From positions 62,001 through 126,000 of the forward strand of contig NZ_JAPJZI010000002.1 in the NCBI RefSeq assembly GCF_027944115.1: a DNA stretch of 64,000 nucleotides, given 5' to 3'. Source of the stretch: Hoeflea prorocentri. Lineage in GTDB: Bacteria; Pseudomonadota; Alphaproteobacteria; Rhizobiales; Rhizobiaceae. Both the position numbers and the translations under genes were made by a program. The notes beneath the pieces are model-generated. The model was not told where the DNA came from. It saw nothing but the letters and a program-made list of their open reading frames with translations, and ran no database searches. Positions 1 to 64,000 of this stretch are shown here, in pieces (within the stretch, counting starts at the first letter, position 1; each line of letters begins with the position of its first letter).

Positions 1-141
1 GCACAGGCTCCACACCAGTGCCGCGGTCTCGTTCAGACACAGCGCATTGGAATGCGAGGCGTTGTAGAGGATGACTTCACCGTCAAAGTAAGACGCTTTG
101 AAGCCGGGTGCCTGAGCAGGCTTGTCGGAGTCATTGTACAT
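1..141 (-). CDS. PqqD family protein, C-terminus cut by window edge
   Basis: Reading the minus strand from an ATG at 141 gives 47 open codons that run off the window. The peptide begins MYNDSDKPAQ and contains ILYNASHSNALCLNETAA followed by LVWSLC. That is the PqqD pattern (a short beta strand, then L-N-x-T-A-A-x-V-W-x-L-C). PqqD-like domains are peptide-recognition (RRE) chaperones for radical SAM or ligase enzymes that act on ribosomally made peptides; stand-alone copies also sit beside HPr-kinase-like genes. The partner genes would lie upstream of the window and cannot be seen. The family call is by motif only. Confidence 0.7.
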   Translation of the reverse strand, partial: MYNDSDKPAQAPGFKASYFDGEVILYNASHSNALCLNETAALVWSLC

Positions 142-152
142 GCGGCGAAACC

Positions 153-173
153 TACCCCCTGATGACGGGGGTA
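153..173. repeat. GC-rich perfect inverted repeat upstream of the PqqD-like gene
   Basis: TACCCCC and GGGGGTA form perfect 7-base arms around the 7-base loop TGATGAC. The repeat lies 12 bases upstream of the PqqD-like start at 141. It could be an operator or a 5' leader hairpin. There is no T-run, so it is not a good terminator for the transaldolase gene, which reads toward it on the minus strand. Confidence 0.35.
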
Positions 174-276
174 GTCAATGACGGTGACGGCTTGGCCGCA
201 TGCGGCTTACGACAGCTACCGGGTGCTTCCACACGGGTGTTCAATCAGAGGTTTTGACGACCAATCCCTGCCTGGC

Positions 277-930
277 TCACCCGATCTTCTGGCCGGTTTT
301 TGCCCAATCGGCCAGGAAGGCCTCAAGGCCCTTGTCCGTCAGCGGGTGTTTGACGAGTGCACGCAGGGTCGCCGGCGGTACGGTCGCCACATCCGCGCCG
401 ATCAGAGCGGCTTCCTTGACGTGATTGACGGTGCGGATGGAGGCGGCGAGGATTTCCGTCGCAAAGCCGTAATTGTCATAGATCTTGCGGATTTCGGCGA
501 TCAGTTCCATGCCGTCTGCAGCCATATCGTCAACGCGCCCGACGAAAGGCGAAATGAAGGTGGCGCCGGCCTTGGCTGCGAGCAGCGCCTGATTGGCCGA
601 AAAGCACAAGGTGACATTCGTCTTGTGTCCGGCCGATGTCAGCGCCTTGCAGGCTTTCAGCCCGTCCATGGTCAGCGGCAGCTTGATGCAGATATTGTCC
701 GCGATCTTTGCCAGAATGTCCGCCTCGGCCATCATGCCATCGAACTCGGTGGCCGTGACTTCGGCGGAAACCGGGCCGTCGACGATTGAACAGATCTCCT
801 TTGTCACCTCCATGATGTCCCGTCCGGACTTCATGATCAGCGACGGATTGGTGGTCACACCATCCAACAGACCCAGCGCGTTCAATTCCTCGATCTCGGC
901 AACATCTGCCGTGTCGACAAAAAATTTCAT
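277..930 (-). CDS. tal: Transaldolase / fructose-6-phosphate aldolase family (TalC-type)
   Basis: This 217-residue protein has the length of the small TalC/FSA (class I aldolase) subfamily. It begins [10 protein letters not shown] and continues with GVTTNPSLI, the family's N-terminal signature. NICIKLPLT supplies the Schiff-base lysine (K83), and [11 protein letters not shown] is also conserved. Bacterial proteins of this group usually act as transaldolase in the non-oxidative pentose phosphate pathway, moving dihydroxyacetone units between sugar phosphates in the cytoplasm; a minority are fructose-6-phosphate aldolases, which sequence alone does not exclude. It is divergent from priA, with its start 72 bases from the preferred priA start. 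Confidence 0.92.
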
Positions 931-1002
931 CGTATGTCTCGTTCCTTAATTGGCGGTCGCGGGTTTTCTTTAGATCAATCGCGGGGCAAGGTCACCCTCA
1001 AG

Positions 1003-3198
1003 ATGAAAGATTCGCCGCAACTGCCGCTTGGCTGCGAGACTGCCATTGTGCCGGTCATGGTCCCCCTGCCGACGCCGCAGGCCTATTCCTATGCCGTGCC
1101 GGAGGGCCTGGAGGCCGCTCCGGGTGCGATCGTGCAGGTGCCGCTGGGCCCGAGACAGGTCGCCGGTATTGTCTGGGATGGCGAGACCGACGCGGTTGAC
1201 CCGAAGAAACTGCGCCCCATCACCCATGTCTTCGATTGCCCGCCGATTGCCGCGGATATGCGCCGGTTTCTTGACTGGGTGGCGGCCTATACATTGTCGC
1301 CGCCGGGTCTTGTTGCCCGCATGGCGCTGCGCGCTCCGGCGGCATTCGAGCCGGCGGCTCCGACACAGGGGTTGAGATTGGGACGCGCGCGTCCGGAGCG
1401 CATGACGGCTGCCCGCGAACGGGTCATTGCCATGGCAGAAGACGGTTTGAGCTGGACCCGCACCGGGTTGGCGCGGGCCGCCGGTGTTTCCGTCAGCGTT
1501 GTCGACGGGCTCTTGAAGCAAGATGTTTTCGAGACGATCCTGATACCGCCGCAGCCGGTGGTGCCTCATCCCGATCCTGATTTCCGCTTGCCGGAACTGA
1601 GTGATGATCAACAGGCTGCTGTTCGCCGTTTGCTCGGTGAGGGTGGAAAGCCGCCGGCCGTATCGCTGATTGATGGGGTCACAGGATCGGGCAAGACGGA
1701 GGTTTACTTCGAAGCGGTGGCCGAGACGATCCGGCAGGGCCGGCAGGTGCTTATCCTGCTGCCGGAAATCGCGCTGACCTCGGTTTTTCTGGAGCGCTTT
1801 GAACGGCGCTTCGGCTGCAAGCCGGCCGAATGGCATTCGGAGCTTGCGCCGCGCATGCGCGAGAAAGTCTGGCGGCAGGCGGCGACCGGCGATGTTCGTG
1901 TCGTTGCAGGCGCGCGCTCGTCACTCTTTCTGCCCTTTGAAAATCTCGGCCTTGTTATCGTCGATGAAGAGCACGATGCCGCCTATAAACAGGAAGACCG
2001 GGTCTTTTATAACGCCCGCGACATGGCTGTGGTGCGTGCCCACATTGGAGGCTTTCCGGCCATTCTTGCGTCGGCAACGCCGTCGATTGAAAGCCGGGTC
2101 AATGCCGACAGCGGCAAATATGCCGATATCCGGCTGCCGGAGCGCTTCGGTGGTGCGGCGCTGCCTGACCTGCATCTGATTGACATGCGCCGTGATCCGC
2201 CGGCGCGGGGCGGCTTCCTGTCGCCGAAGCTGCTGGAAGCGATGAAGAAGACTGTGGCCGAGGGCGAGCAGGCGCTGCTGTTTCTAAACCGGCGCGGATA
2301 CGCGCCACTGACACTGTGCCGGGTTTGCGGTCACCGGTTCCAATGTCCCGACTGTTCAAGCTGGCTGGTCGAACATCGCTTCCGTCGGCAATTGCAGTGC
2401 CATCATTGCGGCCACAATGAGCCGGCCCCGGAAGCCTGTCCGGAGTGCGGCACGCTTGATCACCTTGTTGCCTGCGGCCCCGGCGTGGAGCGCATAGCGG
2501 AGGAAGTCGACAGCCATTTCCCCGATGCCCGCACCATTGTGCTCTCCTCAGATATGGCCGGCGGGGTTCGACGGTTGAGGCTTGAGCTGGAGGCAATCGC
2601 CAAGGGCGAGGTCGATATTGTCATCGGAACGCAACTTGTCGCCAAGGGACATAACTTCCCCATGATGACACTGGTGGGGATTGTGGATTCCGATCTCGGG
2701 CTTGCCAATGGCGACCCGCGGGCCGCCGAGCGCACCTTTCAGCTTCTGTCGCAGGTGACAGGCCGCGCCGGGCGTTCGGGACGTAAGAGCATCGGCCTTC
2801 TCCAGACATACCAGCCGGCGCATCCGGTCATCCAGGCGATTGTTTCAGGCGACCGCGATGCCTTTTACGAGCGGGAGATCGCTGAGCGGGAAAACGCGCG
2901 GTTGCCGCCCTTTGGCCGCATGGCGGCGCTGATTGTTTCGGCTGCCGACCGCGTGGCGGCGGAAAGCTATGCGCGCAGCCTGCGACAGGCAGCGCCGGGC
3001 GCGCGCGATATTTCGGTTCTGGGACCGGCGGAGGCGCCGATGGCACTCATTCGCGGGCGCTACCGGTTTCGTTTGCTGGTTCATGGCACGAAACAGTCCG
3101 ACATACAGGCCTATGTCGCGCAGATGATCGCGGCGGCGCCCGGCCCGCGTGGATCGGTTCGTGTACAGATCGATATCGATCCACAGAGTTTCATGTAA
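1003..3198 (+). CDS. priA: Primosomal protein N' (replication restart helicase PriA)
   Basis: A 731-residue 3'-5' superfamily 2 DNA helicase that reloads DnaB at stalled forks. Visible features in order are the N-terminal 3'-DNA-binding domain, Walker A GVTGSGKTEVYFEA, the DEEH box (VIVDEEHDAAYKQ), a zinc-binding block with paired cysteines (CRVCGHRFQCPDC, then CHHCGH and CPECG), and helicase motifs V/VI (GTQLVAKGHNF, QVTGRAGR). The frame is open from an ATG at 934, but that lies 3 bases from the divergent tal start and leaves no room for a promoter. The ATG at 1003 (MKDSPQLPLG) is therefore preferred. Confidence 0.95.
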   Translation: MKDSPQLPLGCETAIVPVMVPLPTPQAYSYAVPEGLEAAPGAIVQVPLGPRQVAGIVWDGETDAVDPKKLRPITHVFDCPPIAADMRRFLDWVAAYTLSPPGLVARMALRAPAAFEPAAPTQGLRLGRARPERMTAARERVIAMAEDGLSWTRTGLARAAGVSVSVVDGLLKQDVFETILIPPQPVVPHPDPDFRLPELSDDQQAAVRRLLGEGGKPPAVSLIDGVTGSGKTEVYFEAVAETIRQGRQVLILLPEIALTSVFLERFERRFGCKPAEWHSELAPRMREKVWRQAATGDVRVVAGARSSLFLPFENLGLVIVDEEHDAAYKQEDRVFYNARDMAVVRAHIGGFPAILASATPSIESRVNADSGKYADIRLPERFGGAALPDLHLIDMRRDPPARGGFLSPKLLEAMKKTVAEGEQALLFLNRRGYAPLTLCRVCGHRFQCPDCSSWLVEHRFRRQLQCHHCGHNEPAPEACPECGTLDHLVACGPGVERIAEEVDSHFPDARTIVLSSDMAGGVRRLRLELEAIAKGEVDIVIGTQLVAKGHNFPMMTLVGIVDSDLGLANGDPRAAERTFQLLSQVTGRAGRSGRKSIGLLQTYQPAHPVIQAIVSGDRDAFYEREIAERENARLPPFGRMAALIVSAADRVAAESYARSLRQAAPGARDISVLGPAEAPMALIRGRYRFRLLVHGTKQSDIQAYVAQMIAAAPGPRGSVRVQIDIDPQSFM

Positions 3199-3217
3199 CA
3201 GTCCGAGGGGAGACGGG

Positions 3218-3607
3218 ATGATCGCATTTTACTGGCCCGGCACGACAGGCGAATGGCTGGCATTCGCCGTGGCGGTGATAACGGTTGGTTTTGGCGTGCT
3301 GCTGTTTTCGGCGCCACGCCTTTCCTTCCGCATTTTGAGGCTTGAGACGGCAAATGCGCACCCGGATGCGATTGCCGAAGGGCGTGCCACGATGGCGGGT
3401 TTTTATCTGGGGTGCGGTCTTTGCTGCATTCTGCTTGCCCAGCCTCTGATCTATCTGGCCCTGGGCGCTTCCTGGGCCTTTACCGCACTGGGCAGGCTGG
3501 TCTCTATCCTCTTCGATGGAGCGGCGACGCGCTTTAATGTATTGTCCACGCTGTTCGAGGCTGTGCTTGCCATCCTGCCGCTTGCCTTTGTCTTCGGGCT
3601 GATCTAG
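3218..3607 (+). CDS. Small membrane protein, DUF4345-like
   Basis: The product is 129 residues with about four hydrophobic segments: residues 13-30 (LAFAVAVITVGFGVLLF), about 58-75, about 78-95 and the last 20. The A-x-x-E-G-R-A-T-M-A-G-F-Y-L-G-C-G-L stretch and the closing RLVSILFDG resemble the DUF4345 membrane family, whose function is unknown. The ATG at 3218 is preceded by GAGGGGAGACGGG, a good ribosome binding site. It follows priA by 19 bases and lies upstream of the atp operon. The family assignment is tentative. Confidence 0.6.
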   Translation: MIAFYWPGTTGEWLAFAVAVITVGFGVLLFSAPRLSFRILRLETANAHPDAIAEGRATMAGFYLGCGLCCILLAQPLIYLALGASWAFTALGRLVSILFDGAATRFNVLSTLFEAVLAILPLAFVFGLI

Positions 3608-3760
3608 CGCAATCAATCGGTGACGCGAGCGGCATTGCGGACACTCAATGGTTGCCGCATGGCCACTGAGTTCCCGGTCGCCGGGTGCCTTGCGTGCCGG
3701 ATTCATTCGTTTGCCGGGCAAGTTTGCGCACAGTCCGCCTAAAGCAGGGGGTAAAGCGTG

Positions 3761-3788
3761 TTGCGAGTCCCACACACGTGTGCTAGAC
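3761..3788 (+). promoter_or_regulatory. Possible promoter of the atp operon
   Basis: The 315 bases between the small membrane protein gene (ends 3607) and atpH (starts 3923) contain no convincing gene. TTGCGA at 3761-3766 and CTAGAC at 3783-3788 are 16 bases apart and resemble an alphaproteobacterial housekeeping promoter. A palindromic CACACGTGTG overlaps the spacer. The transcript would have a leader of roughly 130 bases. This is a visual match only. Confidence 0.3.
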
Positions 3789-3922
3789 GAACCACGAAAT
3801 TCGACCGTGGCTCAGCGATGTGATGTTGCGGTTGGGGAGAAATCGAAACAAATTCAAGGATTTACGGAGACGCTCGCCTCCGGCTCAGAATCCCTGAATT
3901 CAGTTCAGAGAAAATAGCACAC

Positions 3923-4483
3923 GTGGCAGACACATCTTCGCTCATTTCCGGTGTTGCAGAACGGTATGCGTCTTCGCTGTTCGACCTGGCGCTGGAAGCC
4001 AAATCCGAAACGGCCGTTGCAGAAGAACTCAACCGTCTGGAATCACTGATTGACAGCAGTGAAGATCTCAAACGATTGATCGTCAGTCCGGTGTTTTCCG
4101 CCGACGATCAGTTCAAGGCAATTTCAGCAATCGCCGACAAGGCCGGGTTTACCGGTCTCGTCGGCAATTTTTTACGTGTGGTCGCAAAGAACCGCAGGCT
4201 GTTCGCCGTGCCGGGTATCATCCGTGCCTATCGGATCATCGAGGCGCAGCATCGCGGCGAGGTCTCGGCGGATGTCACATCCGCCCGGGTACTGACCGGC
4301 GAGCAGGAAAAAGAATTGAAGGCGGCGCTCAAGAGCGTCACCGGAAAAGACGTGGCAATTCATGTCACCGTCGACCCGTCAATCATGGGCGGTCTGATCG
4401 TCAAGGTCGGCTCGCGTCAAATTGACACATCCCTTCGCTCAAAACTTTCTACCCTTAAGCTTGCACTGAAAGAGGTCGGCTGA
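3923..4483 (+). CDS. atpH: F1 ATP synthase subunit delta
   Basis: The 186-residue peripheral-stalk subunit links F1 alpha to F0 b. The sequence starts [17 protein letters not shown] (the conserved R-Y-A-x-A-L-F-D-L-A pattern) and ends with the family's C-terminal signature ([20 protein letters not shown]). The start codon is GTG at 3923, the first codon before the conserved N-terminal helix. It is the first gene of atpHAGDC, and its stop overlaps the atpA start by one base. F0 genes are not linked, as is usual in alphaproteobacteria. Confidence 0.95.
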
Positions 4484-6012
4484 TGGACATCCGTGCCGCG
4501 GAAATCTCCGCAATCCTAAAAGATCAAATCAAAAATTTCGGCAAGGAGGCAGAAGTCTCCGAAGTCGGTCAGGTGCTGTCCGTCGGTGACGGTATCGCCC
4601 GTGTCTACGGCCTCGACAATGTACAGGCCGGCGAGATGGTGGAGTTTCCGGGCGGCATTCGCGGCATGGCCCTGAACCTTGAATCAGACAATGTCGGCGT
4701 TGTTATCTTCGGCTCTGACCGGGACATCAAGGAAGGCGACACCGTCAAGCGGACCGGCGCCATCGTGGATGTGCCTGTCGGCAAGGAACTGCTGGGCCGC
4801 GTTGTGGACGCCCTCGGCAATCCGATCGACGGCAAGGGCCCGATCAATGCCAAGGAACGTTCCCGTGTTGACGTCAAAGCGCCGGGTATCATCCCGCGTA
4901 AATCGGTTCATGAGCCCATGTCGACAGGTCTTAAGGCCATCGATGCGCTGATCCCGATCGGCCGCGGCCAGCGCGAACTTGTCATCGGCGACCGCCAGAC
5001 CGGCAAGACCGCGATTATTCTCGACACCTTCCTCAACCAGAAGCCGATCCACGACAATGGCCCGGAAGAGGACAAGCTCTACTGCGTTTATGTTGCTGTC
5101 GGACAGAAACGCTCGACGGTCGCGCAGTTCGTGAAGGTGCTCGAAGAGCGCGGTGCGCTTGAATATTCCATCATCATCGCCGCAACCGCTTCCGACCCGG
5201 CTCCGATGCAGTTCCTGGCGCCGTTCGCTGGCTGTGCGATCGGCGAATATTTCCGCGACAACGGCATGCACGCGCTGATCGGTTATGACGACCTGTCCAA
5301 ACAGGCCGTTTCCTACCGTCAGATGTCGCTGCTGCTTCGCCGCCCGCCGGGACGTGAAGCCTATCCTGGCGACGTTTTCTACCTTCACTCGCGCCTGCTT
5401 GAGCGTGCTGCGAAGCTCAATGAAGACAATGGCGCAGGTTCGCTGACCGCCTTGCCGGTGATCGAAACGCAGGGCAATGACGTGTCGGCCTTTATTCCGA
5501 CCAATGTGATCTCCATTACCGATGGCCAGATCTTCCTGGAAACTGACCTTTTCTATCAGGGTATCCGTCCGGCGGTGAATGTCGGCCTCTCGGTTTCCCG
5601 CGTGGGTTCTTCGGCCCAGATCAAGGCGATGAAACAGGTTGCAGGCTCTATCAAGGGTGAACTGGCGCAGTATCGCGAGATGGCTGCCTTTGCCCAGTTC
5701 GGTTCCGACCTGGACGCTGCAACACAGCGCCTTTTGAACCGTGGTTCGCGCCTGACCGAACTCCTGAAGCAGCCGCAGTTCTCGCCGCTCAAGACGGAAG
5801 AGCAGGTCGCGGTCATCTTTGCAGGTGTGAACGGCTATCTCGACGGTCTCGATGTAGAGCAGGTCGGAGCTTTCGAGGAAGGATTGCTGGCGCATATGCG
5901 TGCGGACGGCAAGGATATCCTTGAAGCGATCCGTGTCGAAAAGGCCCTGAGCGACGACATCCAGAGCAAGCTCAAGACTGCGATCGATGCGTTCGCCAAG
6001 TCTTTCGCCTGA
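4483..6012 (+). CDS. atpA: F1 ATP synthase subunit alpha
   Basis: The 509-residue non-catalytic nucleotide-binding subunit has the family's usual length. The N-terminal membrane-proximal segment begins [16 protein letters not shown]. The P-loop is GDRQTGKTA near residue 170, and the ATP synthase alpha/beta signature [17 protein letters not shown] is present near residue 365. The gene overlaps atpH by one base (TGATG), which suggests translational coupling. The C-terminal helical domain is complete. The subunit acts at the inner membrane in the F1 hexamer with AtpD. Confidence 0.97.
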
Positions 6013-6043
6013 TTGGACGCAAGCAGTAACGGACGGATAACGG

Positions 6044-6925
6044 ATGCCTTCACTTAAGGATCTGAGAAACCGGATCGCCACGGTCAAGGCGACGCAGAAG
6101 ATCACCAAGGCGATGCAGATGGTCGCCGCGGCGAAGCTTCGGCGCGCACAGGAATCGGTGGAAGCGGCGCGGCCCTATTCGCAGCGTATGAGCGCGGTGC
6201 TTGGCAATATTGCCGGTGCGGTGGTGAATGCCGACGATGCGCCACGCCTGATGAGCGGGACCGGTTCGGACCAGACGCATCTCTTGGTGGTGTGCACCGC
6301 CGAGCGCGGATTGTGCGGCGGTTTCAACTCGCAGATTTCCCGCCTGGCGCGTGAGCATATCGGTGAGCTTCAGGGTCAGGGCAAGGACGTCAAAATCCTC
6401 TGTGTCGGCAAGAAGGGCTATGATGTCCTGAAACGGCAATATGGCAATCTGATCATTGACCGGGTCGATCTGCGTGAAGTCAAGCGTATCGGCTTTGGCA
6501 ATGCGGACGATATCGCCAGGAAGGTCATCGGCCTTTTCGATGAAGGCGCGTTTGACGTCTGCACACTGTTCTATTCGGAATTCCAGTCGGTCATCACCCA
6601 GGTGCCGACGGCGCAGCAGATCATTCCGTCCGGCACCGGCGACGAAGAAGCCGAGCAGACCGGAACCGACGCTGTTTACGAGTATGAGCCGGATGCAACC
6701 GCTATTCTCGACGACCTGATCCCGCGCAACATTGCCGTGCAGATATTCCGTGCCCTTCTTGAGAATGCGGCTTCGGAACAGGGTGCGCGCATGACGGCCA
6801 TGGACAATGCGACCCGCAATGCCGGGGATATGATCGACAAGCTGACGCTCAACTACAACCGTCAGCGCCAGGCGCAAATTACAAAAGAACTGATTGAAAT
6901 TATTTCGGGCGCGGAAGCGCTCTAG
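6044..6925 (+). CDS. atpG: F1 ATP synthase subunit gamma
   Basis: A 293-residue central rotor subunit. The N-terminal rotor helix is [19 protein letters not shown], followed by the typical [31 protein letters not shown] matches the Rossmann-like middle domain, and the C-terminal helix carries the signature [16 protein letters not shown]. The gene sits 31 bases after atpA in the atp operon. Confidence 0.96.
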
Positions 6926-6934
6926 AGGCTCTGA

Positions 6935-8476
<1,542 letters not shown>

Positions 8477-8490
8477 GGCGTTGATAACGG

Positions 8491-8510
8491 TGCGGGCTCT
8501 TCGGCCCGCC
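8491..8510 (+). terminator. Intercistronic hairpin between atpD and atpC
   Basis: GCGGGC and GCCCGC arms flank TCTTCG in the 62-base gap between atpD and atpC. No T-run follows, so it is probably an mRNA-stabilising or partial-attenuation hairpin rather than a strong terminator. It could lower or protect atpC message relative to atpD. Confidence 0.4.
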
Positions 8511-8538
8511 CCATGTCCACCAAAAAAGGTGACCAGCG

Positions 8539-8937
8539 ATGGCTGAAAGCTTTAATTTCGAACTCGTTTCTCCGGAACGTCTGCTGCTGTCGGAAGCGGC
8601 CAGCGAGGTTATCCTGCCGGGCGCTGACGGAGAAATGACGGTGATGGCCAACCATGCACCGGTCATGACCACCATCAAGCCGGGGATCGTCGAAGTGAAA
8701 TCCGCCGAGGGCGGGTCGAACCGCTACGTGGTGTTCGGCGGTTTTGCCGATATCCTGCCGGAAGGCTGCACCGTGCTTGCAGAATCCGCGGTTCATGTCG
8801 ACGAGATCGACCATGAGGACATTGCACAGCGTATTCAAAATACCAGGGAAGATCTGCAGGATGCGACGGACGATGCCGAAAAGGCGCGCATCTCCGAAAA
8901 ACTCGATCACCTGACGACGCTGCAAAGCGCGGTATAA
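8539..8937 (+). CDS. atpC: F1 ATP synthase subunit epsilon
   Basis: A 132-residue central-stalk regulatory subunit. The N-terminal beta-sandwich is visible (FNFELVSPERLLLSEAAS, then GADGEMTVMANHAPVMT). A shorter C-terminal helical part follows (HEDIAQRIQNTREDLQDA). It is the last gene of the atp operon and is followed by a clear intrinsic terminator. An AGGTGACCAGCG ribosome binding region precedes the ATG. Confidence 0.95.
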   Translation: MAESFNFELVSPERLLLSEAASEVILPGADGEMTVMANHAPVMTTIKPGIVEVKSAEGGSNRYVVFGGFADILPEGCTVLAESAVHVDEIDHEDIAQRIQNTREDLQDATDDAEKARISEKLDHLTTLQSAV

Positions 8938-8965
8938 GCATCTTTTGAAGATCGGTTCCTGAGGC

Positions 8966-8992
8966 AAGCGGGCTGAAAAGCCCGCTTTTTTG
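8966..8992 (+). terminator. Intrinsic terminator of the atp operon
   Basis: AAGCGGGCT and AGCCCGCTT arms with a GAA-type loop are followed immediately by a T-run (TTTTTTGTG). It lies 28 bases after the atpC stop and is the best rho-independent terminator in the window. Confidence 0.85.
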
Positions 8993-9053
8993 TGTTTGCA
9001 AGTGACATGTAAGTGCGGCCTGCACATCAATCCATTTGTTAGGATATTTCACA

Positions 9054-10013
9054 ATGGCATCAAACCCAGAACCCAGAGGCACAGTCTCAACTGTAGTCCT
9101 AACGGCAGTTCTGGGTTTGATTGGCGGTCTACTCTGGATAGGTAGGTTGAGATTTGCAGCCGTTGTGGCTTTCGCGATGGCCGCTCTTTATTTTTTCTTT
9201 TACTTCGACTTTGCAGCCCTTCCAAAGCTGCCGGTACAAATAGTTGGAAACTACCCTTTGATTTTCTTTATGGGTTTTAGTGTCGTATCCATAGGCATAA
9301 CGCTGTGGCTGCGTCCAACTAGCCTGCCTCACAGACTTTACTCGAGATGGTGGATGGTTTTTCTATGTGTTCTTGTCATTTCAATTATACCTCCCGCTTT
9401 AGTTAGAGCGTTGATCTATCAGCCCTTTTCAACCCCAGGGGGATCAATGGTGCCTACTCTGGTGCCTGGCGATAGGTTATTTGCTGACAAATTAGCTTAC
9501 GGATATGGTCCTTACAGCTTTCCGTTTTCGGATGTGTTGTTCGGAAGCCGCCCTTGGCCGGACAACCTAAATCGTGGTGATATTGTGGTATTTAGGCTGC
9601 CTCAGGATCCACAAACTTCATACATAAAGCGAGTCATAGGACTGCCGGGTGATACCGTTCAAATGGTGGATGGTTACACCATTCTCAACGGCGTCAGACT
9701 TTCACAAGAGAAAATGTCAGACTACCTTTATGATGGAACAACAGGGATAGCGCGTTACAGGGAAACCCTGCCTTTCGGGCGATCATACACAATCCTGAAT
9801 CTTTACGATAATACCGAACTCGACAATACGCCGGAGTTTGAAGTCCCCGACAACAGCTTTTTTGTTCTTGGAGATAACCGGGACAATTCGTTGGACTCCC
9901 GCCTTTCGATGGGCATGATCCCAATCGACAATCTTGCCGGCAAGGCCGTATGGATTTACGCCAACTCAGGGGGCGACCTTGATAGAGCCCGACAGGATTT
10001 GTCGGAAAACTAA
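9054..10013 (+). CDS. lepB: Signal peptidase I with extra N-terminal membrane segments
   Basis: A 319-residue S26A leader peptidase that cleaves Sec/Tat signal peptides on the periplasmic face. The catalytic serine is in GGSMVPTLVPGD (S131) and the lysine in SYIKRVIGLPGD (K192). Box E is GDNRDNSLDSR near residue 270. Residues 10-120 form about four membrane spans, more than the usual one or two. The ATG at 9054 follows TAGGA by nine bases; a TTG 18 bases upstream is less likely. The gene looks clearly AT-richer than atpC and the racemase beside it, which suggests acquisition. It is probably a second copy beside a housekeeping lepB, which is not visible here. Confidence 0.9.
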   Translation: MASNPEPRGTVSTVVLTAVLGLIGGLLWIGRLRFAAVVAFAMAALYFFFYFDFAALPKLPVQIVGNYPLIFFMGFSVVSIGITLWLRPTSLPHRLYSRWWMVFLCVLVISIIPPALVRALIYQPFSTPGGSMVPTLVPGDRLFADKLAYGYGPYSFPFSDVLFGSRPWPDNLNRGDIVVFRLPQDPQTSYIKRVIGLPGDTVQMVDGYTILNGVRLSQEKMSDYLYDGTTGIARYRETLPFGRSYTILNLYDNTELDNTPEFEVPDNSFFVLGDNRDNSLDSRLSMGMIPIDNLAGKAVWIYANSGGDLDRARQDLSEN

Positions 10014-10720
10014 CTGAAGTGCTGTCGTACTTTGAGCGCCTGTTCCACCGCCGCCACGGCGTGAAGGGCGGTTGTGTCGTAGAGCGGCAGCGCGCTATTG
10101 GTCTCGTCGACGGCCATCGTCAGTTCGGTGCAGCCAAGGATGATGCAGTCACATCCGTCGCCGCGCAGGTCATCGATGGCGGCGTGAAAGAATCTGCGGG
10201 CATCGGCCCTGACCTCGCCGAGGCATAGCTCCTCGTAAATGATGCGATGGATGGCGTCGCGTTCCTTGCTGTTCGGTACCACGACATCAAGGCCGAAGGC
10301 GCTCCGCAGACGATCGGCGTAGAAATCTTCTTCCATGGTGAAACGTGTGCCCAGAAGGCCGACACGCCGACGCCCGTCTTCAACCAATGCCTTGCCTGTC
10401 GCATCGGCGATATGCAAGACCGGCAGGCCGCTTCCCGTCTCCACTTCGTCGGCAACCTTGTGCATCGTGTTGGTGGCGATCACCAGGAAATCGGCGCCGG
10501 CGGCTTTCAGTCCCGAAGCCGCTTTGGAGAGGATTTCAGCCGTTCCCTGCCAGTCGCCGGAATGCTGGCGCTGCTCGATCTCATGGAAGTTCACCGAATG
10601 CAGAAGGATGCGGGCGGAATGCAGGCCGCCGAGCCGGCGTTTGACCTCTTCATTCATCAGTCGGTAGTAAATGGCGGTCGATTCCCAGCTCATACCGCCG
10701 ATAAGGCCGATCAGTTTCAT
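10010..10720 (-). CDS. Aspartate/glutamate racemase family protein (YgeA-type)
   Basis: A 236-residue PLP-independent amino-acid racemase. The N-terminus is MKLIGLIGGMSWESTAIYY. The two catalytic positions are T83 in IATNTMHK and C197 in ILGCTEL. This Thr/Cys pair at these positions is the arrangement of E. coli YgeA, a broad-specificity racemase, rather than the Cys/Cys pair of classical aspartate and glutamate racemases. Its stop overlaps the lepB stop tail to tail, so no terminator separates them. The substrate is not predictable. Confidence 0.85.
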   Translation of the reverse strand: MKLIGLIGGMSWESTAIYYRLMNEEVKRRLGGLHSARILLHSVNFHEIEQRQHSGDWQGTAEILSKAASGLKAAGADFLVIATNTMHKVADEVETGSGLPVLHIADATGKALVEDGRRRVGLLGTRFTMEEDFYADRLRSAFGLDVVVPNSKERDAIHRIIYEELCLGEVRADARRFFHAAIDDLRGDGCDCIILGCTELTMAVDETNSALPLYDTTALHAVAAVEQALKVRQHFS

Positions 10721-10724
10721 CGAC

Positions 10725-11237
10725 CTACACCGTCAGATGGGAAAAGGCGGCCAGAACCTCTTCATAGACGCCGCGCTTGAACGGTACGATGAGGCCGGGC
10801 AGGTCTGAGAGCCGCCGCCATTGCCAGGTATCGAATTCCGCCTTGTAGCCGTCGGGTGGCGGATTGATGGCGATTTCGCTTTCGTCACCTTCAAACCGGA
10901 AGGCGAACCAACGCTGGGTCTGACCGCGATATTTGCCCTTAAGGGCAACGCCCATCAAATGGTCGGGCAGATCATATTTGATCCATTCGGGCGCTTCGGC
11001 AAGCAGCGATATGCTGCGAATGCCGGTTTCTTCGTAAAGCTCGCGTCTTGCCGCGTCGATGGGCTCTTCACCCTTGTCGATACCGCCTTGCGGCAGTTGC
11101 CAGCGGAAGTCGGAGGGCGACAGTTCACCCTTTTCCTCGGCAATACGGTGACCGGCCCAGACGAGCCCTTCCTTGTTGATGACAACAACACCGACACAGG
11201 GCCGGTATGCCATGAGTTCGGTCTTGCGCTTGTTCAT
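10725..11237 (-). CDS. rppH: RNA pyrophosphohydrolase (Nudix)
   Basis: A 170-residue RppH/NudH that removes pyrophosphate from 5'-triphosphate RNA to start mRNA decay. It begins [19 protein letters not shown]. The Nudix box is complete: [17 protein letters not shown] then YEETGI, near residues 48-70. The frame is open much further upstream, but the ATG at 11237 follows the deacetylase stop by four bases and gives the family length. It is the last gene of the long minus-strand housekeeping block. Confidence 0.93.
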
Positions 11238-11241
11238 CTTT

Positions 11242-12447
11242 TCAAAAATCTTCCGGGTCGTCAGCAAGCGCCGAAACGGCGACGATTTCAATACCACGCG
11301 CCTTGGCTTCATTGGCCCATGCCGCGATGGCGTTGACGCTGGTCTCAAAGGCCGAAGCGATGGCGATCGCCGATCCGTTCCTGCGGGCAATACGCTCGGC
11401 TTCGTCCAGCTTTTTCATGATCTGAATGCGGTTTACCTCGTGATCGACCACCATGTCAGCGGTTGCATGGGGAACGCCGATCGCGGAAGCAAGTGAGCCT
11501 GTTACCGTTCGCGCCGAAGTTCCGTCATCAAGAAAGAGAATACCCCGGCGGGCTATATCGCGCATGATCGGTTCGGTGGCGTCGGGATCGGACAGGAATC
11601 GGGCGCCCATGAAATTCATGATGCCCGTATAATTTGTGATGCGGCCGAGCGCCCAATGCAGATCGGCCAGGTTCTGTGGGGTTCCGTCTTCGACAACCAG
11701 CGTATGGGGACCCGGATCGTTCTGCGGATAGTTGAAGGGCTCGAAGGGCACCTGCAACAAGACCTCATGTCCTGCCCGTCTGGCTTCCTGCAGCCAGCGC
11801 TGCAGGCTGTTGCCGCTGGCGGCGAAGGCAAGGGTTATCTCCTCCGGAAGGGTGGCGATGGCATATTGCGTGCCGGTCTGGCTGAGGCCGAGACCGCCGA
11901 CGACGATGGCAATGCGGGTGCCGCGTGCGCCGGACCAGGGGCGTGCATAGGCCTCGAGTGCGCGCCGCCCGTCGGCGCTCTTGATCGGCAGGCGTCCGAA
12001 GTCCGTATCTTCAAGAAGTTCGGGGACCGGCAGATGCGCCATGCGCGGGTCCTGCCCGACCGTTTCAGCGCCTGAGATGATCAAAGGTCCGTCACCGGAC
12101 CTGTCGCGCGGCGAGATGGTCGTAACAACCCCACCCTCATCGGTCAGCGTGCGTGCGATTTCCGCGCCTGAATCGCCAGCAACACGTTCCTCTGAGGCAA
12201 TGCCGCCCTCAATAACGATGGGTTCGGATTGTGCGGGTTGTTCACTGGCGGCGACTTGTTTTTCAGCCGGTTCTGGCGCACCGCGCAACGGGCTTTGCTG
12301 CAACGCCATGTATCCGGCACCGCCGAACAGGATGAGCACGGCAATTCCCGCAATCATCCAGCGGCCCTTCCGGCCGCTACCTGCCGCCGGTTTTTTTTGC
12401 CGCCGATCCTGCCCAAGCGGTTTGTTTAGTTCGGAACCTGTGTCCAC
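11242..12447 (-). CDS. Divergent polysaccharide deacetylase family protein
   Basis: 401 residues with an N-terminal cytoplasmic stretch, one membrane anchor near residues 30-50 ([19 protein letters not shown]), a low-complexity linker, and a C-terminal divergent polysaccharide deacetylase domain (YibQ/DUF610 type). The domain reads [19 protein letters not shown] near 175, [12 protein letters not shown] near 235 and [12 protein letters not shown] near 310. Its position directly after ctpA and envC and before rppH is the common alphaproteobacterial order, which implies an envelope role. The enzymatic activity of this family is uncertain. Confidence 0.85.
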
Positions 12448-12480
12448 AGCCGCCGGTTCAACCTTGATCCTGATTCAGAA

Positions 12481-12500
12481 CCGCCCGCTTTCGCGGGCGG
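12481..12500 (-). terminator. Strong hairpin after ctpA
   Basis: CCGCCCGC and GCGGGCGG form perfect 8-base arms with a 4-base loop, 12 bases beyond the ctpA stop on the minus strand. Only a short T-poor tail (TTCTG) follows. It may be a partial terminator or an mRNA 3'-end stabiliser between ctpA and the deacetylase gene. Confidence 0.5.
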
Positions 12501-12511
12501 TGTCTTTAAGC

Positions 12512-13873
12512 TTATTCGGTCTTGGGGGTTTCCTTGTCAACCTCCTTGGCCGCCTTCAACGTGTTGTCCGGGCTAGGTGGAAATGCCGGATCGGTTCTTT
12601 CGCCGCGCAGCAGTTCCAGCGCAAAACCGAGTTGTTCGTCATCCTCGGGCTCTGGCGGAACATAGGCAATGGAGCCGGATCCTTCTTCGGTTTCATCCTG
12701 ACCCTGAATGTGCCCGCGCAGTTCCGATTCTCCGGTTTCACGGACCCGGCCCTGCAGTTCCTCGGGCAGCGGCTGCTCGACAATGATGTCAGGCTTGATG
12801 CCGGTTCCCTGGATCGACTTGCCGGACGGCGTGTAGTAGAGCGCCGTCGTCAGGCGCAGCGCGCCGTTCTCGCCAAGCGGGATGATTGTTTGAACGGAGC
12901 CCTTGCCGAAGGACCGGGTGCCGACAACTGTCGCCCTGTGGTGGTCCTGCAGGGCGCCCGCGACAATCTCCGAGGCACTGGCGGAGCCGCCATTGACAAG
13001 CACGATGATCGGTTTGCCGTCGGTCAGATCGCCCGGGCGCGAATTGTAGCGACGGGTTTCTTCTGAGTTGCGGCCGCGGGTCGAAACGATTTCCCCACGG
13101 TCGAGGAAGGCATCGGACACGTTGATCGCCTGATCGAGCAGACCGCCCGGGTTGAGCCGCAGGTCGATGACATAGCCCTTGAGTTCATCAGCAGGGATCT
13201 TGTCTTCGATATCCTTGATGGCATTTGCCAGGTCGTTATAGGTCTTCTCGGTAAAGGAAATCACGCGGACATAGCCGACATTGTCCTCAACCCGGTGCCT
13301 TACAGCCCGGATCTTGATGATCGCACGGGTGATTTCGATGTTTATCGGCGCATCTGCACCTTCTCGCAGGATCGTCAGATTGATATCGGAGCCGACCGGG
13401 CCGCGCATTTTGTCGACGGCCTGGGACAAGGTCAGGCCGCGCACCGCTTCGCCGTCGATTTCCGAGATCAGGTCGCCGGCAAGGACGCCGGCCTTGGAGG
13501 CAGGCGTTTCGTCGATGGGCGTGATCACCTTGACCAGTTCGCTGTCCTGATCGAGCGTCACTTCGATGCCGAGGCCGCCGAATTCACCGCGCGTCTGGGT
13601 GCGCATGTCGTTCGCGTCATCGACATTGAGGTAGCTGGAATGCGGGTCGAGCGAGGTCAACATGCCGTTGATCGCGCTCTCGATCAGTTCTTTCTCCTCC
13701 GGCGGTGTTACATATTGCGCGCGCACGCGTTCGAACACGTCACCAAAAATGGAGAGCTGTTTGTAGGTTTCGGAGTTGGCCGCGACGGCCGACGAGCCGG
13801 AATATTGCAGCGCGGTGACTGATACCGCGCCAATGAAAACTCCGACGGTCAGAATTAGTACCTTACGAATCAT
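12512..13873 (-). CDS. ctpA: Carboxy-terminal processing protease (S41A)
   Basis: A 453-residue periplasmic serine protease. A signal anchor (MIRKVLILTVGVFIGAVSV) is followed by a PDZ domain near residues 90-175 (FGGLGIEVTLDQDSELVKV) and the S41 catalytic domain. The Ser is in NGGSASASEIVAGAL and the general-base Lys in RSFGKGSVQT. The C-terminal tail is acidic. The ATG at 13873 has a strong GGAAGGG site upstream and overlaps the end of envC, so 13873 is chosen over an in-frame upstream start at 13948. CtpA proteases mature envelope proteins and hydrolases; pairing with EnvC fits cell-wall control. Confidence 0.94.
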   Translation of the reverse strand: MIRKVLILTVGVFIGAVSVTALQYSGSSAVAANSETYKQLSIFGDVFERVRAQYVTPPEEKELIESAINGMLTSLDPHSSYLNVDDANDMRTQTRGEFGGLGIEVTLDQDSELVKVITPIDETPASKAGVLAGDLISEIDGEAVRGLTLSQAVDKMRGPVGSDINLTILREGADAPINIEITRAIIKIRAVRHRVEDNVGYVRVISFTEKTYNDLANAIKDIEDKIPADELKGYVIDLRLNPGGLLDQAINVSDAFLDRGEIVSTRGRNSEETRRYNSRPGDLTDGKPIIVLVNGGSASASEIVAGALQDHHRATVVGTRSFGKGSVQTIIPLGENGALRLTTALYYTPSGKSIQGTGIKPDIIVEQPLPEELQGRVRETGESELRGHIQGQDETEEGSGSIAYVPPEPEDDEQLGFALELLRGERTDPAFPPSPDNTLKAAKEVDKETPKTE

Positions 13874-15302
13874 TTCGTACCCTTCCGGACGGATTGCTGG
13901 CCCACCACGGAGCCGGATCAACGGGTTTTCCGTTTTTTCTAAATTCAATGTAGAGCGTTGGCTCCGTCGAAGCTAGAGCCAATACCGATGCCGACACCAC
14001 CTTTGTCCTGGTCATGCGGCCTATCGGTTCGCCCGCCACGACAAATTGGCCGATGTCGGCATTTGTCCTGCCCATTCCGGCCAATACCAGGTGATAACCG
14101 TCCCCTGCGTTGAGGATAATCAATTCCCCGTAGGAGCGGAACGGACCTGAATATACCACCCAACCATCGGCAGGCGCTGTCACAATCGCGTCAGCCACGG
14201 TTGAGACGGTCATGCCCTGCAGAGTCTGACCGGACCCATCATCTTCCCCGAAACCGAACTTCTGGCTGCCGGCGACGGGCAGTTCGAGCTTCTTCTTGAG
14301 TTTGGAGAAGGCAAATGCGGGCGCAATACGGTTGGCGTCCGGTGTTCCCTCGCGCGCCTGTTCGCGTGCCTTCTGGCGCTGCTCCTTGGCCTCTTCCTCA
14401 CGTCTCTTTTCCGCCAGGCGCGCTTCTGCGGCGGCCTTGCGGACCGAGTCGATTTCGGTACCCAGAGAGGCAATCAGGTCTTCAAGACTTTTGGCGCGGG
14501 CAGCGAGCCTTTGCGATGCTTCAGCTTCAAGGGCCAGCTTCTCCTGACTTTGTTCGGTCAGTTTGCGTTTTTCAGCGAGCAAAAGGGTCAGGCGCTCTTC
14601 CTCTTCAGCCTGGTTTTCGAGTGTTGCCAGCAGCAGTTCACGTTCATTGGCTATGGATGCCCGGATGTCGGTGAGTTCCTTCAGATCATCTACGAGCTGC
14701 TGCGTCTGCTCTCGAATTTCCGGCACAACCGCACCGAGGAGAATGGCACTGCGGACCGATGAGAGCGCATCCTCAGGGCTTACGAGCAGGGCCGGCGGCG
14801 GGTTGCGCCCCATGCGCTGCAGTGCGGCCAAAACTTCCGCCAGCACGCCGCGCCGTGCGTTGAGCGAGGCACGAGCACTGGTTTCTCGGCCGTTGAGACT
14901 TGCCAGCCGCAATTCGCTCTCGGAGATATCCTCGCTGAGCTTCTTTTGCGTTTTTGCGCTCTGCACCAGTTCGATGCGCAGCGTCACCTCATCCTTCTTG
15001 AGGGCCTCGATGCTGTCTTCCAGGGCTTCACGACGCTCTTTCGAAAGCTCGATATCGGCAGACAGTCGTTCAAGCTCGCCGAGGCCCTTTTTGCGCTGTT
15101 CATCGAGTTGTTCGATGGTGGCAGCGCCGGGACGGGCCGATTTCGGCGTTTTTGAGGTTTGGGCAGCGGCGAAGAGCGGCAAGGCGATGACCGTGCACAA
15201 TGCAATGGCCGCCACCCATCCGCCGGGCACGGCAAAGCCGGCGCTCCTGCGCGCCGATCCGTCCCTTTTGCCGGTCGCGGGCTTGGGCAGATTGCTTTGC
15301 AT
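13863..15302 (-). CDS. envC: Murein hydrolase activator EnvC family (coiled coil plus degenerate LytM)
   Basis: 479 residues with a signal anchor at about 32-50, a long coiled coil at about 65-320 (many E/R/L heptads such as ELERLSADIELSKERREAL), and a C-terminal M23/LytM domain. The LytM domain has LYIEFRKNGKPVDP where active enzymes have L-H-x-E, and the first metal ligands are not obvious. It is therefore probably a non-catalytic activator of an N-acetylmuramoyl amidase at the septum, as in EnvC. The ATG at 15302 follows GCAGGATA. The gene overlaps ctpA by 11 bases. Confidence 0.9.
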   Translation of the reverse strand: MQSNLPKPATGKRDGSARRSAGFAVPGGWVAAIALCTVIALPLFAAAQTSKTPKSARPGAATIEQLDEQRKKGLGELERLSADIELSKERREALEDSIEALKKDEVTLRIELVQSAKTQKKLSEDISESELRLASLNGRETSARASLNARRGVLAEVLAALQRMGRNPPPALLVSPEDALSSVRSAILLGAVVPEIREQTQQLVDDLKELTDIRASIANERELLLATLENQAEEEERLTLLLAEKRKLTEQSQEKLALEAEASQRLAARAKSLEDLIASLGTEIDSVRKAAAEARLAEKRREEEAKEQRQKAREQAREGTPDANRIAPAFAFSKLKKKLELPVAGSQKFGFGEDDGSGQTLQGMTVSTVADAIVTAPADGWVVYSGPFRSYGELIILNAGDGYHLVLAGMGRTNADIGQFVVAGEPIGRMTRTKVVSASVLALASTEPTLYIEFRKNGKPVDPAPWWASNPSGRVRNDS

Positions 15303-15524
15303 TATCCTGCGAATCACGGTCTCCCAAAAGCTCCCGACACCATAGCCCGATCGCCGCCGGTGGCAACGCAAAACACCGTGTGCGGGGGGCCTCGACGGTC
15401 CGCCATCTTCACGATCGTCATGCCATGTCTCAAATCGTGAAGTTCGCGGATACGATTTGATGCTGTCTGCCAACCAAGCGTGGCCGTGATGTGGCAGAGC
15501 GTGGCGAATGGTTAATATGGGCGG

Positions 15525-16007
15525 TCAGTCTCGGTGATAGGGGTGCCCGGTCAGGATGGTTGCGGCGCGGTAGAGCTGTTCGGCAAGCAGGATGCGCACG
15601 ATCTGATGCGGCCAGGTGAGTTTTCCGAAGGAAAGGACCTTGTCGGCCTTGTCCAGGAGACTGTCGTCATGGCCATCCGCGCCACCGATCGCGACTGCAA
15701 GGTCCCGGCGGCCGATATCGGCCCAGCCGGCGAGGGTATCGGCAAATCTACGCGAAGACATGGTGGAGCCGTGCTCATCAAGAACGAGAAGAACACAATC
15801 ATCCGGCAGTTGTTTTTCAAGCGCTTCGTATTCCTCGCGCTTGCGCGTGGCTGCGTCGGTTGCCCGGCTTTCGGTAATTTCCACGATGCGGTTGAAATTC
15901 AGGCCTCTGGCCGCGCCGGCCTTTTTAAATCGGTCGATATAGCGTGCCGAGAGTTCTCTTTCCGGACCGGCCTTGAGCTTGCCCACGGCGTAAATCGTTA
16001 CCCGCAT
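15525..16007 (-). CDS. rlmH: 23S rRNA pseudouridine-1915 N3-methyltransferase
   Basis: A 160-residue SPOUT-class SAM methyltransferase that acts on assembled 70S ribosomes. It begins MRVTIYAVGKLKAGPE, carries the SAM-binding knot around AVAIGGADGHD and the C-terminal LAEQLYRAATILTGHPYHRD typical of RlmH. It is next to rsfS and nadD, the usual grouping. Some 220 bases separate it from envC downstream; that gap shows no gene. Confidence 0.95.
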   Translation of the reverse strand: MRVTIYAVGKLKAGPERELSARYIDRFKKAGAARGLNFNRIVEITESRATDAATRKREEYEALEKQLPDDCVLLVLDEHGSTMSSRRFADTLAGWADIGRRDLAVAIGGADGHDDSLLDKADKVLSFGKLTWPHQIVRILLAEQLYRAATILTGHPYHRD

Positions 16008-16189
16008 TTTGCCTCACGCCATCGTCGTCCCGGCGGCCGGGGCGCTCATTAAAGGCAATCCATATGGCGGGGCACCTGCTCAGACTGAACAGTGCGGCCT
16101 GAAACCACACGGATTCAATAGTTTGCCAGCTCCTTGCGTCACTTCCATCAACCTGCTCGCCTGTCGGGCGACGCGGCCGAATCGTGATG

Positions 16190-16702
16190 CTAGTGCACGG
16201 TATCCTCTTCGACTTCAGGGGCCATCCACATCTTCTCGATATTGTAGAATTCCCTGACTTCGGGGCGGAACACGTGAACGATGATGTCTCCGGCGTCGAT
16301 CAGGACCCAGTCGCCATGACTCAATCCTTCCACTTTCGCCGATCCGAAACCCGCGCTTTTAAGTTCCCGCAACAGATGGTCGCAGATTGCCGTGACATGA
16401 CGGCTTGAACGCCCTGACGATACAACCATGTGGTCGCCCAGCGCAGACTTACCGGTGATGTCGATGGAGACAACGTCTTCCGCCTTGGATTCCTCGAGGC
16501 TGGCGAGGACCAGTTTCAACGCATGGAATGCAGCATTGCCGCTTTCCAGTGCGGATGAGGAAACGCTTGCGGCATTTCCTTTGCTATGTGCTGTTCTCAG
16601 TGTCTTTCCTTTCTGTAACAGAACAAGCCCTGTTTTGCCCCTACGGAGACTTTTTGTCTTCCGGCCCCATTGCCGGTGTTTCTCCGCTTCAACGGCTGCC
16701 AA
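16190..16702 (-). CDS. rsfS: Ribosome silencing factor RsfS, 5' end uncertain
   Basis: The RsfS core (ALKLVLASLEESKAEDVVSI to the end) binds L14 and blocks subunit joining in slow growth. ITGKSALGDHMVVSSGRSSR and EGLSHGDWVLIDAGD are the family motifs. No ATG exists upstream of the core. The coordinate given is a TTG at 16702 (170 residues), longer than the usual 105-130. A CTG at 16600, preceded by AGAAAGGAAAGACA, would give 136 residues beginning near RTAHSKG, and a TTG inside the ALKLVLASL segment would give about 108. The product is certain, the start is not. Confidence 0.85.
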   Translation of the reverse strand: MAAVEAEKHRQWGRKTKSLRRGKTGLVLLQKGKTLRTAHSKGNAASVSSSALESGNAAFHALKLVLASLEESKAEDVVSIDITGKSALGDHMVVSSGRSSRHVTAICDHLLRELKSAGFGSAKVEGLSHGDWVLIDAGDIIVHVFRPEVREFYNIEKMWMAPEVEEDTVH

Positions 16703-16819
16703 TCGTCAAAAACGACTCAGACAATAACCGTTGCAGCAAACACCTAGAAAGATAGGCATGGAACGCCAATGGTTTCAAGACAAAGCTCATCACGATTTTT
16801 CCGCTGCTTTTTGAACGGC

Positions 16820-17470
16820 TTAGCCGTTTTGGCCGGTTTCGGACCGCCCCGAAGCTCCGCTATTGCGGAGCGCTGTCGACGACAGGGGGGAGCGCGGACC
16901 GTGAATAAAGGTCCAGGCCGGCGGGCGCATGCGTGCGAGTGCAACCGATTGCATTTCATCGACCCGCGCGTGCCCGAACGTCTTGGCCATAACCGAAGAC
17001 AGGTAGGACAGCGTCGAGCCGGGCCGGTCGACAACAGCGATCGGCACACGATTGGCGATTGCCTGCCAGTTTTGCCAATGGTGAAATCCCGCCAGATTGT
17101 CCGCTCCCATGACCCAGACGAAATCGACGCCGCGGTTGCGCGACAGGACAAATTCCAGCGTTTCAGAGGTATAGCTCAGATTATGCACTGCTTCGAACGC
17201 GGTGAATTTGACCCGTGGGTCGTGGACGATCTTCCGGCTCAGATCCATGCGTGTCGCCAGGCTTGCCAGCGCGCCGTGATCCTTCAGCGGATTGCCCGGC
17301 GTGACGATCCACCAAAGCTGATCGAGACGAAGCCGGCGCAGTGCCGTCTCGGCCACCAGCACATGGCCTTCATGCGGAGGATTGAAAGATCCGCCAAACA
17401 GGCCGACCGCCATGCCGGGCTCGACATGGGGCATGCGCAACAGCGCTGCTGGGATCTCATTGCCGTGCAT
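16820..17470 (-). CDS. nadD: Nicotinate-nucleotide adenylyltransferase
   Basis: A 216-residue NAD biosynthesis enzyme that adenylates nicotinate mononucleotide. The nucleotidyltransferase signature GGSFNPPHEGHVLVAE lies near residues 25-41 and the second motif LSSTALR is near the C-terminus. The ATG at 17470 is 11 bases after proA; an ATG at 17434 is an alternative with no better ribosome binding site. It is part of the obg-proB-proA-nadD-rsfS-rlmH run. The tail after the second motif is short and Ser/Gly-rich. Confidence 0.93.
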   Translation of the reverse strand: MHGNEIPAALLRMPHVEPGMAVGLFGGSFNPPHEGHVLVAETALRRLRLDQLWWIVTPGNPLKDHGALASLATRMDLSRKIVHDPRVKFTAFEAVHNLSYTSETLEFVLSRNRGVDFVWVMGADNLAGFHHWQNWQAIANRVPIAVVDRPGSTLSYLSSVMAKTFGHARVDEMQSVALARMRPPAWTFIHGPRSPLSSTALRNSGASGRSETGQNG

Positions 17471-17481
17471 GGCGGTTCCGA

Positions 17482-18765
17482 TTAGGGGCGGGTCTGGCCG
17501 TCGCCGTGGACCCGGTATTTGAAGGATGTGAGTTGTTCAACGCCAACCGGCCCGCGCGCGTGCATCTTGCCCGTGGCGATACCAATCTCCGCACCCATGC
17601 CGAACTCGCCGCCGTCGGCGAACTGGGTGGATGCATTATGCAAAAGGATCGCTGAATCGATTTCATTCATGAACCGTTCGACAACACCTGCATCCTCGGC
17701 AATGACCGCTTCGGTGTGGCTGGAGGAATAGCGGCCGATATGAGCGATGGCACCGTCGATGCCATTGACCAGCGTCACGGAGATGATCGGCGCAAGATAC
17801 TCGGTCGACCAGTCTTCCTCCGTCGCCAGAACGGCTTGCGCAAAGGCGTGACAGACCTCATGCGACCCGCGAATCTCGCAGCCCGCTGCACTCAGCGCAG
17901 TCAGGACCGGCAAGAGGTGTGTTTCGGCGGCTGCCCGGTGGACAAGCAAAGTTTCGGCGGAGCCGCAAATGCCGGTGCGGCGCATCTTCGCGTTGACGGC
18001 GATGGCCGTCGCCATGTCGATGTCCGCAGACGCATCGATATAGATGTGGCACAGGCCCTCAAGATGGGCAAAAACCGGCACACGCGCCTCGCCCTGCACC
18101 CGTGCAACAAGGCTCTTGCCGCCGCGCGGGACAATGACATCGATGGAGCCGTCCAGACCTTTCAGCATTTCGCCGACCGCCTTGCGGTCTGTCACCGGAA
18201 CACGCTGGATGGCGTTTTCGGGAAGGCCGGCGGCACGAAGGCCCTCGACAAGACATGCATGGATGGCGGCCGAGGAATTGTGTGAATCCGAGCCGCCGCG
18301 CAGGATCACTGCATTGCCGGCTTTGAGGCAAAGAGCACCGGCATCGGCTGTGACATTCGGGCGGCTTTCATAGATGACGCCGATGACGCCGAGCGGTGTG
18401 CGCACGCGTTCGATTTTCAGACCGTTGGGCCGGGTCCATTCGGCCATCACGTCGCCGACCGGATCCTTCAGCGCGGCGATGGCGCGGATGCCCTGTGCCA
18501 TGGCGGCGACCCGGTCCGCGTCCAGCTTCAGCCGGTCGAGGAATGACGCTGCCATGTCGGAAGCCGACGCCTTTTCCATATCGATGGCATTGGCCGCGAG
18601 GATGGCGTCGCTTCCGGCCATGATCGCGTCGGCCATGGCATTCAGGGCCTTGTTTTTCTGCTCCGGAGTTGCAATCGCCAGCGGGCCGCTTGCGCTGCGC
18701 GCGTTGCGGCCAAGTTCCGCCATGACAGCGGCCACGTCCGTTTCTTTTGCAACTTCATCAAGCAT
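17482..18765 (-). CDS. proA: Gamma-glutamyl phosphate reductase
   Basis: A 427-residue NADPH-dependent enzyme of proline synthesis. It has the aldehyde-dehydrogenase fold, with the cofactor region [19 protein letters not shown] and [12 protein letters not shown], and the catalytic cysteine in [17 protein letters not shown]. The ATG at 18765 is preceded by CCAGGAGCAAGACG, a clear ribosome binding site, and is preferred over an in-frame ATG at 18798. It works with ProB, encoded 19 bases upstream. Confidence 0.96.
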
Positions 18766-18784
18766 CGTCTTGCTCCTGGCGTCC

Positions 18785-20991
<2,207 letters not shown>

Positions 20992-21149
20992 TCAGCTATC
21001 CGCCTGCGATTGCGTTGGTTTTGTCGGCCATACGGATAAAGCCCGCATGCTTTAAGGTCAAAGGCAATCGTTGAAAACGCTTTGCGGGCCATTTGCTGCG
21101 CCTGCTCGATTTTTTCCGCTTTGTCATGCCTTGCCGTCCATTGCCAAAA

Positions 21150-21181
21150 GAAGAGGCCCGTGGTTTTCACCACGGGCCTTG
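21150..21181 (-). terminator. Terminator-like hairpin after the GNAT gene
   Basis: AGGCCCGTGG and CCACGGGCCT are perfect 10-base arms around TTTTCA. The hairpin lies just beyond the GNAT stop at 21185 on the minus strand and is followed by CTTCTTTT. About 165 bases separate it from the obg start, so obg probably has its own promoter. No gene was seen in that gap. Confidence 0.6.
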
Positions 21182-21184
21182 ATG

Positions 21185-21784
21185 TCATGCCGCCGCCCAG
21201 CTGCGCAGGGAGATCCATGTCTTGCGGTCGAGGCGGTACCATTCGACGGGAACCGTGCTGCCAAGCGCCAGCGATTTGGCCATTCCCGTTCCCTGGAACT
21301 GGAAACCGCATTTGTGGATCACCCGGCGCGAAGCGAGGTTGGTGACCCTGCAGCGCACGTCGATGCAGTCGATGCTGCGGGTGCGGAAGGCCATGTCGAT
21401 GACCGCATGTGCGGCCTCCGTGGCATAGCCGTTGCCCCAATGGGGCTCGCCGATCCAGTATCCGAGCTCTAGCGTTGCCGGATCGTCCTGTGGCTCGATC
21501 CCGCAACAACCCAGGAAACGCCCGTCTTCGGCATTGGTCACTGCATAGATGCACTTGCCGATCGCGCCTGTTTTGGAGCGTCGGATAAAATCCGCTGCGT
21601 CCTTGCGGGTATAGGGATGCGGCATACGCGACACCATCGTTGCGACCCGGGCATTGTTGGCGAGACAGGTAAGGGCATCCGTGTCCTCGGTATGCGGGGT
21701 GCGCAGAACGAGCCTTTCAGTCACGAGAACCGGACAACCCGCCCGCTCGTGATGGCTCTCATCTTCCTGACTATCCGCTTCCAT
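21185..21784 (-). CDS. GNAT N-acetyltransferase, RimJ/RimL type
   Basis: 199 residues. The opening LVTERLVLRTPHTEDTDALT is typical of the RimJ/Acetyltransf_3 family, and the acetyl-CoA region reads LGYWIGEPHWGNGYATEAAH near residue 110. The ATG at 21784 has a strong GGAGG site eight bases upstream. Such proteins acetylate ribosomal protein N-termini or small amines; the substrate cannot be told. Sitting between rpmA and obg is a common arrangement in this group of bacteria. Confidence 0.88.
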   Translation of the reverse strand: MEADSQEDESHHERAGCPVLVTERLVLRTPHTEDTDALTCLANNARVATMVSRMPHPYTRKDAADFIRRSKTGAIGKCIYAVTNAEDGRFLGCCGIEPQDDPATLELGYWIGEPHWGNGYATEAAHAVIDMAFRTRSIDCIDVRCRVTNLASRRVIHKCGFQFQGTGMAKSLALGSTVPVEWYRLDRKTWISLRSWAAA

Positions 21785-21896
21785 TTTCAGTCCTCCAGTT
21801 GCAAATGAAAAGGGGAGATGGCGCCCCATCTCCCCTGACAACTCTTGGCCTGAAATGTTTCAGCCGGGTCGATGAGACGCCGGCTGTCCCCACCGG

Positions 21897-22166
21897 CTAT
21901 TCCGCTGCTTGCGCAAGCGGCATTACGGACACATAGCAGCGGCCGTTGGCTTTTGTTCGGAACTGCACATTGCCTTCGACCGTTGCGAAGATCGTGTGGT
22001 CCTTGCCGAGGCCGACACCCTGTCCCGGGTGCCATTTCGTGCCGCGCTGGCGCACGATAATGTTGCCCGGAATGACGGCTTCGCCGCCGAATTTCTTCAC
22101 GCCGAGGCGTTTGGATTCCGAATCGCGTCCGTTGCGCGACGAACCGCCAGCTTTTTTGTGTGCCAT
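21897..22166 (-). CDS. rpmA: 50S ribosomal protein L27
   Basis: An 89-residue L27 located at the peptidyl-transferase centre. [20 protein letters not shown] is the signature N-terminus and starts at the ATG at 22166; the frame is open upstream but L27 always starts with this motif. It is co-transcribed with rplU, 25 bases upstream. The C-terminal tail is short. Confidence 0.97.
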
Positions 22167-22191
22167 TGGTCTACTCCTTACCTCGTAACCG

Positions 22192-22905
22192 TTACTTCGC
22201 TTCGCCGGCCAGGGCCTTGGCCTGACCGATCCAGTCGTCACGCTCGATGCGGCCCTTGAAATTCAAGGCCTCGTCGAGCTTTGCGATATCGTCCTTCGAA
22301 AAAGCTGCGATCTGCGCGTATTGCGTGACGCCGAATGCATGCAGCTTCTTCTCAAGAACCGGACCGACACCGGAGATCTTCTTCAGATCGTCAGCATCGC
22401 CCTTGGGTGCCGAGAAAATCGTGGCCGGCTCTTCCTTGGCGGCTTTCGCCTTGGGTGCGGCCTTGGGCTTCTCAGCGGACTTCGCCTCTTCAGCAGGTTT
22501 GGCCTTTGCAGGTGCCTTTGCCTTCGGAGCCTCTTCGGTCTTCTTGGCTTCGGCTTTCTTCGGAGCGGCAGCCTTCTTCTTCGGCTTGGCGCCACCCGTC
22601 AGGATTTCCGAAATGCGGATCGTGGTCTCGTGCTGGCGATGACCGCGGGTCCGCTTGGAGTTCTGGCGGCGGCGCTTCTTGAAGGCGATAACCTTGCGGG
22701 CGCGTCCCTGCTCGACAACTTCGGCGGTGACAAGCGCGCCGTCCACAAAGGGTTTGCCGATGGTTGCATCGGCGCCTTCGCCGACCATCAGAACTTCCGT
22801 AAACTCAACCATGTCGCCGGCATCGCCGGCAAGCTTTTCGACCTTCAGGAGGTCGTCGGCGGCGACAGTGTACTGCTTTCCGCCTGTTTTAATGACTGCG
22901 AACAT
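22192..22905 (-). CDS. rplU: 50S ribosomal protein L21 with C-terminal AKP linker and helix-hairpin-helix-like domain
   Basis: The first about 103 residues are ordinary L21 ([35 protein letters not shown]). They are followed by an A/K/P/E-rich linker (about 110-175) and a folded-looking tail, [20 protein letters not shown] then [20 protein letters not shown]. That tail resembles helix-hairpin-helix domains found at the ends of some rhizobial proteins. Total length is 237 residues against about 103 for E. coli L21. The rRNA-binding role is assured; the job of the tail is unknown. Confidence 0.93.
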
Positions 22906-23117
22906 TTTTTTGCCTTTCGCCGTTCGGTCCGGCTTGCCACGGTGAACCGCGCAGCCGTCTTTTTATCAGTCGTTTGCAAATCGTCGCCCAATCGCGCCGA
23001 AGGTCGCTGTCGTGACCCCCAAAAGCCATTTGACGGGTTTTCCCGCAGCTGTATTTTTCGGAACCTGGTCCAACAAAAACAGATGGCGCAAGTCACCTTA
23101 CGCCATGGATGACTGCG

Positions 23118-23145
23118 GGATAAGGGAAAGCCTTTGCCAAGTCAA
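23118..23145 (-). promoter_or_regulatory. Predicted promoter for rplU-rpmA
   Basis: On the minus strand, TTGACT (23140-23145) and TTATCC (23118-23123) are separated by 16 bases. The predicted transcript has a leader of about 200 bases before rplU. The 304 bases between rplU and the glycosyltransferase gene hold no gene that can be supported. Confidence 0.5.
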
Positions 23146-23209
23146 GAAGCGGGCGGTGTTTTTTGCCCTTCCGGGACCGAGATTTTTTCGTTGAGTGGTG
23201 GCTTGGCGG

Positions 23210-24310
23210 CTATGGTCGGGAGCTGGCGGTCCTGCTGGTGTCCGTCACCCGCTCGTAGACCCGTTCGATTTCCGCAAGAACAGCGTTTTCGCCACATTTT
23301 TCCTGCAGGCGCTGCCTGCCTGACAGGCCGACCGTTTCGGCAAGGCCGGGTTCCTTGAGCAGGGCGCCGATGGCGTCACGGGCGCTTTGCCAATCCCCTA
23401 CCGCCACGGCAAACCCGTCTGTGCCGCTGCGAATGAGGTCAGGGACCTGGCCGGTCAGATAGGAGACGACAGGCACGGTCTGCGACATCGCCTCAAGTAC
23501 GACGACCGGGCCTTCCTCCTTCTTCGACGTGCTCAACAACACATCAAACCCGCCGATCATGGACGGCGCATCGTCGCGGTGGCCGGTCAAAACGACATTC
23601 GCCTCGATCTGCGGATCGTTCAGGAGTGTCTCCCAGCCCTCCAGGCGTTTTGCATGATGAAGGCTGCCGACGACGACCAACTTGACCCGAGGATCGATCG
23701 CGACCAGTTCCCTAAGGATCCTCAGACCGTCGGTCTGGTTCTTGCGCGGACCGACGCTTCCGACCATACCGATCGTGAAGGCGTCTGGAGGAAGTCCCAG
23801 CAACGTTCGCAGCGCGGTCTTTGCCCGCGTTCTGTCCGGCGGCTGCGGGCTGATGGGGACAAAGTTCGGAATGACGTGGATTTTTGAGCGGGCAACCAGA
23901 TTGAAACGGGTATGAAACGCGGCTGTCTGATGGCTGGGTGCAATCACAGCCTTGAAAAAGGCAAAGGGTATCTGGACGTTGCGGCTGTGCGCTGTTGTGA
24001 CGACTGCAGCGTTTGCCGCTATACGAAACACCATGCCGTATTTGTTGGCCCTGCTGCCATGGCAGTGGATGACGTCGCATCCTCTGTCGCGGATATCGTA
24101 ACCAATCCTGCGTATCTCAGCCGGACGGGTTTCAAGGCTGCTGCCGAGTGCTGTCAGCGGGGTTGGAAAGTCCTGTAAAGAAAGCCATGCACCCGACCGG
24201 TGCACCAGATGTACCTCATGCCCCCGCTGCAATTGCGCGGCGATGAGGCTGTGGCAACTGCTGGTGACGCCGTTCCGTTCCCAATGGGATACGATATGTG
24301 CGATTTTCAA
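23210..24310 (-). CDS. Glycosyltransferase, GT4/GT1-type
   Basis: 366 residues with a GT-B fold. The N-terminus reads LKIAHIVSHWERNGV, RNQ-less donor-site residues follow in IGMVGSVGPRKNQTDGL near residue 205, and the E-x7-E-like nucleotide-sugar motif appears in KKEEGPVVVLEAMSQTVPVV. It probably adds a sugar to a surface glycan. The start is a TTG at 24310 preceded by GAGGGG. The frame stays open upstream through the tRNA region, but that part is antisense to tRNA-Ser and is not coding. It borders the accessory region. Confidence 0.85.
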   Translation of the reverse strand: MKIAHIVSHWERNGVTSSCHSLIAAQLQRGHEVHLVHRSGAWLSLQDFPTPLTALGSSLETRPAEIRRIGYDIRDRGCDVIHCHGSRANKYGMVFRIAANAAVVTTAHSRNVQIPFAFFKAVIAPSHQTAAFHTRFNLVARSKIHVIPNFVPISPQPPDRTRAKTALRTLLGLPPDAFTIGMVGSVGPRKNQTDGLRILRELVAIDPRVKLVVVGSLHHAKRLEGWETLLNDPQIEANVVLTGHRDDAPSMIGGFDVLLSTSKKEEGPVVVLEAMSQTVPVVSYLTGQVPDLIRSGTDGFAVAVGDWQSARDAIGALLKEPGLAETVGLSGRQRLQEKCGENAVLAEIERVYERVTDTSRTASSRP

Positions 24311-24344
24311 ACCTGACCCCTCTCGGGACGGTCGATACGACAAT

Positions 24345-24366
24345 CGCCATGGACTTGTCCATGGCG
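24345..24366. repeat. Perfect inverted repeat upstream of the glycosyltransferase gene
   Basis: CGCCATGGA and TCCATGGCG are perfect 9-base arms around CTTG, 35-56 bases upstream of the TTG start at 24310. It could be an operator or a leader hairpin. Confidence 0.4.
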
Positions 24367-24534
24367 TTGCAGCGCCGCGGTGCAAATGGATTGCCGCCGG
24401 ACCTCCTTCACCCCTGCGTCGGCAATGGTTCCCGGTTGTGGCCGTATCTTTGACGGGATGCGAAAACGGCCTTGTCTTGCGGCGCTTGAATGGGTAAGAC
24501 AGCGCCCGCATATTCTTTATGCCGACCATGACGC

Positions 24535-24624
24535 GGAGAGGTGGCTGAGTGGTTGAAAGCACCGCATTCGAAATGCGGCATACGGGCAACCGTATCGGGG
24601 GTTCGAATCCCTTCCTCTCCGCCA
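24535..24624 (+). tRNA. tRNA-Ser (anticodon CGA)
   Basis: A 90-base class II tRNA with a genome-encoded CCA. The acceptor stem GGAGAGG pairs with CCTCTCC, followed by discriminator G and CCA. The anticodon stem CCGCA/TGCGG encloses TTCGAAA, giving anticodon CGA, which reads UCG. A long variable arm (ATACGGGCAACCGTAT) and a T-arm GGGTTCGAATCCC are present. It marks the left border of the AT-richer accessory region, and tRNA genes are common integration sites. Confidence 0.97.
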
Positions 24625-24719
24625 GTCTTTCCGGGTCTGCTCTGCCGCACTCATCTGGCCGATGCTGCATTATCGCAATGGACGAAGCGTTTGCTCACTT
24701 CGCGTGCTTCCAATCGGCA

Positions 24720-25286
24720 TCAGCGATTGAATTCCTTTGTCAATGAACTGACGATGTCCTTGGAGCCAGTGAGTGAGGCCATCTTGCCGTTAAGATAGTC
24801 CAGACTGATTTTTGAATGCCGCCGGTCATGGGAGCCAATGCAATCTTCCGCGAGTACCACTCGCAGGTCTCGCTGATAAGCGTCGATGGCCGTCATTCTC
24901 ACACAGGCATGTGTGTTGATGCCGCAAAGGACAAGACGTTCCACATCGTTGTCTTGAAGAAAGTCATCCAAGTTCGTTCGAAAAAACGCACTGTATCGTT
25001 TCTTGGTCACTGTTTCGTCACCGTCCAGCCAGTCAAGCTTTGGGTGCAACTCCGCTCCTGGACTGTTCTCAATGACAAGGCGGACGTTTTTGTCCCGCAT
25101 TTCCAAAAAGGCGTCTGTCAGGTCCTGACGAAACTCGGTCTTTATCCAGACAATCGGTAGGCAAAGGCTGCGAAAGCAGGAAACCAATTTGTTGACACCT
25201 GACACCAGACTCTGGGTTTCATCTGGATCCCAAGAAGCAAGGTAGTCGTTTTGAAGGTCGATTATTGCAAGGCAGTCTTTCATCAT
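24720..25286 (-). CDS. Isochorismatase-fold cysteine hydrolase
   Basis: 188 residues. The catalytic triad pattern is visible: Asp in CLAIIDLQNDY, Lys in VTKKRYSAF, and Cys in GINTHACVRMTAID near residue 120. Members hydrolyse nicotinamide, isochorismate, carbamoyl groups or maleamates, so the substrate is open. Two adjacent ATGs (25286 and 25283) are possible; an upstream in-frame ATG at 25316 is less likely. It ends near the tRNA-Ser gene and reads away from the remnant next to it. Confidence 0.85.
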   Translation of the reverse strand: MMKDCLAIIDLQNDYLASWDPDETQSLVSGVNKLVSCFRSLCLPIVWIKTEFRQDLTDAFLEMRDKNVRLVIENSPGAELHPKLDWLDGDETVTKKRYSAFFRTNLDDFLQDNDVERLVLCGINTHACVRMTAIDAYQRDLRVVLAEDCIGSHDRRHSKISLDYLNGKMASLTGSKDIVSSLTKEFNR

Positions 25287-25369
25287 CCGCGATTTGTTAG
25301 CGCGGTGTTGAAACAAATGCGTGACAATATTTTGCGCTGTTCCTTTTCGGACACATCAGTGCCGTGCGT

Positions 25370-25542
25370 TCAACGGCTGAACCCAGCCGCGTTCTTGAAA
25401 TGGCCCATGACGCTGCCAGGGTTGCATGTTTCCAACAGGCTGATCTTAGGCATGCCGACCCGTCCCGACGGGTCCACGACGGCCGAGCCTCTCGCAGGCC
25501 CGGTTCCTGTCAGACGGCTACGGAGGCTTGAAGAACGCGGGT
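25370..25542 (-). pseudogene. Nucleoside hydrolase C-terminal remnant
   Basis: Translation of the minus strand right after the asnB stop gives T-R-V-L-Q-A-S-V-A-V, a stop, then QEPGL. After a shift of frame it gives RGSAVVDPSGRVGMPKIS and LLETCNPGSVMGHFKNAAGF, ending at a TGA at 25370-25372. This lines up along its whole length with the C-terminus of the intact nucleoside hydrolase at 38664-39602 (RTLKASVAVSLEPGL, VVDPSGRLGTPKIRLVETC). An in-frame stop and a frameshift show it is dead. By eye the nucleotide match is roughly two thirds, so it is an old copy or another lineage's allele. Confidence 0.8.
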
Positions 25543-27405
25543 TCAGCGCCCGGCAGCGCCGACCAGTTTTTCGCCAACGTCTTCCGCTGTTTCTCCCGAG
25601 CCGTAAATGCGTGCGAAGACCTCATGGCCGACAAGGCGCGCGCGCAGGTAGGGGTTTGCCCCGCACATTGCGACAAAGCGGCCGGTTTCCCCAATACTCC
25701 ATCCCATTAACTCACGCAGCACGCCGCCGTTCAGGAGTGTCTCAGTACCCTCGAAATAGTCGTTGGTTACGGGAAAGCCCTTCTTCTTTGCCAGAATATT
25801 CTGCGCAGGCAAATATCTCGATGCCACCTGTTTCAAAAGCCATTTTCCCTGCCGTTTTCGATATTTGAGCGCAGGCGGCAGGTTGAGGGCAAAGTCGATT
25901 ATTCCGTTCTCCAGAAACGGCACGCGCAATTCGACTGAAGATGCCATTGAAACGCGATCGTGACGATGGATTATGCCTTGCATGTGACCACACAGGTCGA
26001 AAATCCCGTTACCCGCATAGACCCGGCGAGATATTGGCTTCAGGAATTCCAGAGCCTCCATTATGTCATGCTGGCGAAAATTGTATGCCGCCGAAAGAGA
26101 GGAAGCAAACTTCATCGCAACGCTGGGTGTCATTCCTCCCATTGCATTGACGAAGGCGGAATCGATCAGGCGATCAAGTCGCCGTTTCCGGGCGCTTCGC
26201 GTTGGCCCGAGAGCGGCGATCAGAGACAAGATGGATGCACGGCGCGCGGATTTTGCGTGCCACGGGTAACCGCCGAACAGTTCGTCTGAGCCTTCGCCGG
26301 TCAAAAGCACTTTGATTCCGTCGGCCTTGCAGCGTCTCGTCAGTGCGAGGAGTGCCGGTGTTGCATTGCTGAGATTACCATTTTCAACGTGGTAGATCGA
26401 AGTGGCGAGCAGCCGCAAATACTGAGCCCGGTCCAGTGCGACCCTTTTCAATGGCACGCTCAATCCCGAGCAGGTTCGCTGTGCGTCCTCGGCTTCGCTG
26501 ACACCGGTATCCGGATCGATGACATAGGCATGGAACGGATTGACGAACTCGCGTGTCAGAGCCGTGATCATGCCTGAATCGACTCCGCCGGAACAGGCGG
26601 TGGCAAGCTCTGTATCAGACAGACAGTGCATTCCGACACTCGCGCGCAGACGCGCTTCCAGCTCTGTCTTTGCCCTTTCAGTGTCCGGTCGGCGCTCGCC
26701 CAGCCTCAGGGGATCCAGCGCGTCAAGAGCATGCCAGAATGACCCCTCGTGAACACCGTCATTGTCTATCCGCCAACAGGCACCCGGCGGTAACCTTCTC
26801 ACATTCCGGAAGGAAGAGAGGTAAGAATCAACACTCTGAAACGCAAGCGCCAGGGTCAGGGAGCGTGTGTCGATATGTGTTTCGAAGCCGGATACCCTGA
26901 GCAGTGCCTTGTCCTCGGAGGCAAACATGTAGCGGTCGCCGACTGACGCAAAGGAAAGCGCCTTGATACCGAGACGGTCGCGACACAACCACAGGGCCTC
27001 CTTGCGCTTGTCGAAATAGGCGAATGCGAACATTCCGGTAAAACGTTGCAGTGCCTCTTCCACTCCCCAATGATGAAGTGCCCACAATACGACTTCGGTG
27101 TCGCTTTCGCTGATGAAGTTTATGCCGACCCTTTGCAGCTCAGCGCGCAGTTCCCGAAAGTTGTAGACTTCACCATTATAAACCAGAGCGCCGCTTTCGT
27201 CGGGCGTGGTTGCCGGTTGCAGTCCTCGGTCCGACGGATCGAGGATAGCCAACCGGCAGTGGCCAAATGCTAGGCGCTCATTTGACCAAAACCCTTGCCC
27301 ATCGGGCCCTCGATGGGCAATCTCCTGGATCATTGAGCGGATATCTGCAGTGTCAGTTTCCGTTACCCGGTCCTTGCGATGCCAAATTCCTGCAATTCCA
27401 CACAT
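25543..27405 (-). CDS. asnB: Asparagine synthase (glutamine-hydrolysing) family amidotransferase
   Basis: 620 residues. Class II glutaminase domain starting with the required MCGIAGIW (Cys2 nucleophile, so the start is certain), with the AHRGPDGQGFW and YNGEVYNFRELR motifs. The synthetase domain has the PP-loop CSGGVDSGMITAL near residue 270 and TGEGSDELFGGYPWH near 380. In surface-polysaccharide clusters such proteins often amidate uronic acids or peptide carboxylates rather than making asparagine. It lies 24 bases after the ATP-grasp gene at 27430-28488 and probably shares its transcript. Confidence 0.88.
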   Translation of the reverse strand: MCGIAGIWHRKDRVTETDTADIRSMIQEIAHRGPDGQGFWSNERLAFGHCRLAILDPSDRGLQPATTPDESGALVYNGEVYNFRELRAELQRVGINFISESDTEVVLWALHHWGVEEALQRFTGMFAFAYFDKRKEALWLCRDRLGIKALSFASVGDRYMFASEDKALLRVSGFETHIDTRSLTLALAFQSVDSYLSSFRNVRRLPPGACWRIDNDGVHEGSFWHALDALDPLRLGERRPDTERAKTELEARLRASVGMHCLSDTELATACSGGVDSGMITALTREFVNPFHAYVIDPDTGVSEAEDAQRTCSGLSVPLKRVALDRAQYLRLLATSIYHVENGNLSNATPALLALTRRCKADGIKVLLTGEGSDELFGGYPWHAKSARRASILSLIAALGPTRSARKRRLDRLIDSAFVNAMGGMTPSVAMKFASSLSAAYNFRQHDIMEALEFLKPISRRVYAGNGIFDLCGHMQGIIHRHDRVSMASSVELRVPFLENGIIDFALNLPPALKYRKRQGKWLLKQVASRYLPAQNILAKKKGFPVTNDYFEGTETLLNGGVLRELMGWSIGETGRFVAMCGANPYLRARLVGHEVFARIYGSGETAEDVGEKLVGAAGR

Positions 27406-27429
27406 TCGGCAGGCCCTGTTTCTTGCGTT

Positions 27430-28488
27430 TCAAATCATGCGGAATTCGGCGAGGATGCGCCTCTTGGGTTCGGTGTCGAGCAGCGAGGCAGCGCTCTGGA
27501 CAGAATCGACCCCCGGTCGCGTATTCATCTCGATAACGGTGACGCCGTCTTCGCGCAGCGCGATGTCCCAGCCCACCAATCCGGGGCGCGGGAGGATGCC
27601 GGACAGTTCGGAGACCGTTTCGCAAATCATTTGCCAATGCGGCACCGTAACACCCGCCAGCAATGTCCCTGTTTCCGGATGGGTATCGGAAAGCGTCCGT
27701 GCAAACCTTTCTTCATTAAATGACACGCATGGGCCAAGCACACCGGTTTCGAGATCAATGGCCGAAACGGTGCCGCCCGTTCCCTTCAGAAAATTATCGG
27801 TCGGCGCCGAGCGGCTGGTCGCGCATTTGAGGGTTGCGGCGAGGATGACGACCCTGTAGTCGACCGCGGACGTTGCAGTCAGCACCCGGACAGAATTGAC
27901 GGCGTCAGGGAATATTTGACGTGCCCAGGCTGATTGTTCGATGATCTCGGAAATCATGAAACCGAGCGGAAGCCCCTTGACCCACTGGTCCATGCCTGAC
28001 CTGTCAAGATAGTCGCCGTTGATGCGAAAGCCCCGCCCTTCACGTGCCGCCCTGAAAGCACCGGCACCTTTGCCTGCGTCGGCCGGCTTGATGAAGATGG
28101 CTCGGTCACCTTCCAGAAGTGACGGCACTTGCGACCGTTTGGTGATTGCGGACACCCCATCGGCTATGGGGACAACGCGGTCGCCGGCGACGTAGTGAGT
28201 CACCGGTGGTGAAACACTTGGCCGTACTTTGTCGAGCCACAGTTTTTGAGAGATCTTGTTATGTAAAGCCGCATACAACATTCTGTTGTAGAAGGCAGAT
28301 CTTCTCTCAAATTTTGTCAGGCGAATGTATCTTCCGGAACTGCGGATATCCGGGGGTAGAAGAGCAATAGACCTGGACGGGTGGCCGCGGACTATTGACC
28401 GGATACGCCATATAATGTGTGGTGCAGGATGCTTAAATTCTTCGTCAAGCAGGCCGGAAAAAGAGCTAATACGAGTAAATATCCCCAT
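27430..28488 (-). CDS. Sugar-transfer-associated ATP-grasp protein
   Basis: 352 residues. FIKPADAGKGAGAFRA gives the ATP-grasp lysine and glycine-rich loop, NSVRVLTATSAVDYRVVILA is typical of the sugar-transfer-associated ATP-grasp family, and IEMNTRPGVDSVQ near the end supplies the Mg-binding N-x-R. These enzymes are thought to ligate carboxylates to amines during glycan decoration, but no member's reaction can be assumed here. The ATG at 28488 (MGIFTRISS) is preferred over a TTG at 28506. It is upstream of asnB and divergent from the PP-loop operon. Confidence 0.75.
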   Translation of the reverse strand: MGIFTRISSFSGLLDEEFKHPAPHIIWRIRSIVRGHPSRSIALLPPDIRSSGRYIRLTKFERRSAFYNRMLYAALHNKISQKLWLDKVRPSVSPPVTHYVAGDRVVPIADGVSAITKRSQVPSLLEGDRAIFIKPADAGKGAGAFRAAREGRGFRINGDYLDRSGMDQWVKGLPLGFMISEIIEQSAWARQIFPDAVNSVRVLTATSAVDYRVVILAATLKCATSRSAPTDNFLKGTGGTVSAIDLETGVLGPCVSFNEERFARTLSDTHPETGTLLAGVTVPHWQMICETVSELSGILPRPGLVGWDIALREDGVTVIEMNTRPGVDSVQSAASLLDTEPKRRILAEFRMI

Positions 28489-28629
28489 GATCGACTTAAA
28501 CCACAAGTACCGTTTCTGATCAATTGCTGCTAATGTGCCTGCAAATACTTGGAATTCTTTCCATTTTATCTGAATGTTTCGGTCTCGTCATGCGACTCAG
28601 AATGCGCAGTTCATACCTCATCCATCAAC

Positions 28630-29823
28630 ATGATCGACGATGAGCAGACAATGAAGCCTGGGTGCCTGTCTGTCTCATTCGCACCATCGATGCCGGTTCA
28701 GGACAGCGATCGAACCCCCCTGACTGTGCGGTTTTCGTCCGGTCATTATGAACGGCTGGTTCATTTCAAATCAGCGGGCGCTCCGCTCACTGCCTCAGGC
28801 GATGCGCTGTTGTGCCTCGGTTTGCTGCCTGCTCTGGAACTGGGTGTCGACTTGCGCATCGATTGCGAGGTCGACGAAGACCTGATGGAGCAATCGGGCG
28901 ACATACAGGAGCTCTTGTGTGCCTGGTATCCGGGCTATCAGCCGGTTTCGATTCTGGCTAAGACGACGCGCCGGCAATATCCTGCCAACCGGAAGACCGG
29001 CCTCTTTTTCTCCGGCGGTGTCGATTCGTGCTTTTCCCTTGTGGAATCGGGTGAAAAGCTCGGGGGGCTGGTCACGGTCATAGGTGCGGATGTTAATCCG
29101 AACGACAAGGAAAATGCCGAACGGCTCGAAGCCATCACGCGGGATATAGCCGGTCACTATGAGTTAAATGCAATATTCGTATCCACGGACATCAGGCGAA
29201 CGTCCGATGCGCTGATTGGTTGGGTCGAATATCACGGCGCGGTTCTCGCTGCGATCAGACATATGCTGGCCGACGAATTCGACAATCAGCTCATCGCCTC
29301 ATCGGCGGACGAATCGTCCTGGAACCGCAGGTGGGGCTCCCATCCGGCGCTCGATGGCCTTTGGAGCACGCCCGGCGCCGGCATCGAGCATCATGGAATG
29401 GTTGATCGGCTTGCGAAAATTGACCGCCTTGGCCGTGAACCGGAATTGATGCGTCGGCTCAGGGTCTGCAATCTTCAGTTCGAGAATTGCGGGGCATGCG
29501 ACAAGTGCTTGTTCATGCAGGCCTCATTTGATCTTCTGGATATTCGAAATTCGGCAACGACATTCGATGCCGCTGCGCCAGCGACACCGGATTTGCGTGT
29601 CACCGGGGAAGGTTCGCTGTCCGATCTGAAGCAAATGCGGAAATTCGCTTTGGCCAAGGGAGGGCACGGTGACATCGTCGCATCGATAGATAAGGGGCTG
29701 CGACGCTATGAGCGGACAAAGGGTTTGCAGCGACTGGTGCCGGTCTCGGAAATAAAGCGTCGGTTCAAGAGGCTGAAGCGCAAAATGCGGTTCCGGCGGG
29801 CAAGAACGGGGACGAGCGGATGA
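28630..29823 (+). CDS. PP-loop ATPase-like protein with QueC-type zinc motif
   Basis: 397 residues from the ATG at 28630; ATG 28651 is also possible. GLFFSGGVDSCFSLVESG holds the SGGxDS PP-loop that adenylates a carboxylate or carbonyl. The zinc motif CNLQFENCGACDKC (C-x6-C-x2-C-x2-C) sits near residue 300, very like that of QueC, which makes a nitrile from a carboxylate. The N-terminal about 120 residues are not recognisable and the C-terminus is strongly basic (RRFKRLKRKMRFRR). It overlaps the next gene by four bases (ATGA). No QueC role in queuosine is claimed: no other que gene is nearby. Confidence 0.65.
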   Translation: MIDDEQTMKPGCLSVSFAPSMPVQDSDRTPLTVRFSSGHYERLVHFKSAGAPLTASGDALLCLGLLPALELGVDLRIDCEVDEDLMEQSGDIQELLCAWYPGYQPVSILAKTTRRQYPANRKTGLFFSGGVDSCFSLVESGEKLGGLVTVIGADVNPNDKENAERLEAITRDIAGHYELNAIFVSTDIRRTSDALIGWVEYHGAVLAAIRHMLADEFDNQLIASSADESSWNRRWGSHPALDGLWSTPGAGIEHHGMVDRLAKIDRLGREPELMRRLRVCNLQFENCGACDKCLFMQASFDLLDIRNSATTFDAAAPATPDLRVTGEGSLSDLKQMRKFALAKGGHGDIVASIDKGLRRYERTKGLQRLVPVSEIKRRFKRLKRKMRFRRARTGTSG

Positions 29824-31052
29824 CCCTTCCGGAGCTTACGGCGATCTATCCGCCCGGAACCTTTCTGGCGCCGCGTCTGGAAGATCCATCGGCAAAATGG
29901 GTGCCTTCAGATCTGCACGCGGTCGAGTTCATGACCGCGAATCTGATCGCATGTGCCGGCGGATTTCCCATGCTTGTGCATAAAGCCGCCATGTCTCCCG
30001 ACGGCTTGGAATTGATGGAGCGTTGCGGTGTCAACATAGGCAGCGCCATTGAAACCTATGAAACACCCGACGATTACCACAATGCCCTCATGCGACGTAT
30101 TGAAGATGGCCAGACCGCGGTTTTCGTCTACCCGTCCAGCGTACAATTGCCTGAAAAGAAAGCCGCTCTTGTCGCTTCCGATTGTCTCGCCCACCTGAAC
30201 AACAAACAAAACATTGCCCAATTGTCAGGTCCGGAGAATATCCCGAGACGCCGCACAATCGACAATGGCAGCCGCGACCAGCGCGACACCTTGGTGGCGC
30301 CGATTGCCCTGAAGATAGCAACGAACGAACCCAATGCCGGTGGATTGGACGTTGCGATCTGTCGCCGGCGCAGGCACATCGACCGTGCTCTGTCACGCTT
30401 CGCGGATGCTGAGACTCTGATTGCCGAGGAACTGATTGAAGCGGTGCGGAACTGGTGCGTGCAATTTGCCGTCACGGCGGATGGGACCGTGTGTGAAATA
30501 GGGGCAACGGAACAGATTTGCATTCGCAGCGGAATTCATGCGGGAAATCTGTACGCCGTCGATGCAAGCCCGGAAGAAAATGTCCTCACGATCGGCCGTT
30601 CAATTGCCGAAGCCGGTAGCAAACTGGGTTTTCGAGGTCTGTGCGGGTTCGATATTCTGTTGGACAGGCATGGCAAGGCTTTTGTGATTGACCTTAATTT
30701 TCGGCCAGTTTCCAGCTCTGCTTTTCTGTATGAGGCGTTGCGGCGCAGTAATTTGGGCACAGGTGCCCGGTTTGCACGTCTGGCATTTTGCAGGTCGGAA
30801 GGCACTCTTGCGCAGATGATCCGGCGTTGCGATCAGGGCTTCCGTGACGGCTGGATTATCCCACTGGCCACGTTCGAACCGGAGTTTGGCGGCCTGAAAG
30901 GCGGCACCGCGCGGATGCGCCTGATGATCGTTGCAGATAGTCTTAAGGTATTACACAGGCGCGAGCAGAGCCTCGCCGGATGCGGGGTCGATTTTGTACA
31001 TATGCCAAATCGTTTCGAGCAACTGAAACACTGGTTTCGGAACGTGATCTGA
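29820..31052 (+). CDS. ATP-grasp ligase-like protein
   Basis: 410 residues. IALKIATNEPNAGGLDVAI gives the ATP-grasp lysine and small loop, TLIAEELIEAVRNW the hinge region, and GLCGFDILLDRHGKAFVID then LNFRP the Mg-binding D/N-x-R. It resembles carboxylate-amine or carboxylate-thiol ligases. It is translationally coupled to the PP-loop gene upstream (ATGA overlap) and is one base from the GNAT gene downstream, so the three probably act in one pathway. The substrate is unknown. Confidence 0.65.
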   Translation: MTLPELTAIYPPGTFLAPRLEDPSAKWVPSDLHAVEFMTANLIACAGGFPMLVHKAAMSPDGLELMERCGVNIGSAIETYETPDDYHNALMRRIEDGQTAVFVYPSSVQLPEKKAALVASDCLAHLNNKQNIAQLSGPENIPRRRTIDNGSRDQRDTLVAPIALKIATNEPNAGGLDVAICRRRRHIDRALSRFADAETLIAEELIEAVRNWCVQFAVTADGTVCEIGATEQICIRSGIHAGNLYAVDASPEENVLTIGRSIAEAGSKLGFRGLCGFDILLDRHGKAFVIDLNFRPVSSSAFLYEALRRSNLGTGARFARLAFCRSEGTLAQMIRRCDQGFRDGWIIPLATFEPEFGGLKGGTARMRLMIVADSLKVLHRREQSLAGCGVDFVHMPNRFEQLKHWFRNVI

Positions 31053-31053
31053 A

Positions 31054-32121
31054 ATGGTTGTGCAATCGCCCGGAGATATGGATTACCAGTGGGAAATCGT
31101 CGACAGCGAAAATGGGCTCGGTCTGCTTGAGCGGGAATGGTCGGCCTTGAATGCGCGATGCGGACCACAGGGGTTTTTCACGCGGTACGAGGTGATAAGG
31201 GCAAACTGGGACCGGCACCGCGCTGATTCCGGGAGCAAGCTTCATATTGTTGTCTTCCGGGACCGGGGGGGCACTCTCGTGATGGGCGTGCCCATGGTGC
31301 GGGTCCGCGAGCCGCTTGGAACGCACAAGCTGGTTTGGCTGGATTCCAAAACGCCGCTTTATGACGATGTGCTTCTGGATCCGGATGTCGAAATCGAGGT
31401 TGCCGCCCGACATTTCAAGAGTGTTCTTTCAACGTCCTTGTTGAACCGGGTGTTGAAAATCGGCTTTGTACTTGAAGGCTCAAATCTTCACCGGTTGCTT
31501 AATGCCACTGGACTGCCGACAAAGTTGCTGACGACGGCGCCGTCTTTGAACATTTCTGAATTTGAGAGCTGGGAGCACTATCTTTCACGGATCTCAACGA
31601 ATCGACGGCAGCGAATACGCAATTTCGTCCGGAGAATTGAGAAGGCCGGCGCCAAGGCTCCAAGGCTGATCACAAATGCAGCGGAACGCCGTGATGTGAT
31701 GAATGAACTCTTCGACAGGAAAAGGCGCTGGGCGGGGATGCGTAGCGATCTTATGGATTGGGTCGCACCTGAGGAAACGGAAGCCTGGTTTCAATTGATC
31801 AGCAATATTCAGGACGAAAGGAACAGGAGCCACCTGTTCCTGTTGGAATCGGATACCGAACGCATTGCAAGTCTGTTGTTCTTTGAGCGCGATGGCACGC
31901 TTTTTCTATCTAAACTCGCACACAGCGAAGCCTGGGAACAGTTTTCTCCCGGTTGGCTGATTGTCCACGAAGCGATTAAATTCGGCATTGAACAACGCAT
32001 GAAGACTGTGGACTTCATGATCGGCAATGGTGCCTGGAAGGAGCGAATCGCGGACCGTACCAACAAGATATTTGGCTGCCGCGCCGGGCCGGTGTCCTGG
32101 CGATTTGGTACTCTGAAATAA
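31054..32121 (+). CDS. GNAT / BioF2-like (FemAB-related) acyltransferase
   Basis: 355 residues. A double-GNAT layout is visible: an N-terminal half around EWSALNARCGPQGFFTRYEV, then SRISTNRRQRIRNFVRRIEK near residue 185 (the R-R-x-I-R-N/K pattern of BioF2-like acetyltransferases). The C-terminal half has SKLAHSEAWEQFSPGWLIVH and VDFMIGNGAWKERIADR. Such proteins (CelD/BioF2, FemAB-like) move acyl or aminoacyl groups onto glycans or peptides. The ATG at 31054 is one base after the ATP-grasp stop. It is the end of a three-gene operon. Confidence 0.75.
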   Translation: MVVQSPGDMDYQWEIVDSENGLGLLEREWSALNARCGPQGFFTRYEVIRANWDRHRADSGSKLHIVVFRDRGGTLVMGVPMVRVREPLGTHKLVWLDSKTPLYDDVLLDPDVEIEVAARHFKSVLSTSLLNRVLKIGFVLEGSNLHRLLNATGLPTKLLTTAPSLNISEFESWEHYLSRISTNRRQRIRNFVRRIEKAGAKAPRLITNAAERRDVMNELFDRKRRWAGMRSDLMDWVAPEETEAWFQLISNIQDERNRSHLFLLESDTERIASLLFFERDGTLFLSKLAHSEAWEQFSPGWLIVHEAIKFGIEQRMKTVDFMIGNGAWKERIADRTNKIFGCRAGPVSWRFGTLK

Positions 32122-32138
32122 TCTCCTGGCGGGATCGC

Positions 32139-33416
32139 TCACTCAAACCGACTTGCTGCAAGGTTTTCAGCCACCAGAAATTGATCCGGTGCCCGTTGGC
32201 ATTGTCTGAACAGATGATCACGTGCGTCGAGTGCAAGCCGGGCCATTCTCGCATAGTCCCGTTTATCGGTGCCGTCTTCCGGAATTGCGTGGCGGTTGCC
32301 GTTTAAGGGCTCGACGGTGGCTTCCATGCGTCTTAAGGGCTCGGTTTCCAGTATGGACATTGAAAAGATGGGCGTGTTGCGGCGGGTGGCTATGGAGAGC
32401 GGAGAGGTCGGCATGCTGACATAACCCGCTTCGCCGAACGGCATCTCGACGAACATGTTTCCGGCATAGACATTGTTGGTCAATATTATGAGTTCGCCCT
32501 GTTCCAAAAGGCTGATGATCTTCCCCATCACGGAGGCGCCATGGCTGCGGTCGAACACGACCCGTTGCTTCAAATACTTGTTTTCCGCGCTGCGTAGAAG
32601 CCGGTTGATAGTCGCATTTCCAAATGCGGTATCAGAAAACCCGTGACTGTCGACACTGACCTGAAGCGGCTCAAAACCCTGTTCCCGCAACGCCCGTTTG
32701 CCAGCCAGAGCCTGATATTCGAACTGAAATGCCCAGACTATGGCACCTTTGCCGGCCTTCAGGGCGTCGCGAAGCAGGTCGGCGCCAGAAAAGTCGATTT
32801 TCGGATTTCTTCGTTGTGCAAGAATATCGACCATGAGCATATGTCTGCGTCTGTGTGTCATTCGCAGATGAGATCGAAATAACAACTCAACTTCTTCTTC
32901 GTCATTGATAGAAAAAACAGATCGCATTGACTTGGCAAATCTTGCGAAATTCTTTTTACGATGGTGACGATAACGAATTGATGAAGTAAACCGATTGAAA
33001 GATGTCCATGTGCTGACCGGGAAAAGGGTTGAAGCTGCAGATCCGCAAAGGAGCAATATCTCTCTGATGTCACTTTCCGAGAAACGCCGCCGGGCCGGCG
33101 GCTTCAAACGTGTCCGTTTGTAGAAGCGTGCCATATCGCCAGCGGAGAGGATCTCATTCGTAAGCTCGTAGGAAAAATAGCGTTCAGACATAAATTCTAC
33201 TTTAAACAGCCCGTGCCCGCTTCCAACAGTACTTGAAATCCAGAGCGCTCTTTTCGCAAAATAACAGTTGCTGAAGTAGTCGGGAAGCAAATAGAGCAAA
33301 AAGGAAAATAAACCTTTGAAGGCGAAGAGCACCTCCCGGACCGCAGTTTTCACTCGATTGAGCGAGCTCAACAGCCGTGATGGCCGATTGCGCAGCTCAA
33401 TCAGGGCCGTGCGCAA
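32139..33416 (-). CDS. Divergent LpxL/HtrB-like acyltransferase, start uncertain
   Basis: Up to 425 residues. The C-terminal half resembles lysophospholipid/LpxL-type acyltransferases: KAGKGAIVWAFQFEYQALAG where active LpxL has H-x4-D/E, GKIISLLEQGELIILTNNVY, then MPFGEAGYVSMPTSPLSIAT. The catalytic His-x4-Asp is not seen, so activity is doubtful or uses another residue. The longest frame starts at TTG 33416 and overlaps the 5' end of the divergent Mur ligase; GTG 33353 or ATG 33191 are possible. Codons upstream of 33191 look protein-like (LLYLLPDYF). The family call is tentative. Confidence 0.5.
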   Translation of the reverse strand: MRTALIELRNRPSRLLSSLNRVKTAVREVLFAFKGLFSFLLYLLPDYFSNCYFAKRALWISSTVGSGHGLFKVEFMSERYFSYELTNEILSAGDMARFYKRTRLKPPARRRFSESDIREILLLCGSAASTLFPVSTWTSFNRFTSSIRYRHHRKKNFARFAKSMRSVFSINDEEEVELLFRSHLRMTHRRRHMLMVDILAQRRNPKIDFSGADLLRDALKAGKGAIVWAFQFEYQALAGKRALREQGFEPLQVSVDSHGFSDTAFGNATINRLLRSAENKYLKQRVVFDRSHGASVMGKIISLLEQGELIILTNNVYAGNMFVEMPFGEAGYVSMPTSPLSIATRRNTPIFSMSILETEPLRRMEATVEPLNGNRHAIPEDGTDKRDYARMARLALDARDHLFRQCQRAPDQFLVAENLAASRFE

Positions 33417-34617
33417 AGGCTGGAAGAAAATTTATGCTGAGTGGCGTCGCAAACGTATTCATCTGGATTCAATCATCGCGGTCACCGGCAGTTGCGGTAA
33501 GTCGACAACCACCAAACTTACTGCCGCTGCATTGGCTGAAAAACCCGGTGTTTATCTCGGATATGGAAAGAACACGCCCAAAGGCATTCGGGGGGCAATG
33601 TTCAGGATGCCGGCCAGTGCAAAAATCTGGGTTCAGGAAGTCAGCGGGCATAAACATGATGCCATGGAGACATCGGTCAGATTCATCAGGCCGACAATCG
33701 GTGTCGTGACCACAATCGGGATGGATCACATCTCGAACTTCGACTCGCCTGAAGATATCGCCGTCTCAAAGGGGCAACTGGTTGAGGCATTGCCGGAAAA
33801 TGGACATGCGATTCTCAATGCCGACGACCCACTTGTGGCTGCGATGGCTGGGCGTACACACGCCAATGTCATCACTTTCGGCAAGGCGCCCGATGCTGAT
33901 ATTCGCCTTGTTTCAAGCAGTCACGGATATCCCGAGCGCCTCAATCTAAGAGTGTGTGCAGGTGAGGAGGTTGTGGACGTTCCGACACGATTTGTGGGCG
34001 AGCGCTGGACTACCAGCGTGCTGGCTGCGCTTGCTGCAGCGCATGCGGTGGGTGTGCCGCTCAAACAGGCCGCCGCCGGCATTGAAACGGTTGAACCGCT
34101 GCGTTTCAAAGACGATGTTTATACCCACAATGGCATGACATTTATTGTCGACTCATACAAGGCACCGCTTTGGACGGTCCAGTCAAGCGTGGACATTGTC
34201 GCCGCTGCAAAGGCACAACGTAAGGTCATGATCTTCGGAACGATTTCAGACTATCGGGGTTCTGCCAGGGGCAAGTATGTCCGAAGTGCGAAATCGGCAC
34301 TTGAGGCAGCGCAGCTTGTTATCTTCTACGGTCGGCATTCGCAGCGGGTCAGGCGGCTGAAAGCCGATTACCCGGATCGGCTCTTCATGTTCGAGACCTA
34401 CAAGGAGTTGACGGCTTTTCTGCGCGGGGCTTTGAAGGCGGGAGACCTTATCTACATTAAAGCCTCGGGCTCCGCCGATCACCTCGAGCGCATCGTGCTG
34501 GATCATAAAAAGCCGGTGATTTGCGAGTTAACGGATTGTAGCAGGCCGTATACCTGCAACCATTGCAGGCACCTTCACGGCAAGAAGCGTTGGTTCTCAC
34601 GAACGCGTCAGACCTGA
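33316..34617 (+). CDS. Mur ligase family protein lacking the UDP-binding domain, Cys-rich tail
   Basis: 433 residues. The P-loop AVTGSCGKSTTTK is only about 55 residues in (K62). VVTTIGMDHISNF and AILNADDPLVAAM are the middle-domain motifs and RFKDDVYTHNGMTFIVDSYK opens the C-terminal domain. There is no MurC/D/E/F-type first domain, so the acceptor is probably not a UDP-muramyl peptide; CapB/PgsB-like ligases are built similarly. The tail CELTDCSRPYTCNHCRH has four cysteines that could bind metal. The start is TTG 33316 after AAGGAAAATAAACC. Its last ten bases overlap the convergent formyltransferase gene. Confidence 0.7.
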   Translation: MKAKSTSRTAVFTRLSELNSRDGRLRSSIRAVRKGWKKIYAEWRRKRIHLDSIIAVTGSCGKSTTTKLTAAALAEKPGVYLGYGKNTPKGIRGAMFRMPASAKIWVQEVSGHKHDAMETSVRFIRPTIGVVTTIGMDHISNFDSPEDIAVSKGQLVEALPENGHAILNADDPLVAAMAGRTHANVITFGKAPDADIRLVSSSHGYPERLNLRVCAGEEVVDVPTRFVGERWTTSVLAALAAAHAVGVPLKQAAAGIETVEPLRFKDDVYTHNGMTFIVDSYKAPLWTVQSSVDIVAAAKAQRKVMIFGTISDYRGSARGKYVRSAKSALEAAQLVIFYGRHSQRVRRLKADYPDRLFMFETYKELTAFLRGALKAGDLIYIKASGSADHLERIVLDHKKPVICELTDCSRPYTCNHCRHLHGKKRWFSRTRQT

Positions 34618-35591
34618 TCTTTGGCCTGCCAGAATTTACTCAACCGATACCCGGCGATCGAAATTGCCGGGTTGGACAATATGGAAACCGCCTTTCTCTT
34701 GCGAAACATCCGTATGCGGCAGTCGCGGATATCCATTTCGACAAAGATCGGCGAGACACGCGCATCCGCTCCGGTGGGCTCGGAAACAACGGAAACTGAG
34801 CGGTGGACCGGAAATGTATCACGCCGACCTATAGGTGGTTGTATCGCCGCACGCACATTGACGCCGGCAGGCATGGCCAGAAGTCGCCGTACCTCGTCAA
34901 GTGTTTTCCCCGCTTCCACACAGAACTCATATCGGCCGGCCTTTCTGTAGTTTCCGGAGCCCTGGATTTGAGCAACAGCCTCAAGGTCGCCTCTGAGATA
35001 GGACTGCAGATCGGTGCGCGCGAGATCGGCGGCGGCCTGCGCCAAGCGAAAGGTCCAGACGTGGTAGTTCTGGCCAGGAGCGGCCGGAACGCTCCGTTGA
35101 GCGATAATTGGACCCGTGTCGATGCCAGCATCAAGCTGGTGTATCGTTACGCCGCCATACGTGTCCGCCTGGCCATCGGCCAACAGGCTGAGCGTTGGCT
35201 TGGGACCCTTGTAGTGGGGTAGCAAAGCCGGGTGCACGTTAACCGCCCGCCTGCCGAATTGATCTATTATCCAGCGCGGCACAATCTGATGTGTCATCAG
35301 GGTAATGAGAGTATCGGCTTTAACTTCCGACAATAAATCTCTTTTTTGTGGAATACTTGAAAGAATATCATTTCGAATTACATGAATATTATGACGTTTG
35401 ACATGAGCTCTAAGCGTTGGTACTGAGCTTGAAAAAGAAACGATTTCTTGCGTTATGCTTGATTCTAGATGTTTTTTGTCTCTAGTCCAGATAGCAGAGA
35501 TAGTATTACCGCAACCAAGCCAAGCATCGATGAAAGCTGAGCTTACGATGCTTTTTTCAACGATAAATAAAGCGCGAAACGAGTCAGGCAT
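34608..35591 (-). CDS. Formyltransferase family protein
   Basis: 327 residues from ATG 35591. The motif NVHPALLPHYKGPKPTLSLL holds the Asn and His of methionyl-tRNA formyltransferase-like enzymes, and HQLDAGIDTGPIIAQ gives the Asp. In surface-glycan clusters these enzymes N-formylate amino sugars using 10-formyl-tetrahydrofolate. The C-terminal about 100 residues are not recognisable. The longer frame (ATG 35684) would overlap the divergent GT25 gene, so 35591 is preferred. The AT-rich upstream part suggests acquired DNA. Confidence 0.78.
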   Translation of the reverse strand: MPDSFRALFIVEKSIVSSAFIDAWLGCGNTISAIWTRDKKHLESSITQEIVSFSSSVPTLRAHVKRHNIHVIRNDILSSIPQKRDLLSEVKADTLITLMTHQIVPRWIIDQFGRRAVNVHPALLPHYKGPKPTLSLLADGQADTYGGVTIHQLDAGIDTGPIIAQRSVPAAPGQNYHVWTFRLAQAAADLARTDLQSYLRGDLEAVAQIQGSGNYRKAGRYEFCVEAGKTLDEVRRLLAMPAGVNVRAAIQPPIGRRDTFPVHRSVSVVSEPTGADARVSPIFVEMDIRDCRIRMFRKRKAVSILSNPAISIAGYRLSKFWQAKDQV

Positions 35592-35652
35592 ATCAACAAG
35601 AATTTCCCACAGTGCTATCGGAAAAACATAGAATAGAGCGAGTCGGGCGGCT

Positions 35653-36426
35653 TTGTCAGAATTTTCCTTTTCTGCGTATCTCATTAATTTGGATCGTCAT
35701 CCCGAACGACTGAGGATTTCGGGCGCTGCGCTGGATTCTCTTGGCCTCAATTTCCAGCGCTTGGCGGGTGTCGACTACCGCGAACTGGATCCTCAGACGA
35801 TTGGCGCGGCCGTCGATAAGACGCCCGCGGCGATGGTCAAGCGTCAGCTTAGCCCTGGCGAGATTGCCTGTTTTCTGTCTCACATCAAGGTGTGGCGGGC
35901 GATTGCGGAGAGCTCGGAGGATATGGCCTGGGTTTTTGAGGATGACGTTTCGTTTTGTGCGAATGCACGCACGGCAATGTTGGAAATCGAATCCGGTAAG
36001 CGCGACTGGGATCTTGTTCGGCTCTACAGCCATAAGGCCCTGTCGCTGGAGCGGATTGAACCAATGGAGTGCGGGTATTCGATCGGACTTTCGCGGAAAA
36101 TCCCGATGTCCACAATCGGCTATGCAATCTCCCGTCCGGCAGCTGATTTCTTGTCCCGGGCGATGGTGCCGTTCAGTCTTCCTGTCGACTCTGCGCTCAA
36201 GCAGTGGTGGGATCACGGGCTTTGCACAAAAGTTGTCGCACCGTCTCTTTGTGAGCCGCGAAAAGATACCGCCACCGCCAGCACCTTGGATGCTAGCCGT
36301 GCAAACAACAAACCGAAAAGTCTCGTTGATCGCTTTGTGCTAAACCTGCGTTATCAGTTTGAGCAGAGGCGCATGCGACATGGCCACGCCGCACGCTTTC
36401 CGGACAGAAACCGTTTTGATTGGTAG
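35653..36426 (+). CDS. Glycosyltransferase family 25 (LPS type)
   Basis: 257 residues. FSAYLINLDRHPERLRIS is the GT25 N-terminus, GEIACFLSHIKVWRAIAESS and WVFEDDVSF follow, with EDD the metal-binding motif. GT25 enzymes transfer galactose or related sugars in lipooligosaccharide and other glycans, and are membrane-associated in the cytoplasm. No ATG precedes the conserved start; TTG 35653 follows GGGCGG. It reads toward the pyruvyl transferase gene. Confidence 0.88.
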   Translation: MSEFSFSAYLINLDRHPERLRISGAALDSLGLNFQRLAGVDYRELDPQTIGAAVDKTPAAMVKRQLSPGEIACFLSHIKVWRAIAESSEDMAWVFEDDVSFCANARTAMLEIESGKRDWDLVRLYSHKALSLERIEPMECGYSIGLSRKIPMSTIGYAISRPAADFLSRAMVPFSLPVDSALKQWWDHGLCTKVVAPSLCEPRKDTATASTLDASRANNKPKSLVDRFVLNLRYQFEQRRMRHGHAARFPDRNRFDW

Positions 36427-36435
36427 GACGTTGCC

Positions 36436-37380
36436 TCAGTTCAACGTGACGTGAGGCAACAGGTGTGGCCAGGTGTTGACATAGGCGCCGACTTTCCCGG
36501 TCTTGTTGTCTGCTGCCGCAACCTCCCGTTTCATCAGAGAGGCGAGGATGACACCATGCAGGCGGTCAGTCAGGACGCGGTTGCCGCGTCCCAACAGTTT
36601 TGATGCGGCCTTGACCTTGGACTTTGCGACACTGTCAAATGCAGCAAGTCGCAGCCGCCGGGACGGGATCAGAGGCGAAATTTTGCCGAGTCGGTTCATC
36701 TGCATGATCGTCCGGTTATCCCGCCAGTCGAAAACATCACCGCTCGGCAGATGGTTGCCGGAGGCACCCGGTAAAGCTTCGCCGTCCTTCCTAAACAGGC
36801 CAACCGCCTCGGTTGTCGGCCTCGCGTCTGATATGTGGCACCAGTGGGCAGTATCGGGGCATAGTTGTCCTTCAATTCGGTAAGTCTCGCGAAGTTGCTT
36901 CATGCTGTTTCGCTCCCTGACAAGAACTTTCAAGTTGAGGCAGCGTTCCACCACCGAACGGGTCTCGGCGATCAGCGCTGGGTTGCCGGGATCGCGCTCG
37001 GCAACACTCAGCGGCAACAGGACAATTCGCAAATCCGCAATTTTGTCGAGTGCCCGAAGGCGCATTCGGTGGTGCTTCTCGTACAGTGATCCGAAATTTC
37101 CACCTCCGAGAAAGAATATCGTGCCCTCGGAAGTTTTCTCGCGGCACCGTCGAGCATCGAATTGCCGGACGGTCGATACGTAGGCGGGCGCATATCCGTA
37201 GATGCTCTCCAGAGCCCGACGCGCTCCCAACCATATCGCGCAGTCGCCAGGATTGGCATAGTTGGGATAATCAACGATTGCGTATGGTTTTCCCGGCGCC
37301 AGTCCGCTGAGCGCTTGCTCAATATATCCCTTGGCGGAACTGTTCATCTGTTGTGTGCGGATCCCCGTTGCAGACGCCAT
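36436..37380 (-). CDS. Polysaccharide pyruvyl transferase family protein
   Basis: 314 residues from ATG 37380; ATG 37347 is an alternative. YAIVDYPNYANPGDCAIWLG is the family N-terminal motif, IFFLGGGNFGSLYEKHH follows, and the C-terminal NRVLTDRLHGVILASLM carries the conserved R-L-H-G. Members add ketal pyruvate to exopolysaccharide sugars or act as related sugar-modifying enzymes. The strand differs from the GT25 gene, which ends nine bases away. It is the last recognisable glycan gene on the right side of the accessory region. Confidence 0.85.
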   Translation of the reverse strand: MASATGIRTQQMNSSAKGYIEQALSGLAPGKPYAIVDYPNYANPGDCAIWLGARRALESIYGYAPAYVSTVRQFDARRCREKTSEGTIFFLGGGNFGSLYEKHHRMRLRALDKIADLRIVLLPLSVAERDPGNPALIAETRSVVERCLNLKVLVRERNSMKQLRETYRIEGQLCPDTAHWCHISDARPTTEAVGLFRKDGEALPGASGNHLPSGDVFDWRDNRTIMQMNRLGKISPLIPSRRLRLAAFDSVAKSKVKAASKLLGRGNRVLTDRLHGVILASLMKREVAAADNKTGKVGAYVNTWPHLLPHVTLN

Positions 37381-37446
37381 ATCCTGGGTTCCAGATTTTA
37401 TTGAATTGAACAGCAAGTGACTGTCGATAATTATCGCAAAAAGCAA

Positions 37447-37838
37447 ACAATTGATAGATACATAATATGTATATCATATGCTGAGTGCGATTATTTATTC
37501 ATACGTATTCGCCAATTCAGAATTATAGAACCGGTAAAAGCAATAGAGATTTTGTTTTTTGATTTGCTCGGTTCTGCTCTTTCATAGCGAAATGGTTTTG
37601 TTGCTCTTCCGTGGCGAACCCCATCAAGACCGACTCTGCACTAAGAATATACTGCGAGACTATTCTTAATGTGAGGTTGCTTTATTTCTTCTATTTTCCA
37701 TTAGAAATTGTATTCTCCAATGTTTTAAGATTGAAAATACCGATTAACACTTGAGCGGGTTGATTCGATCCGTGCCTGAATTCAGACCAGAGGCGCTACG
37801 GGCGTCTATTTCGTGAAATCGAATCCGAGGATGCAACG
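37447..37838. other. AT-rich region without a supported gene
   Basis: About 390 bases, conspicuously AT-rich next to the rest of the window. Overlapping short palindromes lie around 37461-37478 (ACATAATATGT and TATATCATATG types). No ORF, tRNA or insertion-sequence end was recognised. It separates the glycan genes from the membrane protein and purine locus and is probably the right border of the acquired region, with the promoters of the flanking divergent genes. Confidence 0.5.
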
Positions 37839-38651
37839 ATGGGTTACAGGATTTTTGCACTTTGCCTGAAACAGGTTTTCGGCCACCTTGGCGTGGCTTT
37901 GCGCTTAAGCTGGTTCTGGCTGCTGCTCGGCTTGCTGCTGTTTTTGGGGTTTTTTGGAATGTTCGGCGGTCTTGATCAGCAGGCCGGCAGCGAAGGTGTT
38001 CAACCACATGCCGGGCCGCCTGTTTTCCTGACCCTGCTGTTGTCCATTGCCACAATGGTAGTCTTTTTGCTCGGCGGGGCGGTTATCGCAATTGGCTGGC
38101 ATCGATTTGTCTTACTGGATGAGGAGCCGCAAAACTTCTTTGTGCTACGGCGGCAGTGGTCAATCGGAACTTACGTCATACGCGGACTTCTGATTATGCT
38201 CATTCTGGCGGCGGTGTTCCTTCCCCTGTTACTCATCCTGGTTTTGGTGTTCGGTTCGGTCATCTTCGGATCTGTTACTAATGAAGGTGGATCCTCCAAC
38301 AGTCTGTTTGTGATGGCAGCATTCCTGTTGCTGGTAAATGTCGCAGCAACGTGGGTTATTTTACGAATCGGCCTGGTCCTGCCGACTATTGCGGTCGACA
38401 AGAGGATATCATTCGGCGAATCCATCAGATTGACGCGGCACGTGGCCGGGCCGCTTCTTGTAACCGCGGTTTGCATCGTGGTGTTCAATTTCATCCCGAC
38501 CTTCTTGTTTGAAATTGTCTCTACTCAGTCTACGGCGCTGGAGATTGTTCGAATGGCGTTCACGACCGCATTCAGTTGGATCAGCTTCCTTGTCAGCATT
38601 GGAATATTGACGGTTGTCTACGGACATTGTGCAGAAAACCGCCCTGTTTGA
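37839..38651 (+). CDS. Multi-pass membrane protein, function unknown
   Basis: 270 residues with about six hydrophobic segments: around 20-45, 65-88, 110-140, 155-178, 200-222 and 235-260. There are no catalytic motifs. RISFGESIRLTRHVAGPLLV and the general layout resemble uncharacterised integral membrane proteins with glycerophosphoryl-diester-phosphodiesterase-like membrane domains, but this is weak. The ATG at 37839 follows GAGGATGCAACG. It lies alone between an AT-rich gap and the convergent nucleoside hydrolase. Confidence 0.7.
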   Translation: MGYRIFALCLKQVFGHLGVALRLSWFWLLLGLLLFLGFFGMFGGLDQQAGSEGVQPHAGPPVFLTLLLSIATMVVFLLGGAVIAIGWHRFVLLDEEPQNFFVLRRQWSIGTYVIRGLLIMLILAAVFLPLLLILVLVFGSVIFGSVTNEGGSSNSLFVMAAFLLLVNVAATWVILRIGLVLPTIAVDKRISFGESIRLTRHVAGPLLVTAVCIVVFNFIPTFLFEIVSTQSTALEIVRMAFTTAFSWISFLVSIGILTVVYGHCAENRPV

Positions 38652-38663
38652 ACGAGGCATGCT

Positions 38664-39602
38664 CTAGCTTGCGAGAACCGCAGCGCTTCTGAAATGCTCG
38701 GTGATACTCCCTAGGTCACAGGTTTCAACGAGGCGGATTTTCGGCGTTCCGAGGCGGCCGGACGGGTCGACGACGGTCATGCCCCTGGTCAGTCCCGGCT
38801 CCAGTGACACGGCGACGGAGGCCTTCAGGGTGCGGGTCGCAATGTCAGCGTTGATTGTCACGCTTGCTGCTAGCTGATCGACAAATCTGAGGCGGTCGGG
38901 ATTGCCAAAGCCCTGGGTCACCCGGCGGGCATGCGCGGTGAGAGCGGTCATGAACGCGCAGATCGCCGTTTCCGGAACGGCCCCGTGAAGCCCGTCGCAC
39001 TCAGCTCCGGTCAGATAATGGCGTGCACAGGTCTCCCAGGGCACCAACAGGATGTCCAGCGCTGAGCTGAACACAATCGAGGCAGCCTCCGGGTCGGCAT
39101 AGATGTTGAACTCCGCCGCCGGTGTGATGTTGCCGCGCCCCTCAATCGTGCCGCCCATGATGATGACGCTGCCAATGCCTGCCGCCGCTTGCGGTTCGGC
39201 TTGCAGGACATGCGCCAGATTTGTCAACGGACCGATCATAAGAATGTCGACCGGGCCATTGCCGGCGGCCTGCATCAGCGTTTCCGTCAGATAGGACACC
39301 GCGTCCTGCGATTGCGCGCCGGCCCGAGCCGGCGGAAGCTCGATGCCGCCAAGGCCGTTGTCTCCATGAATGGCGGTCGCATTGATCGGCTCTTGCGCCA
39401 TCGGCGAAACCGAACCTGGGTAGACGGGGATCTCCGCGCCCGCGAGGGCGAGCACGCGCAATATGTTGTCGGTGGCTTGCTCCACCGGGACGTTTCCATG
39501 GCATGTGGTGATCGCTGAAGGTGGGCGACCATTGGCCAGGAGCATGATCAGGGCCTGGGCATCATCGACGCCGCCATCGGTATCAAGGATGAGCGGGTTC
39601 AA
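38664..39602 (-). CDS. Nucleoside hydrolase (inosine-uridine preferring type)
   Basis: 312 residues. PLILDTDGGVDDAQALIMLL is the calcium-binding Asp cluster of the family, DILMIGPLTNLAHVL and IIMGGTIEGRGN follow, with AEFNIYADPEAA the substrate-site region. It hydrolyses the N-glycosidic bond of nucleosides to base plus ribose. Its start overlaps the end of the adenine deaminase gene by four bases, so the pair is coupled: free adenine made here can be deaminated by the partner. A broken copy of its C-terminus lies at 25370-25542. Confidence 0.93.
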   Translation of the reverse strand: MNPLILDTDGGVDDAQALIMLLANGRPPSAITTCHGNVPVEQATDNILRVLALAGAEIPVYPGSVSPMAQEPINATAIHGDNGLGGIELPPARAGAQSQDAVSYLTETLMQAAGNGPVDILMIGPLTNLAHVLQAEPQAAAGIGSVIIMGGTIEGRGNITPAAEFNIYADPEAASIVFSSALDILLVPWETCARHYLTGAECDGLHGAVPETAICAFMTALTAHARRVTQGFGNPDRLRFVDQLAASVTINADIATRTLKASVAVSLEPGLTRGMTVVDPSGRLGTPKIRLVETCDLGSITEHFRSAAVLAS

Positions 39603-41443
39603 AAGACCACCGGACGCGTTTCGCCCGTCGCCACGTTGATAAAGCCGTCAGGCGCATGTGCGCTCGGGGCAACAAGGTTCCATCGCCACGGGGCGCAGGT
39701 CAGCGTTGCTATGGCCAGGCGCTCCGGAAATCCGGGTTGCCAGCGGGGATGGAAACTCGGTTCATACATCCAGTCGACCTCTTCCGCGGCCCGGTAGAGA
39801 GCCGTCATTTCAGCATCATTGACCTTGGCAGGGCGCGCCGTCATCAGGCCTGCGATTTCATATTGTACGCGGGCGCTGATCTCACCGCGATGGACCAGCA
39901 CCCAGCCGCCGCCCATGTCGGCCAGGGCGTTGACCGCCTTTGCCATGGCTGCATCGGAAGAGCCGACGCACCAGACATTGTGCTTGTCATGACCCATGGA
40001 ACAACACAGCGCGGTGTCCGGGTCCCGCGGCCCGCAGCCGAGCCAGAACATCTTCGACACCGCCGCCGCGCCCGAGAACCTGTCTATGATGGAGAACTTG
40101 GTGATGTTCTGTTCCGGATCGCGCTGCACGAGCCCGTTTTCAACCGGCAGGGTGCGTGTGGGAACATCGTCACTCCAATGAAAGGGACGCAAGACCCAGG
40201 CCTGCATCGTCTCACGATCCGGTTCTGCAGGGATTGCAAAGTCATCCGCGACGAGCGGCCGGCCTATACGGATCGTGTTACGGGCCCAGTCCGGCCAGTC
40301 GAGGTTCGGGACTTTTTCGAGATATTCGGTACCTTCGGAAACCTGGCGTCCGTCGGCCCAGACCTGCGCTATCGAGAAGCTTTCAACATCGTCGAGCAGG
40401 ACCAGATCGGCGAACCGCCCGGGCGATATGCTTCCGACCCATGGTGTCAGGCGCATGTGCCGCGCCGGATTGATGGTGGCGAGCTGAATGGCGGTTTCCG
40501 GTGCAAGGCCGGCCTTCATAGCAAGACGGACATTGTGGTCCGTGGCGCCGAGTTTCAGCGTATCGGATGCGCTGCGATCATCTGTCGCAACAGCTATTTG
40601 CGACCAGTCCTGCAAGCCACGCTCCAAAAGCCCTTCAATGATTTCGGCCATGGTGTGCACGCGCAGTTCGACAAACAGCCCGTGCCGCAGTTTTTCCCAG
40701 GCTTCCTCGGCTGTCCAGGCCTCGTGGTCGGAGGCCATGCCGGCGGCGGCAAAGGCATTGATGCCGGCAAGGTCGCGAATGCCGGCCGCGTGGCCTTCAA
40801 CGACACCACGCGCTTCCATCGTTGCGCGGATCATCGACCACAGGCGTTCATGGCCGGGATTGTCCGCATCGGTGATCGCCGGCCAGTCCATGACCTCGTC
40901 AAGTCCGACTGTCATGGCAGAGGCCGCCAGGAAGCCGGACTGGTCCAATCCGTCAAGATAAGCGCCGTGCTCCCAGCCGGTTGGCGGCACGGCCGAACCC
41001 GGCAGGGGAAAGATTTTCAGCGGCGAACCCGCCTCGCGTGCCAACAGCCAGAAATCGAGGGTTTGTTTCGGCAGGACGTTGGACAGTTCGTGACTTGCTT
41101 CGCACGTCCATGTGTTGCCGCGCGGCAGAACGAGCGCGGCCTCATATTCGGGTGTCAGGTGGGAGCTTTCAATGTGTTTGTGAACTTCGCCGAGGCCCGG
41201 GACCGCGCACAGGTCGAGTCGTTCCACATGCTTGCGGGCTTCGCCCGGATAGCTTCCTCTCGGACCGACAAAGGCTATTCGGCCGCCCGAGATCGCAATA
41301 TCGACATTTTCCATCCACGTCGCAGTCGGCGTATCAAGCAGGCGACCGACACTCAAAATCAGATCGGCAGGCGTGCGGCCAAGTGCGACCTGCACCAAAG
41401 AACGCCGCAGCGTTACTTCTTCATCGAAGTTGATGTTTCCCAC
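39599..41443 (-). CDS. ade: Adenine deaminase
   Basis: 614 residues, close to Ade family length. An amidohydrolase TIM barrel with metal ligands in PGLGEVHKHIESSHLTPEY (H-x-H), VVEGHAAGIRDLAGI and GMASDHEAW, and the catalytic Asp in VATDDRSASD. The C-terminal domain contains SMGHDKHNVWCVGSSD. It converts adenine to hypoxanthine in purine salvage. The H-K-H spacing and GE before it differ slightly from the usual D-A-H-V-H, so specificity might be altered. Divergent from the PotD-like transporter gene, sharing a 210-base control region. Confidence 0.88.
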   Translation of the reverse strand: MGNINFDEEVTLRRSLVQVALGRTPADLILSVGRLLDTPTATWMENVDIAISGGRIAFVGPRGSYPGEARKHVERLDLCAVPGLGEVHKHIESSHLTPEYEAALVLPRGNTWTCEASHELSNVLPKQTLDFWLLAREAGSPLKIFPLPGSAVPPTGWEHGAYLDGLDQSGFLAASAMTVGLDEVMDWPAITDADNPGHERLWSMIRATMEARGVVEGHAAGIRDLAGINAFAAAGMASDHEAWTAEEAWEKLRHGLFVELRVHTMAEIIEGLLERGLQDWSQIAVATDDRSASDTLKLGATDHNVRLAMKAGLAPETAIQLATINPARHMRLTPWVGSISPGRFADLVLLDDVESFSIAQVWADGRQVSEGTEYLEKVPNLDWPDWARNTIRIGRPLVADDFAIPAEPDRETMQAWVLRPFHWSDDVPTRTLPVENGLVQRDPEQNITKFSIIDRFSGAAAVSKMFWLGCGPRDPDTALCCSMGHDKHNVWCVGSSDAAMAKAVNALADMGGGWVLVHRGEISARVQYEIAGLMTARPAKVNDAEMTALYRAAEEVDWMYEPSFHPRWQPGFPERLAIATLTCAPWRWNLVAPSAHAPDGFINVATGETRPVVF

Positions 41444-41454
41444 GTTTGGCCTCT

Positions 41455-41470
41455 CAAATCCGGGAATTTG
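41455..41470. promoter_or_regulatory. Possible operator near the adenine deaminase start
   Basis: CAAAT and ATTTG arms flank CCGGGA, 12-27 bases upstream of the ade start. It is a short match and may be chance. Confidence 0.25.
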
Positions 41471-41520
41471 GTGTATCGCGCGTTTGACTGCAACCTGCCT
41501 TTGTAGTCGTGCGTCAGCGC

Positions 41521-41549
41521 TTGACTCATGCGGTGCGGACGCTTCTATT
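41521..41549 (+). promoter_or_regulatory. Predicted promoter of the PotD-like transport operon
   Basis: TTGACT at 41521 and TCTATT at 41544 are 17 bases apart. Initiation would give a leader of about 100 bases before the GTG at 41654. This is a visual match. Confidence 0.4.
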
Positions 41550-41653
41550 GTAAAGCAGGACTTCCCTAAAATGCACTCCCAAGACCTTTGACACCATTAT
41601 CTTTTTGGGGATGGCCTGAATTTGTCGAAACAAATTTCCTTAGGGGGAAAACC

Positions 41654-42673
41654 GTGAAAAGAATTTTATCCGCAGGCGCTGTTGCGCTGATGCTCTCCGC
41701 AGGCGTGGCGAACGCGAAGGAGACGTTCACAATTTCCTGGTGGGGCTATAACGGCGAGAAGCTGGACGCCAATATCATCCAACCTTTCCTGAAAATGTGT
41801 GACTGCGAAGTCGTGTTTGAAACCGGTAACAATGCCGATCGCCTCAACAAACTGGCAGTGCGCCGGGGCGAAGGTGTCGATGTCATCTTCCTGACAGACA
41901 GCTTTTCCCAGATCGGGGTGGAGCAGGGACTGTTTCAGCCGGTCGATCGCGCGAAGATACCGAATGTCGAAAAGCTCTATGACCTGGCCAAAGCCCCGCA
42001 AGGCGAATATGGCCCGGCCTATTCCATCGGGCGCGTGTCGATCGTTTATGACAGCGAAAAGGTCGATCCGATCACGAGCTGGGACGATCTGTGGCGCGAA
42101 GATCTGGCCGGAACAGTCAGCCTGCCGGGCATCACCACGACAGCCGGCCCGATGATGGTGCTGCGCGCGGCCGCTCACGCGGGCGTGGATGCGTATACCG
42201 ACCCGGACGGGGCCTTTGCAGCCATCGAGGAACTCAAGCCAAACATTGTCAAAAACTACAATACCGGCTCAGAGATGGTGAACCTGATCTCCACGGGCGA
42301 AGCGACTGTCGCGGTCGCGCAGGACTTTACCTTCGCATCGCTGATGGAAGCGGTTCCGAGCATGGTCGAGGCCGAGTTGAGCGACGGCGGCATTGCCACA
42401 CTCAACACGATCAATATCCCGACCGGAGCGAAACAGGTCGATCTGGCGCACAAGTTCATCAACTTCGTGCTGTCCACCGAGGTTCAGACGATTGAGGCAA
42501 AACAGGGCGTTGACGCGCCCGTTAATACCGAAGTCGTGCTGACCGAAGAGGAAGCGGCGAACTGGACTTACGGCGAAGACGAGATTGCTGCGCTCAACCG
42601 CATCGACTACGGCAAACTCAATGCTGCGAAGACGGAGTGGATTGACCGCTGGAACGAAATTTTCGGTCTGTAA
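41654..42673 (+). CDS. ABC transporter substrate-binding protein, PotD-like
   Basis: 339 residues with a signal peptide (VKRILSAGAVALMLSAGVAN, cleavage near ANA-KE). The mature protein opens TFTISWWGYNGEKLDANIIQ and has the periplasmic-binding family 1 layout of polyamine binders (PAYSIGRVSIVYDSEKV, SWDDLWREDLAGTVSLPG). The start is GTG 41654 after AGGGGGAAAACC. With purine enzymes on both sides, the ligand might be a nucleoside, base or other cationic amine rather than putrescine. It is the first gene of a six-gene operon. Confidence 0.85.
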   Translation: MKRILSAGAVALMLSAGVANAKETFTISWWGYNGEKLDANIIQPFLKMCDCEVVFETGNNADRLNKLAVRRGEGVDVIFLTDSFSQIGVEQGLFQPVDRAKIPNVEKLYDLAKAPQGEYGPAYSIGRVSIVYDSEKVDPITSWDDLWREDLAGTVSLPGITTTAGPMMVLRAAAHAGVDAYTDPDGAFAAIEELKPNIVKNYNTGSEMVNLISTGEATVAVAQDFTFASLMEAVPSMVEAELSDGGIATLNTINIPTGAKQVDLAHKFINFVLSTEVQTIEAKQGVDAPVNTEVVLTEEEAANWTYGEDEIAALNRIDYGKLNAAKTEWIDRWNEIFGL

Positions 42674-42676
42674 TCC

Positions 42677-43504
42677 ATGACGGCACGGCAACTGGGCTGG
42701 TATCTTGTGATGCCAGCCACGCTGGCCGTGGTCATCTTTCTGGGATGGCCGGTCGGCGGGACCTTTTCCACGACGTTTCTTGACGGATCGGGCTGGTTCT
42801 CGAATTATGTGAACTTCTTCTCAAGCCCGTTCCGCCGCGCCGTCCTGTGGCGCACAACCGAAATCGCTCTTGTGACTACCGTGATCTCGTTGCTGATCGG
42901 GTTCGTGACGGCCTATGTCGTCTCGCGCGCGCCGGGATCGTGGAAGGGTATCCTTATTGTTGCCGCTGTGTTCCCGCTTTTGACGGGGGTGGTCGTGCGC
43001 AGCTTTGCGTGGCTGATCATCCTCGGCAAAAACGGCATTGCCAACGAGATCATGCTGTCGCTCGGCATTATCTCCGAGCCGCTGTCCATGCTCTACACAA
43101 AGGGGTCCGTCATCATCGCGATGGTCTACCTCTTTGTGCCACTGATGATTTTGACGATTGTCGGTGTCCTTGAGAGCATTCCGGACGAATATGTCGATGC
43201 CGCCGCCTCGCTTGGCGCATCGCCTTTTGCCCGGTTCTGGCAAATCGTCTTTCCCCTCGCCGTGCCCGGATTGATCGTCGGGGCGGTACTGGTTTTCACC
43301 GGTTCGTTCACGTCTTACGCCACGCCGCAACTGCTTGGCGGGGAACAGCAGATGATGATGGGCACCTTCCTTCATCAAAGAGCAATGGTCACCTTTGACT
43401 GGATCGGCGCCTCGACCATCGCGGCGATCATGACCATTGTGACCATTACCATCGTTTACGTGATGAGCCGCCTGGCCAAGCGACTGAATCCGGCGGCCGT
43501 ATGA
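42677..43504 (+). CDS. ABC transporter permease, PotB-like
   Basis: A 275-residue inner-membrane permease with about six spans. The EAA loop is ESIPDEYVDAAASLGASPFA near residue 170, where the ATPase docks. It begins three bases after the binding-protein stop and overlaps the second permease by four bases. The pair forms the membrane channel for the PotD-like protein. Confidence 0.9.
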   Translation: MTARQLGWYLVMPATLAVVIFLGWPVGGTFSTTFLDGSGWFSNYVNFFSSPFRRAVLWRTTEIALVTTVISLLIGFVTAYVVSRAPGSWKGILIVAAVFPLLTGVVVRSFAWLIILGKNGIANEIMLSLGIISEPLSMLYTKGSVIIAMVYLFVPLMILTIVGVLESIPDEYVDAAASLGASPFARFWQIVFPLAVPGLIVGAVLVFTGSFTSYATPQLLGGEQQMMMGTFLHQRAMVTFDWIGASTIAAIMTIVTITIVYVMSRLAKRLNPAAV

Positions 43505-44292
43505 TGACCAGGCGTGTACATCCCCTCTTGATCGGTTTTACAGCGCTGGTCTTTGTGTTTCTTGTCGGGCCGCTGGTTATCATCATCGGCGCCTCGATCA
43601 GCGATACGAGCTTTCTGACCTTTCCCCCGAGGGGGATAACGCTTCGCTGGTATGAGAATATTTTCGAGGTGTCTGCCTTTACCCGCACCATGGGCACCAG
43701 CTTTACGCTGGCGCTTCTGGGCACCAGCCTTTCGCTGCTTGTGGGAATTCCGGCAGCCTACGCCTTGAGCCGCTACCGGATCGAACTGCCAAGCTTCCTC
43801 AGCACGGTTTTTGTGCTCCCCATTCTCGTGCCGGAAATCGTGCTCGGGTTTTCGATCATGAAGTCGATCACCGCCGGTATGGGCGTGGCGATTTATCCGT
43901 CGCTTGTCATTGGACACGCGCTTTTGGTGCTGCCTTACTGCGTTCGTGTCGTCTCGGCGTCGCTGGCCTCGTTCGACTTTTCCATCGAGGAGGCGGCGGT
44001 CTCTCTGGGCTGCCCGCGTTGGCGTGCCTTTTTGACCGTTGTGCTGCCGAATGTGCGCGCCGGCGTCATCGCCGCATTTATCCTGGCGTTCATCACCTCC
44101 ATCAACGATGTGTCGATCTCTCTGTTTTTGACAGGGCCGGGCATATCGACGCTGCCTATCCAGTTGCTTGCGCATATGGAGCAGTTTTTCGACCCGACGA
44201 TTGCATCCGTTTCGGTGCTGTTGATGCTGGTCACCGTGGCGGTCATGGCGACCGTCGAGTTTACCCTTGGCCTAACGTTCCTGACGAAATGA
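43501..44292 (+). CDS. ABC transporter permease, PotC-like
   Basis: A 263-residue second permease with about six spans. The EAA motif is FDFSIEEAAVSLGCPRWRAF near residue 160. It overlaps the PotB-like gene by four bases (ATGA) and precedes the ATPase gene by four bases. Confidence 0.9.
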   Translation: MMTRRVHPLLIGFTALVFVFLVGPLVIIIGASISDTSFLTFPPRGITLRWYENIFEVSAFTRTMGTSFTLALLGTSLSLLVGIPAAYALSRYRIELPSFLSTVFVLPILVPEIVLGFSIMKSITAGMGVAIYPSLVIGHALLVLPYCVRVVSASLASFDFSIEEAAVSLGCPRWRAFLTVVLPNVRAGVIAAFILAFITSINDVSISLFLTGPGISTLPIQLLAHMEQFFDPTIASVSVLLMLVTVAVMATVEFTLGLTFLTK

Positions 44293-44296
44293 TAAG

Positions 44297-45355
44297 ATGA
44301 CGGTTTCACTATCCATTGAAAGCATCGATGCGCATTACGGCCAGACACAGGTGCTGGAAGATCTGTCACTGCATGTCAGGGCGGGCGAGCTGGTCTCTCT
44401 TTTAGGTGCTTCGGGCTGCGGCAAGACGACGACCTTGCGGGCGGTCGCCGGGTTCCTGCAACCGACACGCGGGGTTATCCGGCTGGGTGATGTTGACCTG
44501 ACGCGGCTGCCTGCGCATAAACGCAATATCGGGCTTGTGTTCCAGACCTATGCGCTGTTTCCGCATTTGAGCGTTCTCGACAATGTCGCCTTCGGGCTGA
44601 AACAGCGCGGGATCAATACGCGTGAACGGCGTCAGCGGGCCGGCGAAATGCTGGAACGGGTGGGCCTTGCCCATTTGACCGACAGGGTGCCGTCCGCTCT
44701 TTCCGGCGGTCAGCGCCAAAGGGTGGCGCTGGCGCGTGCGTTGGTGATCGACCCGCCTTTGATGATGTTTGACGAACCGCTTTCGAACCTTGATGCCAAG
44801 CTGAGGGTCGAGATGCGGGTCGAAATCCGTCGGATGCAGCAGGCCGGAGAACGGACCGCGCTCTACGTGACCCATGACCAGGAAGAGGCCTTTTCGATCT
44901 CGGACCGCGTGGCGATCATGAACGACGGCAAGGTCATGCAGCTCGATACGCCGGAGGTGCTGTATTCAAAGCCGGCCAATGCGTTCGTCGCCAACTTCGT
45001 GGGCTTTGAAAACATGATCAAGATGCGCGTCGTTGGCGAATCCGACGGCAAGGTCCGTGCCGAGATGGTCGGGGGCGGGCAAATCGAACTGAGTGCGGCC
45101 GATCACACCGTACCGGCGCGGGAGTTCCTGTTTGCGGCAAGAGCCGACGGGCTCGAGGTCCGTTCCGAGGGCGCCGGAATACCGGTCAGTCTGGGACTGC
45201 GAACCTATCTCGGGCGCGCCTACCAATATCGATGCGAGACGCCCGCCGGCGAGATCGTCGCCAACGGATCGATCGCCCAGCCGCTGGAACCGGGCACGGA
45301 GGCGGTGCTGGTGCCGAAACCGGATCAGTGCTGTCTGCTTCCGGTCTCTGACTGA
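44297..45355 (+). CDS. ABC transporter ATP-binding protein, PotA-like
   Basis: 352 residues. Walker A LLGASGCGKTTTLRAV, signature ALSGGQRQRVALARAL, Walker B MMFDEPLSNLDAKL and the switch histidine YVTHDQEEA are all intact. A C-terminal TOBE-like domain (about 245-345) marks the polyamine/iron importer subfamily. It shares one base with the next gene (TGATG). It drives uptake with the preceding permeases and binding protein. Confidence 0.92.
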   Translation: MTVSLSIESIDAHYGQTQVLEDLSLHVRAGELVSLLGASGCGKTTTLRAVAGFLQPTRGVIRLGDVDLTRLPAHKRNIGLVFQTYALFPHLSVLDNVAFGLKQRGINTRERRQRAGEMLERVGLAHLTDRVPSALSGGQRQRVALARALVIDPPLMMFDEPLSNLDAKLRVEMRVEIRRMQQAGERTALYVTHDQEEAFSISDRVAIMNDGKVMQLDTPEVLYSKPANAFVANFVGFENMIKMRVVGESDGKVRAEMVGGGQIELSAADHTVPAREFLFAARADGLEVRSEGAGIPVSLGLRTYLGRAYQYRCETPAGEIVANGSIAQPLEPGTEAVLVPKPDQCCLLPVSD

Positions 45356-46659
45356 TGATCCTCGGCAATGCACGAATTCTTCCGATGGACCCTGCCCGGC
45401 GGGAGATCTTGTGTGGCTGGATTGAGATCGAAGACGGCAAGATAAAGGCCTTGGGCGAGGGCGATGCGCCGCGCGAGGCGCTGGATATGAGCGGCGACCT
45501 GATCATGCCGGGCATGGTCAATACCCATTGTCATATGGCCATGACGCTGTTTCGCGGTCTCGGCGAGGATGTCGATGACAGGCTCTATCGCTATATCCTG
45601 CCGCTGGAGCGCGATTGCGTGACCGCGGATGTGGTGCGCGCCGGCAGCGAACTGGCGGCGCTGGAGTTGATCCGTGGCGGTGTGACCTGTGTCGCGGATA
45701 TGTATTATTTCGAGGATGTGGTTGGCGAGGTGATCGACCAAAGCGGATTGCGCGGCATTGTCGGGCAAACAATCGGCGACTTTTCACCCCCGGATCACCA
45801 CAGTTTCGACGAGGGCTTTGCCCGCTGTGATGCCTTGGTGGACCGGTTTGGCGATCACCCACGCGTCATTCCCTCGATTGCTCCGCACGCGCCCTATTCG
45901 ACCGGACCGGACGTGATGCAACGCGTGGCCGAATGGGCTGAGGATAATCCGGGCGCCCGGGTTCAGATGCATCTTGCCGAAAGCGAGCACGAGATGCGCT
46001 GGTGCGCTGACAACTATCGTGTGCGGCCGGTGGAGCTTGTTGCTCAATCGGGTCTTTTGCGCGACGGGCTGATCGCCGCGCATTGTCTGCATATCGATGA
46101 GGCCGAGGCCGTGCAGTTGGCCGAAGCCGGCGTCGGCGTAGCGCATAATGCACGCTCGAACGGCAAGGCGGGACGCGGGATCGCGCCTGTTGCGATGATG
46201 CGAGAGCGGGGCGTTCGCGTCGGTCTTGCCAGCGACGGCGCCATGAGCGGCAATACGCTCGATCTCTTTGCGCAGATGGCGCCCGCATCGATGTTTCAAA
46301 GCATTGCCAATGGCAGCCGCAGCGCTCTGCCAGCGCGCGATATCGTTGCCATGGCGACGATCGAAGGTGCGGACGTGCTGGGGCTGCAAGCCAGGATCGG
46401 CTCGCTGGAGCCCGGCAAATCGGCCGATCTGATCCGTGTCAGCCTGGATGAGCCGAGGGCGCAGCCGCTCTATGACATATACTCGGCCCTGGTGTTTGTG
46501 CTTTCGGCCGGTGACATCCGGGCAACGATGGTGGCCGGCGAGTGGCTGATGCGGGACGGCGCGGTCGCGACGCTTGAGCAGGAACGCATCGTTGCAAATG
46601 CGAACCGGATCGCAAAAGACTTTGAAACCCATATCGAACAGTTGGAGAAGGATTTATGA
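45355..46659 (+). CDS. Amidohydrolase, S-adenosylhomocysteine/methylthioadenosine deaminase-like
   Basis: 434 residues of the MtaD/TrzA-AtzA group. Metal ligands appear in GMVNTHCHMAMTLFRGLGED (H-x-H), MHLAESEHEM and AAHCLHIDEAEA, with the catalytic Asp in VGLASDGAMSGNTLDLF. The family deaminates adenosyl compounds, guanine or related heterocycles. The nearby adenine deaminase and nucleoside hydrolase favour a purine-type substrate. It overlaps the ATPase gene by one base and the M20 gene by four. Confidence 0.8.
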   Translation: MILGNARILPMDPARREILCGWIEIEDGKIKALGEGDAPREALDMSGDLIMPGMVNTHCHMAMTLFRGLGEDVDDRLYRYILPLERDCVTADVVRAGSELAALELIRGGVTCVADMYYFEDVVGEVIDQSGLRGIVGQTIGDFSPPDHHSFDEGFARCDALVDRFGDHPRVIPSIAPHAPYSTGPDVMQRVAEWAEDNPGARVQMHLAESEHEMRWCADNYRVRPVELVAQSGLLRDGLIAAHCLHIDEAEAVQLAEAGVGVAHNARSNGKAGRGIAPVAMMRERGVRVGLASDGAMSGNTLDLFAQMAPASMFQSIANGSRSALPARDIVAMATIEGADVLGLQARIGSLEPGKSADLIRVSLDEPRAQPLYDIYSALVFVLSAGDIRATMVAGEWLMRDGAVATLEQERIVANANRIAKDFETHIEQLEKDL

Positions 46660-48044
46660 GCGCAGTCAAAGATGTGTTGGACCATGTGGATGCCGGCATC
46701 GACAAAGGACTGGAGCGGCTGTTCGAGCTGGTGCGTATTCCGTCGATTTCGACTGATCCGTCGCATGCATCCGACGTGCGCCGGGCAGCGGAATGGCTGG
46801 CTGCGGATCTGCGCTCCATGGGGTTCGATGCTAATCTTCGCGAGACCGAAGGGCATCCGATGGTGGTCGGTCATGGGCCAAAGACCGATGGGCCGCATGT
46901 TCTGTTTTACGGTCACTATGACGTGCAGCCCGCCGATCCGCTGGAGCTGTGGGACACTGACCCGTTTGAGCCGGTTCTGCGTCCGCAGCCCGATGGCGAG
47001 ACCCATATTGTCGGGCGCGGGGCTTCCGACGACAAGGGCGCACTGATGACGTTTGTCGAGGCGTGCCGGGCATTTATCGATGTGCGTGGCTCCCTGCCGC
47101 TCAACGTGTCCTTTTTGTTCGAGGGGGAAGAGGAAAGCGGCAGCGGAAGCCTTGCCGGGTTCCTGGAAAAGACGGCGGAGGAGCTCAGATGCGATGCGGT
47201 TCTGGTTTGTGACACCGATATGTGGGACCGCGATACGCCGGCGGTGACCACCATGCTGCGCGGCCTGGTCGGGCAGGAACTGACGATTACCTGCGCCGAT
47301 CGAGACCTGCATTCCGGTATGTTCGGAAATGCCGCACGTAATGCCGGGCAGGTATTGGGTGATGTGATAGCCAGCCTGCGCGGAGAAAATGGATCAGTCC
47401 TGATCGATGGCTTTTACGACGGCGTGGAGGATCTTGACCCCGCCATTGCCGAATTATGGGCGGAGCTTCCCTTCGACGAAGAAGCCTTTTTGACCGATAT
47501 CGGCTTGCATATCCCGGCAGGCGAAACGGGCCGGACGATCCTTGAGCAGGTCTGGGCGCGGCCCACCTGCGAGATCAACGGGATCTGGTCAGGTTACACG
47601 GAGCCGGGATTCAAGACAGTTATTCCGGCAAAGGCGCATGCAAAAATCTCCTTCCGCCTGGTTGCCGGCCAGGACCCGGAAAAAATCCGTGCGGCCTTCC
47701 AGCGGCATGTCCGAGATCAACTGCCCGATGATTGTGATGTCACATTTGCCGATCATGGCCTGTCGCCGGCCACGTCTATGCCCACCGATGGCGCCTTCAT
47801 GCAGGCCACGCTCAAGGCCTTGAGCGAAGAATGGGAAACCAAGGCCGCCATTGCCGGAACCGGCGGATCGATCCCGATCATCGGCGAATTTGAGCGCCGC
47901 CTGGGGACGAATGCGCTGCTCGTGGGGTTCGGCCGGTTCGACAACCGCATTCACAGCCCCAACGAGAAATACGATCTCTCAAGCTACCATAAGGGGACGC
48001 GGTCCTGGGTGCGCATCCTGCATGCGCTGGCGCATGCAAACTGA
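46656..48044 (+). CDS. M20 family metallopeptidase / dipeptidase
   Basis: 462 residues. The di-zinc site is complete: LFYGHYDVQPADP (His, Asp), RGASDDKGALMTFVEA, EGEEESGSGS (catalytic Glu pair) and CDTDMW, with the dimerisation lid between about 190 and 330. It belongs to the dipeptidase subgroup (ArgE/CNDP-like) with broad amide substrates. It is last in the PotABCD-like operon, so it may trim an imported amide or peptide conjugate. ATGA overlap with the deaminase. Confidence 0.88.
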   Translation: MSAVKDVLDHVDAGIDKGLERLFELVRIPSISTDPSHASDVRRAAEWLAADLRSMGFDANLRETEGHPMVVGHGPKTDGPHVLFYGHYDVQPADPLELWDTDPFEPVLRPQPDGETHIVGRGASDDKGALMTFVEACRAFIDVRGSLPLNVSFLFEGEEESGSGSLAGFLEKTAEELRCDAVLVCDTDMWDRDTPAVTTMLRGLVGQELTITCADRDLHSGMFGNAARNAGQVLGDVIASLRGENGSVLIDGFYDGVEDLDPAIAELWAELPFDEEAFLTDIGLHIPAGETGRTILEQVWARPTCEINGIWSGYTEPGFKTVIPAKAHAKISFRLVAGQDPEKIRAAFQRHVRDQLPDDCDVTFADHGLSPATSMPTDGAFMQATLKALSEEWETKAAIAGTGGSIPIIGEFERRLGTNALLVGFGRFDNRIHSPNEKYDLSSYHKGTRSWVRILHALAHAN

Positions 48045-48116
48045 GCAGAAAATGCGAAGCCTATGGAGGTCGGCGGCTGAAAGCACAGCAAGGAAGGCGA
48101 ATGACCGGTCTCAATC

Positions 48117-48728
48117 CTACGCAGTTTTTTCGGAGCGCGCCAAAAGGACAGCTACCGTGCCCATCAGCCCGGCCGAAGCGCGATTGATGATGCGTCGTCT
48201 CAACGGCGTAAGTGCATGTGCGCCAACCAGTGTACCGGCCGTCACCCAAAGCAATGCCGCTATAGCCTCGACTGTCACATAAGTGGCTCCAAGCATGAAG
48301 AGCTGCGGCATGAGCGGCGAAGACTCGTTCACAAATTGAGGCAGGAAGACAGTCAGCAAAAGATAGGCTTTGGGGTTGCCCATCAGCGTAAGGAACTCGC
48401 GTCGCATGAGCGTGGATACCTCGGGCGCCTTGATTTCGGTGTCGCTCTCCGCGTTCCACAACTGCCATGCAAGATAGGTCAGATATGCGACACCGGCCCA
48501 TTTAAGCACCAGAAAGGCAAGTTCCGACGTCTGAAGCAAGACATCCAGTCCAAGCGAAATCAGCACAACGAGAACCGCCCAGGCGGCCATGCGCCCGATG
48601 ATGCTCTTCGCGGTCCGGAACCAGCCCGCTTTCGTGGCTGAAACAAATGCCAGGAGGTTATTTGCACCGGGAGACGCACCCAGGAGGAAGGCCGCCGGAA
48701 GAAAAATCAGCAATTGCTGCCACGTCAT
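48117..48728 (-). CDS. LysE/RhtB family amino-acid exporter
   Basis: A 203-residue inner-membrane exporter with about six spans. The conserved N-terminal loop is FLLGASPGANNLLAFVSATK, where G-x-x-x-G-P-G is typical; here it reads S-P-G. It exports amino acids or analogues. It is convergent with the M20 gene, with 72 bases between that show no clear terminator. The 192 bases upstream of its start hold no gene I can support. Confidence 0.88.
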   Translation of the reverse strand: MTWQQLLIFLPAAFLLGASPGANNLLAFVSATKAGWFRTAKSIIGRMAAWAVLVVLISLGLDVLLQTSELAFLVLKWAGVAYLTYLAWQLWNAESDTEIKAPEVSTLMRREFLTLMGNPKAYLLLTVFLPQFVNESSPLMPQLFMLGATYVTVEAIAALLWVTAGTLVGAHALTPLRRRIINRASAGLMGTVAVLLARSEKTA

Positions 48729-48920
48729 GTCGTTGTCCCTTTTGGCAAAACCGTATCCGGAGATCGCATTCGATCAATGTTCTAAATGCTGCCTAACGGT
48801 CTTTTGGGTCTTCACAGGCCCGGGCGACCAGTTGCGGTATGCCGGGCTTGCGGGCGCTGGAAACATTTATGCGATCGCTGACATCTCCCAATGTGCCGTT
48901 CAGGTCGACCGCAGCGCTCG

Positions 48921-49391
48921 TTACACCGTGCCGGACACCAGTGCATCGAGGCTGCGATAGCTCGCCTCCAGACCTTCATCCATGGGGCTTTTCAATACAC
49001 CATCTCTTGTGGCTTTGCTGTCATAGTGCAGGTTCATCGTGACGAATGTTTGGCCATCCCTCTCGGTAAAGAGCTGTTCAACGAGCGTTTCGTTGTCCGG
49101 GAAGACATCGAAAATTTCGGTCAGCAGAAGGCGGTTTTCCGTTTCGATCTCGCGAAATCTTCCGGTTGCCGACATGCGGCCATCGGGCCATTCCCAGACA
49201 TAGCGATAGGTGCCCCCGATGCGCAGGTCGATCTCGCACTCCGGCATGGTATGTCCGGACGGGCCGGTCAGCCAGCGCTTTACCAAAGCCGGTTCTGTAT
49301 GAGCCCGCCAGACAAGAGGCCTGGGGGCATCGAAGCTGCGCACGATTTCGATCGTCGTATCGGTCGGCGTTGTCATCCGAAGGGGCCTCAT
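48921..49391 (-). CDS. SRPBCC (AHSA1-type) domain protein
   Basis: 156 residues. An N-terminal IEIVRSFDAPRPLVWRAHTE, then KRWLTGPSGHTMPECEIDLR and GGTYRYVWEWPDGRMSATG, is the activator-of-Hsp90-homologue-like ligand-binding fold. It is coupled to the ArsR gene at 49388-49720 by an ATGA overlap. ArsR+SRPBCC pairs are frequent in soil and marine bacteria; the ligand is usually unknown. Confidence 0.87.
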   Translation of the reverse strand: MRPLRMTTPTDTTIEIVRSFDAPRPLVWRAHTEPALVKRWLTGPSGHTMPECEIDLRIGGTYRYVWEWPDGRMSATGRFREIETENRLLLTEIFDVFPDNETLVEQLFTERDGQTFVTMNLHYDSKATRDGVLKSPMDEGLEASYRSLDALVSGTV

Positions 49392-49720
49392 GGCGTATCA
49401 TCCTCCTGCTTCAGGTCGTTCAGGACATCGTCGAGCCGGGTGTAATTCTCCTGCCAAATCATGCGGTATCGATCCAGCCAGTCCTCAATGGGCGTAAGGG
49501 CTGCCGGTTCAATTCGGCGTGGCCGTGACGTGCCGTCAACGCGTGTCGAAATCAGCCCCGCCCTTTCCAGCACCTTGAGATGGCGTGAGATTGAGGGTTG
49601 CGACATCGAGAAGGGCTCGCGGATTTGATCGACTGTGGCCTCTCCTTCGGCAAGCCGGGCAAGAATGGCTCGGCGGGTCGGATCGGAGAGAGCGTGGAAA
49701 ATTGTATCGAGTGAATGCAT
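49388..49720 (-). CDS. ArsR family transcriptional regulator
   Basis: A 110-residue winged-helix repressor. MHSLDTIFHALSDPTRRAIL is the usual N-terminus, and MSQPSISRHLKVLERAGLIS is the recognition helix. No metal-binding cysteine motif is present, so the effector is probably not a metal. It is coupled to the SRPBCC gene (ATGA overlap). The ATG at 49720 gives the family length; a longer frame begins at 49738. Confidence 0.9.
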   Translation of the reverse strand: MHSLDTIFHALSDPTRRAILARLAEGEATVDQIREPFSMSQPSISRHLKVLERAGLISTRVDGTSRPRRIEPAALTPIEDWLDRYRMIWQENYTRLDDVLNDLKQEDDTP

Positions 49721-49730
49721 GAGCACATAG

Positions 49731-49748
49731 TATAGCATTTTCGCTATA
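49731..49748 (-). promoter_or_regulatory. Candidate ArsR operator
   Basis: TATAGC and GCTATA are perfect 6-base arms around ATTTTC, 11 bases upstream of the arsR-like start. The position fits autorepression by the downstream regulator. A second short palindrome GCTATATAGC overlaps it. Confidence 0.5.
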
Positions 49749-49918
49749 TAGCAACATACGAATATAAGGCCCTCTCTCCACCTTCCCCAGAGCCGTCATT
49801 TGCAATCGGGACAAATGCGGCCGGTTTGCCGTATCGGACTTGATTCAGCGCAATGCCGTTTGTGCCGGGTGTCCTAAAGTCGGCACGGTGCTCCCGCTGC
49901 AAGGAACTGAGTGGTGTT

Positions 49919-50305
49919 ATGGCTGAAGATCATCCCAATGTCGCGGCGTTGAAACGACTGGACCTGAGCAATCTGGCAGGGTCGGCCGATCTGATATCGC
50001 CGGATTTCGTATGGCATTTCTTCAATCCGAAACTGCCGGACGTTGAGGGCGATTATGCCGGTCTGCAAGGGCTGCAGACCTTCTTTCAAAAGATGGGTGG
50101 GACGACGGGCGGAACCTTCAGGGTGGAACCCGTTTCCATAACGGCCATGGGAGACGAGCTGGTGGTTGTCCATGTCAGGGACAGGATGACCATTGAGGGT
50201 GAGTCGATTGTCATCGATGCTGTTGTCGTATGGCGGTTTGTCGACGGCCGGATAGCCGAGGCCTGGGACATCCCGTCCCTGCATGTGCCGGCGGCAATCG
50301 AATAA
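49919..50305 (+). CDS. SnoaL-like / NTF2-fold protein
   Basis: 128 residues. The fold is suggested by VAALKRLDLSNLAGSADLIS, FVWHFFNPKLPDVEGDYAG and DAVVVWRFVDGRIAEAWDIP, the closing pattern of ketosteroid-isomerase-like (SnoaL) proteins. It may be a small-molecule isomerase or cyclase; nothing fixes the substrate. ATG 49919 is chosen because an upstream in-frame start at 49853 would add a cysteine-rich stretch unlike the family. Confidence 0.75.
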   Translation: MAEDHPNVAALKRLDLSNLAGSADLISPDFVWHFFNPKLPDVEGDYAGLQGLQTFFQKMGGTTGGTFRVEPVSITAMGDELVVVHVRDRMTIEGESIVIDAVVVWRFVDGRIAEAWDIPSLHVPAAIE

Positions 50306-50371
50306 CAACGCAGTTCTTCGTAATTGTCAGGATGCCCAGCATCCCTGATGTCGGAACCGGAGCCTGGGACG

Positions 50372-50725
50372 ATGCCGAAACACAAGACCATTGATGAGTA
50401 TATCCGCGACTGCCCCGATGCTGTTCAGCCGCTATTGGAGACATTGCGGGCATTTATCCATGAAACGCTGCCCGGGGCCGGTGAGGGCATGAAATATGGT
50501 GCCCCGATTTTCTACAATGCAAACAAGGTGCCGGTCATTTATCTTTTCGGCGGGCGCGATCACGTCAATTTCGGCTTCTTGAAAAGCGCTGAGCTTTGCG
50601 ACCCGGATGGCGTGTTGAAAGGGTCCGGCAAACCGAGCAAGCATTTGCAGGTTTTTCCGGACCGGCCCATCGATCAGTCCGTGCTTATTAACTTTGTCAG
50701 GCAGTGCGACGACATGAAGCCCTAA
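50372..50725 (+). CDS. DUF1801 (YdhG-like) domain protein
   Basis: 117 residues. PKHKTIDEYIRDCPDAVQPL, ETLPGAGEGMKYGAPIFYN and VNFGFLKSAELCDPDGVLKG are the pattern of the DUF1801 family (YdhG/YjbR-like fold), function unknown. ATG 50372 follows GGAGCCTGGGACG. It is 66 bases after the SnoaL-like gene and may share its transcript. Confidence 0.8.
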   Translation: MPKHKTIDEYIRDCPDAVQPLLETLRAFIHETLPGAGEGMKYGAPIFYNANKVPVIYLFGGRDHVNFGFLKSAELCDPDGVLKGSGKPSKHLQVFPDRPIDQSVLINFVRQCDDMKP

Positions 50726-50832
50726 TTGCTGATCATAAACGTAAACAAACCCGCCACTGAGATCGTTCCAGCGTGATTGCGTGCATGTGCTGAATTGTTG
50801 ACCAGACGTTTGACGAGAATGGCATTCAAAAA

Positions 50833-51324
50833 ATGGAATCCGTGACCGTTTCGCCAGCAGACCTGTTGGCTATTGCCGGGATGTTTGGGGGCTTTCTGAT
50901 CCAGAATTATGCCGAGTGGCGGGGCGGCGGTCCGAAACTGCCGGACACAGCAGCGGTTCGACACATGTTTCCGGTTCAGAACGACAGGGTGCGATGGCTG
51001 GCCCTCGTCTTCGTTTCAATTCTGGTGATCGTTGTTTGTACCGTCTCTTTGACACTCAACATGGTGTGGATTGTTGTCGCGATCGCATCGGCCCTGGCTT
51101 TGAACGCCGTTGTCCAGATGATCATCTCGCTACACCTTAAGGCAATACAACCCGGCACATTGAGCGGGCTGGCATTCATGCTGCCGCCCTCGCTGTGGGT
51201 TGCGATATCACTCGGTCAGCAGGCCGGTTGGACCGCCATTCTGGCCGGGCCTCTCCTGTCTTTCCCTATTTTATTCGGTGTCTGGTGGCTCGCCGCCTTC
51301 CTTGACAGACCGGGTCCAGACTAG
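50833..51324 (+). CDS. Four-span membrane protein, function unknown
   Basis: 163 residues with hydrophobic stretches near residues 8-24, 55-75, 78-98, 108-125 and 135-158. There are no catalytic motifs. It is not assigned to a family. It is convergent with the Rrf2 gene. The ATG at 50833 has only a weak ribosome binding site. Confidence 0.65.
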   Translation: MESVTVSPADLLAIAGMFGGFLIQNYAEWRGGGPKLPDTAAVRHMFPVQNDRVRWLALVFVSILVIVVCTVSLTLNMVWIVVAIASALALNAVVQMIISLHLKAIQPGTLSGLAFMLPPSLWVAISLGQQAGWTAILAGPLLSFPILFGVWWLAAFLDRPGPD

Positions 51325-51358
51325 CTCGTCTTCTCAATCGCTCTGCTCGATATTCAGG

Positions 51359-51377
51359 CATGTCCGAACGGGACATG
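51359..51377. repeat. Hairpin between convergent genes
   Basis: CATGTCC and GGACATG are perfect 7-base arms in the 139-base gap between the membrane protein and Rrf2 genes. There is no T-run. It may act as a weak bidirectional terminator. Confidence 0.3.
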
Positions 51378-51463
51378 ACGCCTCCGCCTTTCCACGAGAG
51401 GCTTCAAGGACGATCGCTGTGCGGTTACCTAAGGTGACCATCTTCTCGGCCGGACCTGTCGGA

Positions 51464-51925
51464 TCAGGCGCAGCTTTTGGATGCAGCCGCTCTCGGTTTC
51501 TGTTCGGCGAAACGCTGCTCAAAATCTTCCGCCAGATCTGCCACCGTAATCGCCGCAAACCGTTCCCGCAGAAGGACTTCCGCCTCGCTCAGGGCCTTGG
51601 TCATGCGCGCGTCGACCGCCTGTTCGACAAGGCACTCGGGTTGCTCGCTATCAGGCCCGATATTGAAAAGGGGCGGCTCACCGATCGCCAGATAGACATC
51701 GAGAAGCGTGGTTTCGGCAAGGCTTTTGGTCAGGTGCCAGCCGCCACCATGGCCCTTTTCCGACTTGACGAGGCCTCTTTCACGCAGGCCCGACATCATG
51801 CGGCGCACAACGACCGGATTGGTTCCGAGCATCTTGGAAATCTGCGCTGATGTCGGTTGCTGTACGTGTCTGTCCATGTGGATCAGAACGTGAAGGATGC
51901 GGGACATCCGGCTGTCACGGGGCAT
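51464..51925 (-). CDS. Rrf2 family transcriptional regulator
   Basis: 153 residues. A winged helix at about 8-75 (ILHVLIHMDRHVQQPTSAQI, NPVVVRRMMSGLRERGLVKS) is followed by GHGGGWHLTKSLAETTLLDV, the Rrf2 wing. Only one cysteine (PECLVEQ) lies in the sensor region, so it lacks the three-Cys [Fe-S] motif of IscR/NsrR. It is closer to the YwnA/thiol-sensing kind. It faces the TrxR-like operon. Confidence 0.9.
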   Translation of the reverse strand: MPRDSRMSRILHVLIHMDRHVQQPTSAQISKMLGTNPVVVRRMMSGLRERGLVKSEKGHGGGWHLTKSLAETTLLDVYLAIGEPPLFNIGPDSEQPECLVEQAVDARMTKALSEAEVLLRERFAAITVADLAEDFEQRFAEQKPRAAASKSCA

Positions 51926-51970
51926 GATGGGTCCTTTGACTATATCCCCCGCAACTTAACGCCGAATGCC

Positions 51971-52025
51971 TCATGTAACAATCAGTGTTTTGTGAGTTGA
52001 CTCTGTGCCGAGCTATCATGTAACA
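51971..52025 (+). promoter_or_regulatory. Paired direct repeats in the Rrf2/flavoprotein intergenic region
   Basis: TCATGTAACA occurs exactly twice, at 51971-51980 and 52016-52025, with 45 bases between starts, in the 128-base gap between the divergent genes. TTGACT lies between the copies and the second overlaps the likely -10. Two phased sites fit binding by the Rrf2 regulator. This is by inspection. Confidence 0.5.
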
Positions 52026-52053
52026 CAGAATGATGCATGAAAAGGAGGCACCT

Positions 52054-52965
52054 ATGCGGTTTGATGTCATCATTGTCGGAGGCAGTTTTGCCGGTCAGGC
52101 AGCGGCGCTGCAGCTTGGACGCGCCAGGCGCCGCGTTTTGGTGCTGGATGCGGGCCGGCCGCGCAATCGTTTTGCTCGATCTTCGCACGGGTTTCTGGGC
52201 CAGGATGGCGTCCCGCCGGCAGACATGATCTTTACCTTCTCGGACCAGTTGGATCGCTACGGAACAGTTGAGCGCAGCCATGGCGAGGCCATCGGTGTTT
52301 CGACAACCGACGGATGGTTCCAGGTAGCGCAGGACGATGGCACTTCGGTCTCCGGGCGCCGGCTGATTCTTGCCAGCGGTATTCGCGACAGGTTGCCACC
52401 CATCCCCGGAGTTGAGGAACGCTGGGGCGTTGGAGTTCTCCATTGTCCCTACTGCCACGGATATGAGTTGGGCCAGAAGCCCATCGGTGTTCTGGGCGAC
52501 AGCGAACTGGCCTTTCACCAGGCGATGCTGGTTGCGGACTGGGGACCAACGACCTTGTTCCTCCAGAACACGCTGAAACTTGACGAAGATCAGGAAGGCA
52601 TACTCGCGGAGCGGGATGTGACCGTTGAATGCGCGCCGGTCATGGAGCTCCTTGGGCATGGGCAAACCCTCGAGGCGGTTCGACTGGCCGACGACAGAAC
52701 CGTTCAACTGGCCGGGCTTTTCGTGGCGCCCAAAACCGAAATCACCGGAAACCTTGCAGTCAGCCTTGGTTGCGTCCTGGACGATGGTCCGACCGGTCAT
52801 CTCATCGCGGTTGACGGACATCAGCAAACGTCAGTGCCGGGTGTCTTTGCGGCAGGCGATGTGGCGTCGGCTATGTCAAATGCAACCCTGTCGGCGGCCA
52901 GCGGCGTAAGAGCGGCTGCCGCCGCCCATCGCTCCTTGATCTTTACCGCAGCGGAGGCCGTTTAA
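52054..52965 (+). CDS. Thioredoxin-reductase-like FAD flavoprotein
   Basis: 303 residues. The FAD site is FDVIIVGGSFAGQAAALQLG, the redox-active pair is HCPYCHGYELG near residue 140, and the C-terminal FAD motif is VPGVFAAGDVASAMSNAT. The length and CxxC fit the TrxR-like class; however the NADPH-binding loop (VLGDSELAFHQAM) departs from G-x-G-x-x-A. The ATG at 52054 follows AAAAGGAGGCACCT. It probably acts with the methyltransferase three bases downstream, under Rrf2 control. Confidence 0.88.
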   Translation: MRFDVIIVGGSFAGQAAALQLGRARRRVLVLDAGRPRNRFARSSHGFLGQDGVPPADMIFTFSDQLDRYGTVERSHGEAIGVSTTDGWFQVAQDDGTSVSGRRLILASGIRDRLPPIPGVEERWGVGVLHCPYCHGYELGQKPIGVLGDSELAFHQAMLVADWGPTTLFLQNTLKLDEDQEGILAERDVTVECAPVMELLGHGQTLEAVRLADDRTVQLAGLFVAPKTEITGNLAVSLGCVLDDGPTGHLIAVDGHQQTSVPGVFAAGDVASAMSNATLSAASGVRAAAAAHRSLIFTAAEAV

Positions 52966-52968
52966 GTC

Positions 52969-53607
52969 ATGCCACAAGAGATCAGCGACTCCGGCAAAAC
53001 GGCCGAAGATTTCTGGGAAGATGTCTACGGTGAGGCCTCGCCAATTTCCCGCGGTCGACCGGGACTTGTTGTCGAGCGCTTCACAAAGGCGCTCGCGCCC
53101 GGACACGCGCTCGATATGGGCTGTGCCAAGGGGGACGACGCGGTCTGGCTGGCGAAGCGCAAGTGGACGGTGGTTGCGGTCGATATCTCTTCGACCGCGC
53201 TGGCATATGCTGCCGAAAATGCCCGAAGGGAGGACGTGTCGGATCGCATTTCATTTGAGCAGTATGATCTTGCCAACAGCTTTCCGGCCGGCAGTTTCAA
53301 TCTTGTACTGGCGAGTTTTTTCCACTCACCGGTGGGGCTTCCGCGTGCAAAGGTTTTCAGACGCGCCGCTGCATCTATCGTCTCCGGCGGTCATCTTCTG
53401 ATCATCGAACACGGGTCCCGCGCGCCTTGGTCCTGGGCGCCGTCCGATACGCAGTATCCAACAGCGGAAGAAGCATTTCAGGAACTTGATCTTGATGCAG
53501 GCGTTTGGGAGCCTGTTTACATCGATGCGGTTGAACGTGTCGCGAAGGGTCCCGATAACCAGGAAGCGACCGTGCGTGACAACGTTGTCTTCCTTCGTCG
53601 CCTCTAG
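52969..53607 (+). CDS. Class I SAM-dependent methyltransferase
   Basis: 212 residues. ALDMGCAKGDDAVWLAKRKW is motif I of the Rossmann methyltransferase fold, VVAVDISSTALAYAAENAR motif II, and FNLVLASFFHSPVGLPRAK motif IV. It is similar to proteins of the TehB/Methyltransf_25 group. The gene follows the flavoprotein by three bases, so it shares an operon. The substrate is unknown, possibly a thiol, selenium or tellurium compound. Confidence 0.85.
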   Translation: MPQEISDSGKTAEDFWEDVYGEASPISRGRPGLVVERFTKALAPGHALDMGCAKGDDAVWLAKRKWTVVAVDISSTALAYAAENARREDVSDRISFEQYDLANSFPAGSFNLVLASFFHSPVGLPRAKVFRRAAASIVSGGHLLIIEHGSRAPWSWAPSDTQYPTAEEAFQELDLDAGVWEPVYIDAVERVAKGPDNQEATVRDNVVFLRRL

Positions 53608-54053
53608 TGCCGTCGAGCAGGTCATTGATCAGTATTCGGATAGGCCCGTTGCGAGAGATGCCGTCATGCAGGCGCTCGTTTGCCAGTGGAGTTGTCCCAC
53701 GGTTCGATAGTTCCCAACCGGTTGGCGCTTGCTCCGCCGACACATACGCAAAGTCGTGCGGACGGGACCCAGCATGGTGACGCGTTCCGCTGGCCGACAA
53801 TGGGCGCGGCCGGCGGTTCGTCCTGATCAAGACCTGCGCAATAGCCTTTGAAGCCGGAGGCAGAGGATATCCCGGCGCAATTCTTGTCTCCGGCGCTTAA
53901 CACGAGAACGGATGAGTAGGATGGCGCACTGGTCGATCGCATGCGCGGGTTTAATGGTTTTGTAGAAAGGCCATGGGTTGTTCCGGCCCTGCCGGTAAGT
54001 CGCTCTTTCGCGTAACCTTTGCAATATCAAATGCGCCCGATTTCCTTTTGCGC
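53608..54053. other. Long intergenic stretch without a supported gene
   Basis: About 450 bases between the methyltransferase and the SoxR-type promoter. Short frames exist on both strands, but none has a recognisable family, good start or consistent codon use. A soxR gene was looked for and not found. It may be a decayed gene. Confidence 0.5.
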
Positions 54054-54084
54054 TTGACCTCAAGTGAACTTGAAGCCGTATCAT
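54054..54084 (+). promoter_or_regulatory. SoxR-type promoter with 19-base spacer upstream of the TPMT gene
   Basis: TTGACC (54054-54059) and TATCAT (54079-54084) are 19 bases apart, the long spacing that MerR-family activators require. The spacer holds CCTCAAGTGAACTTGAAG, whose TCAAGT and ACTTGA arms match the soxR box (CCTCAAGTTAACTTGAGG) in all but a few positions. The gene at 54124 would be activated by SoxR under redox-cycling stress. The soxR gene itself is outside the window. Confidence 0.8.
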
Positions 54085-54123
54085 TCACGGCAATAGGGAC
54101 TTGGCAAGGAGAAACGGATAGCG

Positions 54124-54762
54124 ATGGATGAGGATTTCTGGCAGGCCCGGTGGCGTGACAACAGGATCGGTTTTCACGAGGCGGAGCCGAATTCTCTGCT
54201 ATCCAGCCATTATGCGAGGCTGAAGCTTGAGCCTGGCAGCAGGGTATTCGTTCCGCTGTGCGGAAAAGCCGTTGATCTCGATTGGTTCGTCGGCAACGGA
54301 CATCATGTGATCGGTGTCGAATTCAACCAACGGGCTGTCGAGGAGGTATTTGAGCGAAACGGGTTGAGCCCGCAGGTGCGGATGGTGGGGCAGCACCGCC
54401 ATTACAGTGCGGCGGCTCTCGATCTTTTTGCCGGTGACTTTTTTGGTCTCACCCCGGACATGATCGGGTCTGTCGACGCCGTTTACGACCGCGCGGCGCT
54501 TATCGCGCTTCCCGTCTCCTTAAGACGCAGATATGTGCGGCACCTGTTCGAAATCACCAATTTCGCCCGACAATTTCTTATCACGCTGGATTATGACCAG
54601 ACGCAGATGGACGGGCCGCCCTTCTCGGTTCCCGCGGACGAAATCGATGTGCTCTACGGTGGCCGATACCGGACTGAACTGCTGGAGAGCCGTGAGATGA
54701 CCGGGCCGATTTCGAAACGATGCGGCGGCAGTGAGAATGCGTGGCTGATTGAGCCGGCGTGA
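54124..54762 (+). CDS. tpm: Thiopurine S-methyltransferase family protein
   Basis: 212 residues. FWQARWRDNRIGFHEAEPNS opens the family, SRVFVPLCGKAVDLDWFVGN is SAM motif I, and VDAVYDRAALIALPVSLRRR follows. It methylates thiols, selenium or tellurium species using SAM in the cytoplasm. A SoxR-type promoter lies 40 bases upstream and the ATG at 54124 has GCAAGGAGAAACG before it. That control suggests a role in defence against redox-active compounds or phenazine-type metabolites. Confidence 0.93.
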   Translation: MDEDFWQARWRDNRIGFHEAEPNSLLSSHYARLKLEPGSRVFVPLCGKAVDLDWFVGNGHHVIGVEFNQRAVEEVFERNGLSPQVRMVGQHRHYSAAALDLFAGDFFGLTPDMIGSVDAVYDRAALIALPVSLRRRYVRHLFEITNFARQFLITLDYDQTQMDGPPFSVPADEIDVLYGGRYRTELLESREMTGPISKRCGGSENAWLIEPA

Positions 54763-54788
54763 TGCCCTGAAATCAGGTGGATGCGCTG

Positions 54789-55712
54789 TTAATCGCGGTG
54801 GGTGCGGGGTGTGCTGCCGGTCTTGCGCCGGTATGACCGGTAGAATGTCGACAGATTGCGATACCCGACCCGCTCGGCAATGTGAGCAACAGTCAGCCCC
54901 GGGTTGGCATTGATCAGACGATCGGCGGCGTCGCAGCGCTCGGTGTTGAGCATCTCGGTAAATGTCGTTCCACAACTTGCCAGATGCTGCTGCAGCGTGC
55001 GCACAGACAATCCCAGTTCGAGGGCCAGATCCTCAATTGAGAAATCGGCATCAAGGCAGCCATCGCGGGCAAGCGCTCTGGCCTTCAGGAATGTTGCCTG
55101 ATGTCCGGAAAAGGACGCCCTGCCGATATCATCGCGGGACATGGTGCGGATGAGCCCGAAGAGCGCGGCCGCCGTGTCATCGATTTCTTCATCATCCCAC
55201 GCGCGCTGGCGATGTGTGGCATGCGACAGAACCCGTGAGAGTGCCGGCAGCAGGGGATGTTTGCCGAGCCGTTGTGTCAGTTCACGGGAAGCCGTTTCCT
55301 GCAGATCCCGCGGTATTCGGAAAACAAGCAGTTCGGTAACTGCGCCTGAACCGATATTGGCGTCAAATATTCGTGCATTGTCGACAACAACAACACTGCC
55401 GGGGACCGTTTTGACCTCACTCGCTCCAAAATCATGGATCATCTCACCCTTCAAAACATAATTGAGATAGAGCCCATCATCTTCAGCGTCGACGATATCG
55501 GTTCTTGTCCGGCTCACTTTGTGATCCGGAACCGACAGATAGGTGAAGGAGGCCCGGGCGCCTTGTGAGTGGCGAAGGCGCGCGTTGAAGGGCCGATCGA
55601 ATTCGGGACGTTCGGGCGTGAGCTTAGAAAATGAGGCACACAAACCGGAACGGTAATATTCAAACCGGCGAGACTCCTCGACATCCTCCGCCGCCCAATT
55701 CTGACATGGCAC
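54789..55712 (-). CDS. AraC family transcriptional regulator
   Basis: 307 residues. An N-terminal ligand-binding domain of the AraC-binding-like type (about 25-180) is followed by two helix-turn-helix motifs near the C-terminus: SIEDLALELGLSVRTLQQHL and VAHIAERVGYRNLSTFYRSY, ending in RRKTGSTPRTHRD. It is divergent from the serine hydrolase gene with 168 bases between, and probably controls it. Confidence 0.9.
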   Translation of the reverse strand: MPCQNWAAEDVEESRRFEYYRSGLCASFSKLTPERPEFDRPFNARLRHSQGARASFTYLSVPDHKVSRTRTDIVDAEDDGLYLNYVLKGEMIHDFGASEVKTVPGSVVVVDNARIFDANIGSGAVTELLVFRIPRDLQETASRELTQRLGKHPLLPALSRVLSHATHRQRAWDDEEIDDTAAALFGLIRTMSRDDIGRASFSGHQATFLKARALARDGCLDADFSIEDLALELGLSVRTLQQHLASCGTTFTEMLNTERCDAADRLINANPGLTVAHIAERVGYRNLSTFYRSYRRKTGSTPRTHRD

Positions 55713-55880
55713 GTTTTATCCTCCAAAGCGTAAAACATGACGCCATGGCCCACATTTTGCAATCCACCGCGTCAAACGCGACAGATCCGCGCCCCACGCA
55801 AATGACGGGGCTGATGGCCTGTGCAAGTCTTCAGCTTGCCAAAAAACTGCAAATCAACTGAATGAAGGCTGGGAGGAGAC

Positions 55881-57029
55881 ATGGAGAATCTGCAATCGGA
55901 ACTGGATCGTGCGGTCGAGCAGGGGGAACTGCCTTTTGTCGTTGCGACGGTCGCGAACAGGGATGGTGTCGTCTTTGAGGGTAGTGCTGGTTCGGCGGCC
56001 AACGGGCGCGATGCCGGCATGGATACAATGTTCCGCATCTTTTCGATGACCAAGGCTATCGGGTCGACGGCGGCGGCGATACTCGTTGACCGTGGCAAGC
56101 TCGACCCCGGTGAGCCTGTCGGGAACATATTGCCCGAATGGAAAGAGCTCAGGGTGCTTGAAGGTCTGGGCGATAGCGGACCCATACTGCGCGAACCCGC
56201 GACCGAAGCCACGGTCCGGCATCTCGCAACGCATACATCGGGACTCGAGTACGAGTTCTGGAACGCCGATGTTGCGGCATATATGGAGGCGACAGAACAT
56301 CCTTCGGTCCTGGCCGGAACAAAGTCGTCGCTCAACTATCCGCTCATGACCGATCCAGGAACGCGTTGGGGTTACGGACCCAGCACGGATTGGCTGGGGC
56401 GCGTTGTCGAGGCTGTCGACGGACGGCGGATCGATTCGTTTTGTACGGAAGAGATTTTTGAACCACTCGGAATGACCGACACGGTTTTTGAACTCTCGGA
56501 GGCCCAAACGGCGCGCCTTGCGGATGTCAGTATCCGTGGAGAAGACGGCACATTCGGTCCAATGGAAATTGCGCCGCCGCCCAATCCGGAAGTTTACGGC
56601 ATGGGGCATGCGCTGTATTCAGCGCCGAAAGACTATATCAGATTCTGCCAGATGGTCCTGAACAACGGCATGCATGGCGGCAAACAGATTCTCGGGCCGG
56701 CGGCGATGTCGCTTATGATGGAGGATCAGATGGGCGGTTTGTCGTTTGAGAAAATGACAAGCAGCTCGCCGCTGGTCTCCAATGTGGATATGTTTGGTGG
56801 AGCTCCAACCGGCCATACGTTCGGTTTCCTGCAGAACCGGGCAGACGTTCCCGGCCGCCGGCGTGCCGGTTCACTCGGTTGGGCAGGTGTGTTGAATTCC
56901 CACTACTGGATCGATCCGTCGACGGGCATTGCGGCGGTGTTCATGACCCAGTCGCTTCCGTTTGTCGAAAAGCCGCTCCTGGATTTCTATGGGCGTTTTG
57001 AGACGGCGGTTCATCAGCAGGCTTCATAG
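55881..57029 (+). CDS. Serine hydrolase of the beta-lactamase / EstB family
   Basis: 382 residues without a signal peptide. The S-x-x-K motif is FRIFSMTKAIGSTAAAIL near residue 55, the Tyr motif is WGYGPSTDWLG near 160, and the C-terminal LGWAGVLNSHYWIDPST replaces KTG. These are usually esterases on small acyl esters. The ATG at 55881 follows GGGAGGAGAC. It faces the AraC regulator and converges with the ClpP gene over a strong hairpin. Confidence 0.87.
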   Translation: MENLQSELDRAVEQGELPFVVATVANRDGVVFEGSAGSAANGRDAGMDTMFRIFSMTKAIGSTAAAILVDRGKLDPGEPVGNILPEWKELRVLEGLGDSGPILREPATEATVRHLATHTSGLEYEFWNADVAAYMEATEHPSVLAGTKSSLNYPLMTDPGTRWGYGPSTDWLGRVVEAVDGRRIDSFCTEEIFEPLGMTDTVFELSEAQTARLADVSIRGEDGTFGPMEIAPPPNPEVYGMGHALYSAPKDYIRFCQMVLNNGMHGGKQILGPAAMSLMMEDQMGGLSFEKMTSSSPLVSNVDMFGGAPTGHTFGFLQNRADVPGRRRAGSLGWAGVLNSHYWIDPSTGIAAVFMTQSLPFVEKPLLDFYGRFETAVHQQAS

Positions 57030-57067
57030 GCGCATCGCCTGATTAACAAAGCGTCGTATTCGATCGA

Positions 57068-57101
57068 AGGCCGCGGCCGTGTGTGAGCACGACCGCGGCC
57101 T
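57068..57101. terminator. Bidirectional terminator-like hairpin
   Basis: AGGCCGCGGCCGTG pairs with CACGACCGCGGCCT (one mismatch) around a short loop, in the 105-base gap between convergent genes. The GC-rich stem is long, but there is no T-run. Confidence 0.6.
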
Positions 57102-57134
57102 GTGCAGCTTGAACGATGTTGGTTGCGGGAAGGA

Positions 57135-57755
57135 TCAGCTATCGGATTGCTCCTGTTCCTCTCTCGGTCCCGTGAGGATGCGGTCGATGAGACCCCATTC
57201 GAGGGCTTCTTCGGCGGTCATGAAGTGGTCGCGGTCCAGTGCCCGCTCGGCTTCCTCATAGGTGCGGCCGCAGGCTTCGGCATAAAGCCGCGTGATGCGG
57301 CGTTTGGTGCCCTGAATTTCTTCGGCGTGGATGGCGATGTCCGATGCCTGGCCCTGATAGCCGCCCGATGGCTGGTGAACGAGCATATTGGCGTTGGGCA
57401 AGGCGGCGCGCTGTCCCGGTTCACCGGCCATCAGCAGGAAGGAGCCCATTGAGCGGGCGGTGCCCATGCACAGCGTATGCACCGGCGCGCGAATGTGGCG
57501 CATGGTATCGAACATGGCAAAGCCGCTGGTCACGATGCCGCCCGGTGAGTTGATATAAAGATTGATCGGCTTTTTCGGGTTTTCCGATTCCAGGAAGAGA
57601 AGCTGGGCGCAGACAAGCGCTGCCACGGCATCGTTGACCTCGCCGTTGAGGAAAATGATCCGCTCGCGCAGCAGGCGCGAGTAAATGTCGAAAGAACGTT
57701 CTCCAAGGCTGGACTGCTCAACGACCATGGGGACGAGTTGCATCGCTTCGCGCAT
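57135..57755 (-). CDS. clpP: ATP-dependent Clp protease proteolytic subunit (ClpP paralogue)
   Basis: 206 residues. The catalytic Ser is in [17 protein letters not shown] (S102), the His in [13 protein letters not shown] (H127), and a later Asp in [20 protein letters not shown]. The oligomer interface [20 protein letters not shown] is typical. GTARSMGS replaces the usual G-Q-A-A-S-M-G, as in secondary ClpP copies of rhizobia. It has no adjacent clpX, so the main clpP is likely elsewhere. It degrades proteins with ClpA or ClpX. Confidence 0.9.
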
Positions 57756-57801
57756 CGGCGAACTCCTGTCTTCAATTGTGCTTTAAAACCTTTGAGCTGC
57801 C

Positions 57802-58149
57802 TCAGGCGGCGAGCATCAAGGGCTGACCATTGTCGTTCGAGACCTTCGAGCCGACGTCCAGTTGCCGGTTGGCGATCTCATGGATGATCCGCAGCGCCGT
57901 TCCGCCGGACCGGTTGGGTGCAATCTGGAAGGTTACGATGCTTTCGATGAATGGCGGTTCATCATCGCGCATCCTGTAGCTGACTTCCTGTCCCGGTGTT
58001 GCCGACACGATCTGTGAGGAGTCCGGGCCGGCATCGGCGAACCATTTTGTCCTGTATTCATCCAGACTGACGGCGCGCCATACCTTTTCCGGTTCGGCAT
58101 CAAGATCGTAATCTTGTACCAGTTTTTCGTTCTCGGGCTTTTTCATCAA
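57802..58149 (-). CDS. Small SRPBCC domain protein
   Basis: 115 residues. DYDLDAEPEKVWRAVSLDEY and KWFADAGPDSSQIVSATPGQ then SIVTFQIAPNRSGGTALRII match the AHSA1/SRPBCC pattern, but it is shorter than the copy at 48921. The gene overlaps the ArsR gene upstream by four bases (ATGA). It is the second ArsR+SRPBCC unit in this 10 kb. Confidence 0.8.
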   Translation of the reverse strand: MMKKPENEKLVQDYDLDAEPEKVWRAVSLDEYRTKWFADAGPDSSQIVSATPGQEVSYRMRDDEPPFIESIVTFQIAPNRSGGTALRIIHEIANRQLDVGSKVSNDNGQPLMLAA

Positions 58150-58457
58150 TCCATGTCCTTGAGTACATCTTTCAGGGCATCAATGCGGGCCGGCCAGTAA
58201 TTGCGGTATTTCTGCAGCCAGCGGGCGATGTGCTCCAAACCTTCCGGGTCGACCTCATAATTGACAAACCGGCCCTGCCGTTCCTCACGCACCAGCTTGG
58301 CCGCGCGCAGCACCGACAGGTGCTGCGACATGGCCGGCTGGCTGATCTCCATGCCCTCGCGCAACGCGCTGGCATTGCTGCCGCCGCCAGCGAGTTTTTC
58401 AAAAATGGCACGGCGTGTGGGATCGCCAAGCGCTTTGAAGATATCGTTCTCGATCAT
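58146..58457 (-). CDS. ArsR family transcriptional regulator
   Basis: 103 residues. IFKALGDPTRRAIFEKLAGG and ISQPAMSQHLSVLRAAKLVR are the ArsR winged helix; there are no metal cysteines. It is translationally coupled to the SRPBCC gene. It has the same architecture as the unit at 49388-49720. Confidence 0.92.
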   Translation of the reverse strand: MIENDIFKALGDPTRRAIFEKLAGGGSNASALREGMEISQPAMSQHLSVLRAAKLVREERQGRFVNYEVDPEGLEHIARWLQKYRNYWPARIDALKDVLKDMD

Positions 58458-58550
58458 GAGAATACATAAGCACAGACTTATGTGATTCGCAAGTCGTGAA
58501 ACTGGACGTCTGGAACAAAGAGCGGCCGGCCAGGTGTCGGCACGCCGGTC

Positions 58551-59189
58551 TCAGCTTGTCAAAAGCTCCCGATGCCGGCCTATGAAACGTTCGATTTCCG
58601 TCTGGCTCGGCTGCCTGCCGGTATAGGTCTCGATATAGTCGGGCATGCGCCGGATCCTGATGTCCATGGGTTCTTCGACCATCATGGAGATGTATCCGAC
58701 CTGTGTGTAATAGATTGTGTGCGAGCGCACGTCGGCCTGCTCTTTGCTATAGCCATAGCGTGTGAACATGCCGCCTATCGCCTCTATGCGGTCGCGGTCG
58801 GTGTTTTCCAGACGTTTCTTCAGTTTCGGCGCTGATTGGGCCCAGTTGCGGATGGCGAAATCCAGCTTCGCGTCGAAAAGGGTGTCATCGATCCAGCAAT
58901 CGAAAAGGTTGAAGACCGCCTCTGTGATGGTCTCGGCATAGCGTTCACATCGCTCTACCAGGTTTCCGGTGTTCTTTTTCTCCCAGCGTCGAACAAGAGC
59001 CGCGAGCAGAGCGTCCCGGTCCTCGAAATGCCAGTAAAAGCTGGTCCGCGACAGGCCGAGCGCCTTGGCAAGCGGCATGATCTTCACTGCTTCCACGCCA
59101 GAGCCGATCAGCATGTCGTAGGCCTTTTCCAGCCAGAGATCCTCCGACCCGCGCCAGCCCTTTGTCTTGTGCGCCACAACGTCATCCAT
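58551..59189 (-). CDS. TetR family transcriptional regulator
   Basis: 212 residues. WLEKAYDMLIGSGVEAVKIM and LAKALGLSRTSFYWHFEDRD are the TetR DNA-binding helices, followed by a ligand-binding domain with DTLFDAKLDFAIRNWAQSAP. The ATG at 59189 gives the family's usual N-terminus; a longer frame to 59279 would run into the shared operator. It is divergent from the methyltransferase gene at 59321 and likely represses it. Confidence 0.9.
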   Translation of the reverse strand: MDDVVAHKTKGWRGSEDLWLEKAYDMLIGSGVEAVKIMPLAKALGLSRTSFYWHFEDRDALLAALVRRWEKKNTGNLVERCERYAETITEAVFNLFDCWIDDTLFDAKLDFAIRNWAQSAPKLKKRLENTDRDRIEAIGGMFTRYGYSKEQADVRSHTIYYTQVGYISMMVEEPMDIRIRRMPDYIETYTGRQPSQTEIERFIGRHRELLTS

Positions 59190-59229
59190 GGGATGCTGAT
59201 AGCATCTGCATTTGACGCAGGCAAATGAA

Positions 59230-59266
59230 TCGACACTTATGTACATATTATTGACACATATGTCGA
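59230..59266. promoter_or_regulatory. Candidate TetR operator between divergent genes
   Basis: GACAC(T/A)TATGT occurs as a direct repeat at 59232-59242 and 59253-59263, two helical turns apart, and TCGACA / TGTCGA (59230 and 59261) frame the whole as an inverted repeat. TTGACA at 59251 could be the -35 of the plus-strand promoter. The layout suits autoregulation plus control of the adjacent demethylation operon. Confidence 0.55.
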
Positions 59267-59320
59267 TTTCTGTTTCCAATGCACTCGAGGTCGAGAGGCG
59301 TCATCGGGAGGAAGCGGTCG

Positions 59321-60934
59321 ATGCCACGGTTGGAAGAGCCCTTGCAGTTAAATTCGGGTGGCGGACAGGCCGGCCGCAGAGTGCGCGGGTCGCGTAACAG
59401 AGGCCGCCTGTCGCGCCGGGCCGCACGTGCCGGCGGCGCGGGGCAGAACACACATCTTTCGGTCCCCTTCATTACCCGCAATGTTGCCCCGCAGGATCTC
59501 CTGTCGGAAGACGCGCTGGTCAAAGTCGAGAATGCAGCCGACAGGATCCTCGCGGAGATCGGAATAGAATTCCGGGATGATCACGAGACGGTCGAACTGT
59601 TCCGGACAGCCGGCGGGCAGGTCACGCCCGTCTCGGGTGAAGCATGGAACATCCGGTTCGAACCGGGCATGATCCGCGAAATCCTCAAAACCGCGCCGCC
59701 GCGTTTTACCCAGCATGCGCGCAATCCGCTGAACTCGGTTGAAATCGGCGGAGATGCCGTTGTTCTGGCACCTGCTTATGGCTCGCCCTTTGTCATGGAT
59801 CTCGATCAGGGGCGGCGCTACGGCACAATCGAGGACTTCCGTAACTTCGTGAAGCTCGCCCAGGCCAGCCCCTGGCTGCATCATTCCGGCGGGACGATCT
59901 GCGAGCCCACAGATATCCCGGTCAACAAGCGGCATTTGGATATGGTCTATGCCCATATGCGCTATTCGGACCGGGCGTTTTTGGGCTCGGTCACCGCGCC
60001 GGAGCGTGCCGCCGACAGCATCGAGATGTGCCGTATTCTTTTCGGTGCGGAATTTGTCGATGCACATTGCGTTATCATGGGCAATTTCAACGCGACATCG
60101 CCGCTGGTCTGGGACGGGGTGTCGACCGAGGGCATCCGCACCTATGCGGCGGCCGGTCAGGGCAGTATTCATGTGCCGTTTCTGCTTGGCGGCGCCGTTT
60201 CGCCCGTCACCATGGCCGGCATGGTTGCGCAAGGCCTCGCCGAATCGATGGTCGGCTGCGCATTGACCCAGCTCGTGCGTCCCGGCGCGCCGACCATTCT
60301 GGCGTCGTTTCTTGCCTCCATGTCCTTGCGGTCAGGCAGCCCGACCTTCGGCACGCCGGAGCCGGCGCTCGGCAGTCTTGTCATGGGACAGCTGGCCCGG
60401 CGGCTTGATCTGCCCCTGCGTTGCGCCGGCAACTTCTCAACCTCCAAGCTACCGGATGCGCAGGCCATGACCCAGTCGGTCCTGTCGATGATGTCGGCGG
60501 TGCAGTGCGGCGCCCATTACATCCTGCATTCAGCCGGCTTTCTCGACGGGCTTTTGTCGATGTCCTACGAGAAATTCGTGATGGATACGGATCTTTGCGC
60601 CGCGCTCCACGCCTATCTTGCCGGTCTGAAGGTCGACGAGGACACGCTCGGCATCGAAGCCCTGGCGGAAGGCGGGCCGGGCAAGCACCTCTTCAGCACC
60701 GCGCATACTTTGCGGCACTATGAAACCGCCTATTGGGACAGCGCGCTCAATGATGACCAGCCGTTTGAGACCTGGTTCGAACAGGGAGAGGAAGATGCCA
60801 TGGCAAGGGCCAACAAGGCATGGAAGCAGACGCTGGAAAGCTACGAAGCTCCGGCAATCGACGAAGCGATTGACGACGCGCTGAAGGATTTCATCGCAGC
60901 TCGCAAATCCTCGATGGAAGATCGCTGGTATTGA
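59321..60934 (+). CDS. Trimethylamine methyltransferase (MttB) family protein, non-pyrrolysine
   Basis: 537 residues. After an Arg/Gly-rich N-terminal tail the MttB barrel begins VKVENAADRILAEIGIEFRD. Family motifs VVLAPAYGSPFVMDLDQGRR and SFLASMSLRSGSPTFGTPEP are visible. It reads through without an amber codon, so it belongs to the non-Pyl group, which in alphaproteobacteria transfers methyl groups from betaines such as glycine betaine or stachydrine to a corrinoid. The ATG at 59321 has GGGAGGAAG before it; an upstream start at 59279 is in frame. No corrinoid protein gene is visible beside it. Confidence 0.85.
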   Translation: MPRLEEPLQLNSGGGQAGRRVRGSRNRGRLSRRAARAGGAGQNTHLSVPFITRNVAPQDLLSEDALVKVENAADRILAEIGIEFRDDHETVELFRTAGGQVTPVSGEAWNIRFEPGMIREILKTAPPRFTQHARNPLNSVEIGGDAVVLAPAYGSPFVMDLDQGRRYGTIEDFRNFVKLAQASPWLHHSGGTICEPTDIPVNKRHLDMVYAHMRYSDRAFLGSVTAPERAADSIEMCRILFGAEFVDAHCVIMGNFNATSPLVWDGVSTEGIRTYAAAGQGSIHVPFLLGGAVSPVTMAGMVAQGLAESMVGCALTQLVRPGAPTILASFLASMSLRSGSPTFGTPEPALGSLVMGQLARRLDLPLRCAGNFSTSKLPDAQAMTQSVLSMMSAVQCGAHYILHSAGFLDGLLSMSYEKFVMDTDLCAALHAYLAGLKVDEDTLGIEALAEGGPGKHLFSTAHTLRHYETAYWDSALNDDQPFETWFEQGEEDAMARANKAWKQTLESYEAPAIDEAIDDALKDFIAARKSSMEDRWY

Positions 60935-60959
60935 TGGCGATGAGCAGGGCAAATCACAC

Positions 60960-63005
60960 ATGACGTCCGACCCTTTGCTGCAGCCCTACCGGCTCAAACA
61001 CCTGACGCTGAAAAACCGGGTCATGATCACCAGCCACGAGCCGGCCTATCCGGAAGACGGCATGCCGAAGGAGCGGTACCGGGCCTATCACGAGGAACGG
61101 GCGCGGGCGGGCGTCGCCCTGACGATGACTGCCGGATCGGCTGCGGTATCGAAAGACAGCCCGCCGGTCTTCAACAATGTCCTTGCCTATAAGGACGAGG
61201 TGGTCCCGTGGATCCGGGAGCTAACGGACGCCTGCCATGACCATGGCTGTGCGGTGATGATCCAGCTGACCCATCTTGGTCGCCGCACCGGCTGGAACAA
61301 GGGGGACTGGCTGCCGTCGGTCTCATCCTCTCGCCATCGCGAGCCGGCGCACCGCGCCTTTCCCAAGCTCATCGAAGACTGGGACATCGAACGCATTATC
61401 GGCGATTTCGCCGATGCGGCGGAGCGCATGAAGGCCGGCGGCATGGACGGGATCGAGTTGCAGGTTTACGGCCATTTGCTCGACCAGTTCTGGTCGCCGC
61501 TCTCCAATGATCTTGACGGCCCCTATGGCGCGGACACGCTGGAAAACCGCCTGCGCTTTCCTTTGGATGTGCTGGGGGCGGTGCGCGAGCGGGTGGGTGA
61601 CGATTTCATCGTCGGGTTTCGCTATACGGCCGACGAGGTGCAAAAGGGCGGGATTACCGCCGAGGAAGGGATCGAGATATCGAAAAGACTTGCCGATACC
61701 GGGCAGGTGGATTTTCTCAACGTGATCCGCGGGCGGATCCATACCGATCCGGCGATGACCGATGTCATCCCGGTCCAGGGCATGCGCAACGCGCCACATC
61801 TGGACTTTGCCGGCGAGGTCAGGAAAGCGACCGGTATGCCGGTGTTCCATGCTGCCAAAATCCCCGATATCGCAACGGCGCGCCATGCCATCGCGTCAGG
61901 CCTTCTCGATATGGTCGGCATGACGCGGGCGCATATTGCCGATCCGCATCTGGTCAGGAAAGTTATGGAAGGCCGCGAGGACGATATCCGGCCCTGCGTC
62001 GGCGCGACGTACTGTCTGGACCGGATTTATCAGGCGGGCGAGGCGCTGTGCATGCACAATGCCGCCACCGGCCGGGAACTCACGATGCCGCACGAGATCG
62101 AGCCAGCGGAGACGAAGCGGAAGATCGTCATCGTCGGGGCCGGGCCGGGCGGGCTGGAAGCCGCTCGCGTTGCGGCCGAGCGTGGCCACGAGGTCGTCGT
62201 TTTCGAGGCGGCGCCGGATCCCGGCGGGCAGGTCCGGCTGACCGCGCGATCGCCAAGACGGCGGGAGATGATCTCTATCATCGACTGGCGCATGGCCCAG
62301 TGCTCCGCGCGGGGTGTCGTCTTCCATTTCAACACATGGGCCGAGGCCGATCACATCACCGCGGAAAACCCTGATGTCGTGATCATGGCCACCGGCGGTA
62401 TGCCCAATACGCAGCTTTTCGAGCAGGCGGGTGAAAAGGCCAATGTCGTGACAAGCTGGGATTTGATTTCCGGCGATGTCAAACCGGCCGGCAGCGTTCT
62501 GATTTATGATGAAAGCGGCGATCATCCGGGACTTCAGGCCGCCGAAATCGCCGCCGAGGCCGGGTCGACGGTCGAAATCATGACGCCGGACCGGGTGTTC
62601 GCCCCCGATATTATGGGTATGAATCTCGTGCCCTATATGCGCGCCCTGCAGGACAAGGACGTGACATTCACGGTGACCCGCCGGCTTCTGGATGTGCGCC
62701 GCGAGGGCAACAAGCTGACCGCGCTGATCGGTACGGATTATTCTGATCATACCGATGAGGCACTGTACGATCAGGTGGTGCTCAATTATGGCACGTTGCC
62801 ACTGGACGAACTCTATTTTGAGCTCAAGCCGATGAGCTCGAACCTTGGTGCAGTGGACTATGACGCGCTGATCGGCGGGCGGCCGCAGGCGTTGCAACGC
62901 AACAGGGATGGTGTCTTCCAGCTTTTCCGGATCGGCGATGCGGTGTCTGCCCGCAACACCCATGCCGCCATCTATGACGCCTTGCGGCTGGTGAAAGACC
63001 TTTGA
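60960..63005 (+). CDS. FMN/FAD/[4Fe-4S] oxidoreductase, trimethylamine-dehydrogenase-like demethylase
   Basis: 681 residues. An old-yellow-enzyme barrel (LLQPYRLKHLTLKNRVMITS, GIELQVYGHLLDQFWSPLSN) is followed by the iron-sulfur cysteines (RPCVGATYCLDRIYQAGEALC) and two Rossmann domains (KRKIVIVGAGPGGLEAARVA). This is the layout of TMA dehydrogenase and DgcA-type dimethylglycine demethylase. It probably oxidatively demethylates an amine made by the MttB-like step and overlaps the next gene by four bases. Confidence 0.88.
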   Translation: MTSDPLLQPYRLKHLTLKNRVMITSHEPAYPEDGMPKERYRAYHEERARAGVALTMTAGSAAVSKDSPPVFNNVLAYKDEVVPWIRELTDACHDHGCAVMIQLTHLGRRTGWNKGDWLPSVSSSRHREPAHRAFPKLIEDWDIERIIGDFADAAERMKAGGMDGIELQVYGHLLDQFWSPLSNDLDGPYGADTLENRLRFPLDVLGAVRERVGDDFIVGFRYTADEVQKGGITAEEGIEISKRLADTGQVDFLNVIRGRIHTDPAMTDVIPVQGMRNAPHLDFAGEVRKATGMPVFHAAKIPDIATARHAIASGLLDMVGMTRAHIADPHLVRKVMEGREDDIRPCVGATYCLDRIYQAGEALCMHNAATGRELTMPHEIEPAETKRKIVIVGAGPGGLEAARVAAERGHEVVVFEAAPDPGGQVRLTARSPRRREMISIIDWRMAQCSARGVVFHFNTWAEADHITAENPDVVIMATGGMPNTQLFEQAGEKANVVTSWDLISGDVKPAGSVLIYDESGDHPGLQAAEIAAEAGSTVEIMTPDRVFAPDIMGMNLVPYMRALQDKDVTFTVTRRLLDVRREGNKLTALIGTDYSDHTDEALYDQVVLNYGTLPLDELYFELKPMSSNLGAVDYDALIGGRPQALQRNRDGVFQLFRIGDAVSARNTHAAIYDALRLVKDL

Positions 63006-64000
63006 GCGCGTTCCGTCATATCTTCAAGCCGGCGCAACTGCGCCACAAGACTTTGCGCAACCGGATCGTCTTCGGCGCCCACACAACCAACATGGCTGAG
63101 GACGGCTACCCTGTGGCGCGGCATACAGAATATTATCGGGAGCGGGCGATCGGCGGGGCGGGGATGATCGTGGTCGAGCCGATGCCGGTGCATGCGGCAG
63201 CCGTTCTGACACGCGGCAATTTCCGTCACAGCGACGACAGTATCATTCCGCTTTTTCGCAAGGTGACCGAGGCGATCAAGGACAACGGGGCGGTCGCCAT
63301 CCAGCAGCTTTATCATGTCGGCCAGCATGGCGATGCCGACAATTCTTTTCACGCCAACTGGTCGCCGTCGGGACGGCCGAGCTACCATGACAGCGATGGC
63401 AGCCACACGATGACCGGGCTGGAAATCGAGGAAACCATCGACGGTTTTGTCCAGGCGGCCCGCCGTTGCAAGGAAGCCGGATTTGACGGTGTCGAGGTAT
63501 GGGCCGCTTATCATAGTTTCATCGATCAGTTCTGGACCCCCTGGTCGAACCGGCGTGACGATCGATGGGGCGGCAGCCTTGAAAACCGCACACGGATTTC
63601 GCGCGAAATCATCGACCGTATCCGCCGCCTGTGCGGAGAGGATTTCATTGTCGGTCTCGCCGTCAGCGACGAGCCCGACGTGGATGTGATGCTGTCGCGT
63701 GAATCGATTGCCGAGATCGTGGCGCTGCACGACCGGACGCAGGACGTTGACTATGTGACCTGCGGCGTCGGCGGTTATTTCGATTTCTACAAGCTGATGC
63801 CGACCTTCCTCTATCCGGAAAAGATGGGGACTGATCTGTCGCAAATCCTGAAGGCTTCGGTCAGCCATGCGCTGGTGACCGCCGAGGCCCATATCCGTAC
63901 GCCGGAAAATGCCGAAACCGTTTTGGGCGAAGGTCTGAGCGATCTCGTCTCTATCGTGCGCGGGCAGATCGCCGATCCGCATCTCGCCGCCAAGGCTGAA
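63002..64000 (+). CDS. Second TMA-dehydrogenase-like flavoprotein, cut by window end
   Basis: 333 codons open to the window edge. FKPAQLRHKTLRNRIVFGAH, FDGVEVWAAYHSFIDQFWTP and NRRDDRWGGSLENRTRISRE are the old-yellow-enzyme barrel of the same family as the gene before it. The start is a TTG at 63002 that overlaps the previous stop (TTGA). Two such proteins in tandem suggest either paired demethylation steps or a heteromer, as in DgcA/DgcB-type systems. The electron-transfer partner would lie beyond the window. Confidence 0.85.
   Translation, partial: MSAFRHIFKPAQLRHKTLRNRIVFGAHTTNMAEDGYPVARHTEYYRERAIGGAGMIVVEPMPVHAAAVLTRGNFRHSDDSIIPLFRKVTEAIKDNGAVAIQQLYHVGQHGDADNSFHANWSPSGRPSYHDSDGSHTMTGLEIEETIDGFVQAARRCKEAGFDGVEVWAAYHSFIDQFWTPWSNRRDDRWGGSLENRTRISREIIDRIRRLCGEDFIVGLAVSDEPDVDVMLSRESIAEIVALHDRTQDVDYVTCGVGGYFDFYKLMPTFLYPEKMGTDLSQILKASVSHALVTAEAHIRTPENAETVLGEGLSDLVSIVRGQIADPHLAAKAE

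Follow-up and report, generated by a model that had tools for sequence, protein, structure and literature searches.

Glycans that carry amide-linked amino acids, N-formyl groups and pyruvate groups are established chemistry. Peptidoglycan synthesis uses Ddl, an ATP-grasp ligase, together with MurF, and polysaccharide pyruvyl transferases make up the family PF04230. QueC proteins have solved chains of about 200-230 residues and a C-x8-C-x2-C-x2-C zinc motif. QatC is an anti-phage defence protein of the qatABCD system (PDB 9y01/9y02). Its reaction is reported as unknown (PMC12424860), and a variant Cys spacing has been reported for it (PMC13329287). Mur-ligase and GNAT genes are reported to lie beside cyclodipeptide synthases (PMC2922099), a setting that differs from the one presented here.

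The window analysed here is a stretch of 64,000 nucleotides from Hoeflea prorocentri. It contains a ten-gene block that looks like an undescribed pathway by which a sugar-based molecule receives amino-acid or other amide-linked groups, centred on a poorly known ATP-using enzyme. No description of the block was found in the literature searched on ligase combinations, QueC-like proteins, pyruvyl transferases, amide-linked O-antigen and Hoeflea clusters.

Block extent and conservation

The block and its left flank comprise the following features.

23210-24400, minus strand: GT4 glycosyltransferase (GC3 0.683, host-like), outside the block
24535-24624, plus strand: tRNA-Ser(CGA) (ARAGORN, Rfam agrees), a housekeeping gene at the edge, outside the unit
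24720-25316, minus strand: isochorismatase-family hydrolase (PF00857)
25543-27405, minus strand: AsnB-type glutamine-dependent amidotransferase, 620 aa (PF00733/PF13522/PF13537; N-terminal Cys, SGGVDS)
27430-28506, minus strand: sugar-transfer associated ATP-grasp ligase (PF14397, ATPgrasp_ST)
28630-29823, plus strand: QueC/QatC-like PP-loop protein (SGGxDS; C-x6-C-x2-C-x2-C; ATG at 28630 the likely start)
29820-31052, plus strand: ATP-grasp ligase related to LdmS, an L-Asp-L-Met ligase (NF047900, PDB 7r8p)
31054-32121, plus strand: GNAT (Acetyltransf_6), distantly FemAB-like (PF13480, 2.8e-20)
32139-33191, minus strand: predicted LpxL/LpxM/PatA-fold protein (model fold; start inferred from relatives)
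33316-34617, plus strand: MurF-like Mur ligase, middle and C domains only (PF08245, 2.9e-30; PF02875, 1.5e-6)
34608-35684, minus strand: formyltransferase (Formyl_trans_N; PF00551, 4.1e-19)
35653-36426, plus strand: GT25-family glycosyltransferase (PF01755, 2.8e-23)
36436-37446, minus strand: polysaccharide pyruvyl transferase (PF04230, 7e-17)

Positions 25543-37446 form a ten-gene unit, not random accessory DNA, as revealed by ordered conservation in relatives. Hoeflea poritis has all ten genes, with 56-80% identity, and both their order and their mixture of strands are preserved. An Ahrensia MAG, in which the GT25 gene is only a fragment, and an Aquibium strain each have nine of the ten (loci L029 and L030). 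Reduced versions are carried by other Rhizobiaceae and by Rhodobacterales. Among 61 genomes, the PP-loop gene was found in seven. The LdmS-like gene was present in five and the LpxL-fold gene in three, every one of which also holds the PP-loop gene. The ATPgrasp_ST gene had a strong match in three of the 61 and a weak match in three more.

AsnB and ATPgrasp_ST belong to the block at L028, L029 and L030. They were present at only 3 of 20 close loci, and are therefore not core. An apparently broken ATPgrasp_ST gene in H. poritis, with one TGA within the match, was dismissed: the match extends a few codons upstream of a 352-aa open frame.

The initial annotation had joined the genes in one shared pathway, with co-occurrence in related genomes as the check. 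The isochorismatase, AsnB, ATP-grasp, GNAT, Mur ligase, formyltransferase and GT25 genes are real by Pfam or NCBIfam, as is the pyruvyl transferase gene. The proposed shared pathway withstands that check: other genera carry these genes as an ordered block, and among the 61 genomes the LdmS-like and LpxL-fold genes are confined to those that hold the PP-loop gene. Two things found no support, namely any role for the tRNA (see below) and the inclusion of the isochorismatase gene, which falls within the coordinates first given (24535-37446) but is not conserved with the block (one weak match among 62 other loci).

The QueC/QatC-like PP-loop protein

With 397 residues, the PP-loop protein is longer than the solved QueC chains. 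S128, G129, G130, D132 and S133, the SGGxDS motif of QueC, are invariant in 36 family sequences. Four cysteines are invariant in these as well, spaced C280-x6-C287-x2-C290-x2-C293 in the window protein; this spacing differs from the C-x8 of QueC and is not the variant reported for QatC. No queuosine genes are present in the block. Neither Pfam (at E 0.01) nor NCBIfam gave a match to the protein. QueC (PF06508) did not match it at E 1, and matched 14 of the 36 members weakly (best E 0.0041, short of the gathering score). The single sequence retrieved nothing from the PDB; the family profile gave four matches at E 0.19 or worse, QueC among them.

The AlphaFold2 model could be aligned to QatC (9y02_B) over residues 9-362, as a QueC core with N- and C-terminal extensions. 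Foldseek gave E 6.9e-5 for this comparison, with a TM-score of only about 0.4. Judged by the model, the closest solved fold is that of QatC, aligned over most of the chain. This likeness is what a defence-type or protein-modifying module would show, in which the QatC-like enzyme, like Cap9, would modify a partner protein. Such a module is very improbable here. None of the 36 members matched QatC in PADLOC-DB at E 1, and membership of QatC by sequence was rejected; the PADLOC matches were single and weak, to QueC (E 0.013), Cas1_II and DruA. By Pfam, the block genes include neither the KAP ATPase nor the TatD of a qatABCD operon, and the neighbours are metabolic ligases.

Family members occur in Proteobacteria, Cyanobacteria, Bacillota, other bacterial phyla and haloarchaea, and each of the 19 listed from plasmids bears the annotation 'hypothetical protein'. 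This broad family is without a clear Pfam match and has a defence protein, QatC, as its nearest solved structure.

Linkage to polysaccharide pyruvyl transferases

The pyruvyl transferase of the window scored 62.7 bits against PF04230 (gathering score 25.3) and matched the solved Pyruvyl transferase 1 (5ax7) at 1.7e-13 over residues 52-328, so that family and solved enzyme are matched along most of its length. In the full block, 6.6-7.4 kb separate its gene from the PP-loop gene, and the two are on opposite strands.

For 50 of 59 PP-loop loci, the surroundings were scanned for PF04230. Matching by coordinate alone gave 33 of 50 loci; when strand and open frame were required, a PF04230 gene was present in 28 (27 above the Pfam cut-off, L055 below it). 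The candidates at L049, L052, L060, L065 and L069 were left out of this count as unverified, and some may be real. In the other 22 loci, no PF04230 gene could be verified within the sequence retrieved, which in some was cut by contig ends. In 12 of the 50, the gap to the PP-loop gene was 713 bases or less. The 43 genomes that hold the examined loci have only 0-4 PF04230 genes each. Outside the 50, a local pyruvyl transferase profile matched strongly in L083, L084 and L086, and weakly in L080 and L082. PF04230 is widespread in bacteria, occurring in 8 of 14 control genomes, and both genes favour glycan loci; shared context therefore explains part of the linkage.

In a sample of 109 frames neighbouring distant PP-loop genes, PF04230 was also the most frequent family (12), followed by Glycos_transf_2 (8). 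These 109 were aligned and scanned out of 149 frames found, and since the frames were called mechanically, some are shadows. One in-frame fusion of a PP-loop and a PS_pyruv_trans domain was detected, at L067 (3108-5282). Two candidate GT25-pyruvyl transferase fusions, one long frame each in L044 and L046, were rejected: the GT25 match is in another frame, offset by 67 bases.

On plasmids, a pyruvyl transferase gene adjoins the PP-loop gene in six of ten annotated records. Two Azospirillum plasmid pairs have no other annotated glycan genes adjacent; the plasmid-collection tables are incomplete, so an absent neighbour there is weak evidence. The vicinity of a Gemmobacter PP-loop gene includes tyrosine autokinase, O-antigen ligase family and mannose-nucleotide genes. 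The recurrent linkage of PF04230 to a QueC/QatC-like gene was not found described in the literature searched.

Some PP-loop paralogues have other surroundings. One lies beside a cytochrome P450 gene (L037; the same families at L039 by clustering), some are near NRPS genes, and some in haloarchaea have no adjacent pyruvyl transferase. The family is therefore not bound to pyruvylated glycans. The P450 and NRPS settings lend themselves to the main alternative, in which the product is a diffusible small molecule and no surface glycan is decorated. Such a product could be a pseudopeptide or a glycosylated or pyruvylated dipeptide, for instance one that acts as a signal or resembles a siderophore. 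The many ligases, unaccompanied by polymerase or glycan-export genes, fit this alternative too; so does an AMP-binding enzyme encoded close to the MurF-like gene in L029, L033, L036 and L038 (by clustering, with one Pfam-identified member). We regard it as a real possibility, though an unlikely one: the block has neither a dedicated transporter nor a carrier-protein gene, and GT25, PS_pyruv_trans and the glycan-rich surroundings of many relatives point to a carbohydrate.

Other enzymes of the block

AsnB scored 387.9 bits against the asparagine synthase model TIGR01536, above the cut-off of 267.1, and could therefore be a conventional asparagine synthase. No PDB sequence matched the ATPgrasp_ST protein. 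The LdmS-like ligase matched NF047900 at 9.4e-55 with 185.9 bits, below the curated LdmS cut-off of 475, and PDB 7r8p at 1.2e-33; the literature matches listed include no description of the LdmS enzyme. The GNAT matched FemAB_like at 0.0018, under the cut-off.

The protein at 32139-33191 was absent from the initial gene list. No Pfam family matched it at E 0.01, and a PDB sequence search with its profile retrieved nothing; the relation came from fold comparison. Its model resembles LpxM and PatA, and the predicted fold is that of LpxL/HtrB (PF03279). In contrast to the LpxL/LpxM and PatA acyltransferases, it has no conserved HX4D/E motif: nine aligned members share no copy, with the motif absent in seven and at unshared positions in two. 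Six of the nine have Q-F-x-x-Q at the apparently equivalent place; the placement against the LpxL of the same genome, which carries HTGNFE, relied on visual comparison and on a weak match in hhalign.

In the MurF-like ligase, PF08245 and PF02875 both exceeded their cut-offs. Residues 41-315 matched residues 94-373 of a solved MurF (4cvk) at 3.5e-25; the match begins at MurF residue 94, and the MurF N-terminal domain was unmatched. The score against the murF model TIGR01143 was 176.3 bits, below the cut-off of 288.6. The block thus resembles the Ddl and MurF pair in holding a relative of ATP-grasp dipeptide ligases and a MurF-like ligase; it differs in that its MurF-like protein has no matched N-terminal domain and its ATP-grasp ligase resembles LdmS.

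Proposed pathway

From gene identities, ordered conservation, the pyruvyl transferase linkage, the fusion and the model fold, we infer the following substrates, steps and acceptor. GT25 would add a sugar, on which the pyruvyl transferase would make a carboxylate-bearing pyruvate ketal. The PP-loop enzyme may then activate a carboxylate, most likely that of the ketal, as an acyl-adenylate and couple it to an amine. Enzymes with a QueC-like fold, as modelled here, include others that form nitriles, thiolate or modify proteins, which counts against this step. By analogy with Ddl and MurF, the LdmS-like ligase could make a short peptide for the MurF-like ligase to attach. AsnB might supply asparagine or amidate a free carboxylate, and the GNAT, the formyltransferase and the LpxL-fold protein might introduce or cap amino groups. 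The ATPgrasp_ST ligase, too, would form amide bonds. A surface glycan whose synthesis is encoded elsewhere in the genome is the probable acceptor. The block contains no gene for sugar-nucleotide synthesis, flippase, polymerase or export, which counts against the reading.

The initial annotation had pointed out the lack of Wzx, Wzy and a priming transferase. By Pfam, all three are indeed missing among the block genes, as is an ABC exporter, and the block is not a complete capsule or O-antigen locus. An ordinary capsule or O-antigen pathway that includes the PP-loop enzyme and the Mur ligase might still have its polymerase and flippase elsewhere, with the ligases performing uronamide formation, N-formylation and aminoacylation and no new chemistry. 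The known substituents mentioned at the outset and the Gemmobacter copy in an EPS locus agree with this. We nevertheless consider it improbable, given a PP-loop family with no clear Pfam match, a window protein with no NCBIfam match, and a ligase combination not found described in the literature searched.

We see about an even chance for our preferred reading, in which ten horizontally mobile genes encode a tailoring pathway that places amide-linked groups on a carbohydrate-based molecule. The earlier suggestion of a possible amide- or peptide-decorated glycan, or a small peptide product, fits the gene set and the recurrent pyruvyl transferase pairing. A broader proposal is speculative and rather unlikely as a whole: the PP-loop proteins would be widespread carboxylate-activating ligases, paired with pyruvyl transferases, that amidate the pyruvate-ketal carboxylate of glycans, giving a 'pyruvamide' or a ketal that bears a peptide; the pair would have grown, in Rhizobiales, into the ten-gene peptide decoration, and QatC would derive from the same family. 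If true, this derivation is a testable lead to the QatC reaction. The linkage and the fusion provide a concrete substrate hypothesis for the PP-loop family, and the ordered block is a tractable pathway in non-pathogenic marine bacteria for testing it.

tRNA gene, flanks and composition

The tRNA-Ser(CGA) is the sole tRNA that ARAGORN found in the window. It is conserved in relatives, and the DNA downstream of it is variable. Relatives of the GT4 gene (60% and 59%) lie beyond the tRNA in genomes G006 and G007. The variable DNA and the low GC of the block would suit unrelated accessory genes gathered at a tRNA hot spot. This is extremely improbable, with the same order and strands found in two further genera and in H. 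poritis, where the block occupies a different place in the genome, not beside tRNA-Ser(CGA); the tRNA neighbourhood is incidental. A tRNA-targeted island with attachment repeats was also rejected: when the tRNA together with its 3' flank was compared with the window by BLAST, only 10-15-base matches appeared besides the query itself. No integrase was seen in the block.

The block is AT-richer than its flanks, as first noted. GC was 0.546 in 25543-37446, compared with 0.594 in 1-24534 and 0.590 in 38664-64000, and GC3 was 0.51-0.63 for the ten block genes versus 0.68-0.76 for ten window genes taken as host-like. In tetranucleotide composition (12-kb windows, 1-kb step, n=53), the five most deviant windows start at 24001-28001 and therefore overlap the block. 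Low GC3 was also observed outside it, in the isochorismatase gene (0.573) and in the gene at 37839-38651 (0.605).

Gene content and composition

Ten genes on both strands were found at 25543-37446, in a genome of 5.04 Mb. In order, they are:

AsnB amidotransferase, minus strand
sugar-transfer associated ATP-grasp protein (ATPgrasp_ST, PF14397), minus strand
28630-29823, plus strand, PP-loop protein, QueC/QatC-like
LdmS-like ATP-grasp protein, plus strand
GNAT, plus strand
32139-33191, minus strand, LpxL-fold protein
MurF-like ligase, plus strand
formyltransferase, minus strand
GT25 glycosyltransferase, plus strand
36436-37446, minus strand, polysaccharide pyruvyl transferase (PS_pyruv_trans, PF04230)

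The PP-loop, ATP-grasp and GNAT genes run in the same direction and are tightly packed. The GC content of the block was 0.546, lower than that of the flanks (0.594 and 0.590); its GC3 and tetranucleotide use also deviated. Gene content and composition thus confirmed the accessory ligase region proposed in the initial annotation. At the right edge lies an intergenic stretch (37447-37838) with a GC content of 0.385, followed by a low-GC3 gene with no Pfam family (37839-38651). Outside the block, GC dipped to 0.475 over 1 kb (9001-10000), around an ORF at 9036-10013.

Conservation of the block

Hoeflea poritis carries all ten genes, with order and relative strands kept and 56-80% identity. Nine of the ten were retained in an Ahrensia MAG (L029) and in Aquibium sp. 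ELW1220 (L030), neither of which had a match to the formyltransferase; GT25 in the Ahrensia MAG is a fragment only. This conservation as an ordered block supports the shared pathway suggested earlier. In the Ahrensia locus, an extra gene separates the LpxL-fold gene from the MurF-like one; it clusters with an AMP-binding enzyme of another PP-loop locus (L038); L036 and L033 hold members of the same cluster.

Among the 20 nearest PP-loop loci (L028-L046 and L074), several of them cut by contig ends and some from one genome, the MurF-like gene was present most often (15 loci), followed by a verified PS_pyruv_trans gene (14), GT25 (12), GNAT (10), the LdmS-like gene (9), the LpxL-fold gene (8) and the formyltransferase (5); AsnB and ATPgrasp_ST came last, with 3 loci each. 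As a control, the block's neighbors in the window were searched identically in 62 other loci. The isochorismatase and the adenine deaminase each had one weak match (L074 and L064, respectively), and the membrane gene at 37839 and the nucleoside hydrolase had none. GT4 (at 23210), which belongs to a very common superfamily, had matches in 13 other loci, none of them among the 20 close ones.

In a profile of 61 genomes (that of the window and 60 relatives), the PP-loop gene occurred in seven. The LdmS-like gene (five genomes) and the LpxL-fold gene (three) were found only within these seven. ATPgrasp_ST had strong matches in three genomes, in one of which (G026) it was not on the contig of the PP-loop gene, and weak matches in three further genomes without the PP-loop gene.

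Genomic site

The tRNA-Ser(CGA) at 24535-24624 is the sole close copy in its genome, three other matches being 76-78% identical. It is adjoined by the same genes, proA-proB-obgE-GNAT-rpmA-rplU, in seven relatives (G001, G002, G003, G005, G006, G007 and G026), whereas an eighth genome (G022) gave no match to them. Past the tRNA, the DNA varies among the seven, and the stretches fetched there (3.6 to ~14 kb) had no match to AsnB or the pyruvyl transferase of the block; G002 had one weak isochorismatase match (28%). In H. poritis, block and tRNA lie on separate contigs (C8 and C50). Hence the block is movable and its site varies; the tRNA, which the initial annotation placed next to the region, does not belong to it. 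One relative carries the tRNA twice (G005, contig C38, 149259-149348 and 162192-162281), as equal matches on one strand, 12.9 kb apart, possibly bracketing an integrated element.

Linkage of PP-loop and pyruvyl transferase genes

The most interesting point, reaching past the original finding, is that the broad QueC/QatC-like family is tied to pyruvyl transferases. A PF04230 gene, matched in strand and frame, was found in the fetched stretch of 28 of 50 PP-loop loci, not counting five coordinate-only matches unconfirmed in frame; the 43 genomes behind these loci have 0-4 copies each. The gap to the PP-loop match was ≤713 bases in 12 of the 50. Among 109 neighbors of distant PP-loop genes, PF04230 was the commonest Pfam family (12, followed by Glycos_transf_2 with 8). 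In a Dehalococcoidia MAG (L067), both domains share a single 725-aa open frame. Of 19 plasmid records with a PP-loop match, 10 annotated ones were examined. The pyruvyl transferase adjoins the PP-loop gene in six (Gemmobacter, two Azospirillum, two Gloeothece and Priestia) and is not adjacent in four (three haloarchaea and Nostoc). Shared context may explain part of the linkage, because both gene types occur in glycan loci; the fusion, together with the lone Azospirillum pairs, speaks for a linkage beyond it.

Proposed pathway

The pyruvyl transferase would put a carboxylate on a sugar, and the PP-loop enzyme, Mur ligase, two ATP-grasps and AsnB could convert carboxylates to amides. Further block enzymes may acylate, formylate or aminoacylate amino groups. 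Because carboxylate-making, amide-forming and amino-group-modifying enzymes stand together, we give an even chance to a pathway that tailors a carbohydrate-based molecule. The weight of this reading is slightly lowered by AsnB, perhaps just an ordinary asparagine synthase. GT25, the pyruvyl transferase and the relatives' neighborhoods point to a glycan as the probable target. A small-molecule product, for which PP-loop paralogues beside a P450 gene (L037) or near NRPS genes speak, is the less likely alternative, with a weight that was slightly raised.

Other PP-loop relatives

Two of the close loci contain a second, more distant PP-loop paralogue (L037, 7940-11149, 40%; L039, 7967-11161, 39%). 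In L037 it is preceded by the cytochrome P450 gene, assigned by Pfam, and a 258-aa gene without Pfam family; the preceding genes in L039 cluster with these two. The PP-loop relatives of three haloarchaeal plasmids (L099, L104 and L105), without an adjacent pyruvyl transferase, have a similar neighborhood, which includes an alkaline phosphatase family protein, a polysaccharide deacetylase and, in two of them, also a ligase or GNAT. Two to several PP-loop family genes lie near each other in L050, L052, L054, L069, L072, L073, L077 and L081, which suggests steps with different substrates.
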